A stretch of DNA of 59,645 nt, from contig JAOAAF010000004.1 in the NCBI GenBank assembly GCA_026419015.1, positions 287-59,931 of the forward strand, written 5' to 3'. A program made the position numbers and the translations under genes. The stretch's first letter is position 1; each line of letters starts with the position of its first letter. This document shows, piece after piece, positions 1 to 59,645 of the stretch. This DNA comes from Spirochaetota bacterium. Lineage in GTDB: Bacteria; Spirochaetota; UBA4802; JAGODF01. Under the pieces are notes generated by a model. It searched no databases and had not been told where the DNA came from. It saw nothing but the letters and a program-made list of their open reading frames with translations.

Positions 1-794
1 CCGGAAAACTGTGTAAAGATGGAATGTATTTTATTAAAATGCAAGTGACCAAAGATGAAATAAATTTTGCAACAACGTTGCAAAAGTCCATCATAATTGA
101 TTCAACGCCACCTCGTGGGAGCATCCATTTTTCTTTGAAAGAATTTACTCCCGATGATGATTGTTATAAAGATCAAATTATCATACACCCGTATGCGATT
201 GACAAATATTCGGTTGAGAAATGGGAAGTGAATGTTTTTGATAATAATGGCGAAATTATAAAAAAATTTATGGGTTCAAGTGGTGTACCAAAGGCTCTTC
301 GGTGGAATGGTCGATTACGGGATGGAAGTATCCCTTTTACTTTTGAAAAATTTAATGTGCAATTTACTGCGTGGGATAAAGCGGGAAATGAGATGCAAAC
401 TCTCAACGATACTTTTTCAACAGGACTTGTCGTTGCACTTGAAGGGAACCAACAGCATATCGTATTTTCTAATGAAGGGATTTTCCGAAATGACAACGAA
501 GATGCAACGCTGTTGAGATTCTTACGGGTTTTGGGAAGAAAAATTCGTTATCTTGCGCCTGAGAAAGTTCATATTGAAGTGCATAGCGATTTTGAAGGGG
601 ACGATGACGTTAATTTGCTAAAAACTGAGAAGGTTGCAGCATTTGTGAAGGATTTTTTAGTAAGCTATGGCATCGATGAAAAGATAATTAGTTTTCGCGG
701 CATGGGAGAAACAAAGCCGCTGTATCCAGAAGGTTCAGGAAAGTTAAGAAATAAGAACAATCGAATTGAAATTTTTCTTCATTATGGTAACTGA
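1..794 (+). CDS. OmpA-family C-terminal domain protein, 5' end missing
   Basis: The reading frame is open back to base 3, so the ATG at 24 is internal and the gene begins outside the window. The first residues (KDGMYFIKMQVTK) look like the last strand of a FlgD-type Ig-like repeat. The middle, about residues 40-130, resembles another such repeat. The last ~110 residues form an OmpA-like peptidoglycan-binding domain, with a GMGETKPLYP stretch and the terminal NKNNRIEIFL containing the usual Arg. Proteins of this layout are surface or periplasmic and anchor the outer membrane to the wall. The stop lies 2 bases before the next ATG, so the two genes are probably co-transcribed. The fold is fairly sure; the specific role is unknown. 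Confidence 0.75.
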   Translation, partial: GKLCKDGMYFIKMQVTKDEINFATTLQKSIIIDSTPPRGSIHFSLKEFTPDDDCYKDQIIIHPYAIDKYSVEKWEVNVFDNNGEIIKKFMGSSGVPKALRWNGRLRDGSIPFTFEKFNVQFTAWDKAGNEMQTLNDTFSTGLVVALEGNQQHIVFSNEGIFRNDNEDATLLRFLRVLGRKIRYLAPEKVHIEVHSDFEGDDDVNLLKTEKVAAFVKDFLVSYGIDEKIISFRGMGETKPLYPEGSGKLRNKNNRIEIFLHYGN

Positions 795-796
795 CG

Positions 797-1576
797 ATGT
801 CATCCATTATTGTTTTTTCAGATTACGATGGAACAATTGCAGAAAATGGGAGCGTCCAGCCAAAAGCAAAAGAAGCATTACAACTTCTTCGAAAATGCGG
901 CATCCCTTTGATCATCGCATCGAGTAAGACATTCGATGAGTTAACAGAAATATATCGAGAATTACACTTACATGGACCAATTATTTTTGAAAATGGTTCG
1001 GGAGTTGCGGTGCCTACAACAACTGGGTATGATGTATATCAGCTTGGGGTATCGATTGATGAAATCCAAAAGCTTATTCCTCTTGTTGAAACGGTTGTTG
1101 GGAAAATTCAAACAATTCTCGATATGGAAGTAGATCGCCTCTGTGAATATTCTGGCTTAACGCGCAAACAAGCAATTGCCGCAAAAAACAGAAAATTTTC
1201 ATTACCGTTTATTGTAAAAGGAGGAATAATTACAAGAAAGCAAAACGAAAAAATTTCCGCAATTCTGGCAAGGCATAAGTTCACCCTGCGGTGGGGAGGT
1301 AAATTTTACCATCTTGTGCCAACGCAAGGCGGAAAAGGAAACGGGATTCGTTGGGTTATGAATTTTTTTCGATTGCAGAAAGATGCGCTGCTGCGTTCTG
1401 CGGCTATCGGCAATAGCGAAAACGATTTCGATATGCTCGATGCAGTCGATTATCCTTTTTTCATAAAAAATAAAAGGTTACATGCCAATTCCCCCACCGC
1501 TACGTATACAGTTACTCGAGAGTTTGATGTTGAAGGGTTTTACGAAGCTGTTGAAAAAATAATTATGTGTGTGTGA
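797..1576 (+). CDS. HAD-IIB phosphatase, mannosyl-3-phosphoglycerate phosphatase family
   Basis: This is a 259-residue HAD hydrolase with the nucleophile motif DYDGT near the start, the SSKT motif II typical of the MPGP subfamily, and the metal-binding motif GNSENDFDML near the C-terminus. The family dephosphorylates mannosyl-3-phosphoglycerate to mannosylglycerate, a compatible solute; some relatives act on glucosyl-3-phosphoglycerate or other sugar phosphates. No glycosyl-3-phosphoglycerate synthase is visible nearby, so the substrate is inferred from the family only. The start is 2 bases after the upstream stop. The stop is one base from the convergent STAS gene. Confidence 0.8.
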   Translation: MSSIIVFSDYDGTIAENGSVQPKAKEALQLLRKCGIPLIIASSKTFDELTEIYRELHLHGPIIFENGSGVAVPTTTGYDVYQLGVSIDEIQKLIPLVETVVGKIQTILDMEVDRLCEYSGLTRKQAIAAKNRKFSLPFIVKGGIITRKQNEKISAILARHKFTLRWGGKFYHLVPTQGGKGNGIRWVMNFFRLQKDALLRSAAIGNSENDFDMLDAVDYPFFIKNKRLHANSPTATYTVTREFDVEGFYEAVEKIIMCV

Positions 1577-1577
1577 T

Positions 1578-1901
1578 TTATAAAAGATCATCTTCGCTTT
1601 CGATAATTGTGAAAAACTTATCTAGTGTTGCAAGGCGCAATATATTAAGAACATCTTCATGGATGTTAAGCAAGCTAAATTTCCCTCCATGCGCTTTCAT
1701 TTTCTTTTGTCCCGCGACCAAAGCTCCAATCCCCGAAGAATCCATGTAATTTACGTTTTTCATGTCAACCACAACGCTTGGATAAGTGCCATCGGTTACT
1801 GAAAAGAGAACTTTTTTTAAATCGCTCACATTATACAAATCTATTTCGCCGCTCACGACAATGACTTTGTGTTCGCCAACATCTTTTACTTCAATTTCCA
1901 T
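1578..1901 (-). CDS. STAS-domain anti-sigma factor antagonist (SpoIIAA/RsbV-like)
   Basis: A 107-residue single-domain STAS protein. It opens with the usual MEIEVKDVGE..VVSGEIDLYN strands and carries MDSSGIGAL, where the second Ser (residue 56) aligns with the serine phosphorylated in SpoIIAA/RsbV. In the family the unphosphorylated form binds an anti-sigma kinase and releases a sigma factor or other partner. No RsbW-type kinase lies next to it, but a SpoIIE-type phosphatase that could reactivate it is encoded at 33565-34797. The start has a clear AGGAGG Shine-Dalgarno. Expressed alone, convergent with the HAD gene. Confidence 0.9.
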   Translation of the reverse strand: MEIEVKDVGEHKVIVVSGEIDLYNVSDLKKVLFSVTDGTYPSVVVDMKNVNYMDSSGIGALVAGQKKMKAHGGKFSLLNIHEDVLNILRLATLDKFFTIIESEDDLL

Positions 1902-2173
1902 TCGTGCCTCCTGCTAGTAAACCGCAAAAATTTTCTTTTCCCGAACTCGTTAGGATGAGCAAATTGAAAACCATTCCTCTTTGCATACTGGTAAAGAAAC
2001 TAGTTTAGGTATAAAAGCGTACCCCTTTGGGGAAGCGATAGATGAATTTTCACAATCCTCTATTCTTAGGTATAGATGTACTATGAATTTTTTGCATTAT
2101 ATCCATTAATATATTTTTTATGTCAACAATTTCGATTGTTAATGAAGAAAATATAAGAAATTATTTAAAAACA

Positions 2174-3544
2174 TTATCGGATGAACAGTTTATCGATAAA
2201 TTCTGAAAGATCAAGAAAATTTCTTACCTCTTTCATTTCATCGCAATAAGGTAGGTATAACTCCGCAATGCTATCGCTCCATGACCATAAATGCCTTCGG
2301 TCGGGGTTGAGCCAAAATAGATTTCTGCAGCGTTCTTTGATCCGTATAAAGCTTTCCAATCCTGGGTCTTGATTGTTATTTCGAGCGTCCCCAAGTATCA
2401 ATACTGTGGTTTTTGAGGTAAGCGAGTCGCTGTATTCCCGAATGAATTGATTAAAACAGTGACCGTAATTGCTCCCCCACCCATAAGTAAAATTGGTATC
2501 TTCAAAAATTGAATTAAGCGCTCTTTCGGGGTCCATTTCTCGGAAAAGGTGCGTGATTTCGACCATATTGCTTATAAACGCAAAACTGCGCACTTTCGAA
2601 AAAAGGCTTTGCAAGGTATAGGTGAGCAACAGCATAAATCGAGAGTATTGGCTAACAGAGCTTGAGATATCGCACAGCACTACGAGTTGTGGGCGATCGA
2701 TTTTTTTATCTTTGAACAGAATTTTAAATGGGGTTCCACCGTATTGCAAATTTTTACGGAGCGTGCGCTTTACATCAATTCCTCCGTGCTTTACTTTCTT
2801 TTTGCGGAGAGAAATTCTATTTTTCAGTTTTTGCCCAAAGCGCTTAATGAGATCGCGCATTTCTTTTACTTCTTGAGGAGTAAGCCTATATATGTAGCGG
2901 TTTAAAAGGTATTCTTCTCGCTTTTGAATAATACGACCTGTTGAGCGTTCAAAAACTCGGCGTTGTATCCTTTCGCGAATTAGATCTTTTATGAATCCTT
3001 GTTCTCCTTCCTGTTCAGCGATATCGGCATTTCCAATAGTTCCTTCGCGGCTTCTCGATCTGGCGTTGAAAATGAACTGTCCAATAGCCCCTGACTCGCT
3101 TTCGAGATCTTCTAACAGAAGTTTTATGATGTCTTGTGGGGTTTTGTCGGGATAATTGCGAAACGCTGCATCAATAATCGAATCGATCGAATCGAATATC
3201 TCTTGTGAGTATTCCTCATTAAAAAGAGGATGTTGCGTTAGCGATGAAACGTTATGGGCATCGTGTAAGAAAATTTCGAAATCAAACCCTTTTTGAGCGC
3301 TCTTCTTTTCGAAAAATTCTGCGAAGCACTTTTCAAAGATAGGGATATCCGTATAATCTTTTATGAGAGTAGTGCACAATGCCTGACGGAAAATCTCTTT
3401 CTCGTACGGGTTTATGTGTCGCAACGCCTCGAACATGTCGATTAATTCAACAGTGGAAATTGTTACACCGGCATCTTTGAGAATGTGAACAAACTCTATA
3501 AAGGTATTTGTTATTGCTCGTTCTTTATCGTGTGCGCGAAACAT
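2174..3544 (-). CDS. VWA-domain protein, CoxE-like
   Basis: About 456 residues. The N-terminal half matches the CoxE-like pattern (a start such as FVHILKDAGVTISTVELIDMFEAL). The C-terminal half is a von Willebrand A domain with a MIDAS motif DISSS in VVLCDISSSVS and a later GDARNN stretch. CoxE-type proteins pair with a MoxR/CoxD ATPase to remodel or insert metal in target complexes, and the MoxR gene lies just upstream. The open frame extends to a TTG at 3577 overlapping the MoxR gene, but the ATG at 3544 (MFRAHDKERA) fits family starts better. The target complex is unknown, as no CO dehydrogenase-type genes are here. Confidence 0.82.
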   Translation of the reverse strand: MFRAHDKERAITNTFIEFVHILKDAGVTISTVELIDMFEALRHINPYEKEIFRQALCTTLIKDYTDIPIFEKCFAEFFEKKSAQKGFDFEIFLHDAHNVSSLTQHPLFNEEYSQEIFDSIDSIIDAAFRNYPDKTPQDIIKLLLEDLESESGAIGQFIFNARSRSREGTIGNADIAEQEGEQGFIKDLIRERIQRRVFERSTGRIIQKREEYLLNRYIYRLTPQEVKEMRDLIKRFGQKLKNRISLRKKKVKHGGIDVKRTLRKNLQYGGTPFKILFKDKKIDRPQLVVLCDISSSVSQYSRFMLLLTYTLQSLFSKVRSFAFISNMVEITHLFREMDPERALNSIFEDTNFTYGWGSNYGHCFNQFIREYSDSLTSKTTVLILGDARNNNQDPGLESFIRIKERCRNLFWLNPDRRHLWSWSDSIAELYLPYCDEMKEVRNFLDLSEFIDKLFIR

Positions 3545-3566
3545 GATTAATTTGCAAATTTCCGTT

Positions 3567-4475
3567 TTAGTGTACAAAAATCTCTTTTCGGTTTTTTTTC
3601 ACAAGTTCAATGTCCTTTTCGTATTTTAAAAGAAAGTTGAGCGTGCTGATTGCGACATCTTCTTTCAACACTTCGCATCCCAAAAGTGCTAATGCTTTTG
3701 CCCAATCAAGAGTCTCACTAATGCTTGGTTCTTTTTTCATTGGCAATTCTCTTATTTTGTGCACTGCTTTTACAAGCTGGCGGATTAAATCGCTACTGCA
3801 TTCAGGGACTTTTAGCGCTACAATTCTTTCCTCGAGTTCTCTGGAAGGGAAGTTTATGTAAAGATGCAAGCACCTGCGTTTTAGGGCATCGGACATTTCC
3901 CGCGCGTTGTTGGAAGTAAGCAGCACAAAGGGTTTTCGTTCAGCTTTAATTGTTCCAATCTCTGGGATAGAGACTTGAAAGTCGGAAAGCACTTCTAAAA
4001 GAAAAGCCTCAAATTCTGAATCCGATTTGTCGATTTCGTCGATGAGGAGCAATGTTGGTTTTTTGTTTGTAATTGCCTGAAGAATTGGACGGGGGATTAA
4101 AAAGCGTTCCGAAAAAAATACATCTTCTTCGCTGGATAATCGATTTACTGCATCGGAAAGCGTTTTTTCATTTTCTAATATTGCCGAAAGCCTGTCCTTA
4201 AGAATTTGGGTATAAAGTAGCTGTTTTGCATATTCCCATTCATAGAGCGCTTTTGCTTCGTCTAAGCCTTCATAACATTGCAGGCGAATGAGATCCATAT
4301 TTAATGCGGAAGCAATGCATTTTCCAAGATCGGTTTTCCCAACCCCTGCAGGACCTTCAACCAGGACTGGTTTTTCCATTTTCATCGCTAAGAAAATCGT
4401 GGTGGCAATTTCTGGTGAACAGATGTATTTTTGATTTTCGAGAGCGCGTATTGTATGCGCGATATCGGTAAACAT
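3567..4475 (-). CDS. MoxR-family AAA+ ATPase, CoxD-like
   Basis: A 302-residue AAA+ ATPase with Walker A GPAGVGKT near residue 40, Walker B LLLIDEIDKSD near 140, and sensor region LLTSNNAREM followed by the arginine-finger region ALKRRCLHLYI. MoxR ATPases act with VWA proteins as chaperones for cofactor insertion or complex assembly. It is the first gene of a two-gene unit with the CoxE-like VWA gene, which starts just after its stop. A strong Shine-Dalgarno (AAGGAG) precedes the ATG. Confidence 0.9.
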   Translation of the reverse strand: MFTDIAHTIRALENQKYICSPEIATTIFLAMKMEKPVLVEGPAGVGKTDLGKCIASALNMDLIRLQCYEGLDEAKALYEWEYAKQLLYTQILKDRLSAILENEKTLSDAVNRLSSEEDVFFSERFLIPRPILQAITNKKPTLLLIDEIDKSDSEFEAFLLEVLSDFQVSIPEIGTIKAERKPFVLLTSNNAREMSDALKRRCLHLYINFPSRELEERIVALKVPECSSDLIRQLVKAVHKIRELPMKKEPSISETLDWAKALALLGCEVLKEDVAISTLNFLLKYEKDIELVKKNRKEIFVH

Positions 4476-4875
4476 AAAAAACTCCTTATGCCAATTGCCA
4501 CTGTGATTGGCAGGTTTTGGCTGGCAAGAAAATTATAGAAAAATTTATTAAAAAAACAGAAACGCATTATTTACAATACATTCTTAAATTGTATCCAAGT
4601 TTTCGAGTAATTTAGTTGTTAATGTATTTCTTATGTATGTTTTTTAAAACGTTCGAGCTTATAATATAATGGGATACAGTGATGCAATTCCATGGGAAGG
4701 ATTTTGAGAATTCACTAATAATTTGGTTAAATTGTTAAAAAAGCAATAAAACCTCGTTGACAGAAAAATGGGTGCTCTTAGTTTGTAATTATGAATAGTT
4801 AACACGCGGGAAGATGCCTGTAGAAGTACGGTAAATATTTCTGAAGCAAATTTTATATTTTTAAAGGAGGTCTTT
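4476..4875. other. Divergent intergenic region between moxR-like and acyl-CoA dehydrogenase genes
   Basis: This 400-base AT-rich stretch separates two divergent genes, so it should hold promoters in both directions. On the plus strand TTGACA at 4757-4762 is a good -35 element; the best partner is a weak TAGTTT at 4779-4784 (16-base spacer). The Shine-Dalgarno AAAGGAGG is at 4863-4870. I see no RNA gene or further open frame. Confidence 0.5.
4757..4784 (+). promoter_or_regulatory. Possible sigma-70 promoter for acyl-CoA dehydrogenase
   Basis: A perfect TTGACA is followed after 16 bases by TAGTTT, a poor -10. It lies about 90 bases upstream of the start codon. The -35 is convincing, the -10 is not. 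Confidence 0.3.
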
Positions 4876-6750
4876 ATGGCTCTTAATCCTTTGGTGGATG
4901 TGCGCGATGCAAAATTTGTGTTATTCGAATTACTCGAAGTCGATAAAATGGGTCAAAAATTTCCACAGTATGCCGATTACGATCGCGATACGATGGAATC
5001 GACCTACGATTTGGCGGAAAAAATTGCAATCGAGCAGGTATATCCAGCAAATGCTGCGGGCGATAAGGAAGGATGCAGCTACGATCCTGCAACAAAAAAA
5101 GTAAAAATTCCTTCTGTTTACAAACCAGCGTTAGACGCATTTCACGAAGCAGGATTTTTAAACGTAATAGATCCCGTTGAAAAAGGCGGGATGGGAATGC
5201 CATATGCAGTTGGCATTGCGTGCAATGAAATATTTTCTGCTGGCTGCATGGCAATGTTGATGTATCCCGGTCTTTCCCACGGTGCAATGCTTTTAATTGA
5301 AAATTTTGGTACGGAAGAGCAGAAGAAGTTGTTTATTCCGAATATGCAGACAGGGAAATGGGGAGGAACAATGTGCTTGACTGAACCGGAAGCTGGTTCG
5401 GATGTTGGGGCGCTCAAAACAAAAGCAGTGAAATTGCCTGATGGCACATATAAAATTACCGGACAAAAAATATTCATCTCTTCGGGAGACAACGATTACT
5501 ATGAAAACATGATTCATCCCGTTCTTGCGCGCATCGAGGGCGATCCAAAGGGAACAAAAGGGATCTCGATTTTTATTGTTCCAAAATATCGCGTCAACCC
5601 AGATGGTTCGCTTGGTGAATTCAACGATGTGATATGTGCAGGGATAGAGCATAAAATGGGCATTAAGGGTTCTGCAACCTGCACGTTGAGTTTTGGCGAT
5701 AATGGCAATTGCATTGGATATCTTTTGGGCGAAGAGCGCAAAGGGATGAAGATCATGTTCCAGATGATGAACGAAGCGCGCCTCGGAGTGGGATTGCAAG
5801 GGCTTGCGCTCTCAAGCACTGCGTACATGCATGCAGTGACGTATACCAAAAATCGAAAGCAGGGTGTGCATGTGACTCAAATGCTTAATCCCGAAGCGCC
5901 TTCGGTGACGATTTCTCAGCATCCCGATGTAAAACGCATGCTTTTGTGGATGAAGAGTTATGTAGAGGGAATGAGAATACTTGTTTACTATCTTGCGCAT
6001 AATTTAAATCTTTCGCATGTTGCAGAAGGCGAAGAAGCGAAAGAAGCGAATGCGCTTGCAGAAGTTCTTATTCCGATTTGCAAAGCGGGCAATACCGATA
6101 CTGCAGTATTAGTAACTTCTGAAGCCATTCAGTGCTATGGTGGATATGGCTATTGTTCCGATTATCCAGTCGAGCAGTTCATGAGGGATGCGAAGATTAC
6201 GCAAATTTATGAAGGCACCAACGGGATCCAATCGATGGATTTAACAATGCGAAAAATTCTCATGAATCCCGAGCAGTACAATTACCAGGTATGGCGCAAG
6301 CGCGTAGCAAATACAGTTAAGGCAGCGCGCGGCGTTGTTGAAGACAAATATGTCGATCTTGTGGAAAAAGGAATGGCAAAGCTCGATGAGGTTATTGAAA
6401 TGATGAAAAAGCAAATGGCCGAGGGGAAATTTTTGCATCTGTTTATGAACGCAACGCCTTTGCAGCAAGCGATGTTTATGATGTCGATGGCATGGGTGCA
6501 TTTGTGGAGCCTTGTCATCACGACACCAAAACGCAAAGAACTTGTCGGCGATAAGAAAGGAGCAGAGCTCGATGCGCTTTTAGCTGAAAATGCGGAAGCA
6601 GCATACTACAATGGGCGCGTGCTGTCGTCGCAATTTTTCCTCGGCGCCGAGTTTCCAAAATATTTTGGGAAAATCGATGCCATTCTTTTTGGCGAAACGG
6701 CAGTTCTCAAAGCATCGGACCCCTGCTTTACAGGTGCACCGCTTGAATAG
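4876..6750 (+). CDS. Acyl-CoA dehydrogenase, long (DmdC/FadE-like) type
   Basis: A 624-residue flavoprotein of the long acyl-CoA dehydrogenase group that also includes DmdC. The N-terminal extension is MALNPLVDVRDAKFVLFELL; the flavin/substrate core contains MCLTEPEAGSDVGA and KIFISSGDND; the catalytic glutamate lies in QIYEGTNGIQS; a ~130-residue C-terminal extension follows (ACDH C-terminal-like). It oxidises an acyl-CoA to the 2-enoyl-CoA with electrons to ETF, in the cytoplasm. The substrate cannot be told: fatty acyl-CoA or 3-methylmercaptopropionyl-CoA are both possible. It stands alone with a strong AAAGGAGG ribosome site and ends at a strong terminator. A FadL-type porin and lipase elsewhere in the window support fatty-acid use. 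Confidence 0.92.
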   Translation: MALNPLVDVRDAKFVLFELLEVDKMGQKFPQYADYDRDTMESTYDLAEKIAIEQVYPANAAGDKEGCSYDPATKKVKIPSVYKPALDAFHEAGFLNVIDPVEKGGMGMPYAVGIACNEIFSAGCMAMLMYPGLSHGAMLLIENFGTEEQKKLFIPNMQTGKWGGTMCLTEPEAGSDVGALKTKAVKLPDGTYKITGQKIFISSGDNDYYENMIHPVLARIEGDPKGTKGISIFIVPKYRVNPDGSLGEFNDVICAGIEHKMGIKGSATCTLSFGDNGNCIGYLLGEERKGMKIMFQMMNEARLGVGLQGLALSSTAYMHAVTYTKNRKQGVHVTQMLNPEAPSVTISQHPDVKRMLLWMKSYVEGMRILVYYLAHNLNLSHVAEGEEAKEANALAEVLIPICKAGNTDTAVLVTSEAIQCYGGYGYCSDYPVEQFMRDAKITQIYEGTNGIQSMDLTMRKILMNPEQYNYQVWRKRVANTVKAARGVVEDKYVDLVEKGMAKLDEVIEMMKKQMAEGKFLHLFMNATPLQQAMFMMSMAWVHLWSLVITTPKRKELVGDKKGAELDALLAENAEAAYYNGRVLSSQFFLGAEFPKYFGKIDAILFGETAVLKASDPCFTGAPLE

Positions 6751-6781
6751 AGCGCGGATTATCCATGTGGGATTAGCAAAT

Positions 6782-6814
6782 AAACGGCGAGCATTTCTGC
6801 TCGCCGTTTTTATA
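6782..6814. terminator. Strong bidirectional Rho-independent terminator
   Basis: The arms 6784-6793 (ACGGCGAGCA) and 6798-6807 (TGCTCGCCGT) form a perfect 10-bp stem with a 4-base loop, lengthened by A/T pairs and followed by T-rich sequence on both strands. It sits between the convergent acyl-CoA dehydrogenase and sugar dehydratase genes and can serve both. Confidence 0.92.
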
Positions 6815-8708
6815 TAACAACCCTGCGCGCATTTCGCTTGAGTATTTCTTCACAATCGTATTCGTACTCGGGTATTAAATCTTTCAACATTTGTCGAATT
6901 TCAAGGGGACTTTTGGAGTGAATGGAAATAATTTCTTGAAAAAATTGGTGTATTCGATCCTCGGATGGGAAATCGCTTTTTGCATAATATATTTTTGGAT
7001 TTTTTGTTGGTTGTAGTGTTCCATCATGTGAAAGTTCCTCATTCATCTTTTCGCCGGGTCGCAGCCCAGTAATTTTAATCTCGATGTCCTTATGCGGCTG
7101 TAGTCCGTAGAGGCGGATAAGATTTTCAGCAATTTCCATGACGCGATATTGTCTTCCCATTTCTAAAACAAAAATTTCACCGCCTTTCGCATAGGCTGCG
7201 GCATTGAGCACTAAAAGTGCTGCTTCGGGGATAGACATAAAAAAGCGGGTAATCTCTGGATGTGTAACGGTCACAGGCCCTCCACGTTCAATCTGTTCGC
7301 GAAACAGGGGAATTACAGAACCGCGACTTCCAATAACGTTTCCAAATCGAACGATGGATGCATTAAATCCTTCGCGCGCGTGGCTTTGAATAATGATTTC
7401 CGCTGCGCGCTTTGTTGCTCCCATGATGCTTCGTGGGCGAACAGCTTTGTCGGTCGAAACGAATACGAAGCGTTCCACATTTGCTTTTTTTGCTTCTTCG
7501 ATGAGGATTTTTGTTCCGAGGATGTTGTTAAGAATTGCTTCCGTTTCGTTAAATTCTAAAAGTGGAACATGTTTGTGAGCTGCGGCGTGAAAAACGATGT
7601 GAGGAGAAAATTCGAAAAAGATTTGTTGAATCATTTCTCGATTTCGAATGTCTACAATCCGAAAGGCAATATCTCGTTTTTCCTGTAAAAAGTCTTGATA
7701 TTCGAAAAGCGCTCGTGCGAGTTGATAAATTGAATGTTCGCCTTTCCCAATGGCAACAAGAGATGTAATAGGAAATTTTAGCAGTTGCTTGCATATTTCC
7801 GAACCTATGCTTCCGCCGGCGCCAGTGATGAGAACCTTTTTCCCTGCAAGCATCTCTTCTATTGATGACGTGTCGAGTTGTGTTTCTTCGCGATCGAGCA
7901 AGTCTGCGATGCCGATTTCTCGTATATCAGGGGTGAGAGGATTTTCAAAAAGCTTTGTGTGGGAAGGTAAAATTTTTATGGGCAATGCAGGGGATGATTT
8001 CCGTATGAGATGCACAACGCGCGCTATCTCCTTTTTGGGAGCGGAGGGAAATGCAAGGATTATTTCGCTTATCCCATACGCTTTGATAATCGTACCAATT
8101 TTTTCGGTTGTCGCAAACACCTTTTTCCCATTGATGATCATCCCGACTTTTGTGGTGTCATCGTCAATAAATCCGACAATGTGATGATCGATTGCTTTGC
8201 GATAGAATTCTGAAAGAACAAGCCGACCTGCTTCTCCTGCACCGACGATAAGTATTTTATGTTCTTTGGGCAACTCCCCAATGGTGAAAAAACCTTCATT
8301 GGCATTGTTTTTTTTATGACGCGCGAAAAAATCGCGGATAGCGATGCGCCAACCTATGGCGCACAGCGCGAAAAGAATTGCATAGAGCAATGCAAATGAA
8401 ACGGGAAAGCGAAGCGCGGAGAAATGATTCGCAAGCAAAAATAGCACGGTTCCCACAGCACACGCGATGATGAGGCGATAAGTATCTTTCAGGTACGAAT
8501 GCGTCCATAAGACCGCATATATCTTACTGCTGAAAAAAGGAATCACGAAACTTGCGCTCGCCAGGATAAGGAAAGGCCAATGAAAGAAAGGGAGGTTACG
8601 GGAAAAATCGTGACTGTACAAAAAGCGCAGAAATGCCCACAGTGCAAGGATTAGCGCACAATCGATCACAAGCGATGAGAGCCGAAGCGATGCATGATTA
8701 ATTTTCAT
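6810..8708 (-). CDS. Nucleoside-diphosphate-sugar 4,6-dehydratase, membrane-bound WbpM/PglF/CapD type
   Basis: 632 residues. The N-terminal ~130 residues hold about four transmembrane helices. A first Rossmann-like domain follows (ILIVGAGEAGRLVL, about residues 150-270). The catalytic extended-SDR domain begins at LITGAGGSIGSE, with STDKAVRPRSIMGATKR, where Met replaces the usual active-site Tyr as in WbpM/PglF enzymes. These convert UDP-GlcNAc to a 4-keto-6-deoxy sugar for surface polysaccharide or protein glycosylation. Length and order match full-length family members. No other glycan genes are adjacent. Confidence 0.92.
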   Translation of the reverse strand: MKINHASLRLSSLVIDCALILALWAFLRFLYSHDFSRNLPFFHWPFLILASASFVIPFFSSKIYAVLWTHSYLKDTYRLIIACAVGTVLFLLANHFSALRFPVSFALLYAILFALCAIGWRIAIRDFFARHKKNNANEGFFTIGELPKEHKILIVGAGEAGRLVLSEFYRKAIDHHIVGFIDDDTTKVGMIINGKKVFATTEKIGTIIKAYGISEIILAFPSAPKKEIARVVHLIRKSSPALPIKILPSHTKLFENPLTPDIREIGIADLLDREETQLDTSSIEEMLAGKKVLITGAGGSIGSEICKQLLKFPITSLVAIGKGEHSIYQLARALFEYQDFLQEKRDIAFRIVDIRNREMIQQIFFEFSPHIVFHAAAHKHVPLLEFNETEAILNNILGTKILIEEAKKANVERFVFVSTDKAVRPRSIMGATKRAAEIIIQSHAREGFNASIVRFGNVIGSRGSVIPLFREQIERGGPVTVTHPEITRFFMSIPEAALLVLNAAAYAKGGEIFVLEMGRQYRVMEIAENLIRLYGLQPHKDIEIKITGLRPGEKMNEELSHDGTLQPTKNPKIYYAKSDFPSEDRIHQFFQEIISIHSKSPLEIRQMLKDLIPEYEYDCEEILKRNARRVVI

Positions 8709-8803
8709 GAGTTCATAGTGATAGTAAATCGCTGGTTCACGCTATCGAAATAGCCTGCGCTCGTTCGATTGCAAGAAAATTTTTTTATTTCAGAGTTTTT
8801 TTA

Positions 8804-8832
8804 TTGACGCCTTGTACAAAATATTTTATCTT
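8804..8832 (+). promoter_or_regulatory. Promoter of the tetR-tolC-RND unit
   Basis: TTGACG at 8804-8809 and TATCTT at 8827-8832 are separated by exactly 17 bases. Transcription would begin about 40 bases before the ATG at 8876. The TTG in this -35 is what makes a longer but false reading frame possible. Confidence 0.6.
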
Positions 8833-8875
8833 TATTTTAATAAAATTAAATTTTGAGTTAATTTTTATATATCCA

Positions 8876-9646
8876 ATGAGCGAGAGCGAAGGGAAAGAAA
8901 AAACGCGCGAAAGGATTCTTCAAGCGGCAAAGTGCGAATTCGCTGCGAATGGCTTTGCAGGCACGAAATTAGATGCTATCGCCCGAAGAGCAGGAGTAAA
9001 TAAAGCGCTCGTGCACTATTACTTTTCTTCCAAAGAAGAATTGTATCGCCAGGTGCATCGACGGTTTTTTGGCATCGGTCAGCGGAATGATTTTTTGGTC
9101 GTTTTCCCACCAGTGAGCCTCAGACCTTCTCAGCGATTGTATATCATCATTTATTATCTTATTAAAATTCATTTGAAAATGAGCGACAAAGATCTTATTC
9201 GAATAGTTTTTTGGGATATCCTTGAGGGAGGGCGCTTTTGCACGGAGGCATTGCGCGAACTGCGACTTCCGCAGCTGAAGGCAATCGAATCCATCATCGA
9301 TGAGGGCATACGGGAAGGGGAATTTGAAATTACCAATGTGCGTTTATTTGTCATGTTTCTGCTTTCATTTATGGGATTGTATGTAATGGAGAGAGAAATT
9401 TTTGGGGATAAAGAGATGTATCGCGAATTATATGGGAATTGTACGGATGAAGAAATAGTGCATTTTTGTCTGCATGTTGCGTTTAAATCGTTAGGGAAAA
9501 CGAAAGAGGCGCAAATACCAAACATACCGTCCAACATAAAAGGGTTTGTCGATGAAATTATTGAGAAAGTTGTCTATAACATTTCACAGGGATATTTTGC
9601 TGTTGCATTTGAAAAGGTAGCTGAAATGATGTCTCGTTCTTCGTAA
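8876..9646 (+). CDS. TetR-family transcriptional regulator
   Basis: 256 residues from the ATG at 8876 (MSESEGKEKTRERILQAAK); the longer frame to 8804 runs through the promoter and is rejected. Residues ~10-57 form the TetR HTH, with GFAGTKLDAIARRAGVNKALVHYYFSSKEELY split over the two helices. The rest is a helical ligand-binding domain. It is immediately followed by a TolC-type channel and an RND pump, so it most likely represses this efflux unit in response to a small hydrophobic ligand. No ribosome site is obvious. Confidence 0.9.
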   Translation: MSESEGKEKTRERILQAAKCEFAANGFAGTKLDAIARRAGVNKALVHYYFSSKEELYRQVHRRFFGIGQRNDFLVVFPPVSLRPSQRLYIIIYYLIKIHLKMSDKDLIRIVFWDILEGGRFCTEALRELRLPQLKAIESIIDEGIREGEFEITNVRLFVMFLLSFMGLYVMEREIFGDKEMYRELYGNCTDEEIVHFCLHVAFKSLGKTKEAQIPNIPSNIKGFVDEIIEKVVYNISQGYFAVAFEKVAEMMSRSS

Positions 9647-9675
9647 AATGTACCTACTAAAAGTGTTTTGGCCAT

Positions 9676-9680
9676 GGAGG
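9676..9680 (+). promoter_or_regulatory. Shine-Dalgarno deciding the TolC-type start
   Basis: GGAGG lies 6 bases before the ATG at 9687, while the upstream ATG at 9648 has no ribosome site and would put charged and Trp residues before the signal peptide. Confidence 0.75.
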
Positions 9681-9686
9681 TTGGAC

Positions 9687-11258
9687 ATGAGAAAAGCATT
9701 CGTAATAGGTCTTCTTGTAGTTATCGTTGCGCATGTGGATCAGTTGTTTGCGCAAGAGGGTGCATTAGATGAAAAAATTGAAAAGATTGGGATTGAAATT
9801 GCTGATGAACCAGCCTTTTTCATCGGTTCGATGAAAGTAACGCTGGGAAAGGCAATTGAACTAGTGTTGGAACAAAATCGCGACACGCTGTCCGGTGCAT
9901 ACGATGTCGCGATGGCAGATTCAGCATATCGAAAATTCCGCAACAAATATTCCCCCTTTCTCAATATTGAAGGTGGGGGGAAATACCAAGAATATCCCGA
10001 AGCAATGGGCATCACTGCTCCCGAAAAAGAACGGAGACTCACTGCGTCTGCTTCAATTTTTCAAAATTTCGAAACAGGTACTTCGATATCTGCAGGGATA
10101 AGCCACGAATACAACGACAGCGTATTAAAAGAAATAAAAATGGGACCAATGGGATCGTTTAAATTAGGCGATCCACAGTATCACAGGCCTGTGTTGTTTG
10201 CAAGCCTTAAACAGGAGCTTTTGAAAAATTCATTCGGATATAACGATCGCCGTCAGTCACAGATTCTAAAAAACGTTGCCGAGATGCAAAAAGAATCGAT
10301 TATCTATCAGCTTTCGGGCCTTGTTGTGGGAATTGTTGTGGATTACTGGAATATGGTAATCGCCAATTCCGAAGTGCATAATGCGGAGCTGCAGTTAAAA
10401 GAGACAAAGAAAGTTCGCAACATCATCGCGGATAATGTGCGATTGGGGCTGGCTGAACCTTTTGATTTGAATTATTACAATACCCTGGTTGCTGGAGCTG
10501 AAGCGACGCTCGCAAATGCAAAGCAAAAGTATAAAGATGCAATGCGCAATCTTTTAAGCACTCTTAATCTCGACGAAAATGTCACTCTTACGGGGAGCGC
10601 TCTCCTTGCGGATAAACTACCAAATTACGATATTGCGCAATCATTAAAGGCAGCATACGAAAAAAGGGCGGATTATAAAAATGCCCTGCGTGCGGTTGAA
10701 AATGCAGAGCTGGAATTGGAACTATATCGAAATCAGGCACTGCCTTCTTTAACGGCCGAGGTTACTGTTTCTTCGATGGGACAGAAGAAGGATTTTCCCG
10801 ATGCTTATGGCGAAACGTCATCGGCGACCAATCCGGGATTAGAAGCGAAACTTCGCATGACATATCCTTTGCATGATGTGGAACAACAAACAAATGAACG
10901 AGATGCACGATTTAAGCTTGAGAAGGCAAAACTTCAGTTAGAAAAGTATAAGCGGGTGGTGCGCGACGATGTGGTCTCAAAATATGAACGGATTCGGACA
11001 TATCACGAATTATACCGAAAAGCGCAGGAAGCCCGAAAACAGTCTGAAATATACTATGCGCGATTGCTCGCAAACCTTCGCAAGGGTCGCTTTACTGCAG
11101 CGGTTGTAAAAAATGGCCTCGATGCGATGGTGGCAACTCGACAACGAGAGCTTGAAGCATTAGTAGCGTTTAATATTTCGCTACTGCAGTTTGATATTGC
11201 GAAGAATGAACTTTTTGAAAAATACAAGATCGATGTCAATAAATACATCCCAAAATAA
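9687..11258 (+). CDS. TolC-family outer-membrane efflux channel
   Basis: 523 residues starting at MRKAFVIGLLVVIVAH, a signal peptide with likely cleavage after QLFA. Two repeats of long amphipathic helices with short beta segments follow the OEP pattern: SVTLGKAIELVLEQNRDTL-like openings, ALRAVENAELELELYRNQALPSLTAEV in the second repeat, and a periplasmic coiled coil rich in E/K/R. It would form the outer-membrane exit duct of the RND pump encoded 48 bases downstream. The adaptor protein that normally links them is not encoded here. Confidence 0.9.
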   Translation: MRKAFVIGLLVVIVAHVDQLFAQEGALDEKIEKIGIEIADEPAFFIGSMKVTLGKAIELVLEQNRDTLSGAYDVAMADSAYRKFRNKYSPFLNIEGGGKYQEYPEAMGITAPEKERRLTASASIFQNFETGTSISAGISHEYNDSVLKEIKMGPMGSFKLGDPQYHRPVLFASLKQELLKNSFGYNDRRQSQILKNVAEMQKESIIYQLSGLVVGIVVDYWNMVIANSEVHNAELQLKETKKVRNIIADNVRLGLAEPFDLNYYNTLVAGAEATLANAKQKYKDAMRNLLSTLNLDENVTLTGSALLADKLPNYDIAQSLKAAYEKRADYKNALRAVENAELELELYRNQALPSLTAEVTVSSMGQKKDFPDAYGETSSATNPGLEAKLRMTYPLHDVEQQTNERDARFKLEKAKLQLEKYKRVVRDDVVSKYERIRTYHELYRKAQEARKQSEIYYARLLANLRKGRFTAAVVKNGLDAMVATRQRELEALVAFNISLLQFDIAKNELFEKYKIDVNKYIPK

Positions 11259-11306
11259 GCAAAAGGAAAATCCCTATCATAACGCAGTGTGATATAGAGG
11301 TTATCT

Positions 11307-14300
11307 ATGAAACGAATTGTTGAATTTTTAATGAATCAAAAGCTGTTCATTGGTCTGGTGTTGTTGCTTATTCTTTTGAGCGGTTATGTCGTTGCAAAAA
11401 AGATGAACAGGGAAGCATTTCCTGAGGTCAATTTTGATATGGTGTCGATTCGAACTGTGTATCCTGGTGGTTCTCCTGATGATCTCGAACAGCTCATCAC
11501 AGTGCCGATTGAAAAAAAACTTCGTTCCGTCTCTGGAATCGATAAAGTGCGAAGTTACAATATCGAAAGCGTTTCGGTAATAGTAGTTTATTTGCAAGAT
11601 AGTTTATCGAAATCTGCAAAAAAGAAAGCAGTGGATGATATTCGCGATGCAGTTGAACTTGTGGAAAATCTGCCGGCAGGTGCCCAAAAGCCCGTGGTGG
11701 AAGAAATTACAACAGACACAATGCCATCAATCGATATTGCGGTGTATGGGAAAAGCGATACCATCACATATGCCGACGTGCGCGAAGCGGCAGACGATTT
11801 AGAAGAATTTTTGTACGACATTGAGGGTGTGGCAGAAGTTGAACCGTTTGGATTGGAGCATCAAGAATTTCTCATTGAAGTAGATCCAATTGCGCTGCAA
11901 CAATATCGCATTGGGATGAATACCGTCATCAATGCACTTAGAAATAGAAACGTCGATTTGCCCGGCGGTGCACTTCGAATACAAGATACAGAATATATCT
12001 TGCGCACAAAGGGGCAATATCGAAATGCGGAGGAGATTCGAAATACTGTGATCATGTCAAACGATACTGGTTATGTGACGCGCATTCGCGACATCGCTCG
12101 CGTGAGCGATACCTACGAAGAGCCTCGCGTGATAGAGCGGTTTAATGGGAAACAGGCAGTAATTCTTCGTGTTTGGCGCCAATCCGATTCCGATGACATT
12201 CGCCTTGTTGACCGTATAAAAAAAGAACTTTTGAAGTTTCGCCCTTCCAACGGCGCAGAAGTGATTCTCGCACCGTTTAACGATATGAGCCGCTTTACCC
12301 GCGAAAGCATTCAGCGGGTGACGACAAATGCGACATTAGGTTTTATTTTGCTCGGCCTTATAATGTTCCTCCTTATGGGATGGCGCATGGCGCTATTGGT
12401 CATTTCTTGTATTCCAGCCATTTTTATGATTGCCATCATGATGATGAACAGGCTTGGGATTTCTTTCAACGTAATAAGCCTTTTTGCAATGGTGATGGTG
12501 CTGGGGATGATTGTCGATTTTGGGATAGTCGTGAGCGAAAACACGCATCGTTATCTCGAATCGGGTTGCACAAAGCGGGACGCAATCGTGCGCGGCGTTA
12601 CTGAAGTTTTTTGGCCAGTAACTGTAACTCTTTTGTGCCTCTCAGCAGCTTTTTCCCCGCTGCTTTTGTTATCGGGACTTATGGGGAAATTTATTTTTGG
12701 CATTCCAGTAGTTCTGACTGTATGCCTTTTTGCATCGTGGCTCATCGCGATGTTTGTGATGCCGGCGCTTTTGAATTTTTTTTCGAAGGAAACGGGAACC
12801 CTGGCTTGCAATGATGATCAAAAAAAAGAAGACCCATATTTTGAACGTGGGCTTTTTGGTAAATTTCAACGTGCATACAAAATGTTTCTTAATTGGTCGT
12901 TGCGGCATCGATATGTGACGATTTTTATCTTAATCATTCTTTTTGTAATATCCCAAATTTATGCAAAACGTCTTGGATTTGTATTTACTCCACCCGGTGG
13001 CGAAGAGCAGATAACCATTCGCACCACCTTGCCGCAGGAGACGAATCTGTGGGCAAATCTACGGGAAATTCAGAAAATCGAGAAGATTATCGCAGAGCTC
13101 CCGAAATCTGAACTTGACAATTATCACAGCACAGTTGGCAAAAGGGTTACCAATGCACTCGATCCTGTGCCGGGTGAGGCAACATATAAATCGACTATTC
13201 GCGTGAATTTGACATCAGCGAGTAAACGAAAAAGAAGCGCTGATGATATTGCATTCGAACTTCGAAACAAAATCGAACAGGCGCAACGGGAAAATGTTAT
13301 ACGGCGCGATATGATGGTGGAATATTTTGTGGAACGCAAAGGACCACCTGTGGGCATGCCGGTGAATGTGGAAATTCGCGGAAAAGATTTTTCAATGTTA
13401 CATACGATAGCAGGGGAATACATTTCGTATTTGAAAACGATTCCAGGAGTGTACGATATTCGCCTTGATATCGAAGAAGGCAAAAAAGAATATCGATTTG
13501 AGGTAGACGAAGTGCTTGCAGCGAGAAGTGGTATATCGGTCTTCGATGTTGCACAAGCAATCAACGCGAGCTTCAGCGGTGCCGTTGCGACGTTCATTAC
13601 GCGCGATGAGGAACGAGTGAACTTGCGGGTACGCTTTCCGGAATCAGCACGCAAAAAAAGGCAAAGCCTCGATGAAGTGATGGTTGCCAATCAGCGCGGA
13701 GGTCTGGTTCCCCTTTCGATGGTTGCAAAAGCAATCGAAAAATCAGGTTTTTCACAAATCAACAGATTGAATTACAAACGAATCGCCCAGGTACAGGCAA
13801 ATGTCGATTTGAAAAAAGTCACCTCAATGGAAGTAAACAAAAAACTTATGGCAAAATTTGCCGATATCGAATCGCGCTATCCTGGATATTTCGTTTCGTA
13901 TGGCGGTGAGCAAGAAGAGACGAAAAAGCGCATGGAAGAATTAAGCACTCTCTTTTTATTTGCATTACTTGTCATTTATATCATCATCGCAGTATTTTTT
14001 AATTCTACAATTGTGCCGCTTGTGGTAATGGCTGCAATTCCATTTGCACAGGTTGGTGTAATTTTTGCGCTTGGCATTCATGGTCAAAACACTTCGTTTA
14101 TGAGCACGTTGGGATTTTTTAGCCTTTCAGGAGTTATTGTGAGCAACACTCTCGTATTGGTACAATTCATTCACAATATGCGCGAAACGGGATTGCCGCT
14201 TCGGGAGGCATTAGTTGAAGCTGGGGTTATACGAGTGCGTCCAATTTTGCTTACTGCGGGAACGACGGTTCTTGGGCTTTTCCCTTCGATATATGGATGG

Positions 14301-14624
14301 GGAGGAGAGGATTATATGATAAAACCGCTCGCGCTTTCCTTTGGATATGGCTTGATTTTCGCAACGGTTATTACGCTTTTGCTTGTTCCTGCATTTTACC
14401 ATGTTGCAGAAGATATTAAGTCGATTTTTGCAAAATTACTGGAAAGTTTTCACATTCGCATTAGCCCGCAGATATATAATCCGTCGGGAATAAGCGAAAT
14501 TGTTCACCAAGAGTTTGCAAGAGAGATGAGCAAACCTCAATTGCCTACTGAAGAAGTTGCCAGTGAAAAAAAGTGGGATGAAGAAAAAGTAAAAAGTGGG
14601 AAAAAGAGAAAACAAAAAAGGTGA
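11307..14624 (+). CDS. RND-superfamily efflux pump, AcrB/HAE1-like
   Basis: 1105 residues with the RND layout: TM1, a large periplasmic loop (porter and docking domains), TM2-6, the repeat (TM7, second loop, TM8-12), and a ~70-residue Lys/Glu-rich cytoplasmic tail. Known markers are seen: FPEVNFDMVSIRTVYPGGSPDDLE near the start, and TM4 VLGMIVDFGIVVSEN. The proton-relay residues differ from AcrB: TM4 has D404-F405 where AcrB has Asp-Asp, and TM10 has S946-N947 near the position of AcrB Lys940. It probably exports hydrophobic compounds with the preceding TolC-type protein under the TetR regulator. Substrate unknown. Confidence 0.9.
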   Translation: MKRIVEFLMNQKLFIGLVLLLILLSGYVVAKKMNREAFPEVNFDMVSIRTVYPGGSPDDLEQLITVPIEKKLRSVSGIDKVRSYNIESVSVIVVYLQDSLSKSAKKKAVDDIRDAVELVENLPAGAQKPVVEEITTDTMPSIDIAVYGKSDTITYADVREAADDLEEFLYDIEGVAEVEPFGLEHQEFLIEVDPIALQQYRIGMNTVINALRNRNVDLPGGALRIQDTEYILRTKGQYRNAEEIRNTVIMSNDTGYVTRIRDIARVSDTYEEPRVIERFNGKQAVILRVWRQSDSDDIRLVDRIKKELLKFRPSNGAEVILAPFNDMSRFTRESIQRVTTNATLGFILLGLIMFLLMGWRMALLVISCIPAIFMIAIMMMNRLGISFNVISLFAMVMVLGMIVDFGIVVSENTHRYLESGCTKRDAIVRGVTEVFWPVTVTLLCLSAAFSPLLLLSGLMGKFIFGIPVVLTVCLFASWLIAMFVMPALLNFFSKETGTLACNDDQKKEDPYFERGLFGKFQRAYKMFLNWSLRHRYVTIFILIILFVISQIYAKRLGFVFTPPGGEEQITIRTTLPQETNLWANLREIQKIEKIIAELPKSELDNYHSTVGKRVTNALDPVPGEATYKSTIRVNLTSASKRKRSADDIAFELRNKIEQAQRENVIRRDMMVEYFVERKGPPVGMPVNVEIRGKDFSMLHTIAGEYISYLKTIPGVYDIRLDIEEGKKEYRFEVDEVLAARSGISVFDVAQAINASFSGAVATFITRDEERVNLRVRFPESARKKRQSLDEVMVANQRGGLVPLSMVAKAIEKSGFSQINRLNYKRIAQVQANVDLKKVTSMEVNKKLMAKFADIESRYPGYFVSYGGEQEETKKRMEELSTLFLFALLVIYIIIAVFFNSTIVPLVVMAAIPFAQVGVIFALGIHGQNTSFMSTLGFFSLSGVIVSNTLVLVQFIHNMRETGLPLREALVEAGVIRVRPILLTAGTTVLGLFPSIYGWGGEDYMIKPLALSFGYGLIFATVITLLLVPAFYHVAEDIKSIFAKLLESFHIRISPQIYNPSGISEIVHQEFAREMSKPQLPTEEVASEKKWDEEKVKSGKKRKQKR

Positions 14625-14690
14625 AAGTAAAAGCGTGGGCACGTTGTCGTACAAACGATAGCGAAGAACTTAATTTGTAATAATCGAGGT

Positions 14691-14710
14691 AGTAAATACT
14701 TTACTTTTTT
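14691..14710 (+). terminator. Weak terminator after the RND gene
   Basis: AGTAAA (14691-14696) and TTTACT (14700-14705) form a short 6-bp stem followed by a T run. It overlaps the 3' end of the convergent kinase gene. The stem is AT-rich, so efficiency is doubtful. Confidence 0.35.
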
Positions 14711-17700
14711 GATGTATATTTTTCTCGATATTCTTTTGGGCTCATTCCCATTTGATGTTTAAATGCTCTGTTGAATGTGCGCAGGCTTTCAAATCCTGAA
14801 GAATAGGCAATGTCGATTATCAGTGCATCTGTGTGTTTGAGTTTTTCTGCCGCTTGCGTTATGCGAAGTTCGTTAATATACTCCCCTATTTTTTTCCCCG
14901 TCGCTGCTTTAAAGATTTTTCCTAAATAATCAGCATTTAAGTTGAATTTTTTTGCTAAGTTCTCCCTGGTAATATCTTCAGCAGAGTGTTGGTGGATGTA
15001 TTGCAGTATTAAAGAAATTTTTTCATCGGGTATTGACTTAAGTGCCGACTCGGAATCGTTTTTAGTAGGGATCGTAAAAAGCGCTTCTATAGTTTTCGCT
15101 GCGCGTGCGAGAAGCACTTCAAGGAGTCGTGCTTCGTTTTCATTAAATATTCCTGCGGTGAGTGGATTGTCCAGATAAAATGCTCCAATCGGTGAACCGT
15201 TATTCATTATTGGGACGCACATAATCGAACGCAGATTTGCAAGCAAAACGCTTTTGTGATGCTGTAACGTGCTATCTTCACACGCGCTGTGTATAACGAT
15301 GCTTTTGCCGTTTTGTATAACGCTTTCGACAATATTTCTCGAGTACTCAGGAAATTCGCTTCCTCCAATTGTTTTTGAGGCTCGCAACACGGGGAAATTG
15401 GTTTCTCTATCGACAATGAAAATAAGTGCGCGTTGTGCGCCCGCAATTCGAAGGGAGTTATCTAAAAGGCATTCGAGAAAAGATTCAGAGTTTACGGTTG
15501 ATGTAATTTCATCACATAACTGGATTGCCGCTGAGAGTTTTTCTCGACTCAGTGACCGCGCAAGCGGTGATATGAGATTTTCTTCGATTTTTTCGAAACC
15601 GAGTAACACTATGATATTTTTTTTGATGTGTTCTGCAGAAATTTGAAAAGCAATTGCGAGCGCATCGTGTAAAAGTTTTAAGCCTTTTTTGTCTTTTCCT
15701 TCTCGTAAGAGCATTGCGGCATAATTAACAGTACTGCGGGCTTCTTCGTATTTACGCCCAATTTTTCGCGCTTCATCGATTGATGCAATATAGAATCGTT
15801 CTGCGATGGTTGGTTTTCCGAATTTTTCATAGTAATAACCGGCTATGCGCAATGCGCCAGGACGATGAGTGCGCCAACGGAAGCTTTCCTTAAGCCCTTT
15901 GAGCACGATCTTTTTTATTTTTTTAATTTCTTTAATTTGTGTAGTGTCTTTTTTGTTTGCATCAATTGCACACAGCATTGCTTCAGCAAGGTGATAGAAA
16001 AGATGAACAGTATAGTGCCGAAGAAAATTGCTCGAATCAAAAAGGTCTTTTGCATGTTGGAGGTAGTGGATTGCGCGAGGGACATCTCCTTTATCGAGCA
16101 ATGCAGCACCGAGTTCAATTGAAGCCCTGCAGTGGGTAAAAAGCACATTGCGCTCTAAACTGTGGTTGAATGCATGCAGAGCGCATTCTTCTGCTTTCGC
16201 GAGTTCACCTTTTTCAAGGTAAAATCGCGCTCTGTATGTCCACGACTCGCTGATGCCATAATCATCCCCAGTTTTCGATGAGATATCGAGGTATTCGTCG
16301 AGTGCACTTTCTGCCGCCGAATAATCTGCGAGGTAGGTGTAATTGTGTATCAAGCCCGCAACGCACATTCCCATTTCACGGACATCGCCGATGGAGCGAA
16401 AGATATCGTAACTTTTTTTAAAATAAGAAATGCTTTTACTGTAATCAGCCTTCCACTCAAATGAATATCCAAGCCATTGAAGAGTTTGGCCACGGCCCCA
16501 GTTGTCGGGGAATAACTCGTAAATTTTCAACGATTTTTCATAATTTCGTTCAGCGAGTTTAAAAAATCCAATCGACATCCATAAGCTTCCCAATATCGCA
16601 TATGACATTCCAAGCTGGCTTGACTTCCCAATTTTTCGGATTATTAAATTTTTGGTTCGAAGTACAGTGCGAACATATTTGCGAATATCGCTTAAAATGT
16701 ATGACCATCCTAAGTCGAGATAGATGCGAATGATTTGGGAATAATGTTCATCGGAGTTTTTTGTTTGTGGAAAAACTGCGCGTAGGGGCTGAAGAATGCT
16801 TGAAATGATTTCGCGCACGATGCTGAAAATTACGTGGGAGCCATGTATGGGGAGTTTTTCGCCAAGCAAACGCAACCCTTTTTGGCCATGCCGTTCGCAA
16901 TTAAGCCAATCGCCCTTTTTGAAAAATGCTCTGCTAATTTGTTGGTAAATGCGCGCTTTTTTTTGGGGATCGTCAATCAATCCTAAAATTGAATTGAAAA
17001 GCTCAATGGCGCGATCGTATTCGCCGATTGTGTGATATACTTCGCCGAGGTGTTCGATGGTCATGATTTTCAAATTTCGCGCATCGCTCATTTCCAAATG
17101 CGTTGCATGTTGGGATAGACAGGAAAGTAGAATAGTAAAATAGCGGATTGCAACGTCGTTTGCATATTTTTCTTTTGCTTTAAGGGCAGCAGGAAACGCG
17201 TATCGAATAATTTTTTCCGGTTGCTCGCTCATTACGCTATGATGTGCTAAATCGAAGAGCAGTTCATCTTGCATATAATTGGTAAACTTTTCTTCTAATG
17301 CGCCGATGATAATCCGATGAAGATATTTTCGTTCGTCTTCGTTGATGCGCGAATAAAGCGATTCCAGTATTCTGTCGTGGACGAATTGCAGCGTTTTTGT
17401 ATCCTTTCTGCTTTGCTCCAAAATGAAAAGATCTTTTGCTTTATCGATGATATTGATAATTTCTGTTTCGGAATATTCCTGAAGGCGTGGGTCTTTTGAA
17501 GCTAAACTAAAAAGGAGTGACGTATCGATGTTTTTCCCAAGAACTGCTGCAAAAGAAAGCAAAAGCATTTCTCTTTCGTTAAATAATGATAAGCGTTTGA
17601 TGATCGAAGCTATTACTGAATCGGGGAGATCAATGGCGTTGAGTAAAGTTTCGGTATAATTGTTATTTTTCACTGGTGAGAAGGTATCTGCGCGTACAAT

Positions 17701-19401
17701 GTTTTTTATTATTTCGATCGCATGAAAGGGATTTCCCTTACTTGCCTGCAGGATGAGTTTTGATAAATCGTCGAATTGGTTAGGCACAAATGGTAACATG
17801 TTGGCAACGAGCTCGCGCATCAATGGGAACGTCAACGGGGAAATGGTGATGGCAGTACCGCATTCTTGTGCGAAAGCGAGAATTTTTTCGGTAGAAGTGT
17901 TAATCTCGGGTGCATCCTTGCGGAATGACATGACGACTACCAGTGGGGAATTGTTGAGAAGGTGAAATAGTTCGGTGAGCACATCGATGCTGCCGTTATC
18001 GAGCCATTGAATATCGTCGATGAGCAAGACAAGTGGATGCGTTGCGCGTGCGAGGCTATTTAAAAACGCCGCCGCAACCATGTGAAAGCGTTTGCTTTCT
18101 CTGTTAGAGCGCAGTTCCACGAGGGGTGGACAACTTCCAAGGAGCTCCTTCATTTGGGGATTTATTTTATAGACGATTTCTCCCAACTCGCCGATTTGTG
18201 CAGATACCATCGATGCGATTTTTTCGCGCGATTTTGGCGGAAGGGTAATAAAAAAGCTATAATAATCTCCTAACGCTTCTTGTATCGCGCTGTAGGGAAT
18301 TTTTGTGTGACCGGGAAAACATTTTGCGGCAATTGTGATGCCCTTCGAGGAAATGACAAATCGTCGAAATTCGTCCATCAAGCGTGTTTTCCCAAGGCCT
18401 GATTCTCCGACAATCACCCACATCGAACCACGCATCGTTTTTGCATCATCGAATGCATTTTTTAAAATTGAAAGTTCGCGTTCGCGGCCTACCATTTTTG
18501 TTTTGTATGGAATTTTTTTATGGGAGTCATTAAGGCCCGGCGTTATCTCCTTTGCTCCTGAAAGAATTTTTTGCAGATCAACAACAAGCCCTCGTGCCGT
18601 TTGGTAGCGGTGCTCCGGCTCTTTTTCGAGAAGCTTCATTATGACCAAATCTAACGATGGCGCGATCGCATTGTTGTAGTGAGAAGGAGGCGTTGGTTTA
18701 ACCGCAATGTGTTGATGGATGATAGTATTTATGTCCTTTCCGGTAAAAGGTAATTTCCCAGTTACAAGTCTGTAAAGCAAAATTCCCAAAGAATAGAGAT
18801 CGCTTCGCTCATCAATTGTCCCACGTGTGACGTGAATTTGCTCCGGTGCGAGGTAAAAAATAGAACCTGCCGCAGAAAGTTCGTTTTCGCTATCAAACTC
18901 TTTGATTCGCGCAAGGCCAAAATCGATCAGCACCGCTTTCTCGTTGCAAATGAGAACGTTATCGGGTTTAATATCCCCGTGGATAATCTTTTTTGCGTGG
19001 GTTGCTTCAAGCGCATTGCAAAGCTGGATGGTTATGGAAAGTGCGGTTTCGATCGGTAATGCGAGGTCTGGAGAGATGATGTCGAAAAGATTTTTGCCAT
19101 CCACATATTCCATTGCGATGTAATACCGAGTGGTATTTTCGATTGTCGTCATCCCGGAGTCAAAGATTTTAATCACATTTGGATGGTCAATTGTAGCTGC
19201 GATAGATGCTTCCATTCGAAATCGGATGAGATCTTCTTTCCGATTCGAGATTTTGTTATTGTTAAGGAGTTTTAACGCAATGTATGTATTGCAGGAAAGA
19301 TCTTTCGCATAATATACTTCTCCCATTCCCCCTTTGTGGATTAGATTTATTATTTCATACCGATTGGCAATAATTGTACCTTCCATGATTCTGCTGCTCA
19401 T
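14701..19401 (-). CDS. Giant Ser/Thr kinase-AAA-TPR-GAF-AraC fusion regulator
   Basis: 1566 residues. Order: protein kinase, residues ~14-280, with GGMGEV loop, Lys44 in IALKLL, HGDIKPDN at 141-148 (Asp kept, HGD instead of HRD) and DFG at 160-162; then an AAA_16/STAND-type ATPase with Walker A GESGLGKT (332-339) and LLIDDIQWLD; a long TPR-like helical region, ~790-1250; a GAF domain, ~1290-1430; and a C-terminal AraC-type DNA-binding domain, last ~105 residues (ENLAKKFNLNADYLGKIF and IAYSSGFESLRTFNRAFK helices). Similar kinase-AAA-TPR-GAF proteins usually end in a histidine kinase; here a transcription factor domain replaces it. It should sense a ligand, hydrolyse ATP, phosphorylate partners or itself, and bind DNA. 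It is monocistronic; its target is unknown. Confidence 0.93.
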   Translation of the reverse strand: MSSRIMEGTIIANRYEIINLIHKGGMGEVYYAKDLSCNTYIALKLLNNNKISNRKEDLIRFRMEASIAATIDHPNVIKIFDSGMTTIENTTRYYIAMEYVDGKNLFDIISPDLALPIETALSITIQLCNALEATHAKKIIHGDIKPDNVLICNEKAVLIDFGLARIKEFDSENELSAAGSIFYLAPEQIHVTRGTIDERSDLYSLGILLYRLVTGKLPFTGKDINTIIHQHIAVKPTPPSHYNNAIAPSLDLVIMKLLEKEPEHRYQTARGLVVDLQKILSGAKEITPGLNDSHKKIPYKTKMVGRERELSILKNAFDDAKTMRGSMWVIVGESGLGKTRLMDEFRRFVISSKGITIAAKCFPGHTKIPYSAIQEALGDYYSFFITLPPKSREKIASMVSAQIGELGEIVYKINPQMKELLGSCPPLVELRSNRESKRFHMVAAAFLNSLARATHPLVLLIDDIQWLDNGSIDVLTELFHLLNNSPLVVVMSFRKDAPEINTSTEKILAFAQECGTAITISPLTFPLMRELVANMLPFVPNQFDDLSKLILQASKGNPFHAIEIIKNIVRADTFSPVKNNNYTETLLNAIDLPDSVIASIIKRLSLFNEREMLLLSFAAVLGKNIDTSLLFSLASKDPRLQEYSETEIINIIDKAKDLFILEQSRKDTKTLQFVHDRILESLYSRINEDERKYLHRIIIGALEEKFTNYMQDELLFDLAHHSVMSEQPEKIIRYAFPAALKAKEKYANDVAIRYFTILLSCLSQHATHLEMSDARNLKIMTIEHLGEVYHTIGEYDRAIELFNSILGLIDDPQKKARIYQQISRAFFKKGDWLNCERHGQKGLRLLGEKLPIHGSHVIFSIVREIISSILQPLRAVFPQTKNSDEHYSQIIRIYLDLGWSYILSDIRKYVRTVLRTKNLIIRKIGKSSQLGMSYAILGSLWMSIGFFKLAERNYEKSLKIYELFPDNWGRGQTLQWLGYSFEWKADYSKSISYFKKSYDIFRSIGDVREMGMCVAGLIHNYTYLADYSAAESALDEYLDISSKTGDDYGISESWTYRARFYLEKGELAKAEECALHAFNHSLERNVLFTHCRASIELGAALLDKGDVPRAIHYLQHAKDLFDSSNFLRHYTVHLFYHLAEAMLCAIDANKKDTTQIKEIKKIKKIVLKGLKESFRWRTHRPGALRIAGYYYEKFGKPTIAERFYIASIDEARKIGRKYEEARSTVNYAAMLLREGKDKKGLKLLHDALAIAFQISAEHIKKNIIVLLGFEKIEENLISPLARSLSREKLSAAIQLCDEITSTVNSESFLECLLDNSLRIAGAQRALIFIVDRETNFPVLRASKTIGGSEFPEYSRNIVESVIQNGKSIVIHSACEDSTLQHHKSVLLANLRSIMCVPIMNNGSPIGAFYLDNPLTAGIFNENEARLLEVLLARAAKTIEALFTIPTKNDSESALKSIPDEKISLILQYIHQHSAEDITRENLAKKFNLNADYLGKIFKAATGKKIGEYINELRITQAAEKLKHTDALIIDIAYSSGFESLRTFNRAFKHQMGMSPKEYREKYTSKK

Positions 19402-19475
19402 CGTTCACGTTTATCCAAAATACAAGCGATTTAAACCAAAAGTCAATCCATAATTGCGTTAGGGATAGAGGACAA

Positions 19476-20864
19476 CTAAAACTCAAGCGTTTTTACACAG
19501 CGGGGATAGGGAATAACATCGCGAATATTTTGCATACCCGTTACAAACTGAATGAGTCGTTCAAATCCTAAACCGAACCCAGAATGCGGTACTGTGCCAA
19601 AGCGGCGCAAATCTAAATACCACCAGTAATCGTCAGGGTTGAGGCCAAGTTCGAGCATTCTGTTTTTTAATTTATCGTAATCGGCTTCGCGTTCGCTTCC
19701 GCCAATAATTTCGCCAAGGCGTGGGACTAAAACATCCATTGCGCGCACAGTTTTCTCATCATCGTTTAGCTTCATGTAAAAAGCTTTGATTTCTTTTGGA
19801 TAATCGGTAATGATGACCGGTTTTTTAAAAGCTTTTTCGGTGATATATCGTTCGTGTTCGGATTGCAGATCGTTCCCCCATTTTGGAGGAAATTCGAAAT
19901 TTTCACCGGATTTTTCTAGCAAGGAAATTGCTTCGGTGTAGGTGATGCGTTCGAAACGATTTTTAATAATATTTTCAAGAGTAAAGATGAGATTGTTATC
20001 GATTCGGGAATTAAAAAAGTTCATATCATCTGCGCATTTGTCCAGAAGCCATGTAAGGATGTATTTTATGAATTCTTCGGCAAGATTCATGTTGCCGATA
20101 ATATCGCAAAATGCAACTTCAGGTTCAACCATCCAGAATTCTGCTAAGTGGCGTGAAGTATTTGAATTTTCTGCGCGGAAGGTAGGACCGAATGTGTAAA
20201 TGCGAGTTAACGCCAGTGCGTAGGTTTCACCTTCGAGTTGCCCACTTACCGTAAGCGATGCTTTTTTACCAAAAAAATCTTCAGTGTAGTCAACTGTACC
20301 TTCTTTCATTGGAACGTTTTCGAGCGGCAAAGTGGTAACCTGAAACATCTGCCCCGCACCTTCGCAGTCGCTGCCGGTGATGATGGGAGTATGGACATAT
20401 ACAAATCCGCGTTCCTGAAAAAATGTGTGAATTGCAAAGCTCATTGAACTTCGTACGCGCGCAATTGCACCGAACGTATTGGTTCGTGGACGAAGGTGGG
20501 CAATTTCCCTAAGGAATTCAAAGGAATGGCGTTTTTTTTGGAGAGGGTACTCATCAGCAGGTGCAGTGCCATAGATAAAAATATCCTTTGCCGCAATTTC
20601 CTTTGACTGTCCTGAACCCTGGGATGGAACGAGGTTCCCTTTCACTCGAATGCTGGCGCCAGTAGAGATGGTCGAAATGACATTAGAAAGTGGATTGTTT
20701 GGAAGGTCGATTACAATTTGAAGATTGTGTATAGTAGAACCGTCGCTGATTTCCAAGAAACATACGCTTTTGGATTCTCGTTTTGTACGCACCCATCCGT
20801 TTGTGCAGATTTCTCGCCCATCAGGAGGAAGAGCTAATATGTCTTTAATCAATAGCGCACTCAT
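19476..20864 (-). CDS. asnS: Asparaginyl-tRNA synthetase
   Basis: 462 residues with an N-terminal OB-fold anticodon-binding domain ([21 protein letters not shown]) and a class IIb catalytic core. Motif 2 is in [19 protein letters not shown], where the HLAEFWMVE form marks AsnRS, and motif 3 is [15 protein letters not shown]. It charges tRNA-Asn with asparagine. It starts 12 bases after the stop of an AsnRS paralogue and is surely in the same operon. Confidence 0.96.
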
Positions 20865-20876
20865 ATTACGGTCGTG

Positions 20877-22112
20877 TCAGTACAGATACAAAGGATGCGA
20901 ATCGGGATTTTTCCCAAAAAATGTAATATCGTCAATTTGCTTAATTTTATCACCGCGAAGGATTGCATACATTGTCCTTTCGACGCCAATTCCACCGCCC
21001 ATTGTATCGGGGAAATATGGGGTACCATCATCTTTTTTCAATGACACAAAAAGCAAGAACGGCCCGTAGCCACCAAGCTCATCGATGTTTTCGATATTTC
21101 CGTTTTTGAAAATTGGGCGCGTTGTTAGCACGCGATTGTCGATGATGCGTTCGACAATTGGTTCGAAAAGCCATTCCCGAATTGCTCCAGATAATATTTC
21201 TTTTGCTGGAGTTTGTTTCGAAGTTTTGTAATCGATGCTTTTTGCACAAATATCATAATTGAATATGTGTTCGGATTTGATCGATTTTGGATCAACCTTT
21301 TTGTTTCCTGGCAAAAGGTATGGATACACTAAATCGTAGTTTTCGCGCAAAAGGCCCGTGATCCAGAAAAATTGTGCAGGTGTTTCTGTTCCTGCACCTT
21401 CTTCGTAAGTTTTTGCACCGTATTTTTGTACGCAATAATCTTTCGTGAATGTTGGAAACGGTATTGAGGGAACTTCGAGCACAACGCCCAATTCTTTTAA
21501 GTTATCGGCATTTTTTTTGTTTATTTGCTCACATGCGTGGACTATCATTCTTTCAAAAAAATTTTTGATAATTTTTATATCTTCCTCCAGCACTTCGCGC
21601 ACTCGAGTTGGTTCATTGAGATATTGCTCAAGCGTGATGCCTCTGTTTCGTTTCAATTCTACATCGATTTGTGAGAAATCGATTAAATATTTTCCGCGCT
21701 GTTCTTTTGTGGGGCTTTCGATTTCAAGACGTATGTTTGGAGAATCGACAAATATCCCCTTTATTTTTGGATTTGCACATGCTAAAAATTTGCTGTAAAT
21801 CATGCTGTGCGTTGTAAGGTAGAGGTGTCCTTTGTACGGGATTGAAGGGGTATGTTCAATATCATGTGCTAAAGGGTCGGTGATGATGCTTAGCATTACT
21901 TTTTCAAGATTAAACAGCCCTTCGTGTTCAAGAAAATTGAGTATGGAATTGACAAATGTGGTGCGAATTGCCATCGCGTGGTAAAGTTCGTCGGAAATCC
22001 ATTTTTTAATGTAGTTATCGCAAATGAAATCTTGTAAAGAAATTCCGCTTTCTGTCACTGCTGCTTGGAATCGATAGAGACTTTCGCCGATGATTTTTAT
22101 GTTATCTTCCAT
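20877..22112 (-). CDS. AsnRS-like protein without anticodon domain, probable asparagine synthetase (AS-AR type)
   Basis: 411 residues resembling the catalytic core of class IIb synthetases. Motif 2 is altered (QRGKYLIDFSQIDVEL) and motif 3 is GGGIGVERTMYAIL. The N-terminal OB fold is absent, replaced by helical sequence. Archaeal proteins of this kind, derived from AsnRS, make asparagine from aspartate and ammonia through an aspartyl-adenylate. The position directly ahead of asnS supports the same role here: make Asn, then charge it. It is an inference from family and context; an aminoacylating or other amidating activity is possible. No clear ribosome site precedes the ATG. Confidence 0.72.
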   Translation of the reverse strand: MEDNIKIIGESLYRFQAAVTESGISLQDFICDNYIKKWISDELYHAMAIRTTFVNSILNFLEHEGLFNLEKVMLSIITDPLAHDIEHTPSIPYKGHLYLTTHSMIYSKFLACANPKIKGIFVDSPNIRLEIESPTKEQRGKYLIDFSQIDVELKRNRGITLEQYLNEPTRVREVLEEDIKIIKNFFERMIVHACEQINKKNADNLKELGVVLEVPSIPFPTFTKDYCVQKYGAKTYEEGAGTETPAQFFWITGLLRENYDLVYPYLLPGNKKVDPKSIKSEHIFNYDICAKSIDYKTSKQTPAKEILSGAIREWLFEPIVERIIDNRVLTTRPIFKNGNIENIDELGGYGPFLLFVSLKKDDGTPYFPDTMGGGIGVERTMYAILRGDKIKQIDDITFFGKNPDSHPLYLY

Positions 22113-22577
22113 AAAATATTTTTAATCGCCTATAAAATTAAACTTTCTTCGTACGTATGGAAAAAGGGATGTGAGTGTCAATCCATTTTTTATCATGGTC
22201 TGCGAGTAGGAGGTTATTTACAATATATCTCTATAAAATGTGTTCGTTTTCTCAGTTATCTTTTCTGCTCAATAAAGTGAACTCATACCAATTTACTTTT
22301 TGAAGCGCGATGATTGCGTTTGTTACTCGACAATCCTAATTTTTTTATTGTTCCCAATAAACAGAATGTATCAAATCGACGCAATTTAAAGCGATGGAGA
22401 AGCAAAACGAACTCACATAAATATTTGGTAAACCTTTAGGAATTTTCAATTTTTTTATTCTCGAAAAAATTTTTTGCAACTATTTCTACACATTTCTTGT
22501 CTTTATTACTTAAACCAGTTTTCATAAAAATAAACATTGAGCAAAGTTAATAATTTGACAATAGAGGGGGAAACAAA
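22113..22577. other. Divergent intergenic region
   Basis: This 465-base AT-rich gap lies between the AsnRS-like gene (minus) and the radical SAM gene (plus). It must hold both promoters. I checked for a T-box (expected for asnS-type genes) and for an Asn-rich leader peptide on the minus strand and saw neither. A GAGGGGG ribosome site lies just before 22578. Nothing else is recognisable. Confidence 0.5.
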
Positions 22578-24158
22578 ATGAAAAATATACTAATGGTATA
22601 TCCCGCAGTTCCGACCACGTATTGGAGTTTTAAAAAATCTCTTCGCTTTGCCGGGAAAAAGGCGCAATTTCCACCTTTGGGGCTTATAACAGTTGCAGCA
22701 ATGGTTCCACCGCAGTATAATATTCGCCTTGTTGATATGAATGTGCGCGCATTGACCGAAAAGGATATTCGGTGGGCAGATATGATTTTCATTTCGGCGA
22801 TGATCGTGCAAAGGCAATCGTTCGCAGAAGTAGTGCAGCGTGCCAAAGCGATGGGCAAAATTGTGGTTGCTGGTGGACCATATCCTACCTCATCATATAT
22901 GTCGATACATGGAGTGGATCATTTTATTTTGGGAGAAGCTGAAAGGATATTGCCACAATTTTTCTGCGATTTTGAAAGCGGGTGTGCGAAACCGATTTAC
23001 AAGGATGAAGAACGACCTGATATCACACTTACACCCATTCCTCGCTTTGATCTTCTGGAAATCGAGAAATATTTTTCAATGATGTTGCAATTTTCGCGAG
23101 GATGTCCCTTTAATTGTGAATTTTGCGATATCATTGAGCTTTTTGGGAGAAAGCCGAGGACAAAAACTCCCGAACAATTTATTCGTGAAATTCAAGCGGT
23201 GTACGATACGGGATTTAGAGGTTCGCTATTTGTGGTAGATGATAATTTTATTGGCAATAAAGCCGAAGTGCGCAAACTCTTGCCGCACCTTGCGAAATGG
23301 CAAAAGGAACGCGGGTATCCGTATTCGCTGTTTACAGAGGCAAGTGTCAATTTGGCTGATGATCCTGCGTTGATGGATGAGATGATCGAAGCGGGGTTTG
23401 ATATGGTTTTTCTTGGAATAGAAACTCCTGTTGAGGAAACGCTTCACAAAACGCAAAAATCGCAAAACACGCGCAAAAGGTTACTGGAAAGCGTGCGAGC
23501 TATACAAAATCGAGGGCTTGAAGTGAGCGCGGGTTTTATCATCGGGTTCGATACCGATCCAGATAATATTTTCGATTTGCAAATTCAGTTTATCCAAGAG
23601 TCGGGCATCATCATGGCAATGGTAGGAGTCATGATTGCGCTTCCCAACACGCAGCTTTACCGTAGGCTTGAAAGAGAGGGAAGATTGCTTGGCGAAACGT
23701 CTGGCAACAACACACACGATCTTGAGACGAATTTTGTCACTGTGATGGATAAGCATGTACTGCAAGAGGGCTACAAACGCGTGTTGAAAACGATTTATGA
23801 TCCAAAAAATTATTTTCAACGGTGTCGTGTGTTGATGGAGCAGGTTCCAAAGCGTTCTCGAGCGAAGCGCCCTTTGCGGTGGCAAGAAATTCGTGCTTTT
23901 TTGTGTTCATTTGTGGTACAAACATTCTCGTCGTATGGACATCACTACTTGCGATTTTTGTGGTATGCGCTGAGAAAAAAAATTACGCTATTTCCAGAAG
24001 CTGTTCGCATGGCAATTATGCTGCATCATTTCCGCTACATCACGAAAAAATTAGTAAAGGAGCATGAAATGATGTTGCGCAAGGCAATCCGTTCAGCGAA
24101 AAAAGTGCTCACCGCAAAACCTTTTCCGAAAACGGAATTGCTGCCAGGTGAAGAATGA
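22578..24158 (+). CDS. B12-binding radical SAM protein (DUF4070-type)
   Basis: 526 residues. An N-terminal cobalamin-binding Rossmann domain (PPLGLITVAAMVP, IVVAGGPYPT, FILGEAE; about 1-150) precedes a radical SAM domain with the 4Fe-4S motif CPFNCEFC (Cys176, Cys180, Cys183) and GIETP. A C-terminal region of the DUF4070 kind ends in a basic helical tail. Class B enzymes of this group methylate unactivated carbons, for example hopanoid C-3 methylase. The substrate here is unknown; no hopanoid or other pathway genes are adjacent. Confidence 0.88.
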   Translation: MKNILMVYPAVPTTYWSFKKSLRFAGKKAQFPPLGLITVAAMVPPQYNIRLVDMNVRALTEKDIRWADMIFISAMIVQRQSFAEVVQRAKAMGKIVVAGGPYPTSSYMSIHGVDHFILGEAERILPQFFCDFESGCAKPIYKDEERPDITLTPIPRFDLLEIEKYFSMMLQFSRGCPFNCEFCDIIELFGRKPRTKTPEQFIREIQAVYDTGFRGSLFVVDDNFIGNKAEVRKLLPHLAKWQKERGYPYSLFTEASVNLADDPALMDEMIEAGFDMVFLGIETPVEETLHKTQKSQNTRKRLLESVRAIQNRGLEVSAGFIIGFDTDPDNIFDLQIQFIQESGIIMAMVGVMIALPNTQLYRRLEREGRLLGETSGNNTHDLETNFVTVMDKHVLQEGYKRVLKTIYDPKNYFQRCRVLMEQVPKRSRAKRPLRWQEIRAFLCSFVVQTFSSYGHHYLRFLWYALRKKITLFPEAVRMAIMLHHFRYITKKLVKEHEMMLRKAIRSAKKVLTAKPFPKTELLPGEE

Positions 24159-24273
24159 GCAAAGAAATTTGAATTGACTTTGCTGTGCGTGTGATATGGT
24201 TAAAGAAATTTTGTGGGAACGAATTTAGCATGTCAAATGATAAGTTTTACAGAGTAGTGAAAGGAGATGAGGG

Positions 24274-24627
24274 ATGAATCAAGTACCATCGGCAATTGCC
24301 CAAATTATGATTACCATAATTCCGATTGTGGGAATCGTGAGCGGGAGCATCGTGATTTTTTTCTATTTGTATTATGGATACAAAGCGAAAATACTAATGA
24401 TCGAAAAAGGAATATATCGGCATCCTATTGAAAAATTCGATATTGGGAGCTTTTCTCTCTTTTTGGGTTTTTTAAGTTTCTTTGTTGGATTAGGATTAAG
24501 CATTTTCTTTATCTTAAAGGAAGGATTAAGCTATGGGCTTTTAGGTGGTTTGATCCCCCTTTTTGTAGGAATTGCGTTAATTGCCTTTTGTATTGTACAC
24601 ACAAAAATGAGCAAACGCGATGGATAG
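24274..24627 (+). CDS. Small membrane protein, DUF6249-like, ahead of ECF sigma factor
   Basis: 117 residues with three likely transmembrane helices: IMITIIPIVGIVSGSIVIFFYLYY, FSLFLGFLSFFVGLGLSIFFIL and GLLGGLIPLFVGIALIAFCIV. Between the first two is a short cytoplasmic stretch with AKILMIEKGIYRHP, typical of DUF6249. Such proteins often sit beside ECF sigma factors; their role is unknown. A ribosome site (AAAGGAG) precedes the ATG and the end overlaps the sigma gene by 8 bases, so all three genes are translated together. Confidence 0.78.
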   Translation: MNQVPSAIAQIMITIIPIVGIVSGSIVIFFYLYYGYKAKILMIEKGIYRHPIEKFDIGSFSLFLGFLSFFVGLGLSIFFILKEGLSYGLLGGLIPLFVGIALIAFCIVHTKMSKRDG

Positions 24628-25168
24628 ATGTGAGCTTTCAGATGAAGAATTAGTGCAGGAAGTCTTAAATGGAAATGTTGATTCTTTTGCAGAAATTGTG
24701 AGGCGGTATCAGCGAAAAATTGTGAATATGGGGATGATGTTTTTCCGAAATCGAGACGATGCATGGGATTTTGCCCAGGATGTATTTTTAAGGGCGTATG
24801 AAGGTCTTTCGACTTATAAAGGGAAATCAAAATTTTATTTTTGGATTTATCGAATTGCATACAACCATGGAATAAATTCAACGAAAGGGAAAGTAATACC
24901 AGAAAGCTTGATTGAGCATATGTGGGAAGGAGATTCGCCTGATGAGCGGTATGAGAGAGAAGAGATGAGAATAGCACTTTCCAAAGCAATAACTTCGCTG
25001 CCTATACATTACCGTGTGTGTGTTGACTTGCACTTTTTTTACAATTTAAGTTATGTGGAAATTTCTAAGATTACGGGTTATCCTGTCAATACGGTTAAAT
25101 CAAATGTATTTCGTGCAAAGCAGGTATTGCGGGATGCCTTAAAAGAATTAAATGTAGGTGATGTATGA
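24620..25168 (+). CDS. ECF-type RNA polymerase sigma factor
   Basis: 182 residues. Sigma region 2 (SFAEIVRRYQRKIVNMGMMFF, DAWDFAQDVFLRAYEGL) and region 4 (LPIHYRVCVDLHFFYNLSY, ISKITGYPVNTVKSNVFRAK) are both clear, with no region 3 or C-terminal extension. It overlaps the upstream membrane-protein gene and, by an ATGA, the downstream zinc-binding anti-sigma gene. It likely directs an envelope-linked regulon. Confidence 0.93.
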   Translation: MDRCELSDEELVQEVLNGNVDSFAEIVRRYQRKIVNMGMMFFRNRDDAWDFAQDVFLRAYEGLSTYKGKSKFYFWIYRIAYNHGINSTKGKVIPESLIEHMWEGDSPDERYEREEMRIALSKAITSLPIHYRVCVDLHFFYNLSYVEISKITGYPVNTVKSNVFRAKQVLRDALKELNVGDV

Positions 25169-25626
25169 AATGCGATGAAATGATAGTTCGCTATCTATTG
25201 CTCGACAATGGGGAAAAACTTTCTGCGAGGATGCGATTGCATTTGCTATTTTGCAAAGGCTGTCAACGCGAAATTGCATCAATAGAAGCGAGTTTTGCTA
25301 AAGTAAAGGCATTGGAGCCACCAATAGATGAGCGCGATATTAGCGATGCGGTTTTAATGATAGTACGCAATTCGCTTCCGCTGTATACAAAAAAGGTTTC
25401 AATGGAAAAGTGGATTTTAGCAGAGTTGATTATTATTGCGAGCATCATGTTAATACATTTTAGTACAGCAAAAGCATGGCTCGATGAAAGACTTGGGGGA
25501 TATTTCCATTTGCTTTTAAACGCTGCAATGGGGGTTATCGTCACCGTTTATAACGCTGTATTGGCGATGACGCATCTCGATGAGTTCAATCGAGTGAGAA
25601 AAAGGATAATGGAATATTTTCGGTAA
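25165..25626 (+). CDS. Zinc-binding membrane anti-sigma factor
   Basis: 153 residues. The N-terminal cytoplasmic part has the ZAS motif HLLFCKGC (His26, Cys30, Cys33). Two hydrophobic stretches near residues 80-100 and 115-135 would place it in the membrane. It starts inside the sigma factor stop (ATGA overlap), the usual arrangement for an ECF sigma/anti-sigma pair. Signal and release mechanism are unknown. Confidence 0.82.
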   Translation: MKCDEMIVRYLLLDNGEKLSARMRLHLLFCKGCQREIASIEASFAKVKALEPPIDERDISDAVLMIVRNSLPLYTKKVSMEKWILAELIIIASIMLIHFSTAKAWLDERLGGYFHLLLNAAMGVIVTVYNAVLAMTHLDEFNRVRKRIMEYFR

Positions 25627-25645
25627 TTGTGGTATTGATCGTCGT

Positions 25646-26170
25646 TTAATTTCTTGCGATATTGCCTTTCGCGACAAAAAAATCAAAAAGCCCTTCAACG
25701 CAATATGAGATTGCTTCCTCGGAAAGAACTCGGTATTTCTTTTTGCGGCAGAGTTTCAATGATATTTCGTTGATGGAAATCGCTTTGGATTTTTCAAAAT
25801 GAGTAATAATATCTGTGTATAATGGGGAAATGTAATTTTCTGGATCTTTTATGTACCGTGCAAGTATCTTCCAAAGAATTTTTTCTCCTATCTCTCTATG
25901 GTTTTCAAAGGAGTCTTCTTCCAACTCGTAAAATAAGGTAAGAAACGACATCATTTTTTTCACAATGAATTCAAGATCGAGAACAGAAAGTTTTTTTTTA
26001 GATAAATCTTCTTTTGCGTTATTAATTAATAAATCAATCGGTATTGCTTCTTCGTTTGTTGATTCAAGCGTTGAGGTGAGGCTTGAGAAGATAGTTGAAA
26101 GGACCTGTTTATCGTATTTGTTTGCAAAATCCTCATGAAATTCGATAAATAAATCAAACAACGTATTCAT
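25646..26170 (-). CDS. Hypothetical helical protein
   Basis: 174 residues, charged and largely helical, with no signal peptide or membrane segment. I do not recognise the family. It runs convergent to the anti-sigma gene, 19 bases apart. The C-terminal part (SINEISLKLCRKKKYRVLSEEAISYCVEGLFDFF) could be a small winged-helix-like module, but this is only an impression. No ribosome site is obvious. Confidence 0.55.
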   Translation of the reverse strand: MNTLFDLFIEFHEDFANKYDKQVLSTIFSSLTSTLESTNEEAIPIDLLINNAKEDLSKKKLSVLDLEFIVKKMMSFLTLFYELEEDSFENHREIGEKILWKILARYIKDPENYISPLYTDIITHFEKSKAISINEISLKLCRKKKYRVLSEEAISYCVEGLFDFFVAKGNIARN

Positions 26171-26398
26171 GTGACAATGTAATTGCTGATATAATAAGGT
26201 TTATGCGTTTTCTGATAAAAGTGTTAATCGATTTCGTTTGCCTTTTACCAATATATTTGCGCGAAGGCGTTTTGTAAAGTAAAAACTACGTTTACCAAGC
26301 ATTTTATTTTGTTTGTGCTGGAGATTGGGAAAGAAAACATTACACCGAAAGTGTTGTTTAATAATTTTCTTTCATATGGAGCAATGTTGCAATATGGT

Positions 26399-26821
26399 TT
26401 ACTTCTTACGCGTTCGCACTTTCTTTTTAAGTTCGGTGAGCGTTGCATCGTCGATTTTGATTGGGAAACGATTTTTCCCTACAAAGACATAATCGAGTTT
26501 GCCTTCGTTCATCATTTGATATACTCGCTGGATCGAAACGCCGAGTTTTTTTGCAACAAAACCAATATCCATCAGATCGGCTGCAACAACGCGTTGGCTA
26601 TCTTGTTTTGCCTTTTCCAATGCAAGCATGGATTTTATTTTCTTTTTTGCTTTAATTGTGTAAATTCCTTTTCCACATTTGCTGCAGAAGTAACCTTCTA
26701 AATCGGTAATTGTAATTGGTTGATATCGTTTAATGTTAAAAGTCTCCTTGGCATTCTTTTTTAATTTCATTGTGCCAATTGAGTTGCAAGACGGGCAATC
26801 TTTCCATTTTTTTTCTCTCAT
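26399..26821 (-). CDS. YgiT/MqsA-type zinc-finger protein with excisionase-type HTH
   Basis: 140 residues. The N-terminal zinc finger has CPSC (Cys9, Cys12) and CSKC (Cys46, Cys49), as in MqsA/YgiT antitoxins. The C-terminal part (MDIGFVAKKLGVSIQRVYQMMNEGKLDYVFVGKNRFPI) is an excisionase/MerR-like winged helix instead of the Xre-type HTH of classic MqsA. No MqsR-type toxin frame lies on either side, so it may be an orphan regulator. Zinc binding and DNA binding are likely; target unknown. Confidence 0.75.
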   Translation of the reverse strand: MREKKWKDCPSCNSIGTMKLKKNAKETFNIKRYQPITITDLEGYFCSKCGKGIYTIKAKKKIKSMLALEKAKQDSQRVVAADLMDIGFVAKKLGVSIQRVYQMMNEGKLDYVFVGKNRFPIKIDDATLTELKKKVRTRKK

Positions 26822-27010
26822 TATTGTATCTCCACCAATTAAAAGTTTTATATGTAGTTTATTTCACTGTAATTTGTTATTTGAATATCCTTTAATTTTC
26901 TATACGTCGCGCTGAAGTTATGAAAAGACATACGCAAAATCAAGGACATGATTGATAAATTTGATTTATAAAGTCAAGAGAATAAAAAAATTTTTTTCGT
27001 TGCGATTTTT

Positions 27011-27039
27011 TTGACAATGCACATCATAAAAGTTAGAAT
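27011..27039 (+). promoter_or_regulatory. Near-consensus sigma-70 promoter (distal)
   Basis: TTGACA at 27011-27016 and TAGAAT at 27034-27039 with a 17-base spacer. It starts transcription about 170 bases before the thioredoxin ATG, so it would give a long leader or a separate small RNA. Confidence 0.65.
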
Positions 27040-27156
27040 CGTGTTTTGCACATTGCCGCATTTTATATAAAATAATATTTTTTTAAAGTATCACTTTTGC
27101 TCTCCAATGCAACACCGACGCATGCGATTTTTTTGGAAGTTTTCAAAAAAATGGTA

Positions 27157-27185
27157 TTGACGATTAATAAGTATTTAAGTATATT
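27157..27185 (+). promoter_or_regulatory. Sigma-70 promoter of thioredoxin gene (proximal)
   Basis: TTGACG at 27157-27162 and TATATT at 27180-27185 with a 17-base spacer; the start point would be about 25 bases before the ATG, with GAGAGGA as the ribosome site at 27204-27210. Confidence 0.7.
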
Positions 27186-27217
27186 ATAAAAAAATTAATT
27201 ATCGAGAGGAATGATGT

Positions 27218-27532
27218 ATGTCAAGTATAATTGAACTCAACGAACAAAATTTCAATTCAATCGTAGAAAACGGGAAAAGAAAAGTCGTTGTTGATTTTTG
27301 GGCGCCATGGTGTGGGCCATGTCGAATGCAGATTCCTATTCTGGAGAAAATTGCAAATGATCCATCGCTTTCCGCAATTGTTGCGAAATTAAACGTAGAC
27401 GAATATCCATCCTATGCCATGAAATATGGAGTTTCGGCTATTCCGACGATTATCATATTTAACAATGGAAAAGTAGAAAAAAAACTCATCGGTGTACAAC
27501 CTGAACACATCATTCGTTCAATGCTGAATTAG
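27218..27532 (+). CDS. trxA: Thioredoxin
   Basis: 104 residues, the normal size. The redox site is WCGPC (Trp31 to Cys35) and the cis-proline loop is SAIPTII. It reduces disulfides in cytoplasmic proteins with electrons from thioredoxin reductase, which is not in the window. Expressed alone from one or two promoters directly upstream. Confidence 0.95.
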   Translation: MSSIIELNEQNFNSIVENGKRKVVVDFWAPWCGPCRMQIPILEKIANDPSLSAIVAKLNVDEYPSYAMKYGVSAIPTIIIFNNGKVEKKLIGVQPEHIIRSMLN

Positions 27533-27558
27533 TGCATAATTTCGCACTAAATTGCGAA
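27529..27558. terminator. Possible weak terminator between trxA and the vor operon
   Basis: TTAGTGC (27529-27535) pairs with GCACTAA (27544-27550); an alternative stem TTCGCA/TGCGAA overlaps it. Neither is followed by a good T run, so this is a weak call. Confidence 0.35.
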
Positions 27559-27568
27559 AAATAAACGA

Positions 27569-28153
27569 TTAATCGGGCGTACGGGTATTCATCGGATTAT
27601 TTTTTTTCAAAAACGCTGAAGTTATTTCCATCCCACGCTGTATTGAAGTTATATATGAAGGGATGTGCTTTTTGAGGTGATTTGGGATTACTTCATCCAT
27701 TGAGGAGATGATATCATTCAAATTAACAAAATCAATGAGAGCAATGTAGCCACCCAGAGCGACCATGTTCGCAAGTTTTGCATTTCCAACGTGGAGAGCT
27801 TCTTCGTTGCATGCAAGTGGAATAGCAGTAATATCTTTTCGCGTCACCTGTGCGCATTGAATGAGGCTTGAATTGTATAGCAACGTTCCCCCTTCAATGA
27901 TTGATTCTTGATATGATGTAAGGGCAATTGAATCGAGTGCAATGACGCATTGGGGGTGGTTAATGATTGGTGCGCCAATCTCTTCGTCGGAAATAACCAT
28001 GATAACATTGGTACGGCCTCCTCGTTTTTCTACTCCGTAGGAAGGAAGATAGGTTACTTCAAGGCCTTTGTTGATAGCAGCGACCGCAACAAGAAGGCTA
28101 ATTGTCTGAATGCCTTGGCCGCCAAAACCTGCCATGATCGTATCGTAATACAT
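27569..28153 (-). CDS. vorC: 2-oxoacid:ferredoxin oxidoreductase, gamma subunit
   Basis: 194 residues. The gamma-subunit signature is complete: MAGFGGQGIQTISLLVAVAA, then SYGVEKRGGRTNVIMVISDEEIGAP. It is the last of four genes (delta, alpha, beta, gamma). The order and the alpha-subunit sequence point to the 2-oxoisovalerate (VOR) type, but 2-oxoglutarate (KOR) specificity cannot be excluded. The symbol follows the VOR reading. Confidence 0.88.
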   Translation of the reverse strand: MYYDTIMAGFGGQGIQTISLLVAVAAINKGLEVTYLPSYGVEKRGGRTNVIMVISDEEIGAPIINHPQCVIALDSIALTSYQESIIEGGTLLYNSSLIQCAQVTRKDITAIPLACNEEALHVGNAKLANMVALGGYIALIDFVNLNDIISSMDEVIPNHLKKHIPSYITSIQRGMEITSAFLKKNNPMNTRTPD

Positions 28154-28183
28154 AGGTACTCCAGATGCCTTTTATTAAAAACA

Positions 28184-28936
28184 TCATAAAAAATCTTTTG
28201 CAGTTCGCTCTTTAAATACTCCAAGCGGGAAATAAGGTATCATTTCATTTTCAATCACTTTTAATGCTTCAAGGGGCGATACTCTCCAGTTTGTATTGCA
28301 TGTGGAAAGCATCTCGACCATTGAAAAGCCCATTTTGTTGATCTGCATCTCAAACGCCTTTCGAACAGCCTTTTTTGCTTGAATAACATTTTTTGGCGAA
28401 TGAAGCGACACTCGGGCAGAGAATGCGACGCCTTCTAATGTTGCAAGAAGTTCAGCCATTCGGATAGGGTACCCCTCAGTGTTGAATTCCCTACCATATG
28501 GCGTTGTGGTGGTTTTCTGTCCCAAGAGAGTGGTTGGTGCCATTTGCCCGCCTGTCATTCCATAGACGGAATTATTAATAAAAAATAAAGATACATTTTC
28601 GCCTCGATTTGCGGCGTGGATAACTTCTGAGGTGCCAATTGCTGCTAAATCACCATCCCCCTGATAGATAAACACAATTTTATCGGGTTGTGCGCGTTTC
28701 ATCCCTGTTGCGCATGCGGGTGCGCGCCCATGGGGTGCTTCTAACACATCGATTGCAAAATAATTGTACAAAAATACACAGCACCCAACGCCAGGAATTC
28801 CTATGACATCATCGGCAATGTCCAGTTCGTCGATCACTTCCGCAATGAGTCGATGTGCGGTTCCATGCGTACACCCCGGACAGAAATGCGTTTCGCGGTC
28901 TGAAAGGCAGCGCGGGCGTTTAAATATCGCATTCAT
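28184..28936 (-). CDS. vorA: 2-oxoacid:ferredoxin oxidoreductase, beta (TPP-binding) subunit
   Basis: 250 residues. FCPGCTHGTAHRL and GIPGVGCCVF provide cysteines near the TPP site; YQGDGDLAAIGTSE and INNSVYGMTGGQMAPTT form the GDG..N thiamine-diphosphate/Mg motif. It starts inside the end of the alpha gene (ATGA overlap, 28933-28936). Together the subunits decarboxylate a 2-oxoacid to its acyl-CoA and reduce ferredoxin. Confidence 0.9.
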   Translation of the reverse strand: MNAIFKRPRCLSDRETHFCPGCTHGTAHRLIAEVIDELDIADDVIGIPGVGCCVFLYNYFAIDVLEAPHGRAPACATGMKRAQPDKIVFIYQGDGDLAAIGTSEVIHAANRGENVSLFFINNSVYGMTGGQMAPTTLLGQKTTTTPYGREFNTEGYPIRMAELLATLEGVAFSARVSLHSPKNVIQAKKAVRKAFEMQINKMGFSMVEMLSTCNTNWRVSPLEALKVIENEMIPYFPLGVFKERTAKDFL

Positions 28937-30000
28937 GCAACATATGCCTCCTTCAAGGCTTTTTTTATTTCGCGAGCGATTTCATCTGCGTAAGGAATTC
29001 CCCCGCCTGGTCGTCCATAAAAATGCACAGATGCATCTTTATGTGCGGCGATTTTTACATCGAAAAGCATTTGGCCAGTATTCATTTCCACTACGAGTAC
29101 TGTTTTTATTTTTTCTGAATAGTGATAAATCGCATCATATGGAAAAGGAAAAAGCGTAATTGGTCGCAAAAGGCCTGCGCGAATTCCCTCACTTCGTGCA
29201 ATTTTGATCGCAGTTTTTGCAATTCGCGAAGGTGTGCCAAATGCAACGATCATGATTTCGGCATCGTCCAGAAGGCGCGCCTCGTACATCACTTCATTTT
29301 GCTGAATTGTATCGTATTTTTTCTTCATGTAAAGATTATGCTGTTCTTGTTCGCCCGGCCCAAGATAGAGCGATTTGAGAATTTGTGGCTTTCTCCCCCG
29401 TCGACCCGTAAGCGCCCATGGTTTTTCAGGGATAACAACGGGTTCTTTGGGGACAAGCCGGCAAGGTTCTTGTATTTGTCCCATCATAGCATCAGCAATG
29501 ATTAGTGCGGGATTTCTGTAGCGATCGGCAAGTTCAAACGCTTTGATTGTCAGATCGAACATTTCCTGCACAGATGCTGGCGCAAGAACGATGTTCCGAT
29601 AATCCCCATGACCGCCACCGTGAACAGCTTGCATGTAATCTCCCTGCGATGGTGCAATTCCTCCAAGACCTGGGCCCACTCGCATGATGTTTGCAACCAC
29701 ACATGGGATGTCAGAACCAGCCATGTATGAGAGTGCTTCCTGCATCAGGGAAATACCTGGCCCAGACGAGGAAGTCATCGCGCGTTTACCCGATGCGGCA
29801 GCACCCATTACCATATTGATGGAAGCGATTTCGCTTTCCGCCGGGATAAACACCCCACCTCTTTTGGGCAATTCGCGAGCCATATATTCAGGGATGTCGT
29901 TCTGTGGAGTAATGGGATACGCGAAGAAAAACCGACAACCCGCTTGGAGCGCTCCTTCGGCTAAAGCAATATTGCCTTTAGTGAGTATCCGTTCGCTCAT
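28933..30000 (-). CDS. vorB: 2-oxoacid:ferredoxin oxidoreductase, alpha subunit, VorB type
   Basis: 355 residues, the size of VorB/KorA. N-terminal pyrimidine-binding domain FFFAYPITPQNDIPEYMAR, then AESEIASINMVMGAAASGKRAMTSSSGPGISLMQEAL written in two parts of the same domain, and PSQGDYMQAVHGGGHGDYRN, the last closely VorB-like. It overlaps the delta gene upstream and the beta gene downstream by 4 bases each. Role: branched-chain 2-oxoacid oxidation or reductive synthesis in an anaerobe. Confidence 0.9.
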   Translation of the reverse strand: MSERILTKGNIALAEGALQAGCRFFFAYPITPQNDIPEYMARELPKRGGVFIPAESEIASINMVMGAAASGKRAMTSSSGPGISLMQEALSYMAGSDIPCVVANIMRVGPGLGGIAPSQGDYMQAVHGGGHGDYRNIVLAPASVQEMFDLTIKAFELADRYRNPALIIADAMMGQIQEPCRLVPKEPVVIPEKPWALTGRRGRKPQILKSLYLGPGEQEQHNLYMKKKYDTIQQNEVMYEARLLDDAEIMIVAFGTPSRIAKTAIKIARSEGIRAGLLRPITLFPFPYDAIYHYSEKIKTVLVVEMNTGQMLFDVKIAAHKDASVHFYGRPGGGIPYADEIAREIKKALKEAYVA

Positions 30001-30206
30001 TTGTATACCTCAATCGCAATATCGGGACACATCAATGCACACGTTTTGCAACCGGTACATTGATCTTCATTTTTCATATCGAATTCCGCGGGGAAATAAC
30101 CCTGTTTATTGTATGATGAGGAAATTTTTATTAAATTTCGTGGGCAAAATTCCACACAAAATTGGCAACCTTTGCACCGATCGCGTTCGATTAGTATATA
30201 TGCCAT
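29997..30206 (-). CDS. vorD: 2-oxoacid:ferredoxin oxidoreductase, delta (2x4Fe-4S) subunit
   Basis: 69 residues with two 4Fe-4S cluster motifs: CKGCQFCVEFCP and CTGCKTCALMCP. It carries electrons from the TPP site to free ferredoxin. First gene of the operon; its stop overlaps the alpha start (ATGA). Confidence 0.92.
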   Translation of the reverse strand: MAYILIERDRCKGCQFCVEFCPRNLIKISSSYNKQGYFPAEFDMKNEDQCTGCKTCALMCPDIAIEVYK

Positions 30207-30247
30207 ATTTCATTTTCCCAAATATTATACAAATTTAAAATTATATA

Positions 30248-30276
30248 CATTTAAGCACACTGCAGATTGGTGTCAA
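30248..30276 (-). promoter_or_regulatory. Possible promoter of the vor operon
   Basis: On the minus strand a perfect TTGACA (30276-30271) is followed after 17 bases by TAAATG (30253-30248), with TATAAT-like sequence further downstream. It is ~45-70 bases ahead of the vorD start. The -35 is good, the -10 ambiguous. Confidence 0.4.
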
Positions 30277-30344
30277 ATTAATTTACAAGTTTTTTCACAA
30301 CATCGTTCAATCAACAAAAAAATCGCTGCAACAAAGAAAAATAT

Positions 30345-30372
30345 TTGACAGATATTGATTTAAAATTAAAAA
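30345..30372 (+). promoter_or_regulatory. Promoter of the DAHP synthase leader
   Basis: TTGACA at 30345-30350 and TAAAAA at 30367-30372, 16-base spacer. The start point would be near 30379, just before the leader peptide start codons at 30389/30398. Confidence 0.55.
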
Positions 30373-30397
30373 GATACACGCATCAATAATGGCGAAT

Positions 30398-30463
30398 ATG
30401 AAGATCTCTGTGCGCAACAGCTATTTTTATTTTTGGTTTTTTTACTACGAGCGACGCTCGTAG
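30398..30463 (+). CDS. Aromatic leader peptide for attenuation of DAHP synthase
   Basis: A 21-residue frame too short for usual gene finders. After MKISVRN it reads SYFYFWFFYY, so nine consecutive codons (30422-30448) are Tyr, Phe or Trp: four Tyr, four Phe, one Trp. It ends in ERRS and a TAG at 30461-30463. An in-frame ATG at 30389 would add three residues. Ribosome stalling on these codons when charged aromatic tRNAs are scarce would choose between the overlapping RNA hairpins that follow. No strong Shine-Dalgarno is visible, the weakest point of the call. The composition, position and hairpins together make chance very unlikely. Confidence 0.85.
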   Translation: MKISVRNSYFYFWFFYYERRS

Positions 30464-30520
30464 CTTTTGCGCGTGGAGAGAGAAACCAAAAGCCGCGAGC
30501 GTTATGCTGGCGGCTTTTTT
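30445..30520 (+). promoter_or_regulatory. Transcription attenuator of DAHP synthase with three alternative hairpins
   Basis: Segment 1 (30445-30452, CTACGAGC) pairs perfectly with 30456-30463 (GCTCGTAG), forming a pause/protector hairpin over the end of the leader frame. Segment 2 (30453-30469) can instead pair with segment 3 (30487-30503): 17 positions with one A-C mismatch and two G-U pairs, a good antiterminator. Segment 3 also forms the left arm of the terminator (30488-30500) with segment 4 (30506-30518). Stalling on the aromatic codons covers segment 1 and frees 2 to pair with 3; reaching the TAG covers 1 and 2 and lets the terminator form. This is the trp-leader logic. Confidence 0.82.
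30488..30520 (+). terminator. Leader terminator upstream of DAHP synthase
   Basis: AAAAGCCGC (30488-30496) pairs with GCGGCTTTT (30510-30518); an inner AGC/GCT adds three pairs after one G-G mismatch. Six T follow the G+C-rich part. It precedes, not follows, a gene, so it works as an attenuator. The terminator right arm (30506-30512) can also pair with 30544-30550. Confidence 0.88.
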
Positions 30521-30581
30521 GTGCTCCTTGTGGGGTGAAAGGTCGCCAGCAAGCGGCCAAATACCTCGAAGGAGGAATGCA

Positions 30582-31589
30582 ATGGTTGTGCTGGTCGATT
30601 CATGCGGTAATGATGAAATCCAACACAAGATTCATGTTTTTCAATCGTTGGGGCTTAAGGTTTATATCGTGCCCACCAGCAAAGGGCCAGTAATTACGTT
30701 GATGGGGAATGACTGCATCGATATCTCCAACATATCGTTGGTTTCTCGCACAGTACAGCATGTGCAACTAAAAGTTCCATATGTATTGGCGAGTAAGATA
30801 ATTAAGGATACTCCCACAGTTATTACATTACCAAATGGCGTGAGCATTGGCAGTGGTGCATTGGTTGTAATGGCAGGTCCTTGTTCCGTTGAATCTCAGA
30901 AACAGATCGACGATGCAGCGCGGGCAGTTAAAAATGCGGGGGCGCAAATTCTTCGAGGGGGTGCATTCAAACCCCGTACATCTCCGTATGCATTTCATGG
31001 GCTTGGTATTGAAGGATTGCGCATGATGCGAAAGGCTGCCGATCGCGAAGGGCTCGCGATTGTTACTGAGGTATTAGATCCTGAAGATATTCCAATTGCA
31101 TGCGAATATGCCGATATATTGCAAATTGGAACTCGTAATTGCCAGAACTTTTCGTTATTGAGAAAGGTGGGCAAAACGGGAAAACCTATTCTTCTCAAAC
31201 GGGGAATGATGAACACCATTGAGGAATTTCTCATGGCTGCGGAGTACATTTTATCTGAAGGGAATATGAATGTCATTCTCTGTGAGCGAGGCATTCGAAC
31301 GTTTGAAACGGAAACGCGAAACACACTCGACATTTCGGCCATCCCTGTATTAAAATCGAAGACGCATTTGCCGGTTATTGTTGATCCTTCCCACGCAGCA
31401 GGCAATTGGAAACTCATTGAACCGCTTGCGCTTGCTGCGGTGGCCGCAGGAGCTGACGGTCTCCTCATTGAGGTTCATCCAACACCGGATACCGCTCTTT
31501 GCGATGGGATGCAATCGCTTAGGCCCGATAAATTTGAGTTGTTAATGAAAAAAATTAATCGGATTGCGTCTGCGATGGCATTGCATTAG
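30582..31589 (+). CDS. aroF: 3-deoxy-7-phosphoheptulonate (DAHP) synthase, type I-beta with N-terminal regulatory domain
   Basis: 335 residues from the ATG at 30582, which has GGAGG at 30571-30575; longer starts run into the terminator and are rejected. Residues 1-70 form a ferredoxin-like/ACT-type domain as in the Thermotoga enzyme, likely for feedback inhibition. The TIM barrel follows with VMAGPCSVES, LRGGAFKPRTSPYAFHG, VLDPEDI, LQIGTRNCQNF, ILLKRGM, ILCERGIRTFE and VIVDPSHAAG, the Cys, His and Glu ligands being present. It joins phosphoenolpyruvate and erythrose-4-phosphate, the first step to Phe, Tyr and Trp. Controlled by the leader peptide attenuator upstream. CUCCUU at 30524-30529 could also pair with the Shine-Dalgarno. 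Confidence 0.95.
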   Translation: MVVLVDSCGNDEIQHKIHVFQSLGLKVYIVPTSKGPVITLMGNDCIDISNISLVSRTVQHVQLKVPYVLASKIIKDTPTVITLPNGVSIGSGALVVMAGPCSVESQKQIDDAARAVKNAGAQILRGGAFKPRTSPYAFHGLGIEGLRMMRKAADREGLAIVTEVLDPEDIPIACEYADILQIGTRNCQNFSLLRKVGKTGKPILLKRGMMNTIEEFLMAAEYILSEGNMNVILCERGIRTFETETRNTLDISAIPVLKSKTHLPVIVDPSHAAGNWKLIEPLALAAVAAGADGLLIEVHPTPDTALCDGMQSLRPDKFELLMKKINRIASAMALH

Positions 31590-31749
31590 GGAAAATCGCG
31601 GGCGTACAACCAGATCGGCATTTTTCGCATCGGTTATCAACGCAAAATTGGCATGCAAAGCAGTCTTTACAGGGATATTTTTTTTGTGGCAAATGTTGGT
31701 CAGGTATAAAAATTTTACCCGGAAAATTTGGAATATGAATAAATGCCAT
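31555..31749 (-). CDS. Cysteine-rich small protein coupled to HAD phosphatase
   Basis: 64 residues with seven cysteines in about 22 residues: C-x2-C-x2-C-x2-C-x4-C-x2-C-x3-C (Cys27 to Cys48), and no signal peptide. Its ATG overlaps the stop of the upstream HAD gene by one base (TAATG), so translation is coupled. Its 3' end runs 35 bases antisense into the DAHP synthase gene. It probably binds zinc or an iron-sulfur cluster. I do not recognise a named family. Confidence 0.65.
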   Translation of the reverse strand: MAFIHIPNFPGKIFIPDQHLPQKKYPCKDCFACQFCVDNRCEKCRSGCTPAIFPNAMPSQTQSD

Positions 31750-32576
31750 TAGCGCCCAACCCTCTCTCGTCGGGAAAGAATTGTTTTTGGATCAATGTCA
31801 GCAACGCTTTCAAATACATAATCAGGTTGATATGGAAATCGAGGAAGCATTTTCAAAGTAGTTACCCCTGAAAGCACAAGGCAACACGTCATCCCTGCTT
31901 CTAATCCTCCAAGAATATCTGTATCCATTCTATCGCCAATCATAAAACAGTTAGCAGAATGAACGCGCAGTTTTTTGCGTGCCCAGTACATCATAGCTGG
32001 ATTTGGTTTGCCAAGGAAGTAGGGCGATACGCCAGTTACCTTTTCAATTGGCGCAACGAGCGCACCGCATGCGGGCACTGGTCCTCTTTTGGTAGGGCCT
32101 GTAATATCGGGATTTGTTGCAATAAATTTTGCACCTTCCTGAATAAGGAAAGTTGCCTCCACTATTTTTCGATAATCGTATTCATCCGTTTCACCGATGA
32201 TGACATAATCGGGTTTGTTGTTTGTAATTGTGATGCCTGCTTTCAAAAGCTCTTCGATGAGGCCTTTGCCGCCAATAACGTATGCGCGGCAGCGAGGTTT
32301 TTGATATTCCAAAAAGCTTGCTGTTGCCATAGCGGAAGTATAAAAGTGGTCTTCGGTGACATCAATTCCAACTTTTGCCATTTTCTCCTGAAGTTCTGAT
32401 GGTGTGTAGTATGAGTTGTTGGTGAGAAACAAAAATGGAAATCTTCCCTTTTTTAAACGATTCACAAATTCTACCGCACCTGGAATTACCGAACGCCCTT
32501 TGATGACCACCCCGTCCATGTCGATGAGAAACGATTTTTTGTATGTGGCATTTCGTTCGAACAATTTTTTTTTCAA
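31749..32576 (-). CDS. HAD-IIA family phosphatase (NagD/4-nitrophenylphosphatase type)
   Basis: 275 residues. Motif I FLIDMDGVVIKG, motif II LTNNSYYT, the C2 cap between them and the last motif (GKPNPAMMYWA, IGDRMDTDILGG), as in NagD and phosphoglycolate phosphatase-like proteins. It hydrolyses small phosphate esters, often as a metabolite-repair enzyme. Substrate unknown. It is followed directly by the Cys-rich small gene. Confidence 0.88.
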   Translation of the reverse strand: MKKKLFERNATYKKSFLIDMDGVVIKGRSVIPGAVEFVNRLKKGRFPFLFLTNNSYYTPSELQEKMAKVGIDVTEDHFYTSAMATASFLEYQKPRCRAYVIGGKGLIEELLKAGITITNNKPDYVIIGETDEYDYRKIVEATFLIQEGAKFIATNPDITGPTKRGPVPACGALVAPIEKVTGVSPYFLGKPNPAMMYWARKKLRVHSANCFMIGDRMDTDILGGLEAGMTCCLVLSGVTTLKMLPRFPYQPDYVFESVADIDPKTILSRRERVGR

Positions 32577-32674
32577 ATCGAATACCCCTTATGCATTGTG
32601 TTTCGCATTGTGTAGGTGCCGCTACATTGTAAATCAACTATTTTTTATAACGATATTTTATTGGCTATGTGCAA

Positions 32675-33292
32675 TCATTTGAAAAATAAAGGCATAATGT
32701 CAAAAAGAGAGTCACCTTTTTCAATGAGAAATTCGACTTTTTGCACAGTTGCGGGATGCAGGGGAGGTGCAAGCGATGTGGCATTGATTCGAGAATCTTT
32801 CGGTTGAGTATTTTTCCCCCCTTTCTTTGAAGAAGTATTTTGATAGAAAAATGTATAACACCAGATCGTTTTGCCGTTTCGAGCAAATTTGAATCGATCG
32901 AAAATGGAAAGACGGGCACAGCTAAATTGTGAGCCGTCTTTCAGTGCGATAATGGTAGTTGTGGGATAAAAGTAATGTGGGGATCGTTGTGATTGCCAAT
33001 TATGGAATTCAATGTATTTTATACGACCCATCTCTTCTTCAAATTTATGTATCGCATTCCCGCATTGACAGGAAGCCGAAATCTTTTCAACATTTAGAAA
33101 AATAGCTCCGCGAATTTTGGTACCATTAGCAAAAATAACGTATGCGGGATACTTTCGGGAAAATGATTTTGTAGGGTTTGATGGTTGGTCAGGTGAAGAA
33201 ATTTTCTCTTCTATATTCGGTGTGCGTGGTTCAAAAGGTGGTGTTGGTTGTGAAAGTGCTAATGATAATATGGTAATGAAAAAATTAATCAT
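32675..33292 (-). CDS. Hypothetical exported protein
   Basis: 205 residues with a short hydrophobic N-terminus (MINFFITILSLALSQP) that may be a signal peptide, a Pro-rich linker (residues ~16-45), then a beta-rich domain with AYVIFANGTKIRGAIF, a CQCG pair and IIALKDGSQFSCARL. I do not recognise the family. It stands alone upstream of the HAD gene with a 98-base gap. Confidence 0.6.
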   Translation of the reverse strand: MINFFITILSLALSQPTPPFEPRTPNIEEKISSPDQPSNPTKSFSRKYPAYVIFANGTKIRGAIFLNVEKISASCQCGNAIHKFEEEMGRIKYIEFHNWQSQRSPHYFYPTTTIIALKDGSQFSCARLSIFDRFKFARNGKTIWCYTFFYQNTSSKKGGKNTQPKDSRINATSLAPPLHPATVQKVEFLIEKGDSLFDIMPLFFK

Positions 33293-33564
33293 ACGTAATT
33301 ATTTCGAGGCAGTGTCGTATTAAATACACGATATCATTACAACGCATTCTCCTTTTGTCAATCACAGTACGATGGTGCGTTATGGGGTAAAAAAATTTTT
33401 AACTTTTTACCGCTCTTAGGACTTTACAGGTACGAAAGCAAAAGGGCATTTTTTTAAATTTGCATTCCCGAAAAAGGGGAAAAAATTGTGATTGATTAAT
33501 TTTACAATTTGTACAATTATCAATCTGCTTAAAGAGCCAACATATTTTTTACAAATGGGGAAAT

Positions 33565-34797
33565 ATGAATTCGCATGATCTGAAAAGAATACTTAAGGGG
33601 ATAAATATTTTTGAAGGGATGAACGAGAATCTCCTGGACGAGATTACCCCAATTCTTAAACCGATGAAATGTACCGCGGGAGAGACAATTATTCGCGAGG
33701 GCGATCCAGGCGAAGCGATGTATATCATCAAAAGTGGCGCGGTGAAAATAACAAGGGCGGATGAGGAAGGGGATGAGATATTCATAAGTTTGCTTGCAGG
33801 AGGAACGTATTTTGGCGAATTCTCTTTGATCGATAATCTCACGCGTTCTGCCAGCGTGACTGCCATTGAAGAAAGCGAAATCTTCCAACTCGACAAAAAA
33901 GATTTCGATGTCCTCCTTGCCAAAAATCTCGATTTGGCATTATTGTTTTACAAAAACTGCCTGAAGGAAACATTTGCGCGCTTTCGCACTGCGTTGGCAA
34001 ACATTACGTTTTCGCAGCATACTCTTCGCGAAAAAACAGCAGAACTCGAGCTAATAAATCGCGACCTCTCAGTGGCGCAGCAGATTCAAAGCGTGTTCAT
34101 TAACTCAGATATCATGGAAGAGAATCGCCAAATTCATCCTCGTATTCGACATGAATTCATTTATCATCCCTGCATTGAAGTCGGTGGCGACTTTATGAAT
34201 ATCGTAAAATTAGATGATGATCTCATTTCGGTGATCATTGCAGATGTCGAAGGACATGGTGTCACTGCTGCACTCGCGACAGGTATTTTAAAAAGCGCAT
34301 TTTCCATCCTCGTAGAAGAATATGGAAGAAAACCCGCACTTCTTATGACAAAGTTAAATCAGCATTTTTGCAAAGTACTTTCACGAAAGCTTTTCGCAAC
34401 AAGCTATTATGCCCTTATTGATTTTACAAAGGGAAAAATAACAACTGCGAAAGCAGGCCATCATCATCCCCTTTTTTGGAAAATGTCGCAGAATTCTTTT
34501 CTCCATATTGAGAATAGCGGTCCTGGATTTGGGCTTTTAGAGGAAGCGCAGTATGAAGAGTCAGAATACGAATTTGAAGCAAATGATCGTTTAATTTTTT
34601 TTACTGATGGGATTGTCGAACAAATGAATACGAATCACGAAATGTATGGGCACAAGCGGTTAAAACAGGTTGTTGAATCGCTAATAAAAGTAGAAGAAAA
34701 TGAAATTGCCCGAAAAATTTATAACGATGTTATTCAGTATGCACAGGGTGCACAAGTAGAAGACGACATCACCCTTTTGGTAATCGAATTTTTATAG
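33565..34797 (+). CDS. Cyclic-nucleotide-binding/SpoIIE-type PP2C phosphatase
   Basis: 410 residues. Residues ~1-125 form a cNMP-binding domain (GETIIREGDPGEAMYIIKSG, GTYFGEFSLIDNLTRSASV). A coiled-coil linker leads to a SpoIIE/RsbU phosphatase (~180-410) with EVGGDFMNI, IADVEGHGVTAALATG, AGHHHPLFW and FTDGIVEQMN, the metal-binding Asp being present. Such proteins dephosphorylate STAS anti-anti-sigma factors; the STAS protein at 1578-1901 is a candidate substrate. A cAMP or c-di-GMP-like signal would act on the N-terminal domain; the ligand is unknown. Confidence 0.92.
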   Translation: MNSHDLKRILKGINIFEGMNENLLDEITPILKPMKCTAGETIIREGDPGEAMYIIKSGAVKITRADEEGDEIFISLLAGGTYFGEFSLIDNLTRSASVTAIEESEIFQLDKKDFDVLLAKNLDLALLFYKNCLKETFARFRTALANITFSQHTLREKTAELELINRDLSVAQQIQSVFINSDIMEENRQIHPRIRHEFIYHPCIEVGGDFMNIVKLDDDLISVIIADVEGHGVTAALATGILKSAFSILVEEYGRKPALLMTKLNQHFCKVLSRKLFATSYYALIDFTKGKITTAKAGHHHPLFWKMSQNSFLHIENSGPGFGLLEEAQYEESEYEFEANDRLIFFTDGIVEQMNTNHEMYGHKRLKQVVESLIKVEENEIARKIYNDVIQYAQGAQVEDDITLLVIEFL

Positions 34798-35303
34798 GAG
34801 TAGCTTGTGCGATTTTCCCAATTTCATCTGCCACAACTGCAAAGCTGCGACCGTATTCACCAGAATCCCAACGCATCGTTTTGTTAAAAAATCAACTATT
34901 AATTATTTATAATACATATTGCGAAAAATGTATATTTATAAATAAATGGAGCGAACCGCATCTAAACGCTTATGCCGAATAATTACGGATTATGATTTCA
35001 TAGATATGCAATATACATAGTGTAGTTTTGCCTCTGATGCATGCAACAGTTTGAGTTATTTTTACAACAAGTAACCGTATAATGAAACTCAGATTTTTAA
35101 CGGAGGTATGGAAGAATTATGTATCCATAGCTATTTGCGCCAATGGTTTTTAAACTAGCATGATAGCATTCAGTTTTGCCTCAAACAAAATAAATTATTT
35201 TAAAAAAATTATTCTTTTCATGTATAAAAATTTTAATAAAATAGAATATTTTAATATATTTTTATGAAAATTTATTATTATTTATATTACGAAAATATTT
35301 TTA

Positions 35304-35331
35304 TTGACACAAAATAATATAATAATATTAT
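35304..35331 (+). promoter_or_regulatory. Promoter of the beta-barrel protein gene
   Basis: TTGACA (35304-35309) and TATTAT (35326-35331) with a 16-base spacer inside an A/T-rich tract. It predicts an mRNA leader of about 140 bases. Confidence 0.6.
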
Positions 35332-35385
35332 TTGTATTATTATCTTAGCAAAATTCTACATGTTTGATGAAGTGCGCAGCATAAC

Positions 35386-35410
35386 TATATCGCTCACAGA
35401 CGGCGATATA
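35386..35410 (+). promoter_or_regulatory. Inverted repeat in the leader of the beta-barrel gene
   Basis: TATATCGC (35386-35393) and GCGATATA (35403-35410) are a perfect 8-base inverted repeat with a 9-base loop, downstream of the predicted promoter and 70 bases before the gene. It could be an mRNA-stability hairpin or a protein-binding operator. Confidence 0.5.
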
Positions 35411-35480
35411 CTGAATGCGATGCTTTAGAAAGGGATAACTCTTCAAACATTATTTTTAAAATGAAGTATGGAGGATAAAG

Positions 35481-36251
35481 ATGAAAAAATTTTTCTCTAC
35501 TCTAATTTTTAGCGTCCTTTTTACATTTGCTTTTGTAGGTTTTGGATATCCTTGCTTTGATACGTTTCTTTTTATTCACAAAAAGTCAATGGTATATCCA
35601 ACAGGATATGTTGCAGCAGATGTGCTAGGGGAGTATTCTATCAATGACGCGCGCAGCGCTTCCCAAGATTCGTATTTTACAAATTATAACCTTTATTATG
35701 GCCTTGCAGATCGTTTTTCGGTTCAATTTGGGGTGAGTACTGTAGAAAGCACGCGTGAAGAATCTCAGAATGGCATCGATTCGTGGAGCATACGAGGAGT
35801 GTTCAATGCCCTCAATGTTGGAGGAGGGATGTATTTTCTCGATCTGATTCTCGAGCACCATACAGGTGTTGAAGCTGACGGTACCGTAAGCGTTTTTTCG
35901 ATTCCCAATATTTTCAACATTAACAACGTGATTTTGGTAATTCATCCTGTCTATGAGATTTCGAGAACATCGGGTACAAATGAATACATGTGGGGAGGAC
36001 ATGGTGGAATTTTTTATAATGTGAACAATCGCGGCATTATCGGTATAGGCGCTGAATATTCATCAACACAAAGCTCAAGCGCCCTTAACCGTCGGCTCAC
36101 CGAAGGCGAAGCGGCAGCAAGTCTCTTTGTGGGATTTAATTTCGGCAATCTCTATTTCCAAAACGAATTTGCCAAGGGGTTACAAAATTCTCGGGATTAC
36201 GGTTTTGCTGCGACGGTAAAATTGTTTCTCGATTTAGGAGTGCACATATAA
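35481..36251 (+). CDS. Exported beta-barrel-like outer-membrane protein
   Basis: 256 residues with a signal peptide (MKKFFSTLIFSVLFTFAFVGFG). The rest alternates aromatic and polar residues in short strands (FTNYNLYYGLADRFSVQFGVSTVES, GGMYFLDLILEHHTG, FVGFNFGNLYFQNEF) and ends in a short aromatic/hydrophobic strand, as in a small outer-membrane barrel. The family is not recognised. Monocistronic, with a long leader and a GGAGG ribosome site. Confidence 0.75.
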   Translation: MKKFFSTLIFSVLFTFAFVGFGYPCFDTFLFIHKKSMVYPTGYVAADVLGEYSINDARSASQDSYFTNYNLYYGLADRFSVQFGVSTVESTREESQNGIDSWSIRGVFNALNVGGGMYFLDLILEHHTGVEADGTVSVFSIPNIFNINNVILVIHPVYEISRTSGTNEYMWGGHGGIFYNVNNRGIIGIGAEYSSTQSSSALNRRLTEGEAAASLFVGFNFGNLYFQNEFAKGLQNSRDYGFAATVKLFLDLGVHI

Positions 36252-36275
36252 AAAATTTATTTTACGCAATTATAT

Positions 36276-36307
36276 CCTCAGGTGCGATATGTTAATCGCG
36301 CCTGAGG
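36276..36307. terminator. Hairpin between convergent genes
   Basis: CCTCAGGTGCGAT (36276-36288) and ATCGCGCCTGAGG (36295-36307) form a 13-bp stem with one G-U pair and a 6-base loop. The T run is poor, but the position between two stops fits a shared terminator. Confidence 0.7.
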
Positions 36308-36309
36308 TA

Positions 36310-38193
36310 TTATGCTCCTTCATTGAATTCGATTCTGATATTATACGTCCCTTCTTCAATGTGTTTTTGTAAATTTGGAAATGATTTTTCGAGCAAATGC
36401 AACATTGGGGAATTTTCAGCCAAAACGTATGCGGTAAAACCATGTAATCCTTCGCTTTTGCCAAGTAAGGTTAAATAGCTTAGCAGCTCTGTCCCAATTC
36501 CCTTATTTTGCCATTTATCCCGAACAGCAAAGGCAAGTTCGGCATAATGGCTATCTTTTTCTTTTATAAATTGCCCAATACCGACAAGATATTCGGTTTC
36601 CTCATCTTCAATGCATGCCAGAAGCACCATCTCGCGGGTATAATCGATCACAACAAATTCTTGGCGAGCAGGATGTGGAAAATCAAACCTCATGGAAAGA
36701 AATCTGCGATACATGCTTTTGTCGGAGAGAGAATAGAAAAAATCTTTAATAAGTGGCTCATCGCTAATTTTTACTGGGCGCAAATAGAGAGTTATGCCTT
36801 TCGAAGTAGTTCGCCGAGATTCGAGATGTCGAGGATACTCGCCAGCTTTACCAGGAATGTATGCCTGATCTCGATAAATGAGATTATGTCGCTTCGCTTC
36901 ATCAATAAGCCATGGTCGAAATTTAGGATGTGCGATTGCGATTAATGCCATTGCGCGCTCTCTTACATTTTTCCCATGCAGGTAAGCAATTCCATATTCC
37001 GTTACGACATAATGAACGTCACCTCGGTTTAAGGTTACTCCCGTACCGCTTTCCAAGAATGGTACAATGCGCGATATCGAATCATCGCGAGCAGTTGATT
37101 TTAGCACCAAAATGGTTTTCCCCCCTGGGGCAAATGTCGTTGCGCGCATAAAATCAGCGCTTCCCCCTATGCCGCTGTAAAATGTATTTCCTATCGACTC
37201 TGCTGTTGCTTGGCCTGTGAGATCAATTTGCAGTGCAGCATTAATTGCGGTCATATTATGAATTTGCGATATTATCGACGGATGATTGGTATAATCGATT
37301 GTACGAAATTCGATTGTCGGATTATCGTCGATGAATTTATATGTGGGCGCAGTGCCCATACAAAACGATGCAACAGTTTTCCCTCTATCGATTGTTTTCA
37401 TAGAATTATCAATAACACCATCGCGCAAAAGATCAACCATCGCATCGGTAAGTAGCTCGGAATGAATTCCTAAGTGCTTTTTGTTTTTAAGCTGCGATAG
37501 AATTGCGTTTGGCATGCTACCGTAGCCGATTTGTAGCGTGTCACCATCTCTCACAATCTTTGCGACGTAATTGCCAATTAACATTGCGGCTTCATCTTCA
37601 ACAGGCGGGTTAAATTCCAGAAGGGGTTCTTCGTATGGTACAATATAATCTATCTTTGAAAGGTGAATAAATGTATCGCCATGTACTCTTGGCATGAGTG
37701 GATTCATCTGAGCAACAATCACTCGTGACTTTTCGATTGCAGCTTTCGTAATGTCTACGCTTATTCCTAAGCTAACGTAGCCGTTTTTGTCGGGCACGGA
37801 TGTTTGAATAAGCGCGATGTCGAGAAAAATTCTGCCGCGACGAAAAAGTTCAGGTAATTTTGAAAGAAATATTGGAGTATAATCGGCAATGCCTTGGTTC
37901 ACTGCGTTTCTGCTGCTGGTGCTGATAAAAAAAGAATTGTGGCGAAAATTGTATGAGAATCGTTCGTCAGCATAAGGGGCAACCCCCATTGTCCAAATGT
38001 GAAACACTTCTGCTTCCGCAAATGCCTTTGGGTTTTCTTCAATGTAGTTAACGAGCGATTGTAAAAGATATTGCGGCTCTCCACAACCCGTGCTAAGAAA
38101 GATTCGATCTCCACGGCGGATATTCGAAAAGATTTCTTTCGGGGATAAAAATTTATTTGGGTACTTTTCTTTCCAAATGTCGATGGAATTCAT
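36310..38193 (-). CDS. Acetyl-CoA hydrolase/CoA-transferase fused to a GNAT acetyltransferase
   Basis: About 627 residues from the ATG at 38193, which overlaps the upstream stop (ATGA) and has a GGGGG ribosome site; a longer frame exists to 38226. Residues ~1-440 are an acetyl-CoA hydrolase/4-hydroxybutyrate CoA-transferase: LQIGYGSMPNAIL, GIHSELLTDAMV with the catalytic Glu, and GIGGSADFMR. Residues ~450-627 are a GNAT domain (LRPVKISDEPLIKDFF, DKWQNKGIGTELLSYL, the acetyl-CoA-binding loop). The first part moves CoA between acids; the second may acetylate a protein or small molecule. Fusions of these two domains are known in anaerobes. Last gene of a three-gene unit. Confidence 0.88.
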   Translation of the reverse strand: MNSIDIWKEKYPNKFLSPKEIFSNIRRGDRIFLSTGCGEPQYLLQSLVNYIEENPKAFAEAEVFHIWTMGVAPYADERFSYNFRHNSFFISTSSRNAVNQGIADYTPIFLSKLPELFRRGRIFLDIALIQTSVPDKNGYVSLGISVDITKAAIEKSRVIVAQMNPLMPRVHGDTFIHLSKIDYIVPYEEPLLEFNPPVEDEAAMLIGNYVAKIVRDGDTLQIGYGSMPNAILSQLKNKKHLGIHSELLTDAMVDLLRDGVIDNSMKTIDRGKTVASFCMGTAPTYKFIDDNPTIEFRTIDYTNHPSIISQIHNMTAINAALQIDLTGQATAESIGNTFYSGIGGSADFMRATTFAPGGKTILVLKSTARDDSISRIVPFLESGTGVTLNRGDVHYVVTEYGIAYLHGKNVRERAMALIAIAHPKFRPWLIDEAKRHNLIYRDQAYIPGKAGEYPRHLESRRTTSKGITLYLRPVKISDEPLIKDFFYSLSDKSMYRRFLSMRFDFPHPARQEFVVIDYTREMVLLACIEDEETEYLVGIGQFIKEKDSHYAELAFAVRDKWQNKGIGTELLSYLTLLGKSEGLHGFTAYVLAENSPMLHLLEKSFPNLQKHIEEGTYNIRIEFNEGA

Positions 38194-39323
38194 TTTGCAT
38201 TGCCCCCATGAACAGAATGAACGCATGGAATTTCAGTTATCACTACTTCAACGCCATAATGATCTGAAGGCAACATGCCGTCTTTTGCTTCATTGAAAAC
38301 GATTCGTGCGCTTTTGATGTGCTGTTCGGTGAAGTGCTTTGAAAGCAAAATGAAATCGATTCTCCGCGCAACGCTTCGATCGAATTCTGCTTCAAGTGAG
38401 GCAATCCCTTTTCGTAACCTTTTGCCATCGGCGCGATAGGGGGATCCATCGTAAAGTCGAGCATTACTATTCGTATGGGGATCCCATGTATAGCCCTTAC
38501 TTGTGGGGTTTTTCACCGCAAACGCATCGAGTAGGCTAAGATCGCGTATTAGCGTGCGGAAAGCTGGCGATTTGTCTGTTGTATTAAAATCGCCCGCAAT
38601 GATATATGGATGGTTATGCCGTATTGTAATTTCCTTTACAAATGAAAGCAATTGCAATATTTCGTTTTCTGTCTTTTGATATCCAATTTCTATCTCGCTC
38701 AAAATATCCTTTTTGCGTTCTGGAGGTAAATTTTCTTTAACTATCAATTCATCGATCTTTTTCTCAAGCCCTTCGTGGGGAATGAGAGCGAAATGCGCAT
38801 GGATGTTGAAAACAAGTAACGGTCTTTTATCGACGGTAACTTTTGTCACCACGATGTAGCGCGCAGAAGTTGTATGAAAGGAAAAGATCTCAGTTTGTAT
38901 TCCGCTTCCAGAAATTCTTCTACTCGCCACGTATTCGAGTTTGTGCTCTTTTTTCGAAAGCACGGCAAGCCCTTCGCTAAAATTTTGGGGAATACCAATT
39001 CCAAAAAATTTAATGCCACAGTTAGTGATCCTCCATTTGGAATGATAATTAAGCGCGCGAGAGAGTTTTTTCACATAATGGGGAATAGGATTTGCTTCTT
39101 GAATTGCTAAAATGTCAGGTGAATATGTCTTTACGTAATCGACAAAAATTCGAAATCGCATTTCTCGCTTTTCGCGCGTTTCATATTCATCAACTTCGAA
39201 AAAGGTTGCTCTGTTCATCCCATGCCATACATTGAACGAGATGATTTTAATATCATGGCCGAATAAGGATTGGATTGAAATCATAACCATAAGTAGCAAA
39301 AGAGATGGGAAGAGAGGTTTCAT
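38190..39323 (-). CDS. Exported endonuclease/exonuclease/phosphatase-family protein
   Basis: 377 residues with a signal peptide (MKPLFPSLLLLMVMISIQSLFG). The EEP fold motifs are all present: ISFNVWHGMN, ILAIQEANP (Glu for metal), IIAGDFNTTDKSPAF and SDHYGVEVVI at the end. Members cleave nucleic acids or phosphoesters, including sphingomyelin and inositol phosphates. A periplasmic or secreted location points to nutrient or lipid phosphoester cleavage, not DNA repair. The gene begins 2 bases after the upstream stop. Confidence 0.87.
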   Translation of the reverse strand: MKPLFPSLLLLMVMISIQSLFGHDIKIISFNVWHGMNRATFFEVDEYETREKREMRFRIFVDYVKTYSPDILAIQEANPIPHYVKKLSRALNYHSKWRITNCGIKFFGIGIPQNFSEGLAVLSKKEHKLEYVASRRISGSGIQTEIFSFHTTSARYIVVTKVTVDKRPLLVFNIHAHFALIPHEGLEKKIDELIVKENLPPERKKDILSEIEIGYQKTENEILQLLSFVKEITIRHNHPYIIAGDFNTTDKSPAFRTLIRDLSLLDAFAVKNPTSKGYTWDPHTNSNARLYDGSPYRADGKRLRKGIASLEAEFDRSVARRIDFILLSKHFTEQHIKSARIVFNEAKDGMLPSDHYGVEVVITEIPCVHSVHGGNAK

Positions 39324-39325
39324 AA

Positions 39326-40249
39326 TTAAAAGTCCCCTTCATAATCTAACATAAACGAGTGAGGAACACCTGTTATGGGTATTATTCTAATGGCAATTGG
39401 GCTGTAATCATTTGGTGCGATTGATGTTGCAGGAACGTAATTTCGGCCAATTCCGATTATTTTCTTTTCGCGATCGAAAACGGCGGCAATCATGCGAATC
39501 CGCTTCGCCGGTTTTTCGGATTTGTTAACTATTTCACCTCGTATTTCGTAGCCGGTAAATCGCAGTTTGTGAATTGTGCAATTTTGAAATTTCATCAAAG
39601 GCCTTTCATGAGCGGTGTAATAATACGGTAACTCTGGCTGGAATGTCGCTTCAACCCGTTCCCACTTCGGCACATGGGTAATGAGTACCGAAATTGGAGT
39701 TTCTTCTCCGGGGTAAAGTATTTCGCGAATAGAATATCCACGGTTTTGCGCAATTTTTTTCCCATCGCCGGAATACAGCGTAATGACCACCATGGGATAG
39801 CGAATTGGGGACTTTCCGGTATTTTTATAAATCCCTGCAAAATAACAGTTTCCAATGCTATCGGGAATCGCAACAATCTGATCAAACGATGCTGTCGGAG
39901 GCGAGGCGATGGAAATGTTCTCCGCATCGAATTGCGAGGGAGGTGAGGGTTTGATTTTTAAAATTGGTGTGCGGTTTGTGGTTGACATGCGGGAACGCCA
40001 AAAAACAACAAGCAATAAGCCCACAATGACAATGAGGAGAATCAACACCAGAAAAAATCTTTTCTGGGGCATGTTCGTGGAGAATTGCTTTTTGTAAGTC
40101 GGTGAAATGTCTGGCTCTATTATGTGAGTCGAACCGCAATAGCGGCATCTGTATTCAGTTTGTGAAATTTTTTCAAAATCGTTGCCCGCACAGTTTTCGC
40201 ACTTTAACGTGCGCACCAACTTCTCCGTTTTGTTGAAAATCTTATCCAT
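39326..40249 (-). CDS. Membrane protein with zinc ribbon and FxLYD-like domains
   Basis: 307 residues. N-terminal zinc ribbon (CENCAGNDF..CRYCG, Cys pairs near residues 18-21 and 34-37), a transmembrane helix near 65-86 (FFLVLILLIVIVGLLLVVFW), then two beta domains of FxLYD/DUF3426 type (GNCYFAGIYKNTGKSPIRYPMVVITLY and IRGEIVNKSEKPAKRIRMIAAVF). The zinc ribbon is cytoplasmic, the beta domains outside. The role is unknown. First gene of a three-gene unit. Confidence 0.75.
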   Translation of the reverse strand: MDKIFNKTEKLVRTLKCENCAGNDFEKISQTEYRCRYCGSTHIIEPDISPTYKKQFSTNMPQKRFFLVLILLIVIVGLLLVVFWRSRMSTTNRTPILKIKPSPPSQFDAENISIASPPTASFDQIVAIPDSIGNCYFAGIYKNTGKSPIRYPMVVITLYSGDGKKIAQNRGYSIREILYPGEETPISVLITHVPKWERVEATFQPELPYYYTAHERPLMKFQNCTIHKLRFTGYEIRGEIVNKSEKPAKRIRMIAAVFDREKKIIGIGRNYVPATSIAPNDYSPIAIRIIPITGVPHSFMLDYEGDF

Positions 40250-40413
40250 CGCGGCAAAAAAAATATGTCAAACGAAGTTCTCGGTCAAGATAATTTTTTT
40301 ACGTTCGCTTTCATAAGAAAGATGCGAATTTTTTCCATTTGACATTGAACTCAATAAGAAATATGATATCGCATAATACGCCGCGTATATATTCGCAGTG
40401 TGTGAGGTGTGCG

Positions 40414-41961
40414 ATGAAAAAAATATTCGATGCCGTAATGAAGCCGTATGGAGCAGCGAATTTTGAATTTCGCGAGCGCGTGCGCCTGTTTGTAAATCTT
40501 TGCATGATGGTCATACCGATTTTGGCAATTTTCTTTATTTTCATGAATACGGTGACTCATCGGCCTCTTGTTGACATGCTTAATATTGTGATCGTTGCAA
40601 TTGCATTTTTGATGATCATGGGTATTTTTATTATCTATCGTGGATATTACAATATTGCGGTAAACGCGTTCGCATTTGCCGTGATGGTTGGATTAATATT
40701 CAATGCATTGAGCACCGATGCAAAAGGTTCCGGCGGGCGATTTGTTGCCAGCATGTGTGCTTATTTTATGCCGATTTTTTTTAGCGCTCTTTTTTGCAAG
40801 ATGAACGCATATGTCGTTGTTTGGTTGTTAGGGTTTGGAGGAACGTTTTACTGCACACTCGTTTCGCAAAGCGTCGAGCATCAAGTAAAGCCGATCATTT
40901 TAGGCACAATGGGATTTACTCATATCGTGACGTTTCTCATTGGATACTTGCTTGTGCGCGTTCATGAAAAAGGGAGTTATCAACGCCAGCAGGAAAGCGA
41001 ACAAAAACAACAGTACCAGCAACACATCAATGAGGCGCTTATTCAGTCATTGCGCGAGGTGTCGGTGAAATTAGACGAGTCGTCCCACAAACTTGCGAAT
41101 AATGCCCTTGTTTTCGAGAAAAGTATTCAAAATGAAGCGGCATCGATTGAAGAAATTACTGCAACAATGGAAGAAATTTCGAGCGGTTCCGAAAATATAA
41201 GCGCACTCACCCGTATGCAGTTTGAAGCGATGGTTGACCTTGCAGCGATTATGAGCGAACTTGAAAACATCACAAATGAAATGGAACAGGTAAGCAAAGA
41301 GGCATTATTGCGCACACAGCGGATTGCAGAAAAAGCGCGGTTAGGCGAAGAGAGGATCGCACACATGGAACAGCGCATGCAAAACGTTTCTGCCACATCG
41401 GTTGAAATGGCTGGAATATTAAACATGATTAACGATATATCCGATCGCATTAACCTTCTCTCACTCAACGCAGCAATCGAAGCGGCACGTGCAGGAGATT
41501 ATGGAAGGGGGTTTGCAGTTGTGGCGGATGAAATATCGAAGCTTGCTGATCAGACATCGACGAGCGTAAAAGAAATTGCCCTGCTCATTCGAAAGAGCGA
41601 CGAAGAGGTACAAAAGGGGGTGACGGGTGTGCAGGAAACCGTAAAGATAATTCAGGAGATTTTAAAGGGTGTGGAGGAAAATAGCCAATTAATCGATAGT
41701 CTGAGCAAAAAAATGGATGTATACGTACAATCGAATAAGAAATCTCACGATGAGGTGAAAAAAGTCAAAAACCTTTCCGATGAGATTGACAATGCAATAC
41801 GCCAACAAAAGATTGCAGCTGAAGAAGTGGTGGGCACTGTGACGAATCTCAATCAGATGTCGCAAGCGATTGCCATTGCTGCAGAGGATCTCACTGCACA
41901 GTCGAAGAAAATTTTGGACATGGCAGAAGATGTGCGTTCAAAAATAACAACGCTTGTGTAA
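40414..41961 (+). CDS. Methyl-accepting chemotaxis protein with six-helix membrane sensor
   Basis: 515 residues from the ATG at 40414 (GAGGTG at 40404-40409); a longer frame to 40339 has no ribosome site. The N-terminal ~200 residues hold about six transmembrane helices with only short loops, so there is no periplasmic ligand domain. The rest is a coiled coil with the MCP signalling tip [21 protein letters not shown] and [16 protein letters not shown]. The sensor likely reads membrane state, membrane-soluble ligand or proton motive force. No CheA/CheW genes are in the window. Confidence 0.9.
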
Positions 41962-41982
41962 ATTTATTACGCGCGGTGCGTT

Positions 41983-42987
41983 TCATATTGACGGTTCAAG
42001 GCCATGATCGTTTTTGTCGGTGAGTATTTCAAATGCGGCGCGATGCTTTGTTTCAAGCACTACTGTGCGCGAAATTTTGCGCAGCGTTACTGTCATCCTG
42101 CACGATGCAATTTTTGAGTTGAGGCAAAATTTTACACCGCCAGGCGGATTGTAGTAGGGGAGGCATACAAAATCTTTTTTCTCGGCGCGAATTGTTCCTT
42201 GGAGAATGATGTCATTGTTTTTTGCGTGAAACTCCCAATTGAAATATGAAAACGAAGCGCGTCGAAACGTGCTAAGAAGGCTGTTAAGCGCAAATTCTTT
42301 GCCTTCGTAACGCAGCACGATTGGTGTGAAAAATGGGGTCCAGAGCGGACCAATTTTTATTTGAGCGGTTGCCAATTCCAGAAACGCATGGGAGTTATTA
42401 TCGAATCCCGCAACCTGACCCCACGCGTAATGATCGGTGTGTTTGCTCCCCCAATTGTGGTTTTCGCTGCCAATCCAGTTTTGCACAGAAATTTTTTTAT
42501 TATTAATTGTAATTGTCCCATTGAATGCAGCAAAAGGAAGACCCACAAGCACCTTTGCTTTTGGAAATGATTTTTCGTAATATGCCAGAGGGAAATCGAA
42601 AATGGGTTTTTCAGAACCGCGATAATGAAGTTCCCATCTCACCGCGACGTGAGCATGGGTTATTTCGCCTTTAAGATGTCCGCGTTGTAAAAAAGCATTT
42701 CCGATGTGCACATCGAATCCGCAATTTGTGAAACTGCAGTGCGATATTGGAATTTCCTTTTTTGCTGCAACATGTCGACCGCTTTCACCATCGAAAAATA
42801 CGAACCACAGTTCACCAATTGCGCGTTCAGGATTGTGATGTGGATTGAAGATTGTGTAGCGAATCCAAAATGCTAACGGCTTTTTGGGGTGATTTGCGCG
42901 AAGAAAATAACTTTCGTAGTGCCCTTTTCGCTGGCCTGGAATATAGCGGGTGTTATTATATGAAGAGGAAATTGTAAAGTTTTTCAT
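41983..42987 (-). CDS. CrtC/AttH/tocopherol-cyclase-like lipocalin-type protein
   Basis: 334 residues, rich in beta strands and aromatics, no signal peptide. The central IGSENHNWGSKHTDHYAWGQVAG resembles the D/E-H-x-W-G motif of the CrtC (hydroxyneurosporene synthase), AttH and tocopherol cyclase lipocalin-like superfamily, and the N- and C-terminal halves could be the two barrels. Members hydrate or bind isoprenoid-like lipids. No carotenoid genes lie nearby, so the substrate is open. Confidence 0.6.
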   Translation of the reverse strand: MKNFTISSSYNNTRYIPGQRKGHYESYFLRANHPKKPLAFWIRYTIFNPHHNPERAIGELWFVFFDGESGRHVAAKKEIPISHCSFTNCGFDVHIGNAFLQRGHLKGEITHAHVAVRWELHYRGSEKPIFDFPLAYYEKSFPKAKVLVGLPFAAFNGTITINNKKISVQNWIGSENHNWGSKHTDHYAWGQVAGFDNNSHAFLELATAQIKIGPLWTPFFTPIVLRYEGKEFALNSLLSTFRRASFSYFNWEFHAKNNDIILQGTIRAEKKDFVCLPYYNPPGGVKFCLNSKIASCRMTVTLRKISRTVVLETKHRAAFEILTDKNDHGLEPSI

Positions 42988-43293
42988 AAAAAATTTCCTT
43001 TTATTATGTAAGTTTATTCACACTCAATTTGATTTCGTCGGTATTCACATGATGTTTCAATTATGCCATTTTTTCATTGGTGATGTTTCTTTTTTCGTAT
43101 GCATGTAAGTATTACAAATTATTTGCCATTGCTCGATTGAAAAATTTTTTCTGTAAGTGCGAATTACCCAATATAGACTGCCGATTTATAGTATCAAATT
43201 TTTTAAATTTTTTTCAAGCAAAAAAATCATGGACAAAGAAAATATTGTCGTCACAAGTGAACAAAAATATTTTATTTCACGAGGGTCGTGTAC
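42988..43293. other. Divergent intergenic region before the activase gene
   Basis: A 306-base AT-rich gap with only a ribosome site (GAGGG at 43281-43285) recognised. No clear promoter pair, RNA gene or open frame. Confidence 0.45.
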
Positions 43294-46200
43294 ATGTACA
43301 GTTTGGGCATCAACATTGGTTCTTCCAATGTGAAAGTCACAATGCTTGAAGGATATTCCATCCTTTGGAGCGAAGTGATTCCGCATGAAGGGAATTTCCC
43401 AAGCGCGTTGCGAAAAATACTGGAGCGCAAAGATCTTCCTGCAAATTTAAAATCGCTTGCGACAGGTACAGAAGGAAGGCATTTGTTAAATATTAATAGC
43501 GTCATCGAACCGTTATGCATTGAAGAGGCATTAAAGTATTCACGTTATCGGGTCGATGCAGTGGTTTCTCTCGGTGGAGAGGATCTCGTCGTATACACAG
43601 TTGATGAAAATAAAAAAATAGTGAACAATTTTTCAGGCAACAAATGCGCATCGGGAACGGGTGAGTTTTTCAAACAGCAGCTTGCGCGAATGGATATGAC
43701 GCTTTCTGACGTCAATACTATTCCTAACAATTGCAAAATTCTCAAGCTTTCATCGCGATGTTCGGTATTTATGAAAAGCGATTGCACGCATCGGTTAAAC
43801 AAAGGCGAGGCAACGAAAGGCGATATTGTGCTTTCGCTTAGCGATGTGATGGCGACAAAGGTGATCGATTTTCTCAAGCGGGCGCGCATAAGATCGGGAA
43901 GCGTATTGTTGACAGGTGGAGTGACTCTTAATAAACATTTGCTTACGTTTCTTCGGGAACGATTGCCAGAAATTGAATTCCTTGTACCAGAGCAGGCGCC
44001 TTATTTTGAAGCATATGGCGCCGCGCTGTTGGCGAAACAGCATGGAAGCATTCTGCCTTCATTGGATAATCTTTTTAAACCAGCGAAAGTGCAGTTTGCG
44101 CGCTTTAGGAACCTTAAAAGCGCAGAAGGGCGCGTCACATATGTTGAATCAAAGCGGGGGAAGATTCGCAACTTGGGTGAATATGTCCTAGGAGTTGATG
44201 GTGGTTCCACTACTACGAAGGCATGTCTGATCGACATCGAAACGCAAGAAATCGTCGCCGCGCATTATGGGCGGACGCATGGCGATCCCGTACGGGCGCT
44301 GAAAAGCTGTCTGGTAGAAATCCGCAAGCAGATCAAAGAGGCAATCGGCGATGGTAAAATCAATATTACTTTGGCAGCAACAACGGGTTCATCGCGCGAA
44401 ATACTTGGCGTGTTTCTTGAAACGCCTGCGGTGTACAACGAAATAATCGCCCATGCGGTTGGTACTACATTTTTTAAACCCGATGTGGATACAATTTTTG
44501 AAATTGGTGGCCAGGATGCAAAATATGTGTATTTGCAGAATATGGTGCCAATCGATTATGCGATGAACGAAGCGTGTTCAGCAGGCACGGGATCATTTTT
44601 AGAAGAATCTGCACAGGGGGATTTAAATATTCCCCGCGCCGATATGATTGGGGATATTGCAATCCAAGCAAATGAACCTTTGAAATTTGGCGAGCACTGT
44701 TCGGCGTTTATTAATTCCGACATTCGCAAGGCAATAAACCAGGGCGCAAGCCGCGAAGACATTACCGCAGGGATTGTCACTTCCATTGTGGCAAATTATC
44801 TTAACAGGGTTGTGGGAAATCGCACCATCGGATCGCGCATTGTGCTTCAAGGAGGAGTGGCGAAAAACAAAGCAGTGCCGCTCGCATTTTCGCTTTTGTT
44901 AGATAAAGACATCCTTGTGCCGCCCGATCCCGAACTTATGGGATGTTTTGGGGTTGGGTTGTTAGTGAAACAAAAATATGAAGAAGGGATAATCGAAAAG
45001 AAATGGTACGATCTCGATAAAATCATCGAAACAGAAATTGCCTATGAAAGAGAATTTAAATGCCGTTCCTGCGAAAACTTTTGCCCCATTCGCGTGCTTG
45101 CCGTCAATGGAAATAAATATATGTTTGGAGGACGATGCAATAAATATGCAAACATCCGCAAAAAATGTCAAATCGATGAGTCGAAAATTCCAAACTTTAT
45201 AGAAGAAAGAAATCGACTTTTATTTGAAGAGTGTGCACCAGACCCTTCCCGTTTTCAGAAAAAACGAAATGTCGTTGTGGGTATCCCGCGTGCGTTTTCT
45301 GTGTATACGTTATGGCCATTTTATTCGTGGTTTTTCCATACGTTGGGGGTGGAAGTAGCGCTTTCGAAAAATATTTCGCACGAGGGAACAGCGCGCGTTG
45401 AAAGCGCATACTGTTTCCCTGCGGAAATTGCGCATGGAGCGGTTCAAGATTGTTTTGATCAAGGAGTTGATTATATTTTTGTACCGCATTTTCGCGATAT
45501 GGAAAGCTTTGAGGAAAACATGCCGGGTAATTTTTGCCCCATTACGCAAAGCTTCCCTTATTACATAAAAAAAGCATTTCCTGAAATATCTGAAGAGAAA
45601 CTTTTGTGTCCTGTGGTATCGTTCCGTTATGGGATGAATGCTGCGGCGAAACACTTTTTGGAAGTGGGCAAAAAACTTGGATTTTCGGAGAAAGAAACTC
45701 TCCACGCGTTTGAAATCGCATTTAAAAAACAAAAGGAATTCGAAGAAAGAGCCCGCGCGTTAGGGGAGCGCGCACTCGCATGGGCTCGGCAGAGCGAAAA
45801 CCCCGTGATCGCAATTCTTGGGCGCCCCTACAATGCCTTTACCTTGGATGCGAACATGGGAATTCCGCGTAAATTTACATCTCGGGGTTTTGCAGTCATT
45901 CCTTTTGACATTTTACCGGTGAGCGATGAACAAATCTATCCAAACATGTACTGGTATTATGGACAGCTCGATATGAAGGCGTGTTCGCGGCTTCGAAGTG
46001 AACCAAATATTTTTGTTACATTCATAAGCAATTTTTCCTGTGCGCCCGATTCGTTTATGCTTCATTACCTAAAATGGATGATGGGCACAAAGCCGTTTTT
46101 GATACTTGAGTTCGATTCCCACACCGCAGATGCCGGGGTTGATACTCGCGTCGAGGCTTTTTTGGATATCATCGAAGGATATCGCACAAAATACAAGGGT

Positions 46201-47604
46201 GGGCTAAAAGATCGTTATGATAATGGCTTGAGATTTGTTGCAGATGGAAAAAATGAGATGTATATTATGGACGCGCATCACAATCGGCGCATTGAAATTA
46301 AGGGAAATCCGAAAGTAAAGCTATTGCTTTCAAACATGGGACGCCTTTCGACCGAAATTTTAGCTGCAGCGCTTCGCTCGTATGGCGTGTATGCCGAGGC
46401 CATGCCAGTGCCCGATGTGTATACATTGCAGCTTGCGCGAAACTATGTTTCAGGAAAAGAATGCCTGCCTTCACATTTGGTGTTGGGAAGCGCACTGCAG
46501 TATTTTCTATCGGGAAAATATCGCAAAGATGAAATTTATCTTCTCTTTGTCCCTACTACCAAAGGGCCATGCCGAACGGGCCAGTATTTTGTTTTTTTTG
46601 AAAATCTTTTCAAGGATTTACGTTTGGAAAACGTAGTCGTGTTTACACTTGATTCAGAAAATTCGTATAATGAATTGGGTCCGAATTTTTCGAAAAAAGC
46701 GTGGTGGGCGATTGTAGCGGGCGATTATATGAAAGATATAGAAACAGCTCTTCGCACATGTGCGGAAAATCCACAGGGTGCATTGGCTATCTACGATGAA
46801 CTCTGGCAGAAACTCATTTCGGTCGCGGAAAAAGATATATGCAAAATTATCCCAGTTCTTAATGATATTGCGCGCGAAATTTCAAAAATACCGCTCAAAA
46901 AAACAATCGATCAGTGTCCAAAAGTGCTCATCGTAGGTGAAATCTATGTGCGGAGGGATGATTTTGCAGTTGATGAGCTTATTCAACATTTTAGCAAAAG
47001 GGGTATCATAGGGAAGGTTTCGGGAGTCTCGGAATGGGTGTATTATTGCGATTTTGTGCGAGAGTACGAACTAAAGAAAAGATTAATACAAAAGCCGTGG
47101 CATTCCCGCATTTTTTCAAAAGAGTTCAAGAATTTAATTTCTTTTAAAATTGAAATGATGTATAAACATCGCGTTGAGCATTTGATAAAACGCGCGCTTG
47201 CAAAAAGTGGGTTGCTTATTGAAACGCCTCACAATATGAAAAAAATAATGGAAATTTCAAAAGAAAATTTCACTTCCCACGAGTTGCATTCTGAAATTGT
47301 AATTTCAAGTGGAGTAGCGGCAGCCGCTATGAACGATGGATATTCTGGTATCGTCAACATATCTCCTTTCGCATGCCTTATTGGACGGGTGATTGAAGGT
47401 CTTTATACTCCATGGGCGCGAGAGAGGAAATATCCCGTCATGTCTATTGAAATCGATGGAAATCTTTTCCCACCAGCAGTGGTAAGCAGGCTCGAAATTT
47501 TTATGCTGAATGTGCTTCGGTTTCGCGAAAATCCGCACATTTCATCAATTATTGAAACGGGAGAGTCTGCCATAAAAATTGATCGGAAAATAATGAAAAA
47601 TTGA
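43294..47604 (+). CDS. Giant BadF/BadG/HgdC-type acyl-CoA dehydratase activase
   Basis: About 1436 residues. Two ASKHA ATPase domains occur in tandem: residues ~1-255 (INIGSSNVKVTM, NKCASGTGEFFKQQ) and ~290-560 (LGVDGGSTTTKACLI, EIGGQDAKYVY, NEACSAGTGSFLEESA). Both carry CxxGTG cysteines that hold a shared 4Fe-4S cluster in HgdC. A Cys-rich stretch (CRSCENFCP..CNKY..C) and a DUF2229-type domain follow, then a C-terminal HgdB-like part (YVSGKECLPSHLVLG, TTKGPCRTGQY). Such proteins use ATP to push electrons into 2-hydroxyacyl-CoA dehydratases or benzoyl-CoA-type reductases; some act alone. The dehydratase subunits are not in the window. Confidence 0.9.
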   Translation: MYSLGINIGSSNVKVTMLEGYSILWSEVIPHEGNFPSALRKILERKDLPANLKSLATGTEGRHLLNINSVIEPLCIEEALKYSRYRVDAVVSLGGEDLVVYTVDENKKIVNNFSGNKCASGTGEFFKQQLARMDMTLSDVNTIPNNCKILKLSSRCSVFMKSDCTHRLNKGEATKGDIVLSLSDVMATKVIDFLKRARIRSGSVLLTGGVTLNKHLLTFLRERLPEIEFLVPEQAPYFEAYGAALLAKQHGSILPSLDNLFKPAKVQFARFRNLKSAEGRVTYVESKRGKIRNLGEYVLGVDGGSTTTKACLIDIETQEIVAAHYGRTHGDPVRALKSCLVEIRKQIKEAIGDGKINITLAATTGSSREILGVFLETPAVYNEIIAHAVGTTFFKPDVDTIFEIGGQDAKYVYLQNMVPIDYAMNEACSAGTGSFLEESAQGDLNIPRADMIGDIAIQANEPLKFGEHCSAFINSDIRKAINQGASREDITAGIVTSIVANYLNRVVGNRTIGSRIVLQGGVAKNKAVPLAFSLLLDKDILVPPDPELMGCFGVGLLVKQKYEEGIIEKKWYDLDKIIETEIAYEREFKCRSCENFCPIRVLAVNGNKYMFGGRCNKYANIRKKCQIDESKIPNFIEERNRLLFEECAPDPSRFQKKRNVVVGIPRAFSVYTLWPFYSWFFHTLGVEVALSKNISHEGTARVESAYCFPAEIAHGAVQDCFDQGVDYIFVPHFRDMESFEENMPGNFCPITQSFPYYIKKAFPEISEEKLLCPVVSFRYGMNAAAKHFLEVGKKLGFSEKETLHAFEIAFKKQKEFEERARALGERALAWARQSENPVIAILGRPYNAFTLDANMGIPRKFTSRGFAVIPFDILPVSDEQIYPNMYWYYGQLDMKACSRLRSEPNIFVTFISNFSCAPDSFMLHYLKWMMGTKPFLILEFDSHTADAGVDTRVEAFLDIIEGYRTKYKGGLKDRYDNGLRFVADGKNEMYIMDAHHNRRIEIKGNPKVKLLLSNMGRLSTEILAAALRSYGVYAEAMPVPDVYTLQLARNYVSGKECLPSHLVLGSALQYFLSGKYRKDEIYLLFVPTTKGPCRTGQYFVFFENLFKDLRLENVVVFTLDSENSYNELGPNFSKKAWWAIVAGDYMKDIETALRTCAENPQGALAIYDELWQKLISVAEKDICKIIPVLNDIAREISKIPLKKTIDQCPKVLIVGEIYVRRDDFAVDELIQHFSKRGIIGKVSGVSEWVYYCDFVREYELKKRLIQKPWHSRIFSKEFKNLISFKIEMMYKHRVEHLIKRALAKSGLLIETPHNMKKIMEISKENFTSHELHSEIVISSGVAAAAMNDGYSGIVNISPFACLIGRVIEGLYTPWARERKYPVMSIEIDGNLFPPAVVSRLEIFMLNVLRFRENPHISSIIETGESAIKIDRKIMKN

Positions 47605-47669
47605 AATAATTTAATTAAATAAAGTTGTACATGGAAAGTTTTTCGAAGATTATCTCGCATTCGAGGTGT

Positions 47670-47695
47670 TTATTGGAAATGACACTTTCCAATAA
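47670..47695 (+). terminator. Hairpin after the activase gene
   Basis: TTATTGGAAA (47670-47679) and TTTCCAATAA (47686-47695) form a perfect 10-bp stem with a 6-base loop. No T run follows, so it may only protect the mRNA end. Confidence 0.45.
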
Positions 47696-47801
47696 AATAT
47701 ACATGGTTAATATAAGTTAATGTATAAAAAATTTTTAATAATTTTTTTAAAGATATAAGATGTTACGAAAATCGTGCCGAAATAAATTTTAAAAAAAATT
47801 C

Positions 47802-47830
47802 TTGACAAAACCAACTGGACGGTATACATT
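47802..47830 (+). promoter_or_regulatory. Promoter of the giant lipoprotein/FadL locus
   Basis: TTGACA (47802-47807) and TACATT (47825-47830), 17-base spacer. The spacer contains ACCAACTGGACGG, a sequence nearly repeated before the lipase gene at 59011. The start point is about 170 bases before the lipoprotein ATG. Confidence 0.6.
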
Positions 47831-47889
47831 ATAAGCAAACCATGGGAAAGGGGGCGAAGGCATTTCTTATTTTTTTGGGGAATTTAAAA

Positions 47890-47903
47890 ACTGACAAGTC
47901 AGT
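47890..47903. promoter_or_regulatory. Palindromic operator candidate
   Basis: ACTGAC-AA-GTCAGT is a 6-base inverted repeat with a 2-base centre, just downstream of the promoter. The form TGAC-n2-GTCA is common for TetR-family operators. The regulator is not identified. Confidence 0.5.
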
Positions 47904-48013
47904 ATAATAAATTTATTAAGAAATTTTACATTATTATTTGAACATGAAGTATATATTTATAAAAAGGGTAAAAAGGAATGAATAAAAATTTAGTTTTTAA
48001 AGTGAGGTGTGCA

Positions 48014-51000
48014 ATGAAACGCATTGGCAAATTAGGAATATTTTTTGTATTGGTAATGCTTCAATTCTGTGCATCGGAAAGTTCACATCGATTTAGCGAT
48101 AACGAACCGCCTATAAATCCATCAGGCCAATTCGATTTATTGGACGAGTTTCCTGCAATTCAAGATGCGTTTACCAATACCGATGAAATCGAACAGCAAA
48201 CAATAGATCCGTACGATTTCAACCAGTATTTGGCTGATGGCATTGCACCGGTGATCGATCACCTCACTGAAATTCTTCCATTTATCAATAACACGAGAAA
48301 TGCGCTCGCAACGATGATGAGCATCAATAAAGACATGGTATACGCTCTTATAAACCAAGATAGCTTGGATCAAGATAACTATAACTACTACGCAACGAAT
48401 TTATACGATTTTCTCGATGATGCCAGTGCCGCTGACTTAGACCTTGGTGACGATGTGTTGGAAATTTTGCAAAAAGTAGTTGGGTATATCAAGGACATCC
48501 ATGGCAGCGAAATTGAAACGGTTATGGACGATCTATTGGCATTTTTGCAGCAAACGGAGTGGCCAAGCTTAAAATCGCAACTTCCGCTCATTCAAGAAGG
48601 AACTGGCAAGCTTTTAGTGCGAACCAATAGTACCATTATGGATGGAGCCACGGATACAAAGCTTGGCAAAGCGGTAGACGGTATGGATATCCTCCTTGCG
48701 GGAGTACGGGATATTGCCCAAAACGATCCAGATGCGCGCGAGGCATTGTATGAGGTAATTCGGGAAATCGGCAATGTGTTAACCGCAAAAGTGGGGAGCA
48801 AAGAATTTAGAGATATCTTGCGCGAGTTGATGATTAATCTTGAAGACTATGCAACGCAGGGTGGATCGATTTATGCATCAAATACAAATTATTACAACGA
48901 CAGTTCAGGTGTTGGGACGGGTTATTATGTGAATACCGAACTTCGAAATGCGATGCGGCTTATGCTTCCATCGCTGAAACTTTTGTTTTTCCGCGCAAAA
49001 GGAAGCTGGGAAAGTCGCCCCGATTATTCGATTGTGAAAGACGCTACCAATGGCGAATCGCCCGTAGAAATGCTTTCCAAAGCGCTCTATGATTTAAAGA
49101 AGCATTGCGCCATCGATTTTTCGGATTTTTCGAAGTTTCAGGTTGAGCCGTCGCTGAAGCGGATGGTGGAATACAATGGATTGGGGCAGCTTCGAAGCGG
49201 TGCAAGTTACAAGGTATCGTATTTAGACCATTTGCTGTATACTTTAAAGATGGCAAACGAGTTTGGGTTTTTGACGCGAAAGGTAAACACGAATCCATAT
49301 AATGATTCGCTTGAGCCGTACCAGAACAACCACCGAAGCGGATTTGAAAACAATGGTAACATTGGGGGGTTAACGGCGCGGCTTCATGGGGTGCCGGTGG
49401 ATGGCATCATGACAATAAACGATAGCCTTTATTCCATGACCAGCGGACAGAAGGAAGGGCGAAGTTCGAGTCAGAATTTTACCATGTGGTGGTTGGGTGC
49501 GTACAATTTGGCGCTGGATGTGCGCGTAAGCGGTGGTTCGTGGAGCGGTAAGACGGGTGGATTGGTTACGTCGACGACGTTGTGGAATCGCGGGCAAGGG
49601 GATTACGTTTTTCGCTCGAAAGGCTCGTTTACTACCAGCGAAGCAAGCAATTATAAATTTTATCTTGGTTCGGATTTTCCGACATTGGCGCTGTTAAGCG
49701 GTGCGTGTGCGGGCGATGCGGGGATTCCGAATGGGGGGCGAAGTGGGATTACGCCCACAAGCAACGACACGACGGTTGGGCATGCGCAAAACGATTTTCG
49801 CACGTATTATCCGTATGTGGGCAATGGATTGGGTGAACTTAACACGGGCCGTTGGACGATGGGGTGGATTGCGCGGGCATGCTGGGAAGGCGAAGGTCCG
49901 TATTATTACGATCCTGCGAAGGATCCTGAGAAGGCGAAGAAGGATGTTCCGACGGTGGTGATTTCGGGCACGACGTACAATGTGTACTATCGGCCTGATG
50001 GGAGGATTTATGCGCTTCGCAGTCAAAAGGATGGGTCGTATTTTTATCCGGTTGATGGGGGAAATGATGTGAAGGATCCTTCGAACACGCAGCTTGGGAC
50101 GTACTGGTTGCGCGAGAATCGGTACCGTGCGGTGTGGGATACTGATCATTATTTGATACGATCGACCCATATTAATTATCATGATGGTAACAATCATCCG
50201 CCCTCTGGTTGGACGGGGTACTATGCGCCAAACAAGGTTGTGGGGACGGGAAACACTGGGTTGAATCGTTACAGGATGCATTCGCTTGAGGGAACCACGG
50301 GGCGAAATCAGTATGGCGACGATAAGGATGCGTATGCGAGCGCTTCAGGGGCGCTTCGGTTTTGGGAGAAGATTGCTGAAAGCGATCCTGCGCGCGCCTG
50401 TGCCAGTCAGGAAGAGGCGATGTTTCGCAATTTCCAGTGGTTGATGTTAGAGAAGAAATTTGTCTTCATTATGCCGATGACCTCATTTGTGCGCATTCAG
50501 GCGGTTGCTATGGGTATGGAGACGTGCACGATGAATTTATATATTGATACGCCGGTGTTTACCATCATTGAGGCGAACGGGTTGGTGGGCATTGCCACGG
50601 CGCGCAAGACGGGGAGCGTGGGCACCTGGGTGATTAAGGGGACAGAAGGAACTGATATTGATCGCACGCAGCCGAATGGGGTAAACTATGGCGATTCGTT
50701 TGAGCTTGGAGATGGAAGGTTATGGGTTTTGGTGAAGGAAGACAGTTCGTATGATAATATTATGGGGATAGCAGACGGCGATTATGTTGATATTGGCACG
50801 ATTTGGAATACCATTTTGGGGACGGGCAATGTGCTTCCCAATGTGATTGGGGAAAACATTGTGGCGGTGGCGCGGTTGGGCTTTTTGCAGTCGTCGTATG
50901 TGGCGTCGAATGTGACGGGCAGCGCGTGGGAGGATGTGTGGAAAATCCGCAACAAGCTGTTACCGGTAGTGATTGCCCTTGCGGGCACATTGCATGGCAA

Positions 51001-52324
51001 ATCGTACTACGAGCCGCCTGCAAGCGGGAATTGGTACAACTTTGCAAGCACCAATCACAAGTATCCGCTGAAGTATTTAGGCGATGCGATTTCGGCGTTG
51101 GCATCACCGCTGGTGCGCTATTACAAGACGCCGTATTCGGGGGCCTCGAAAGGTTGGTTTGTGCCGCAGATGGAGGTGGCAACGTTTACTGGGTATAATA
51201 ATAACTTTGGGTTTTTTACTCCGCGGCCGGTAAGCGCAACGCCAGATTTTAAGCCGAAATCGGGCCTTCGCACGGTAGCGAATTTGCTTACGGAGAATTC
51301 TACTGCTGCGGCCGATGGCCTTATTCCCGCATTGGCAAATACTAAGATTGTATCGAAACTATTAATATTTCTGCAACAAACGGGTCAGTACGGTACGGGA
51401 GTGTTGCCAATTTATACCGACATTGATAAAACGAGCAGCGATTATACGAAATGGTCAGCACGCCGTAAGATTTTCTATGGACTTGAGCAAATTCTTGCCC
51501 GTTCGAAATCATCGCAGAGCATCGAATACACGAACAACTATGGGACAACGCTCACGTATCCATCGTGGTTTTTTACAAAAGGAAGCGTTGATGTCGATAT
51601 CGATATTGCGCTCGATGAAACAATTGGAGCCGATTCGATCGATAAAGGAATTGCAGTTTTCGTGGATTATCGCGATCCATCGCATCCAAAATATAAAGGA
51701 TATAATTGGAATAATTTCAACAAGCTCATTCGAGGTGTGGGAGAGATTTTAGGCGAGACTGGAACGACAACAGGGAAATATTGCATCGCCGATAATATCA
51801 TCAACGTTCTCGATAAATCGCTCACCGGTTTTACAGTAACAGATGCGCATTTAAAATCTCTGCGCCATACGTTGGGAACGCAAATGTATCAATACAATGG
51901 GACAAGTTGGACTATTCCACAAAATTTAAAGAACCTGGTGACAAGCAATTTGCCAGCGCTTCTTACCCCATTTGATGGAGAATATTTAGATCTCCTCACG
52001 GTAGCTACCAATTTGTTACAAGATAACGGATGGGTCGATTATGTGATAACAAATATTTCATCAAGCTGGAGCTGGGAAGCAATTATAAACGACTTGTATG
52101 GATTGTTGGGTCATAGCGCATTGACTGATCCAAATTCGAAATTTTACGATGGCTTGTGCGAAAGGCTTTCTTACTTCTATAAGCGCATGAACGATGGCGA
52201 TCCGAATAACGATATCTATATCCGTGGGAATATTTTTGGGTCGTCGCAAGAAAGAGCGATCGACTACTTGTACAGCGATGAGTTTGATCCTTATGGAGCG
52301 CTTGGTGAAATTTTATCGAAATGA
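48014..52324 (+). CDS. Giant lipoprotein, tandem paralogue 1
   Basis: 1436 residues from the ATG at 48014 with GAGGTG before it, the same leader as in its paralogue; an ATG at 47978 is a possible longer start. The N-terminus MKRIGKLGIFFVLVMLQFC ends in a relaxed lipobox (Cys19), followed by ASESS. The mature part is helical at first, then Tyr/Gly/Asn-rich with stretches such as GDAGIPNGGRSGI, YYPYVGNGLGELNTG and YYRPDGRIYALR. It lines up along its whole length with the next gene. Probably surface- or periplasm-exposed, tied to the FadL-type porin downstream. The family is not recognised. The central part (about 49150-51300) is clearly richer in G+C than the flanks. Confidence 0.8.
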   Translation: MKRIGKLGIFFVLVMLQFCASESSHRFSDNEPPINPSGQFDLLDEFPAIQDAFTNTDEIEQQTIDPYDFNQYLADGIAPVIDHLTEILPFINNTRNALATMMSINKDMVYALINQDSLDQDNYNYYATNLYDFLDDASAADLDLGDDVLEILQKVVGYIKDIHGSEIETVMDDLLAFLQQTEWPSLKSQLPLIQEGTGKLLVRTNSTIMDGATDTKLGKAVDGMDILLAGVRDIAQNDPDAREALYEVIREIGNVLTAKVGSKEFRDILRELMINLEDYATQGGSIYASNTNYYNDSSGVGTGYYVNTELRNAMRLMLPSLKLLFFRAKGSWESRPDYSIVKDATNGESPVEMLSKALYDLKKHCAIDFSDFSKFQVEPSLKRMVEYNGLGQLRSGASYKVSYLDHLLYTLKMANEFGFLTRKVNTNPYNDSLEPYQNNHRSGFENNGNIGGLTARLHGVPVDGIMTINDSLYSMTSGQKEGRSSSQNFTMWWLGAYNLALDVRVSGGSWSGKTGGLVTSTTLWNRGQGDYVFRSKGSFTTSEASNYKFYLGSDFPTLALLSGACAGDAGIPNGGRSGITPTSNDTTVGHAQNDFRTYYPYVGNGLGELNTGRWTMGWIARACWEGEGPYYYDPAKDPEKAKKDVPTVVISGTTYNVYYRPDGRIYALRSQKDGSYFYPVDGGNDVKDPSNTQLGTYWLRENRYRAVWDTDHYLIRSTHINYHDGNNHPPSGWTGYYAPNKVVGTGNTGLNRYRMHSLEGTTGRNQYGDDKDAYASASGALRFWEKIAESDPARACASQEEAMFRNFQWLMLEKKFVFIMPMTSFVRIQAVAMGMETCTMNLYIDTPVFTIIEANGLVGIATARKTGSVGTWVIKGTEGTDIDRTQPNGVNYGDSFELGDGRLWVLVKEDSSYDNIMGIADGDYVDIGTIWNTILGTGNVLPNVIGENIVAVARLGFLQSSYVASNVTGSAWEDVWKIRNKLLPVVIALAGTLHGKSYYEPPASGNWYNFASTNHKYPLKYLGDAISALASPLVRYYKTPYSGASKGWFVPQMEVATFTGYNNNFGFFTPRPVSATPDFKPKSGLRTVANLLTENSTAAADGLIPALANTKIVSKLLIFLQQTGQYGTGVLPIYTDIDKTSSDYTKWSARRKIFYGLEQILARSKSSQSIEYTNNYGTTLTYPSWFFTKGSVDVDIDIALDETIGADSIDKGIAVFVDYRDPSHPKYKGYNWNNFNKLIRGVGEILGETGTTTGKYCIADNIINVLDKSLTGFTVTDAHLKSLRHTLGTQMYQYNGTSWTIPQNLKNLVTSNLPALLTPFDGEYLDLLTVATNLLQDNGWVDYVITNISSSWSWEAIINDLYGLLGHSALTDPNSKFYDGLCERLSYFYKRMNDGDPNNDIYIRGNIFGSSQERAIDYLYSDEFDPYGALGEILSK

Positions 52325-52358
52325 TATATAAACTAAAAATATTGAATTGAGGTGTAAA

Positions 52359-55300
52359 ATGAAACTTCAAAGAATATTTACTCTCGCAATGATGCTGATA
52401 GTAAGCATGCCGATTGTCCAATGCGCAAGCGAATCCGAGCATGTATTTCAGATAAACGATCCCGAGCCACCATTTCGTTTATTCGATATTTTAGATGGGT
52501 ATCCTGCATTGCACGATGCGGTGTCGAATTTAGATCAAACGACATTTAATCACTTGCTTGCCGATATTATGAATTCTGATACCCGCGCAGTCACAGAGCT
52601 TTTGCGACTTTGTTTACAAAAAGATGTCATTCCGAGCACAGTTGTGGATTTGTTGAATAATAATCTTAACCCATTGCTCAACCGCATCATTAACCAAGAC
52701 AACTTCGATCATCCCAGCGAAACGTACAATAATTATGCGAATGATTTGTATTCGCTGCTCGATAAAATGTCTTCTGCGGGGAGAGAATCGATAGGCGATC
52801 TTATCGATATTGTCGGTGATGTATTGGGCTATATTTTCTATGTTCACGGAAATGAAATCGAGACGGTGATGTCGGATATTCGTACCGCGCTCACAGAAAC
52901 CGAAGGACAAACGATCAAAAGCATACTTCCTCTTTTAAACGAAGCGATGGGGAAAATGCTTATGCGGACCAATACGACTTTTGAAGTAGGTGGAAAGGAT
53001 AGTGGGCTTGGCAATGCAGTGAGAGGTATGGATGCACTTCTTGCGGGAATAAACGACGTTTCATCGCAAGACGAGGGTGCGCGGGAAGCCCTCTATGATA
53101 TTATTCGCGAACTGAGCAATCTATTTTCCGTGAAAGATGCAAATGGTTATCCAAAATTTCCCCGCGTTCTCAAAGATTTAATGATTACGCTCGCTGAGTA
53201 TACCACCGAAGGTGGCATTATGACTACCAATAACAATTACTACAACGATGATGGCGAATACTTTGTAAACATGGAGCTTCGCAATGCCATTCGGGGTGCA
53301 TATCCGGCAATAGTTTCGCTTATGCTTCGTGCAAAGCCATCGTGGGATACAAGCGAGAGGCCTGATTTTTCAATAATTGCAGATTCTGAGGGGCGTTCAC
53401 CGCTCGAATTGCTTTCTGAGGCGTTGTACCAGTTGAAGAAAAATTGCCAAATCGATTTCAAATCGTATACAATAGAAGATTCGTTGAAACGAATGGTTCA
53501 ATATAACTGCTATGGATTACCTCGAAGCAGTGCCGACTACAAAGTTTCCTTCTTAGATCATTTGTTATTTACGCTTATCATATCAAATGAATTCGGGTTT
53601 AAAACGCGTTTGGATACTTACGATGGAGAACCATATATAAACAATGAAGGGGGGTTTGATGAAGATAACCGCGTGCATAGCCATGGCGAACCGACGGGCG
53701 GAATCCTTACTGTAAACGACTCGCTGTATTCGATGACATCCAAAGCAAAGCATGCCTTTGCGTATGATTTAGTAAACGAATATCTCGGCGTGTACGATCT
53801 TTCGCTCGATCCGTCTGTGAGCAACCTTCGCTACACGACAAAAAGCGGAAGAACTGATCAGGCAAAAAATATTTTTAGAAGCTCTTTTGATTTTACCAGC
53901 GATGATATAACCGATAACAAATATCGGTATTACATGGGGTACGATTTTCCCGCACTGCTTTTAATGAACGGTTTTTCAGTTGGCGATGCGGGAATCCCCA
54001 ATGGCGGATATAGCGGCATTCAGCCCTCAACGGATATTACCGGTGCTGATGAATCAAACAACGATTATCGAACGTATTATCCGTATGTGGCCAATGGGAT
54101 AGGTGAGCTCAACACCGGGGCATGGGTAATGGGATGGATTGCTCGCGTATGCTGGGAAGGCGAGGGACCCTATTATTATGCGCCGACGAATCCTGAAACC
54201 CGAATTATTGCTGGAAAACAGTATTATGTGTACTATCGGCCTGATGGTCGCGTGTATGCATTTGTATGGAAACCCGATTTAAACGATCCTTCAACATGGG
54301 AGTATTTTTATCCATATGATGGAGGAAACGATGCCAAAGGCACAGCGACCTTGGGAATAGGATCCGAGTTATATTATTCGCGCGAAAATTATTATCGCGC
54401 AGAATGGCAAACCGATAGATATCTTCTTAAAGGGGAGTATGCAAATAGCACACCAAATGTGAGATATTATACCTTTGATCGGGTGGTTGGAAAGGATGGA
54501 ACGGACAAATACCTTATGTATAAGATTAATGATCCAAAAAATCCAAATGACGATATCGATGCGGGAGTTGTATCGGGTGCAAAGGCCGGATATTTAACAT
54601 TCCGCGAACTCATTCCGGAAAAATCGGCGGCGCGCGAGTGCAAATCACCCGAAGAGGCAATGTTTCGAAATTTCCAATGGTTACTTCTTGAAAAGAAGAT
54701 TGTGTGCATCATGCCCATGCGTTCGTACGTCTACGTCCATGCAGGCAACATTCATTTAGACCCGCTCGCAATTGCAGTAATTGAAGCGAATGGCGTGCTT
54801 GGAATGTCGAATTTGCGCAAAGGCGCGGGCGTTGGCGTATGGGTGTATAAGGGCGATGAAGGTCTTGAAAACACTGGATGTACCGGGATGACGATGAATG
54901 GCGAAGTGGTGAACTATGGTACATCATCAATACCGGGCGATGGAAGGCTTATGCTTTTCGTAAAGGAAGATGCGAGATATTTAGCGGGGGCATTGGGAGA
55001 CTTTGTAAATTTAGAAACAATTTGGAACGATATTTTAGGGAGCGGATCGGCCACTCCACCCATCCTTGCGCGGAATCTTGCGCCAATTGGGAGAATGGCA
55101 TTTTTGCAGCCCGATTTTGTGCCATCATCTTCTGCTGATATTGGAAACCAATCTTCACCTGTGTGGAATAGTCGCAATAAATTGTTGCCTGTTGTGATTG
55201 CGCTTGCTGGCGCATTGCATGGGAAATCGTATTATAAAATGCCAGATTCGAGCAATCCGCGTCCATACTGGTACAATTTTGCTGAGAAAAGTAGCCATAA

Positions 55301-56516
55301 GTACCCACTTCGAAAGTTAAACGATTTGCTGACAATGTTAGCAACACCGTATTATAAATATGTGAAAGCGCCCTATTCCGGTGGAAAAGGAAGATGGGTT
55401 CCTTCCATTGCGAAAGAAGATATATACGGTTATTGCGCATATTTAGCACCAGATACAAAAGAGTATAACGATGTGATCGATTATCGGCCGAATCCTGATC
55501 TGCGCAGTATGGCACAGCTATTCGTTGAGAATTCTAAGAATCAAACCGCATCATGCGATGGTTTGTTGCCACTCCTTGCTGAGTCTCAAATTGTGTCGAA
55601 GCTTTTAGCATTCCTCCAGAATACCGGAAGCAACACTGGAATCTATGCGGATAAAAATCCACAAAGCACCAATATCGCAGATTGGGGAGCAAAGCGTAAG
55701 ATTTTCTATGGTTTAGAACAAATAATCACTTCAGTCAAAACGAGCAAAGGAATTGCGTACCAGAGAGGCTATGTTTCATCATCATATCCCGATTGGATGT
55801 TTACGAAGCGCAATGTGGATGTGGATTTGGACGTTGCTCTGGATGAACTCGTTGGTGCGGATTCCCTTGGTAAAGGGTTAGCGGTATTTGTCGATTTTCG
55901 TAATCCCGAGCATAAGAATTATAAAGGGTATAACTGGCTAAATTATTACAAACTCATGTATGGGATAAGTGAACTTTTTAGTAAAAATGGAAAGCTTACA
56001 AATGGGAAATACAACATTACCGATGATGTGATCGATCTTTTGAAAAATGCGTTATCGAATACTTCTGCATCCGCCAATGAAATGGCAGCACTGCGACATA
56101 CGCTTGCGATGTTGTTTATCTACTATCAAAATGGTGAATGGCGTGAAGCTCAAGAACTCACCGATCTGCTTACCGAAGAACTTCCTCGATTGATGGATGT
56201 CTTTAATGGAAGGTACTTCGATTTGTTGAAATTGGCAATGATTGCGTTAGAAGAAAATGGACTTGTTGATTATATTGTAACGAATGTCCATACTGATTAT
56301 CCGTGGCAACAGGTGATTAACGAACTATATGCGTTTTTGAGCAGCACTGACAACATAACAGGAATATCGAACATCAACTCGGTATTTTGGAATGATGTTG
56401 AGGATCTTTTAGTACAATTGATTGCACTGCTCGATGAATCGGTGAACAGACAAGGCGCACGGTATTCTGTTACTGCAGAAACGCTCAACAGCTTATTCAA
56501 TCAACCTATGTTTTAA
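52359..56516 (+). CDS. Giant lipoprotein, tandem paralogue 2
   Basis: 1385 residues from the ATG at 52359 with GAGGTG (52349-52354); the frame extends 4 codons to a TTG, which is rejected. Signal and lipobox: MKLQRIFTLAMMLIVSMPIVQC, Cys22, then ASESEH as in paralogue 1. Shared blocks include RMVQYNCYGLPRSSADYKVS, GDAGIPNGGYSGI, MGWIARVCWEGEGPYYY, MFRNFQWLLLEKK and NKLLPVVIALAGALHGKSYY. Composition is even (about 40% G+C). The gap to paralogue 1 is 34 bases and to the FadL gene 35 bases, so one transcript is likely. No enzyme motif is recognised. Confidence 0.82.
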   Translation: MKLQRIFTLAMMLIVSMPIVQCASESEHVFQINDPEPPFRLFDILDGYPALHDAVSNLDQTTFNHLLADIMNSDTRAVTELLRLCLQKDVIPSTVVDLLNNNLNPLLNRIINQDNFDHPSETYNNYANDLYSLLDKMSSAGRESIGDLIDIVGDVLGYIFYVHGNEIETVMSDIRTALTETEGQTIKSILPLLNEAMGKMLMRTNTTFEVGGKDSGLGNAVRGMDALLAGINDVSSQDEGAREALYDIIRELSNLFSVKDANGYPKFPRVLKDLMITLAEYTTEGGIMTTNNNYYNDDGEYFVNMELRNAIRGAYPAIVSLMLRAKPSWDTSERPDFSIIADSEGRSPLELLSEALYQLKKNCQIDFKSYTIEDSLKRMVQYNCYGLPRSSADYKVSFLDHLLFTLIISNEFGFKTRLDTYDGEPYINNEGGFDEDNRVHSHGEPTGGILTVNDSLYSMTSKAKHAFAYDLVNEYLGVYDLSLDPSVSNLRYTTKSGRTDQAKNIFRSSFDFTSDDITDNKYRYYMGYDFPALLLMNGFSVGDAGIPNGGYSGIQPSTDITGADESNNDYRTYYPYVANGIGELNTGAWVMGWIARVCWEGEGPYYYAPTNPETRIIAGKQYYVYYRPDGRVYAFVWKPDLNDPSTWEYFYPYDGGNDAKGTATLGIGSELYYSRENYYRAEWQTDRYLLKGEYANSTPNVRYYTFDRVVGKDGTDKYLMYKINDPKNPNDDIDAGVVSGAKAGYLTFRELIPEKSAARECKSPEEAMFRNFQWLLLEKKIVCIMPMRSYVYVHAGNIHLDPLAIAVIEANGVLGMSNLRKGAGVGVWVYKGDEGLENTGCTGMTMNGEVVNYGTSSIPGDGRLMLFVKEDARYLAGALGDFVNLETIWNDILGSGSATPPILARNLAPIGRMAFLQPDFVPSSSADIGNQSSPVWNSRNKLLPVVIALAGALHGKSYYKMPDSSNPRPYWYNFAEKSSHKYPLRKLNDLLTMLATPYYKYVKAPYSGGKGRWVPSIAKEDIYGYCAYLAPDTKEYNDVIDYRPNPDLRSMAQLFVENSKNQTASCDGLLPLLAESQIVSKLLAFLQNTGSNTGIYADKNPQSTNIADWGAKRKIFYGLEQIITSVKTSKGIAYQRGYVSSSYPDWMFTKRNVDVDLDVALDELVGADSLGKGLAVFVDFRNPEHKNYKGYNWLNYYKLMYGISELFSKNGKLTNGKYNITDDVIDLLKNALSNTSASANEMAALRHTLAMLFIYYQNGEWREAQELTDLLTEELPRLMDVFNGRYFDLLKLAMIALEENGLVDYIVTNVHTDYPWQQVINELYAFLSSTDNITGISNINSVFWNDVEDLLVQLIALLDESVNRQGARYSVTAETLNSLFNQPMF

Positions 56517-56551
56517 CACAGAACGATAAAATTTAAGAAAGGAGGATGTTC

Positions 56552-58057
56552 ATGCATATTCGGAATTTTTGGGGAATCATTGCTTTTATTTGTGCTGTTG
56601 TTTTCCCCGTTGGTGCATTTGCAAATTTTGCTGATACGTACGGTTTTTCTGCACAAGGAGTTGCTCGCGGAAATGCAATGGCGGCAATAGTAAACGACTG
56701 GTCGAGCGTGTATTATAATATGGCAGGTTTGGGAAGAACTGTTAGTGAGCAAATGCCTGCTGATGTACTTCAATCTAAGAGTTCAAAGCTTGTATATAAG
56801 GAAGGTGAAAAAACTTTAGCTACAAGCGAGAAAGCAATAAATGAATATGATGTTGTACCGTTTAAAGACCAATTGGCTATTACATATATGCTAACCCAAC
56901 CAAAAATGAAAATTGATATCGCAAGGGATACAGTTGCCGATGATGAATTGGGGTTTGGAACTATAACGATTGGGTTAGTCATTGATATAAATAAGTTCGT
57001 TCGATTACCCGATTTCATATCTTCTGGAAGATTTGGGATGGGTTTAGGGGTTATGCAAGATGGTTCGTTAGTAAAAGTATATGATGTGGATTTGCGCACG
57101 CACGATTACCTTCGTTATGGGAGGGAAGCCCAGCGTGCGGTCATTCTTTCGGGAGTTGGATTTGGTTTTTTAAATGATCTTTTCGGATTTGGAGTTGGCG
57201 CAAGCGTATGGTCGGGTGGGAGCGGTGCTGTTCAGCTCGTTGATGTTGGGCTGGGAACAGGCACGCAATATCCAAATCAACAAGTGCAAATGGAGTTAAC
57301 CCCTGCAATTGCCCCTGTTGCAGGATTATATATTTCACCTGGGCAAAAGGTGGAAGCACTAAAAGGGTTGGATTTTGGAGTATTCTATCGTGGCGAGCTT
57401 TACATGGAAGTTACACCGTTCGCGACCGAAGCGCAACTGAATATGGGAGGAATTACGCTTAACATGGGGTTGAATATCTTTGATTATTATACCCCGCATA
57501 TTGTGGGAGGAGGATTAGCATATTCGATTTTTGGCGCATTGCTTTCCTTAGAAGCAGAATATCAAATGTGGTCAAAACATAGAGTATCCAAATCGAAAGA
57601 AATTTACTGGAACAGTTATGGAATAGAAATACCGCAATTCAATGATATTCTCGTGTATAAAGTTGGATTGAGCTATTATTTTGGGTATTTATCGCCTTCC
57701 ATGAGATGGCTGACGTTTAATGCCGGATATATGTATCGACCTACGTTTGTTCCTGATGATGCAAATAAAACAATATTCAATTTTATGGATTGCAATACGC
57801 AGATATTCTCGGTAGGTTTTGATTTTAAAATTCCACGAATGGGACCGATGGTGGCACCAATTATAATTTCGATTACTGGCCAAATGCAAAAATTGCAGGA
57901 GCGCGAAGTGGTAAAGGATGAAGCGTCGGTTATTGCGATCTACCAGGATATTAATGCAAGTTGGACAGGAAGTCAAATTCTTGCGGTAAATCCGAGTTAT
58001 TATACCTATGGTGGTCAAGTGATGAGCCTGTTTGTATCGGTAACAATTTATTGGTAA
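56552..58057 (+). CDS. FadL/OmpP1/TodX-family outer-membrane transporter
   Basis: 501 residues from the ATG at 56552, 6 bases after GGAGG (56541-56545); the ATG at 56546 touches it and is unlikely. A signal peptide ends near VGAFA. The mature start GFSAQGVARGNAMAAIVNDWSSVYYNMAGLGR is the hatch signature of FadL-type porins, which bring long-chain fatty acids or other hydrophobic compounds across the outer membrane. The barrel runs to a C-terminal ...SLFVSVTIYW with a terminal aromatic residue. Last gene before a strong terminator. Confidence 0.9.
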   Translation: MHIRNFWGIIAFICAVVFPVGAFANFADTYGFSAQGVARGNAMAAIVNDWSSVYYNMAGLGRTVSEQMPADVLQSKSSKLVYKEGEKTLATSEKAINEYDVVPFKDQLAITYMLTQPKMKIDIARDTVADDELGFGTITIGLVIDINKFVRLPDFISSGRFGMGLGVMQDGSLVKVYDVDLRTHDYLRYGREAQRAVILSGVGFGFLNDLFGFGVGASVWSGGSGAVQLVDVGLGTGTQYPNQQVQMELTPAIAPVAGLYISPGQKVEALKGLDFGVFYRGELYMEVTPFATEAQLNMGGITLNMGLNIFDYYTPHIVGGGLAYSIFGALLSLEAEYQMWSKHRVSKSKEIYWNSYGIEIPQFNDILVYKVGLSYYFGYLSPSMRWLTFNAGYMYRPTFVPDDANKTIFNFMDCNTQIFSVGFDFKIPRMGPMVAPIIISITGQMQKLQEREVVKDEASVIAIYQDINASWTGSQILAVNPSYYTYGGQVMSLFVSVTIYW

Positions 58058-58110
58058 TAAATACGCGAGTAAAGATTTGTATTAGTAATTCTGTAATCGA
58101 TAGATCAGTG

Positions 58111-58147
58111 AAAGAATCCCTCATTTTATGAGGGATTCTTTGTTTTG
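58111..58147 (+). terminator. Strong terminator after the lipoprotein/FadL operon
   Basis: AAAGAATCCCTCA (58111-58123) and TGAGGGATTCTTT (58129-58141) form a perfect 13-bp stem with a 5-base loop, followed by TGTTTTG. Confidence 0.9.
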
Positions 58148-58246
58148 AAAAATATTCAAAAATTGTGTATTGCGGATTTTGAGTTGAGAGTTAATTTTCG
58201 GATATGTATTTTCGAAGAAAATCTAAAATTTTTATAGGATTGCTCA

Positions 58247-58867
58247 ATGAAATCATATTGCAATAATAACCGAATGTTGGCTTTAATTTTATGTGTAATT
58301 TTTACACTTCTAAGCTGTGAGGAGGAAGCTGGCGAGAAATTCCAGCAACTTGAAGGCGTTTCTCCCGAAGGGGTGAAGGTTGTAGAGGTTTTGGGAGGAG
58401 AGATGCCAGGAATGCAAAAGATATTTAAAAAGATGGCTGTTGCCCAACAATTTACGCCACACAAAAAGTACCTGCTGTATGAAATGCGAATTGTTCTCTC
58501 TCGCAAAGGGAGTTTTTTCGATAGCGACAATTTAAAAGTTGCGCTTTGTTATGATAATGCCGATACCCCAACTTCCCCGAGTGGGTATTACGCGTATGAT
58601 GTGAAATTAAATGCAATCTCTGAGGAAAAAAGCGAGCACATATTTGTTTTTAAAAATCGCCCAATCGTTTATGCGGGAAACAAGTATTGGATTAAAGTTT
58701 ATTTTGCAAATTCCGAAATCGGGGACAATGCGAATAATTACATAGTTTTTTACCATACACCAGGCGATGCATATCCATCGAATTATTTAAAAACATTTGA
58801 TGGAACTCAATGGAATGAAGTTACCGCAGATATGGGAATTACGATATGGGGTAAGGAGCAACTATAG
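58247..58867 (+). CDS. Small lipoprotein
   Basis: 206 residues. The N-terminus ends in the lipobox TLLSC (Cys24) followed by EEEAGE. The mature part is a beta-rich single domain (YLLYEMRIVLSRKG, LKVALCYDNADTPTSPSGYYAYDV, YWIKVYFANSEIG, IVFYHTPGDA, DGTQWNEVTADMGITIWG), similar in look to carbohydrate-binding or jelly-roll modules with periodic Trp/Tyr. The family is not recognised. It lies between the terminator of the FadL operon and the lipase. Confidence 0.72.
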   Translation: MKSYCNNNRMLALILCVIFTLLSCEEEAGEKFQQLEGVSPEGVKVVEVLGGEMPGMQKIFKKMAVAQQFTPHKKYLLYEMRIVLSRKGSFFDSDNLKVALCYDNADTPTSPSGYYAYDVKLNAISEEKSEHIFVFKNRPIVYAGNKYWIKVYFANSEIGDNANNYIVFYHTPGDAYPSNYLKTFDGTQWNEVTADMGITIWGKEQL

Positions 58868-59010
58868 TTAAATATGATCTATATGTATAGATTAAATTGC
58901 GTCTTTTAAAAAAATTCTCATTTTCTGTTGTTATTCCCACAAAAAATATAGACAAAATCAGACATTGCTCGATTTGGCGAGATTTCATTAGAAGTATTTT
59001 GTAATTTAAT

Positions 59011-59023
59011 ACCAACCAGACGG
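59011..59023 (+). promoter_or_regulatory. Motif shared with the giant lipoprotein promoter
   Basis: ACCAACCAGACGG here and ACCAACTGGACGG at 47810-47822 match at 11 of 13 positions, in both cases upstream of an envelope protein gene. A shared regulator is possible; no good -35/-10 pair surrounds this copy. Confidence 0.4.
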
Positions 59024-59063
59024 ATTTCTGGGAATTTAAGGCAATAAGCGGGGGTAATACACA

Positions 59064-59614
59064 ATGAAAAAATTAAGCGTTATAGCACTTACGATTGTGT
59101 TTTTATGTGGGTTTTCGCTCATTGCGATGGCAAAAACCTACGATTTGGTGCTCCTTCATGGGCTTACCAACAAACACCAATGGAGCGATGCGTTTTTGAA
59201 TCAAGTTGCTTCAATTTGGGGATCCGGAAATGTATATGTGATTTATACAAACACATCGACACGTGTATGGACGCGAACGATTAATGGGCGCGTTATTTAT
59301 TTTTGCGGTGAGAACGATTTTAGCGCGGGCGATAAATATATTTGGACTCAAGCATCACGAATGCGAACAAAAATTGTGCTATTGCAGCAATCGTACGGAT
59401 TGAGCACCAATTTTAACGTGATTGCGCACAGCATGGGCGGGTTAGTGACGCGGTACTATGCATGGCAATATCCTTACACCGTTGCGGGATTAGTGACGCT
59501 TGGCACGCCCCATCACGGGTCATCGCTTGCGGTTGCAGCAGATTTTGCATTTTTAAGCTATTTCATCGGCGCGCAAGAGGCAATGGATCATTTAAAGCCT
59601 GCATGGGTACAGAA
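59064..59614 (+). CDS. Secreted alpha/beta-hydrolase (lipase-like), 3' end missing
   Basis: 183 intact codons. Signal peptide MKKLSVIALTIVFLCGFSLIAMA, then YDLVLLHGLTNKHQWSDAF with the oxyanion-hole HG motif and the nucleophile elbow AHSMGG (Ser123) followed by LVTLGTPHHGSS, the classic lipase pattern. Asp and His of the triad would lie in the missing part. It may cleave triglycerides or other esters outside the cell and feed the FadL-type porin nearby. The frame continues through the terminal adapter to read LLYTSPSPR, which is not biological. Confidence 0.85.
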
Positions 59615-59645
59615 CTGTCTCTTATACACATCTCCGAGCCCACGA
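59615..59645. other. Illumina Nextera transposase adapter (artefact)
   Basis: The last 31 bases begin CTGTCTCTTATACACATCT, the Tn5 mosaic end, and continue with the Nextera read-2 adapter. They are untrimmed sequencing adapter and not genomic DNA. Confidence 0.98.

Follow-up and report, generated by a model that had tools for sequence, protein, structure and literature searches.

The window, that is, the whole stretch of 59,645 nucleotides analysed, contains at 14701-19401 on the minus strand a single open frame that begins with ATG (Met6 being an alternative start) and encodes a protein of 1566 amino acids. The gene, its domains and its upstream neighbours are located as follows:

14701..19401, minus strand: whole gene of the kinase-STAND-TPR-GAF-AraC regulator, 1566 aa (single open frame; 22 distinct genes of the same architecture in 13 genomes of the order)
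18598..19359, minus strand: Ser/Thr kinase domain, residues 15-268 (Pfam PF00069, 8.8e-47; motif table; best solved relatives PknB)
17932..18495, minus strand: STAND nucleotide-binding domain (AAA_16), residues 303-490 (Pfam PF13191, 1.1e-25; AlphaFold model m721764eac359, MalT 8bob as top PDB match)
17107..17931, minus strand: helical domain, winged helix and arm, residues 491-765 (AlphaFold secondary structure; Foldseek matches to MalT, 6mfv, CED-4 and resistosomes)
15652..17067, minus strand: TPR superhelix, residues 779-1250 (Pfam TPR_12 in four stretches, 1.7e-17; TPR_MalT below its cut-off)
15088..15480, minus strand: GAF domain, residues 1308-1438 (Pfam PF01590, 5.9e-11; GAF folds among the Foldseek matches, model m0a0d35796e6e)
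14722..14958, minus strand: AraC double helix-turn-helix (HTH), residues 1482-1560 (Pfam PF12833, 3e-21; Foldseek 3oou and AdpA-DNA 3w6v, rmsd 1.2)
19402..19475, minus strand: 74-bp gap to the upstream asparaginyl-tRNA-synthetase-like gene (terminator and promoter scans)
19476..22112, minus strand: a pair of genes resembling class II tRNA synthetases (19476-20864 and 20877-22112) that precede the regulator gene on its own strand

The presence of kinase, ATPase, TPR, GAF and AraC domains in one protein, which an earlier note on this DNA had reported without giving the strand, was borne out by the Pkinase, AAA_16, TPR, GAF and HTH_18 matches, each of which exceeded its curated Pfam cut-off. The Pfam matches listed for the 1566-aa protein included no histidine kinase domain (HisKA/HATPase), and AraC occupies the C-terminus. 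Direct reading of the kinase motifs showed Lys44, Glu64 of alpha-C, HGD with Asp143, Asn148, the DFG Asp160 and APE, in agreement with the earlier reading of HGD instead of HRD with Lys44, Asp143 and DFG present. The hallmarks of Hanks-type Ser/Thr kinases (VAIK Lys, alpha-C Glu, HRD Asp and DFG Asp) are therefore all in place, with the Arg of HRD replaced by Gly. The sister protein L089 (48% identity), whose gene is truncated by its contig end, also keeps all catalytic residues, with HRD where the window protein has HGD, and the two share 51% identity in the kinase, 50% in the AAA and 51% in the TPR domains.

Walker A (GESGLGKTR at 332) and Walker B (LLIDDIQW at 459) were likewise read directly. 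The AlphaFold model of residues 296-775 (pLDDT 85, pTM 0.83) has the layout NBD, HD, winged helix and arm, and its top PDB match in Foldseek was MalT (8bob_C, TM 0.59/0.67), followed by the bacterial STAND-TPR protein 6mfv and, lower in the list, by CED-4, the apoptosome and NLR/plant resistosomes. Both Walker motifs in a predicted NBD-HD-winged-helix NOD, with a superhelical repeat (the TPRs) after it, place the protein among the STAND ATPases. The motif FVHDRI at 673-678 lies at the end of the winged helix, a position at which NLRs carry their MHD motif. The TPR superhelix is likely to be the sensor of an inducer or partner.

At the C-terminus, the HTH_18 match spans positions 1-79 of the 80 in the profile, and the last ~90 residues form a complete double HTH in the AlphaFold model of residues 1285-1566, consistent with the earlier claim that the C-terminal ~105 residues are a complete AraC double HTH. 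In Foldseek, this head superposed on 3oou, 6swi and AdpA-DNA 3w6v at 0.9-1.2 Å (1.2 Å for AdpA-DNA), so that Pfam and Foldseek agree on the two HTH motifs in an AraC DNA-binding fold that mark the AraC/XylS family. The same model has a pTM of 0.57 and a pLDDT below 50 in the GAF-AraC linker, and it does not constrain the relative placement of GAF and AraC.

Scans of the 74-bp upstream gap found no terminator-like site and one promoter-like site, as expected by chance, and the gene is possibly co-transcribed with the two upstream tRNA-synthetase-like genes. The second of these (20877-22112) is a diverged tRNA-synt_2 gene with a weak family match only, lying beside the asparaginyl-tRNA-synthetase-like gene. 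Downstream of the regulator gene is a convergent RND pump. Elsewhere in the window, we noted a fusion of an acetyl-CoA hydrolase/transferase with a GNAT acetyltransferase (36310-38226), and two consecutive proteins of ~1400 aa (47978-52324 and 52347-56516), both lacking a Pfam match, that follow a BadF/DUF2229 CoA-activase-like protein (43288-47604).

Relatives and their C-terminal outputs

The 22 genes with the identical order of parts all come from one order. A second full-length copy, with 30% identity to the window protein, is encoded in the source genome, and one genome of the order has five copies, four of them within one 26-kb stretch (G031:C38:49418-75233; L119, L120) that also carries a short AraC gene and represents a local expansion. 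In addition, two 1583-aa kinase-AraC proteins, L134 (G004:C20) and L138 (G016:C79), were identical at 1578 of 1583 positions in genomes of two different families, reflecting either a mis-binned contig or a very recent transfer.

In a sample of 393 genomes of the phylum, with the two best candidates per genome scored, matches extending to the AraC end were confined to this order. We also searched the 24 genomes behind named loci (one of the same phylum) and three further phyla, sampled at 141, 118 and 121 genomes; the matches were to the chassis or its ATPase, and none of them reached the AraC end. Two Myxococcota relatives have a near-complete chassis, one ending in GGDEF and the other running into a GGDEF-like start. 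Full-length AraC-ended forms thus appear, from these searches, only in this order; since profile matches frequently end past the ATPase, distant ones elsewhere could have escaped detection. The earlier note had raised the question of whether the architecture is common and well described; we found it to be recurrent within one order, with no full-length example outside it and no description in the literature searched.

The kinase-AAA-TPR-GAF body ends variously in a SpoIIE phosphatase, GGDEF, a histidine kinase (L153, L167) or AraC. A histidine kinase as the usual end, as previously supposed, was rejected for this phylum: regex and Pfam searches of the relatives gathered gave SpoIIE and GGDEF ends, which outnumber the histidine kinase ends. 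The SpoIIE/GGDEF-ended members in the phylum (L097, L098, L103 and others) share the body of the window protein at 25-46% identity by domain, but carry a C-terminal enzyme where the window protein has AraC. In a tree of residues 10-1285, with contig-cut rows counted as a separate label, the output label changes at least 12 times, and the AraC output needs three changes, as would fit a single ancient origin within the order followed by losses.

Similar AraC tails, 41-56% identical to that of the window protein, are present on membrane receptors of the order, among them L157 (7TMR-DISM-GAF-AraC, 3711-5927) and L003-L006, which are membrane-anchored one-component regulators. These have an N-terminal receptor where the window protein has kinase-STAND-TPR, and L157 shares with it the GAF before AraC. 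The AraC tree was too short to bear on a single origin of the AraC tail from such membrane proteins, its starred branches forcing only one change.

Four AraC-ended genes (G001:C11, two in G003, and G029:C19) and two short AraC genes (G026:C59 and G034:C9) are each followed directly, on the same strand, by a secreted lipase-type alpha/beta hydrolase. For the AraC-ended genes, a simple count gives an expectation of 0.01 such adjacencies in 25 genes, although two of the four genes are sisters. The window end truncates a secreted lipase-like gene, whose start occupies 59064-59645 and which belongs to the family found 3' of some kinase-STAND-AraC genes. A lipase as the target of the window gene is unsupported and was rejected, because this homologue is 40 kb away. 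Looking for a target site, we scanned for promoters, terminators and repeats and obtained nothing exceeding chance; no repeats were returned from the upstream gaps.

Kinase residues and ATPase motifs in the family

Lys44, Asp143 and Asp160 are nearly always intact in the GGDEF/SpoIIE-ended members (all three kept in 28/31), but were kept together in only 5 of the 22 AraC-ended relatives; the other 17 lack at least one and retain the other parts. The difference gave p = 1e-6 in a plain Fisher test that ignores relatedness. Walker A and B were kept in all 53 proteins (22/22 AraC-ended, 11/11 GGDEF-ended and 20/20 SpoIIE-ended). On the tree, the kinase state changed at least four times within the AraC-ended set and three times among the others, and a tree-aware paired test of kinase loss against AraC output yielded only two to three independent pairs and hence had no power. 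AraC-ended members have thus lost kinase catalytic residues repeatedly, whereas the window copy keeps them, with HGD for HRD. In three pairs with degraded kinases, kinase and AAA identities were 79 versus 81%, 66 versus 68% and 51 versus 46%; divergence of the degraded kinases does not outpace that of the AAA domain, and they are therefore maintained as folded pseudokinases. Since most AraC-ended relatives have a degraded kinase and all have the ATPase motifs, the STAND switch is the conserved engine.

Proposed mechanism and alternatives

The window protein is probably a MalT-like, ATP-gated, cytosolic STAND transcription regulator with an AraC head, in which the kinase acts as an input or cis-modifier and not as the output. 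This reading starts from the architecture, the intact ATPase motifs and the family-wide kinase loss, all directly observed, and from the predicted folds of the NOD-arm and the AraC head. For the nucleotide cycle, multimerisation, DNA binding, signal and targets of the regulator, we infer a scheme in which the NOD (NBD-HD-winged helix) would be closed on ADP at rest, and the signal that opens it would be perceived by GAF, the TPR superhelix or both, with the kinase contributing in the window copy. ATP binding would then lead to multimerisation and to clustering of the C-terminal AraC domains, which would occupy repeated sites in a cooperative manner and attract RNA polymerase. The kinase would be a folded regulatory domain, catalytically dead in most AraC-ended relatives; in the window copy it may have remained able to set the switch by phosphorylating either its own chain or a partner. 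The real trigger could be GAF or the kinase rather than the TPRs. The idea that one chain senses, phosphorylates and binds DNA, put forward in the earlier note, is possible for the window copy, given its intact kinase residues, but does not describe the general mode of the family, in which most AraC-ended kinases are degraded and the ATPase is kept. Tentatively, the chassis may have exchanged its enzymatic outputs for a head that binds DNA and so become a direct transcription factor, after which its kinase would repeatedly have become a pseudokinase that acts as a sensor; a few members, the window copy among them, may have stayed catalytically active and link self-phosphorylation with ATP-gated promoter clustering in a single chain.

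With the catalytic residues intact in the window protein, L089 and L090, and the kinase conserved between the window protein and L089 as much as the rest of the protein, the kinase might instead be the main switch, autophosphorylation or cis phosphorylation of AraC/GAF controlling DNA binding in a fused analogue of PknK and VirS, the first of which phosphorylates the second from a separate chain (PMC4601284). We regard this as unlikely, as one or more of Lys44, Asp143 and Asp160 are missing from 17 of the 22 AraC-ended relatives, with everything else kept. In addition, the window protein, with HGD in place of HRD, is a non-RD kinase, which argues against activation-loop control. It is less probable still that the protein is mainly a signalling hub with a kinase directed at other proteins, the HTH serving for localisation or being vestigial rather than an activator head. 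Such a role would fit the failure to recognise a target gene beside the window gene, and soluble STAND kinases can have several phosphorylation targets (PMC4601284), but AraC is the best-conserved region among the relatives (52-97%, versus 35-81% in the ATPase), with fold and motif residues intact, and AraC-ended genes stand directly upstream of secreted lipases at four loci. An assembly join or frameshift between GAF and AraC, which the earlier note had allowed for and which the 217-contig draft and the GC content of the AraC end (36.6%, versus 38-46% in the rest of the gene) might suggest, was excluded with near certainty because the junction is in frame and the same join is shared by 22 distinct genes, which lie on separate contigs in 13 genomes and include the second copy in the source genome, and comparable GC swings occur within the gene (37.9% in the arm).

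Comparison with known systems

Escherichia coli MalT, a STAND transcription activator of described mechanism (PMC4381067), has the same order of NOD, arm, TPR-like sensor and C-terminal DNA-binding domain as the window protein, and was the top structural match of its NOD-arm. By analogy, the window protein may work like MalT, yet it stands outside the MalT family proper, having HTH_18/AraC instead of the LuxR-type HTH at its C-terminus. MalT ends in a LuxR-type HTH and has neither a kinase nor a GAF domain. The HstK-type dual kinases of cyanobacteria and Leptospira (PMC1262709, PMC2176072), the latter likewise in Spirochaetota, combine a Ser/Thr kinase with a histidine kinase and, like the window protein, hold kinase and GAF in one soluble chain; their output is phosphotransfer, whereas the window protein has an AraC head and lacks the C-terminal HisKA/HATPase of this type. 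In Mycobacterium tuberculosis, PknK phosphorylates the AraC factor VirS, increasing its promoter affinity 2.5-fold (PMC4601284). This pair resembles the window protein in that a soluble Ser/Thr kinase with a STAND region controls an AraC-family factor, but it consists of two separate proteins, with no GAF and no covalent AraC domain. Residues 300-764 also matched the TOMM system kinase/cyclase fusion TIGR03903 of NCBIfam (3.4e-64), far under its curated cut-off (217 versus 706 bits), and that family is named for a cyclase output.

Dual STK-HK kinases and STAND transcription factors are already known, and in the literature searched, of partial coverage, we found no description of the kinase-STAND-AraC fusion or of its drift to a pseudokinase. 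One sensor body has been traded among four outputs, namely phosphatase, c-di-GMP synthesis, histidine kinase and DNA binding, which provides a natural experiment on the role of the N-terminal kinase, whose catalysis appears dispensable where the output is DNA binding. Comparison of the kinase-intact and kinase-dead AraC-ended members makes the roles of the STAND switch and the kinase testable.
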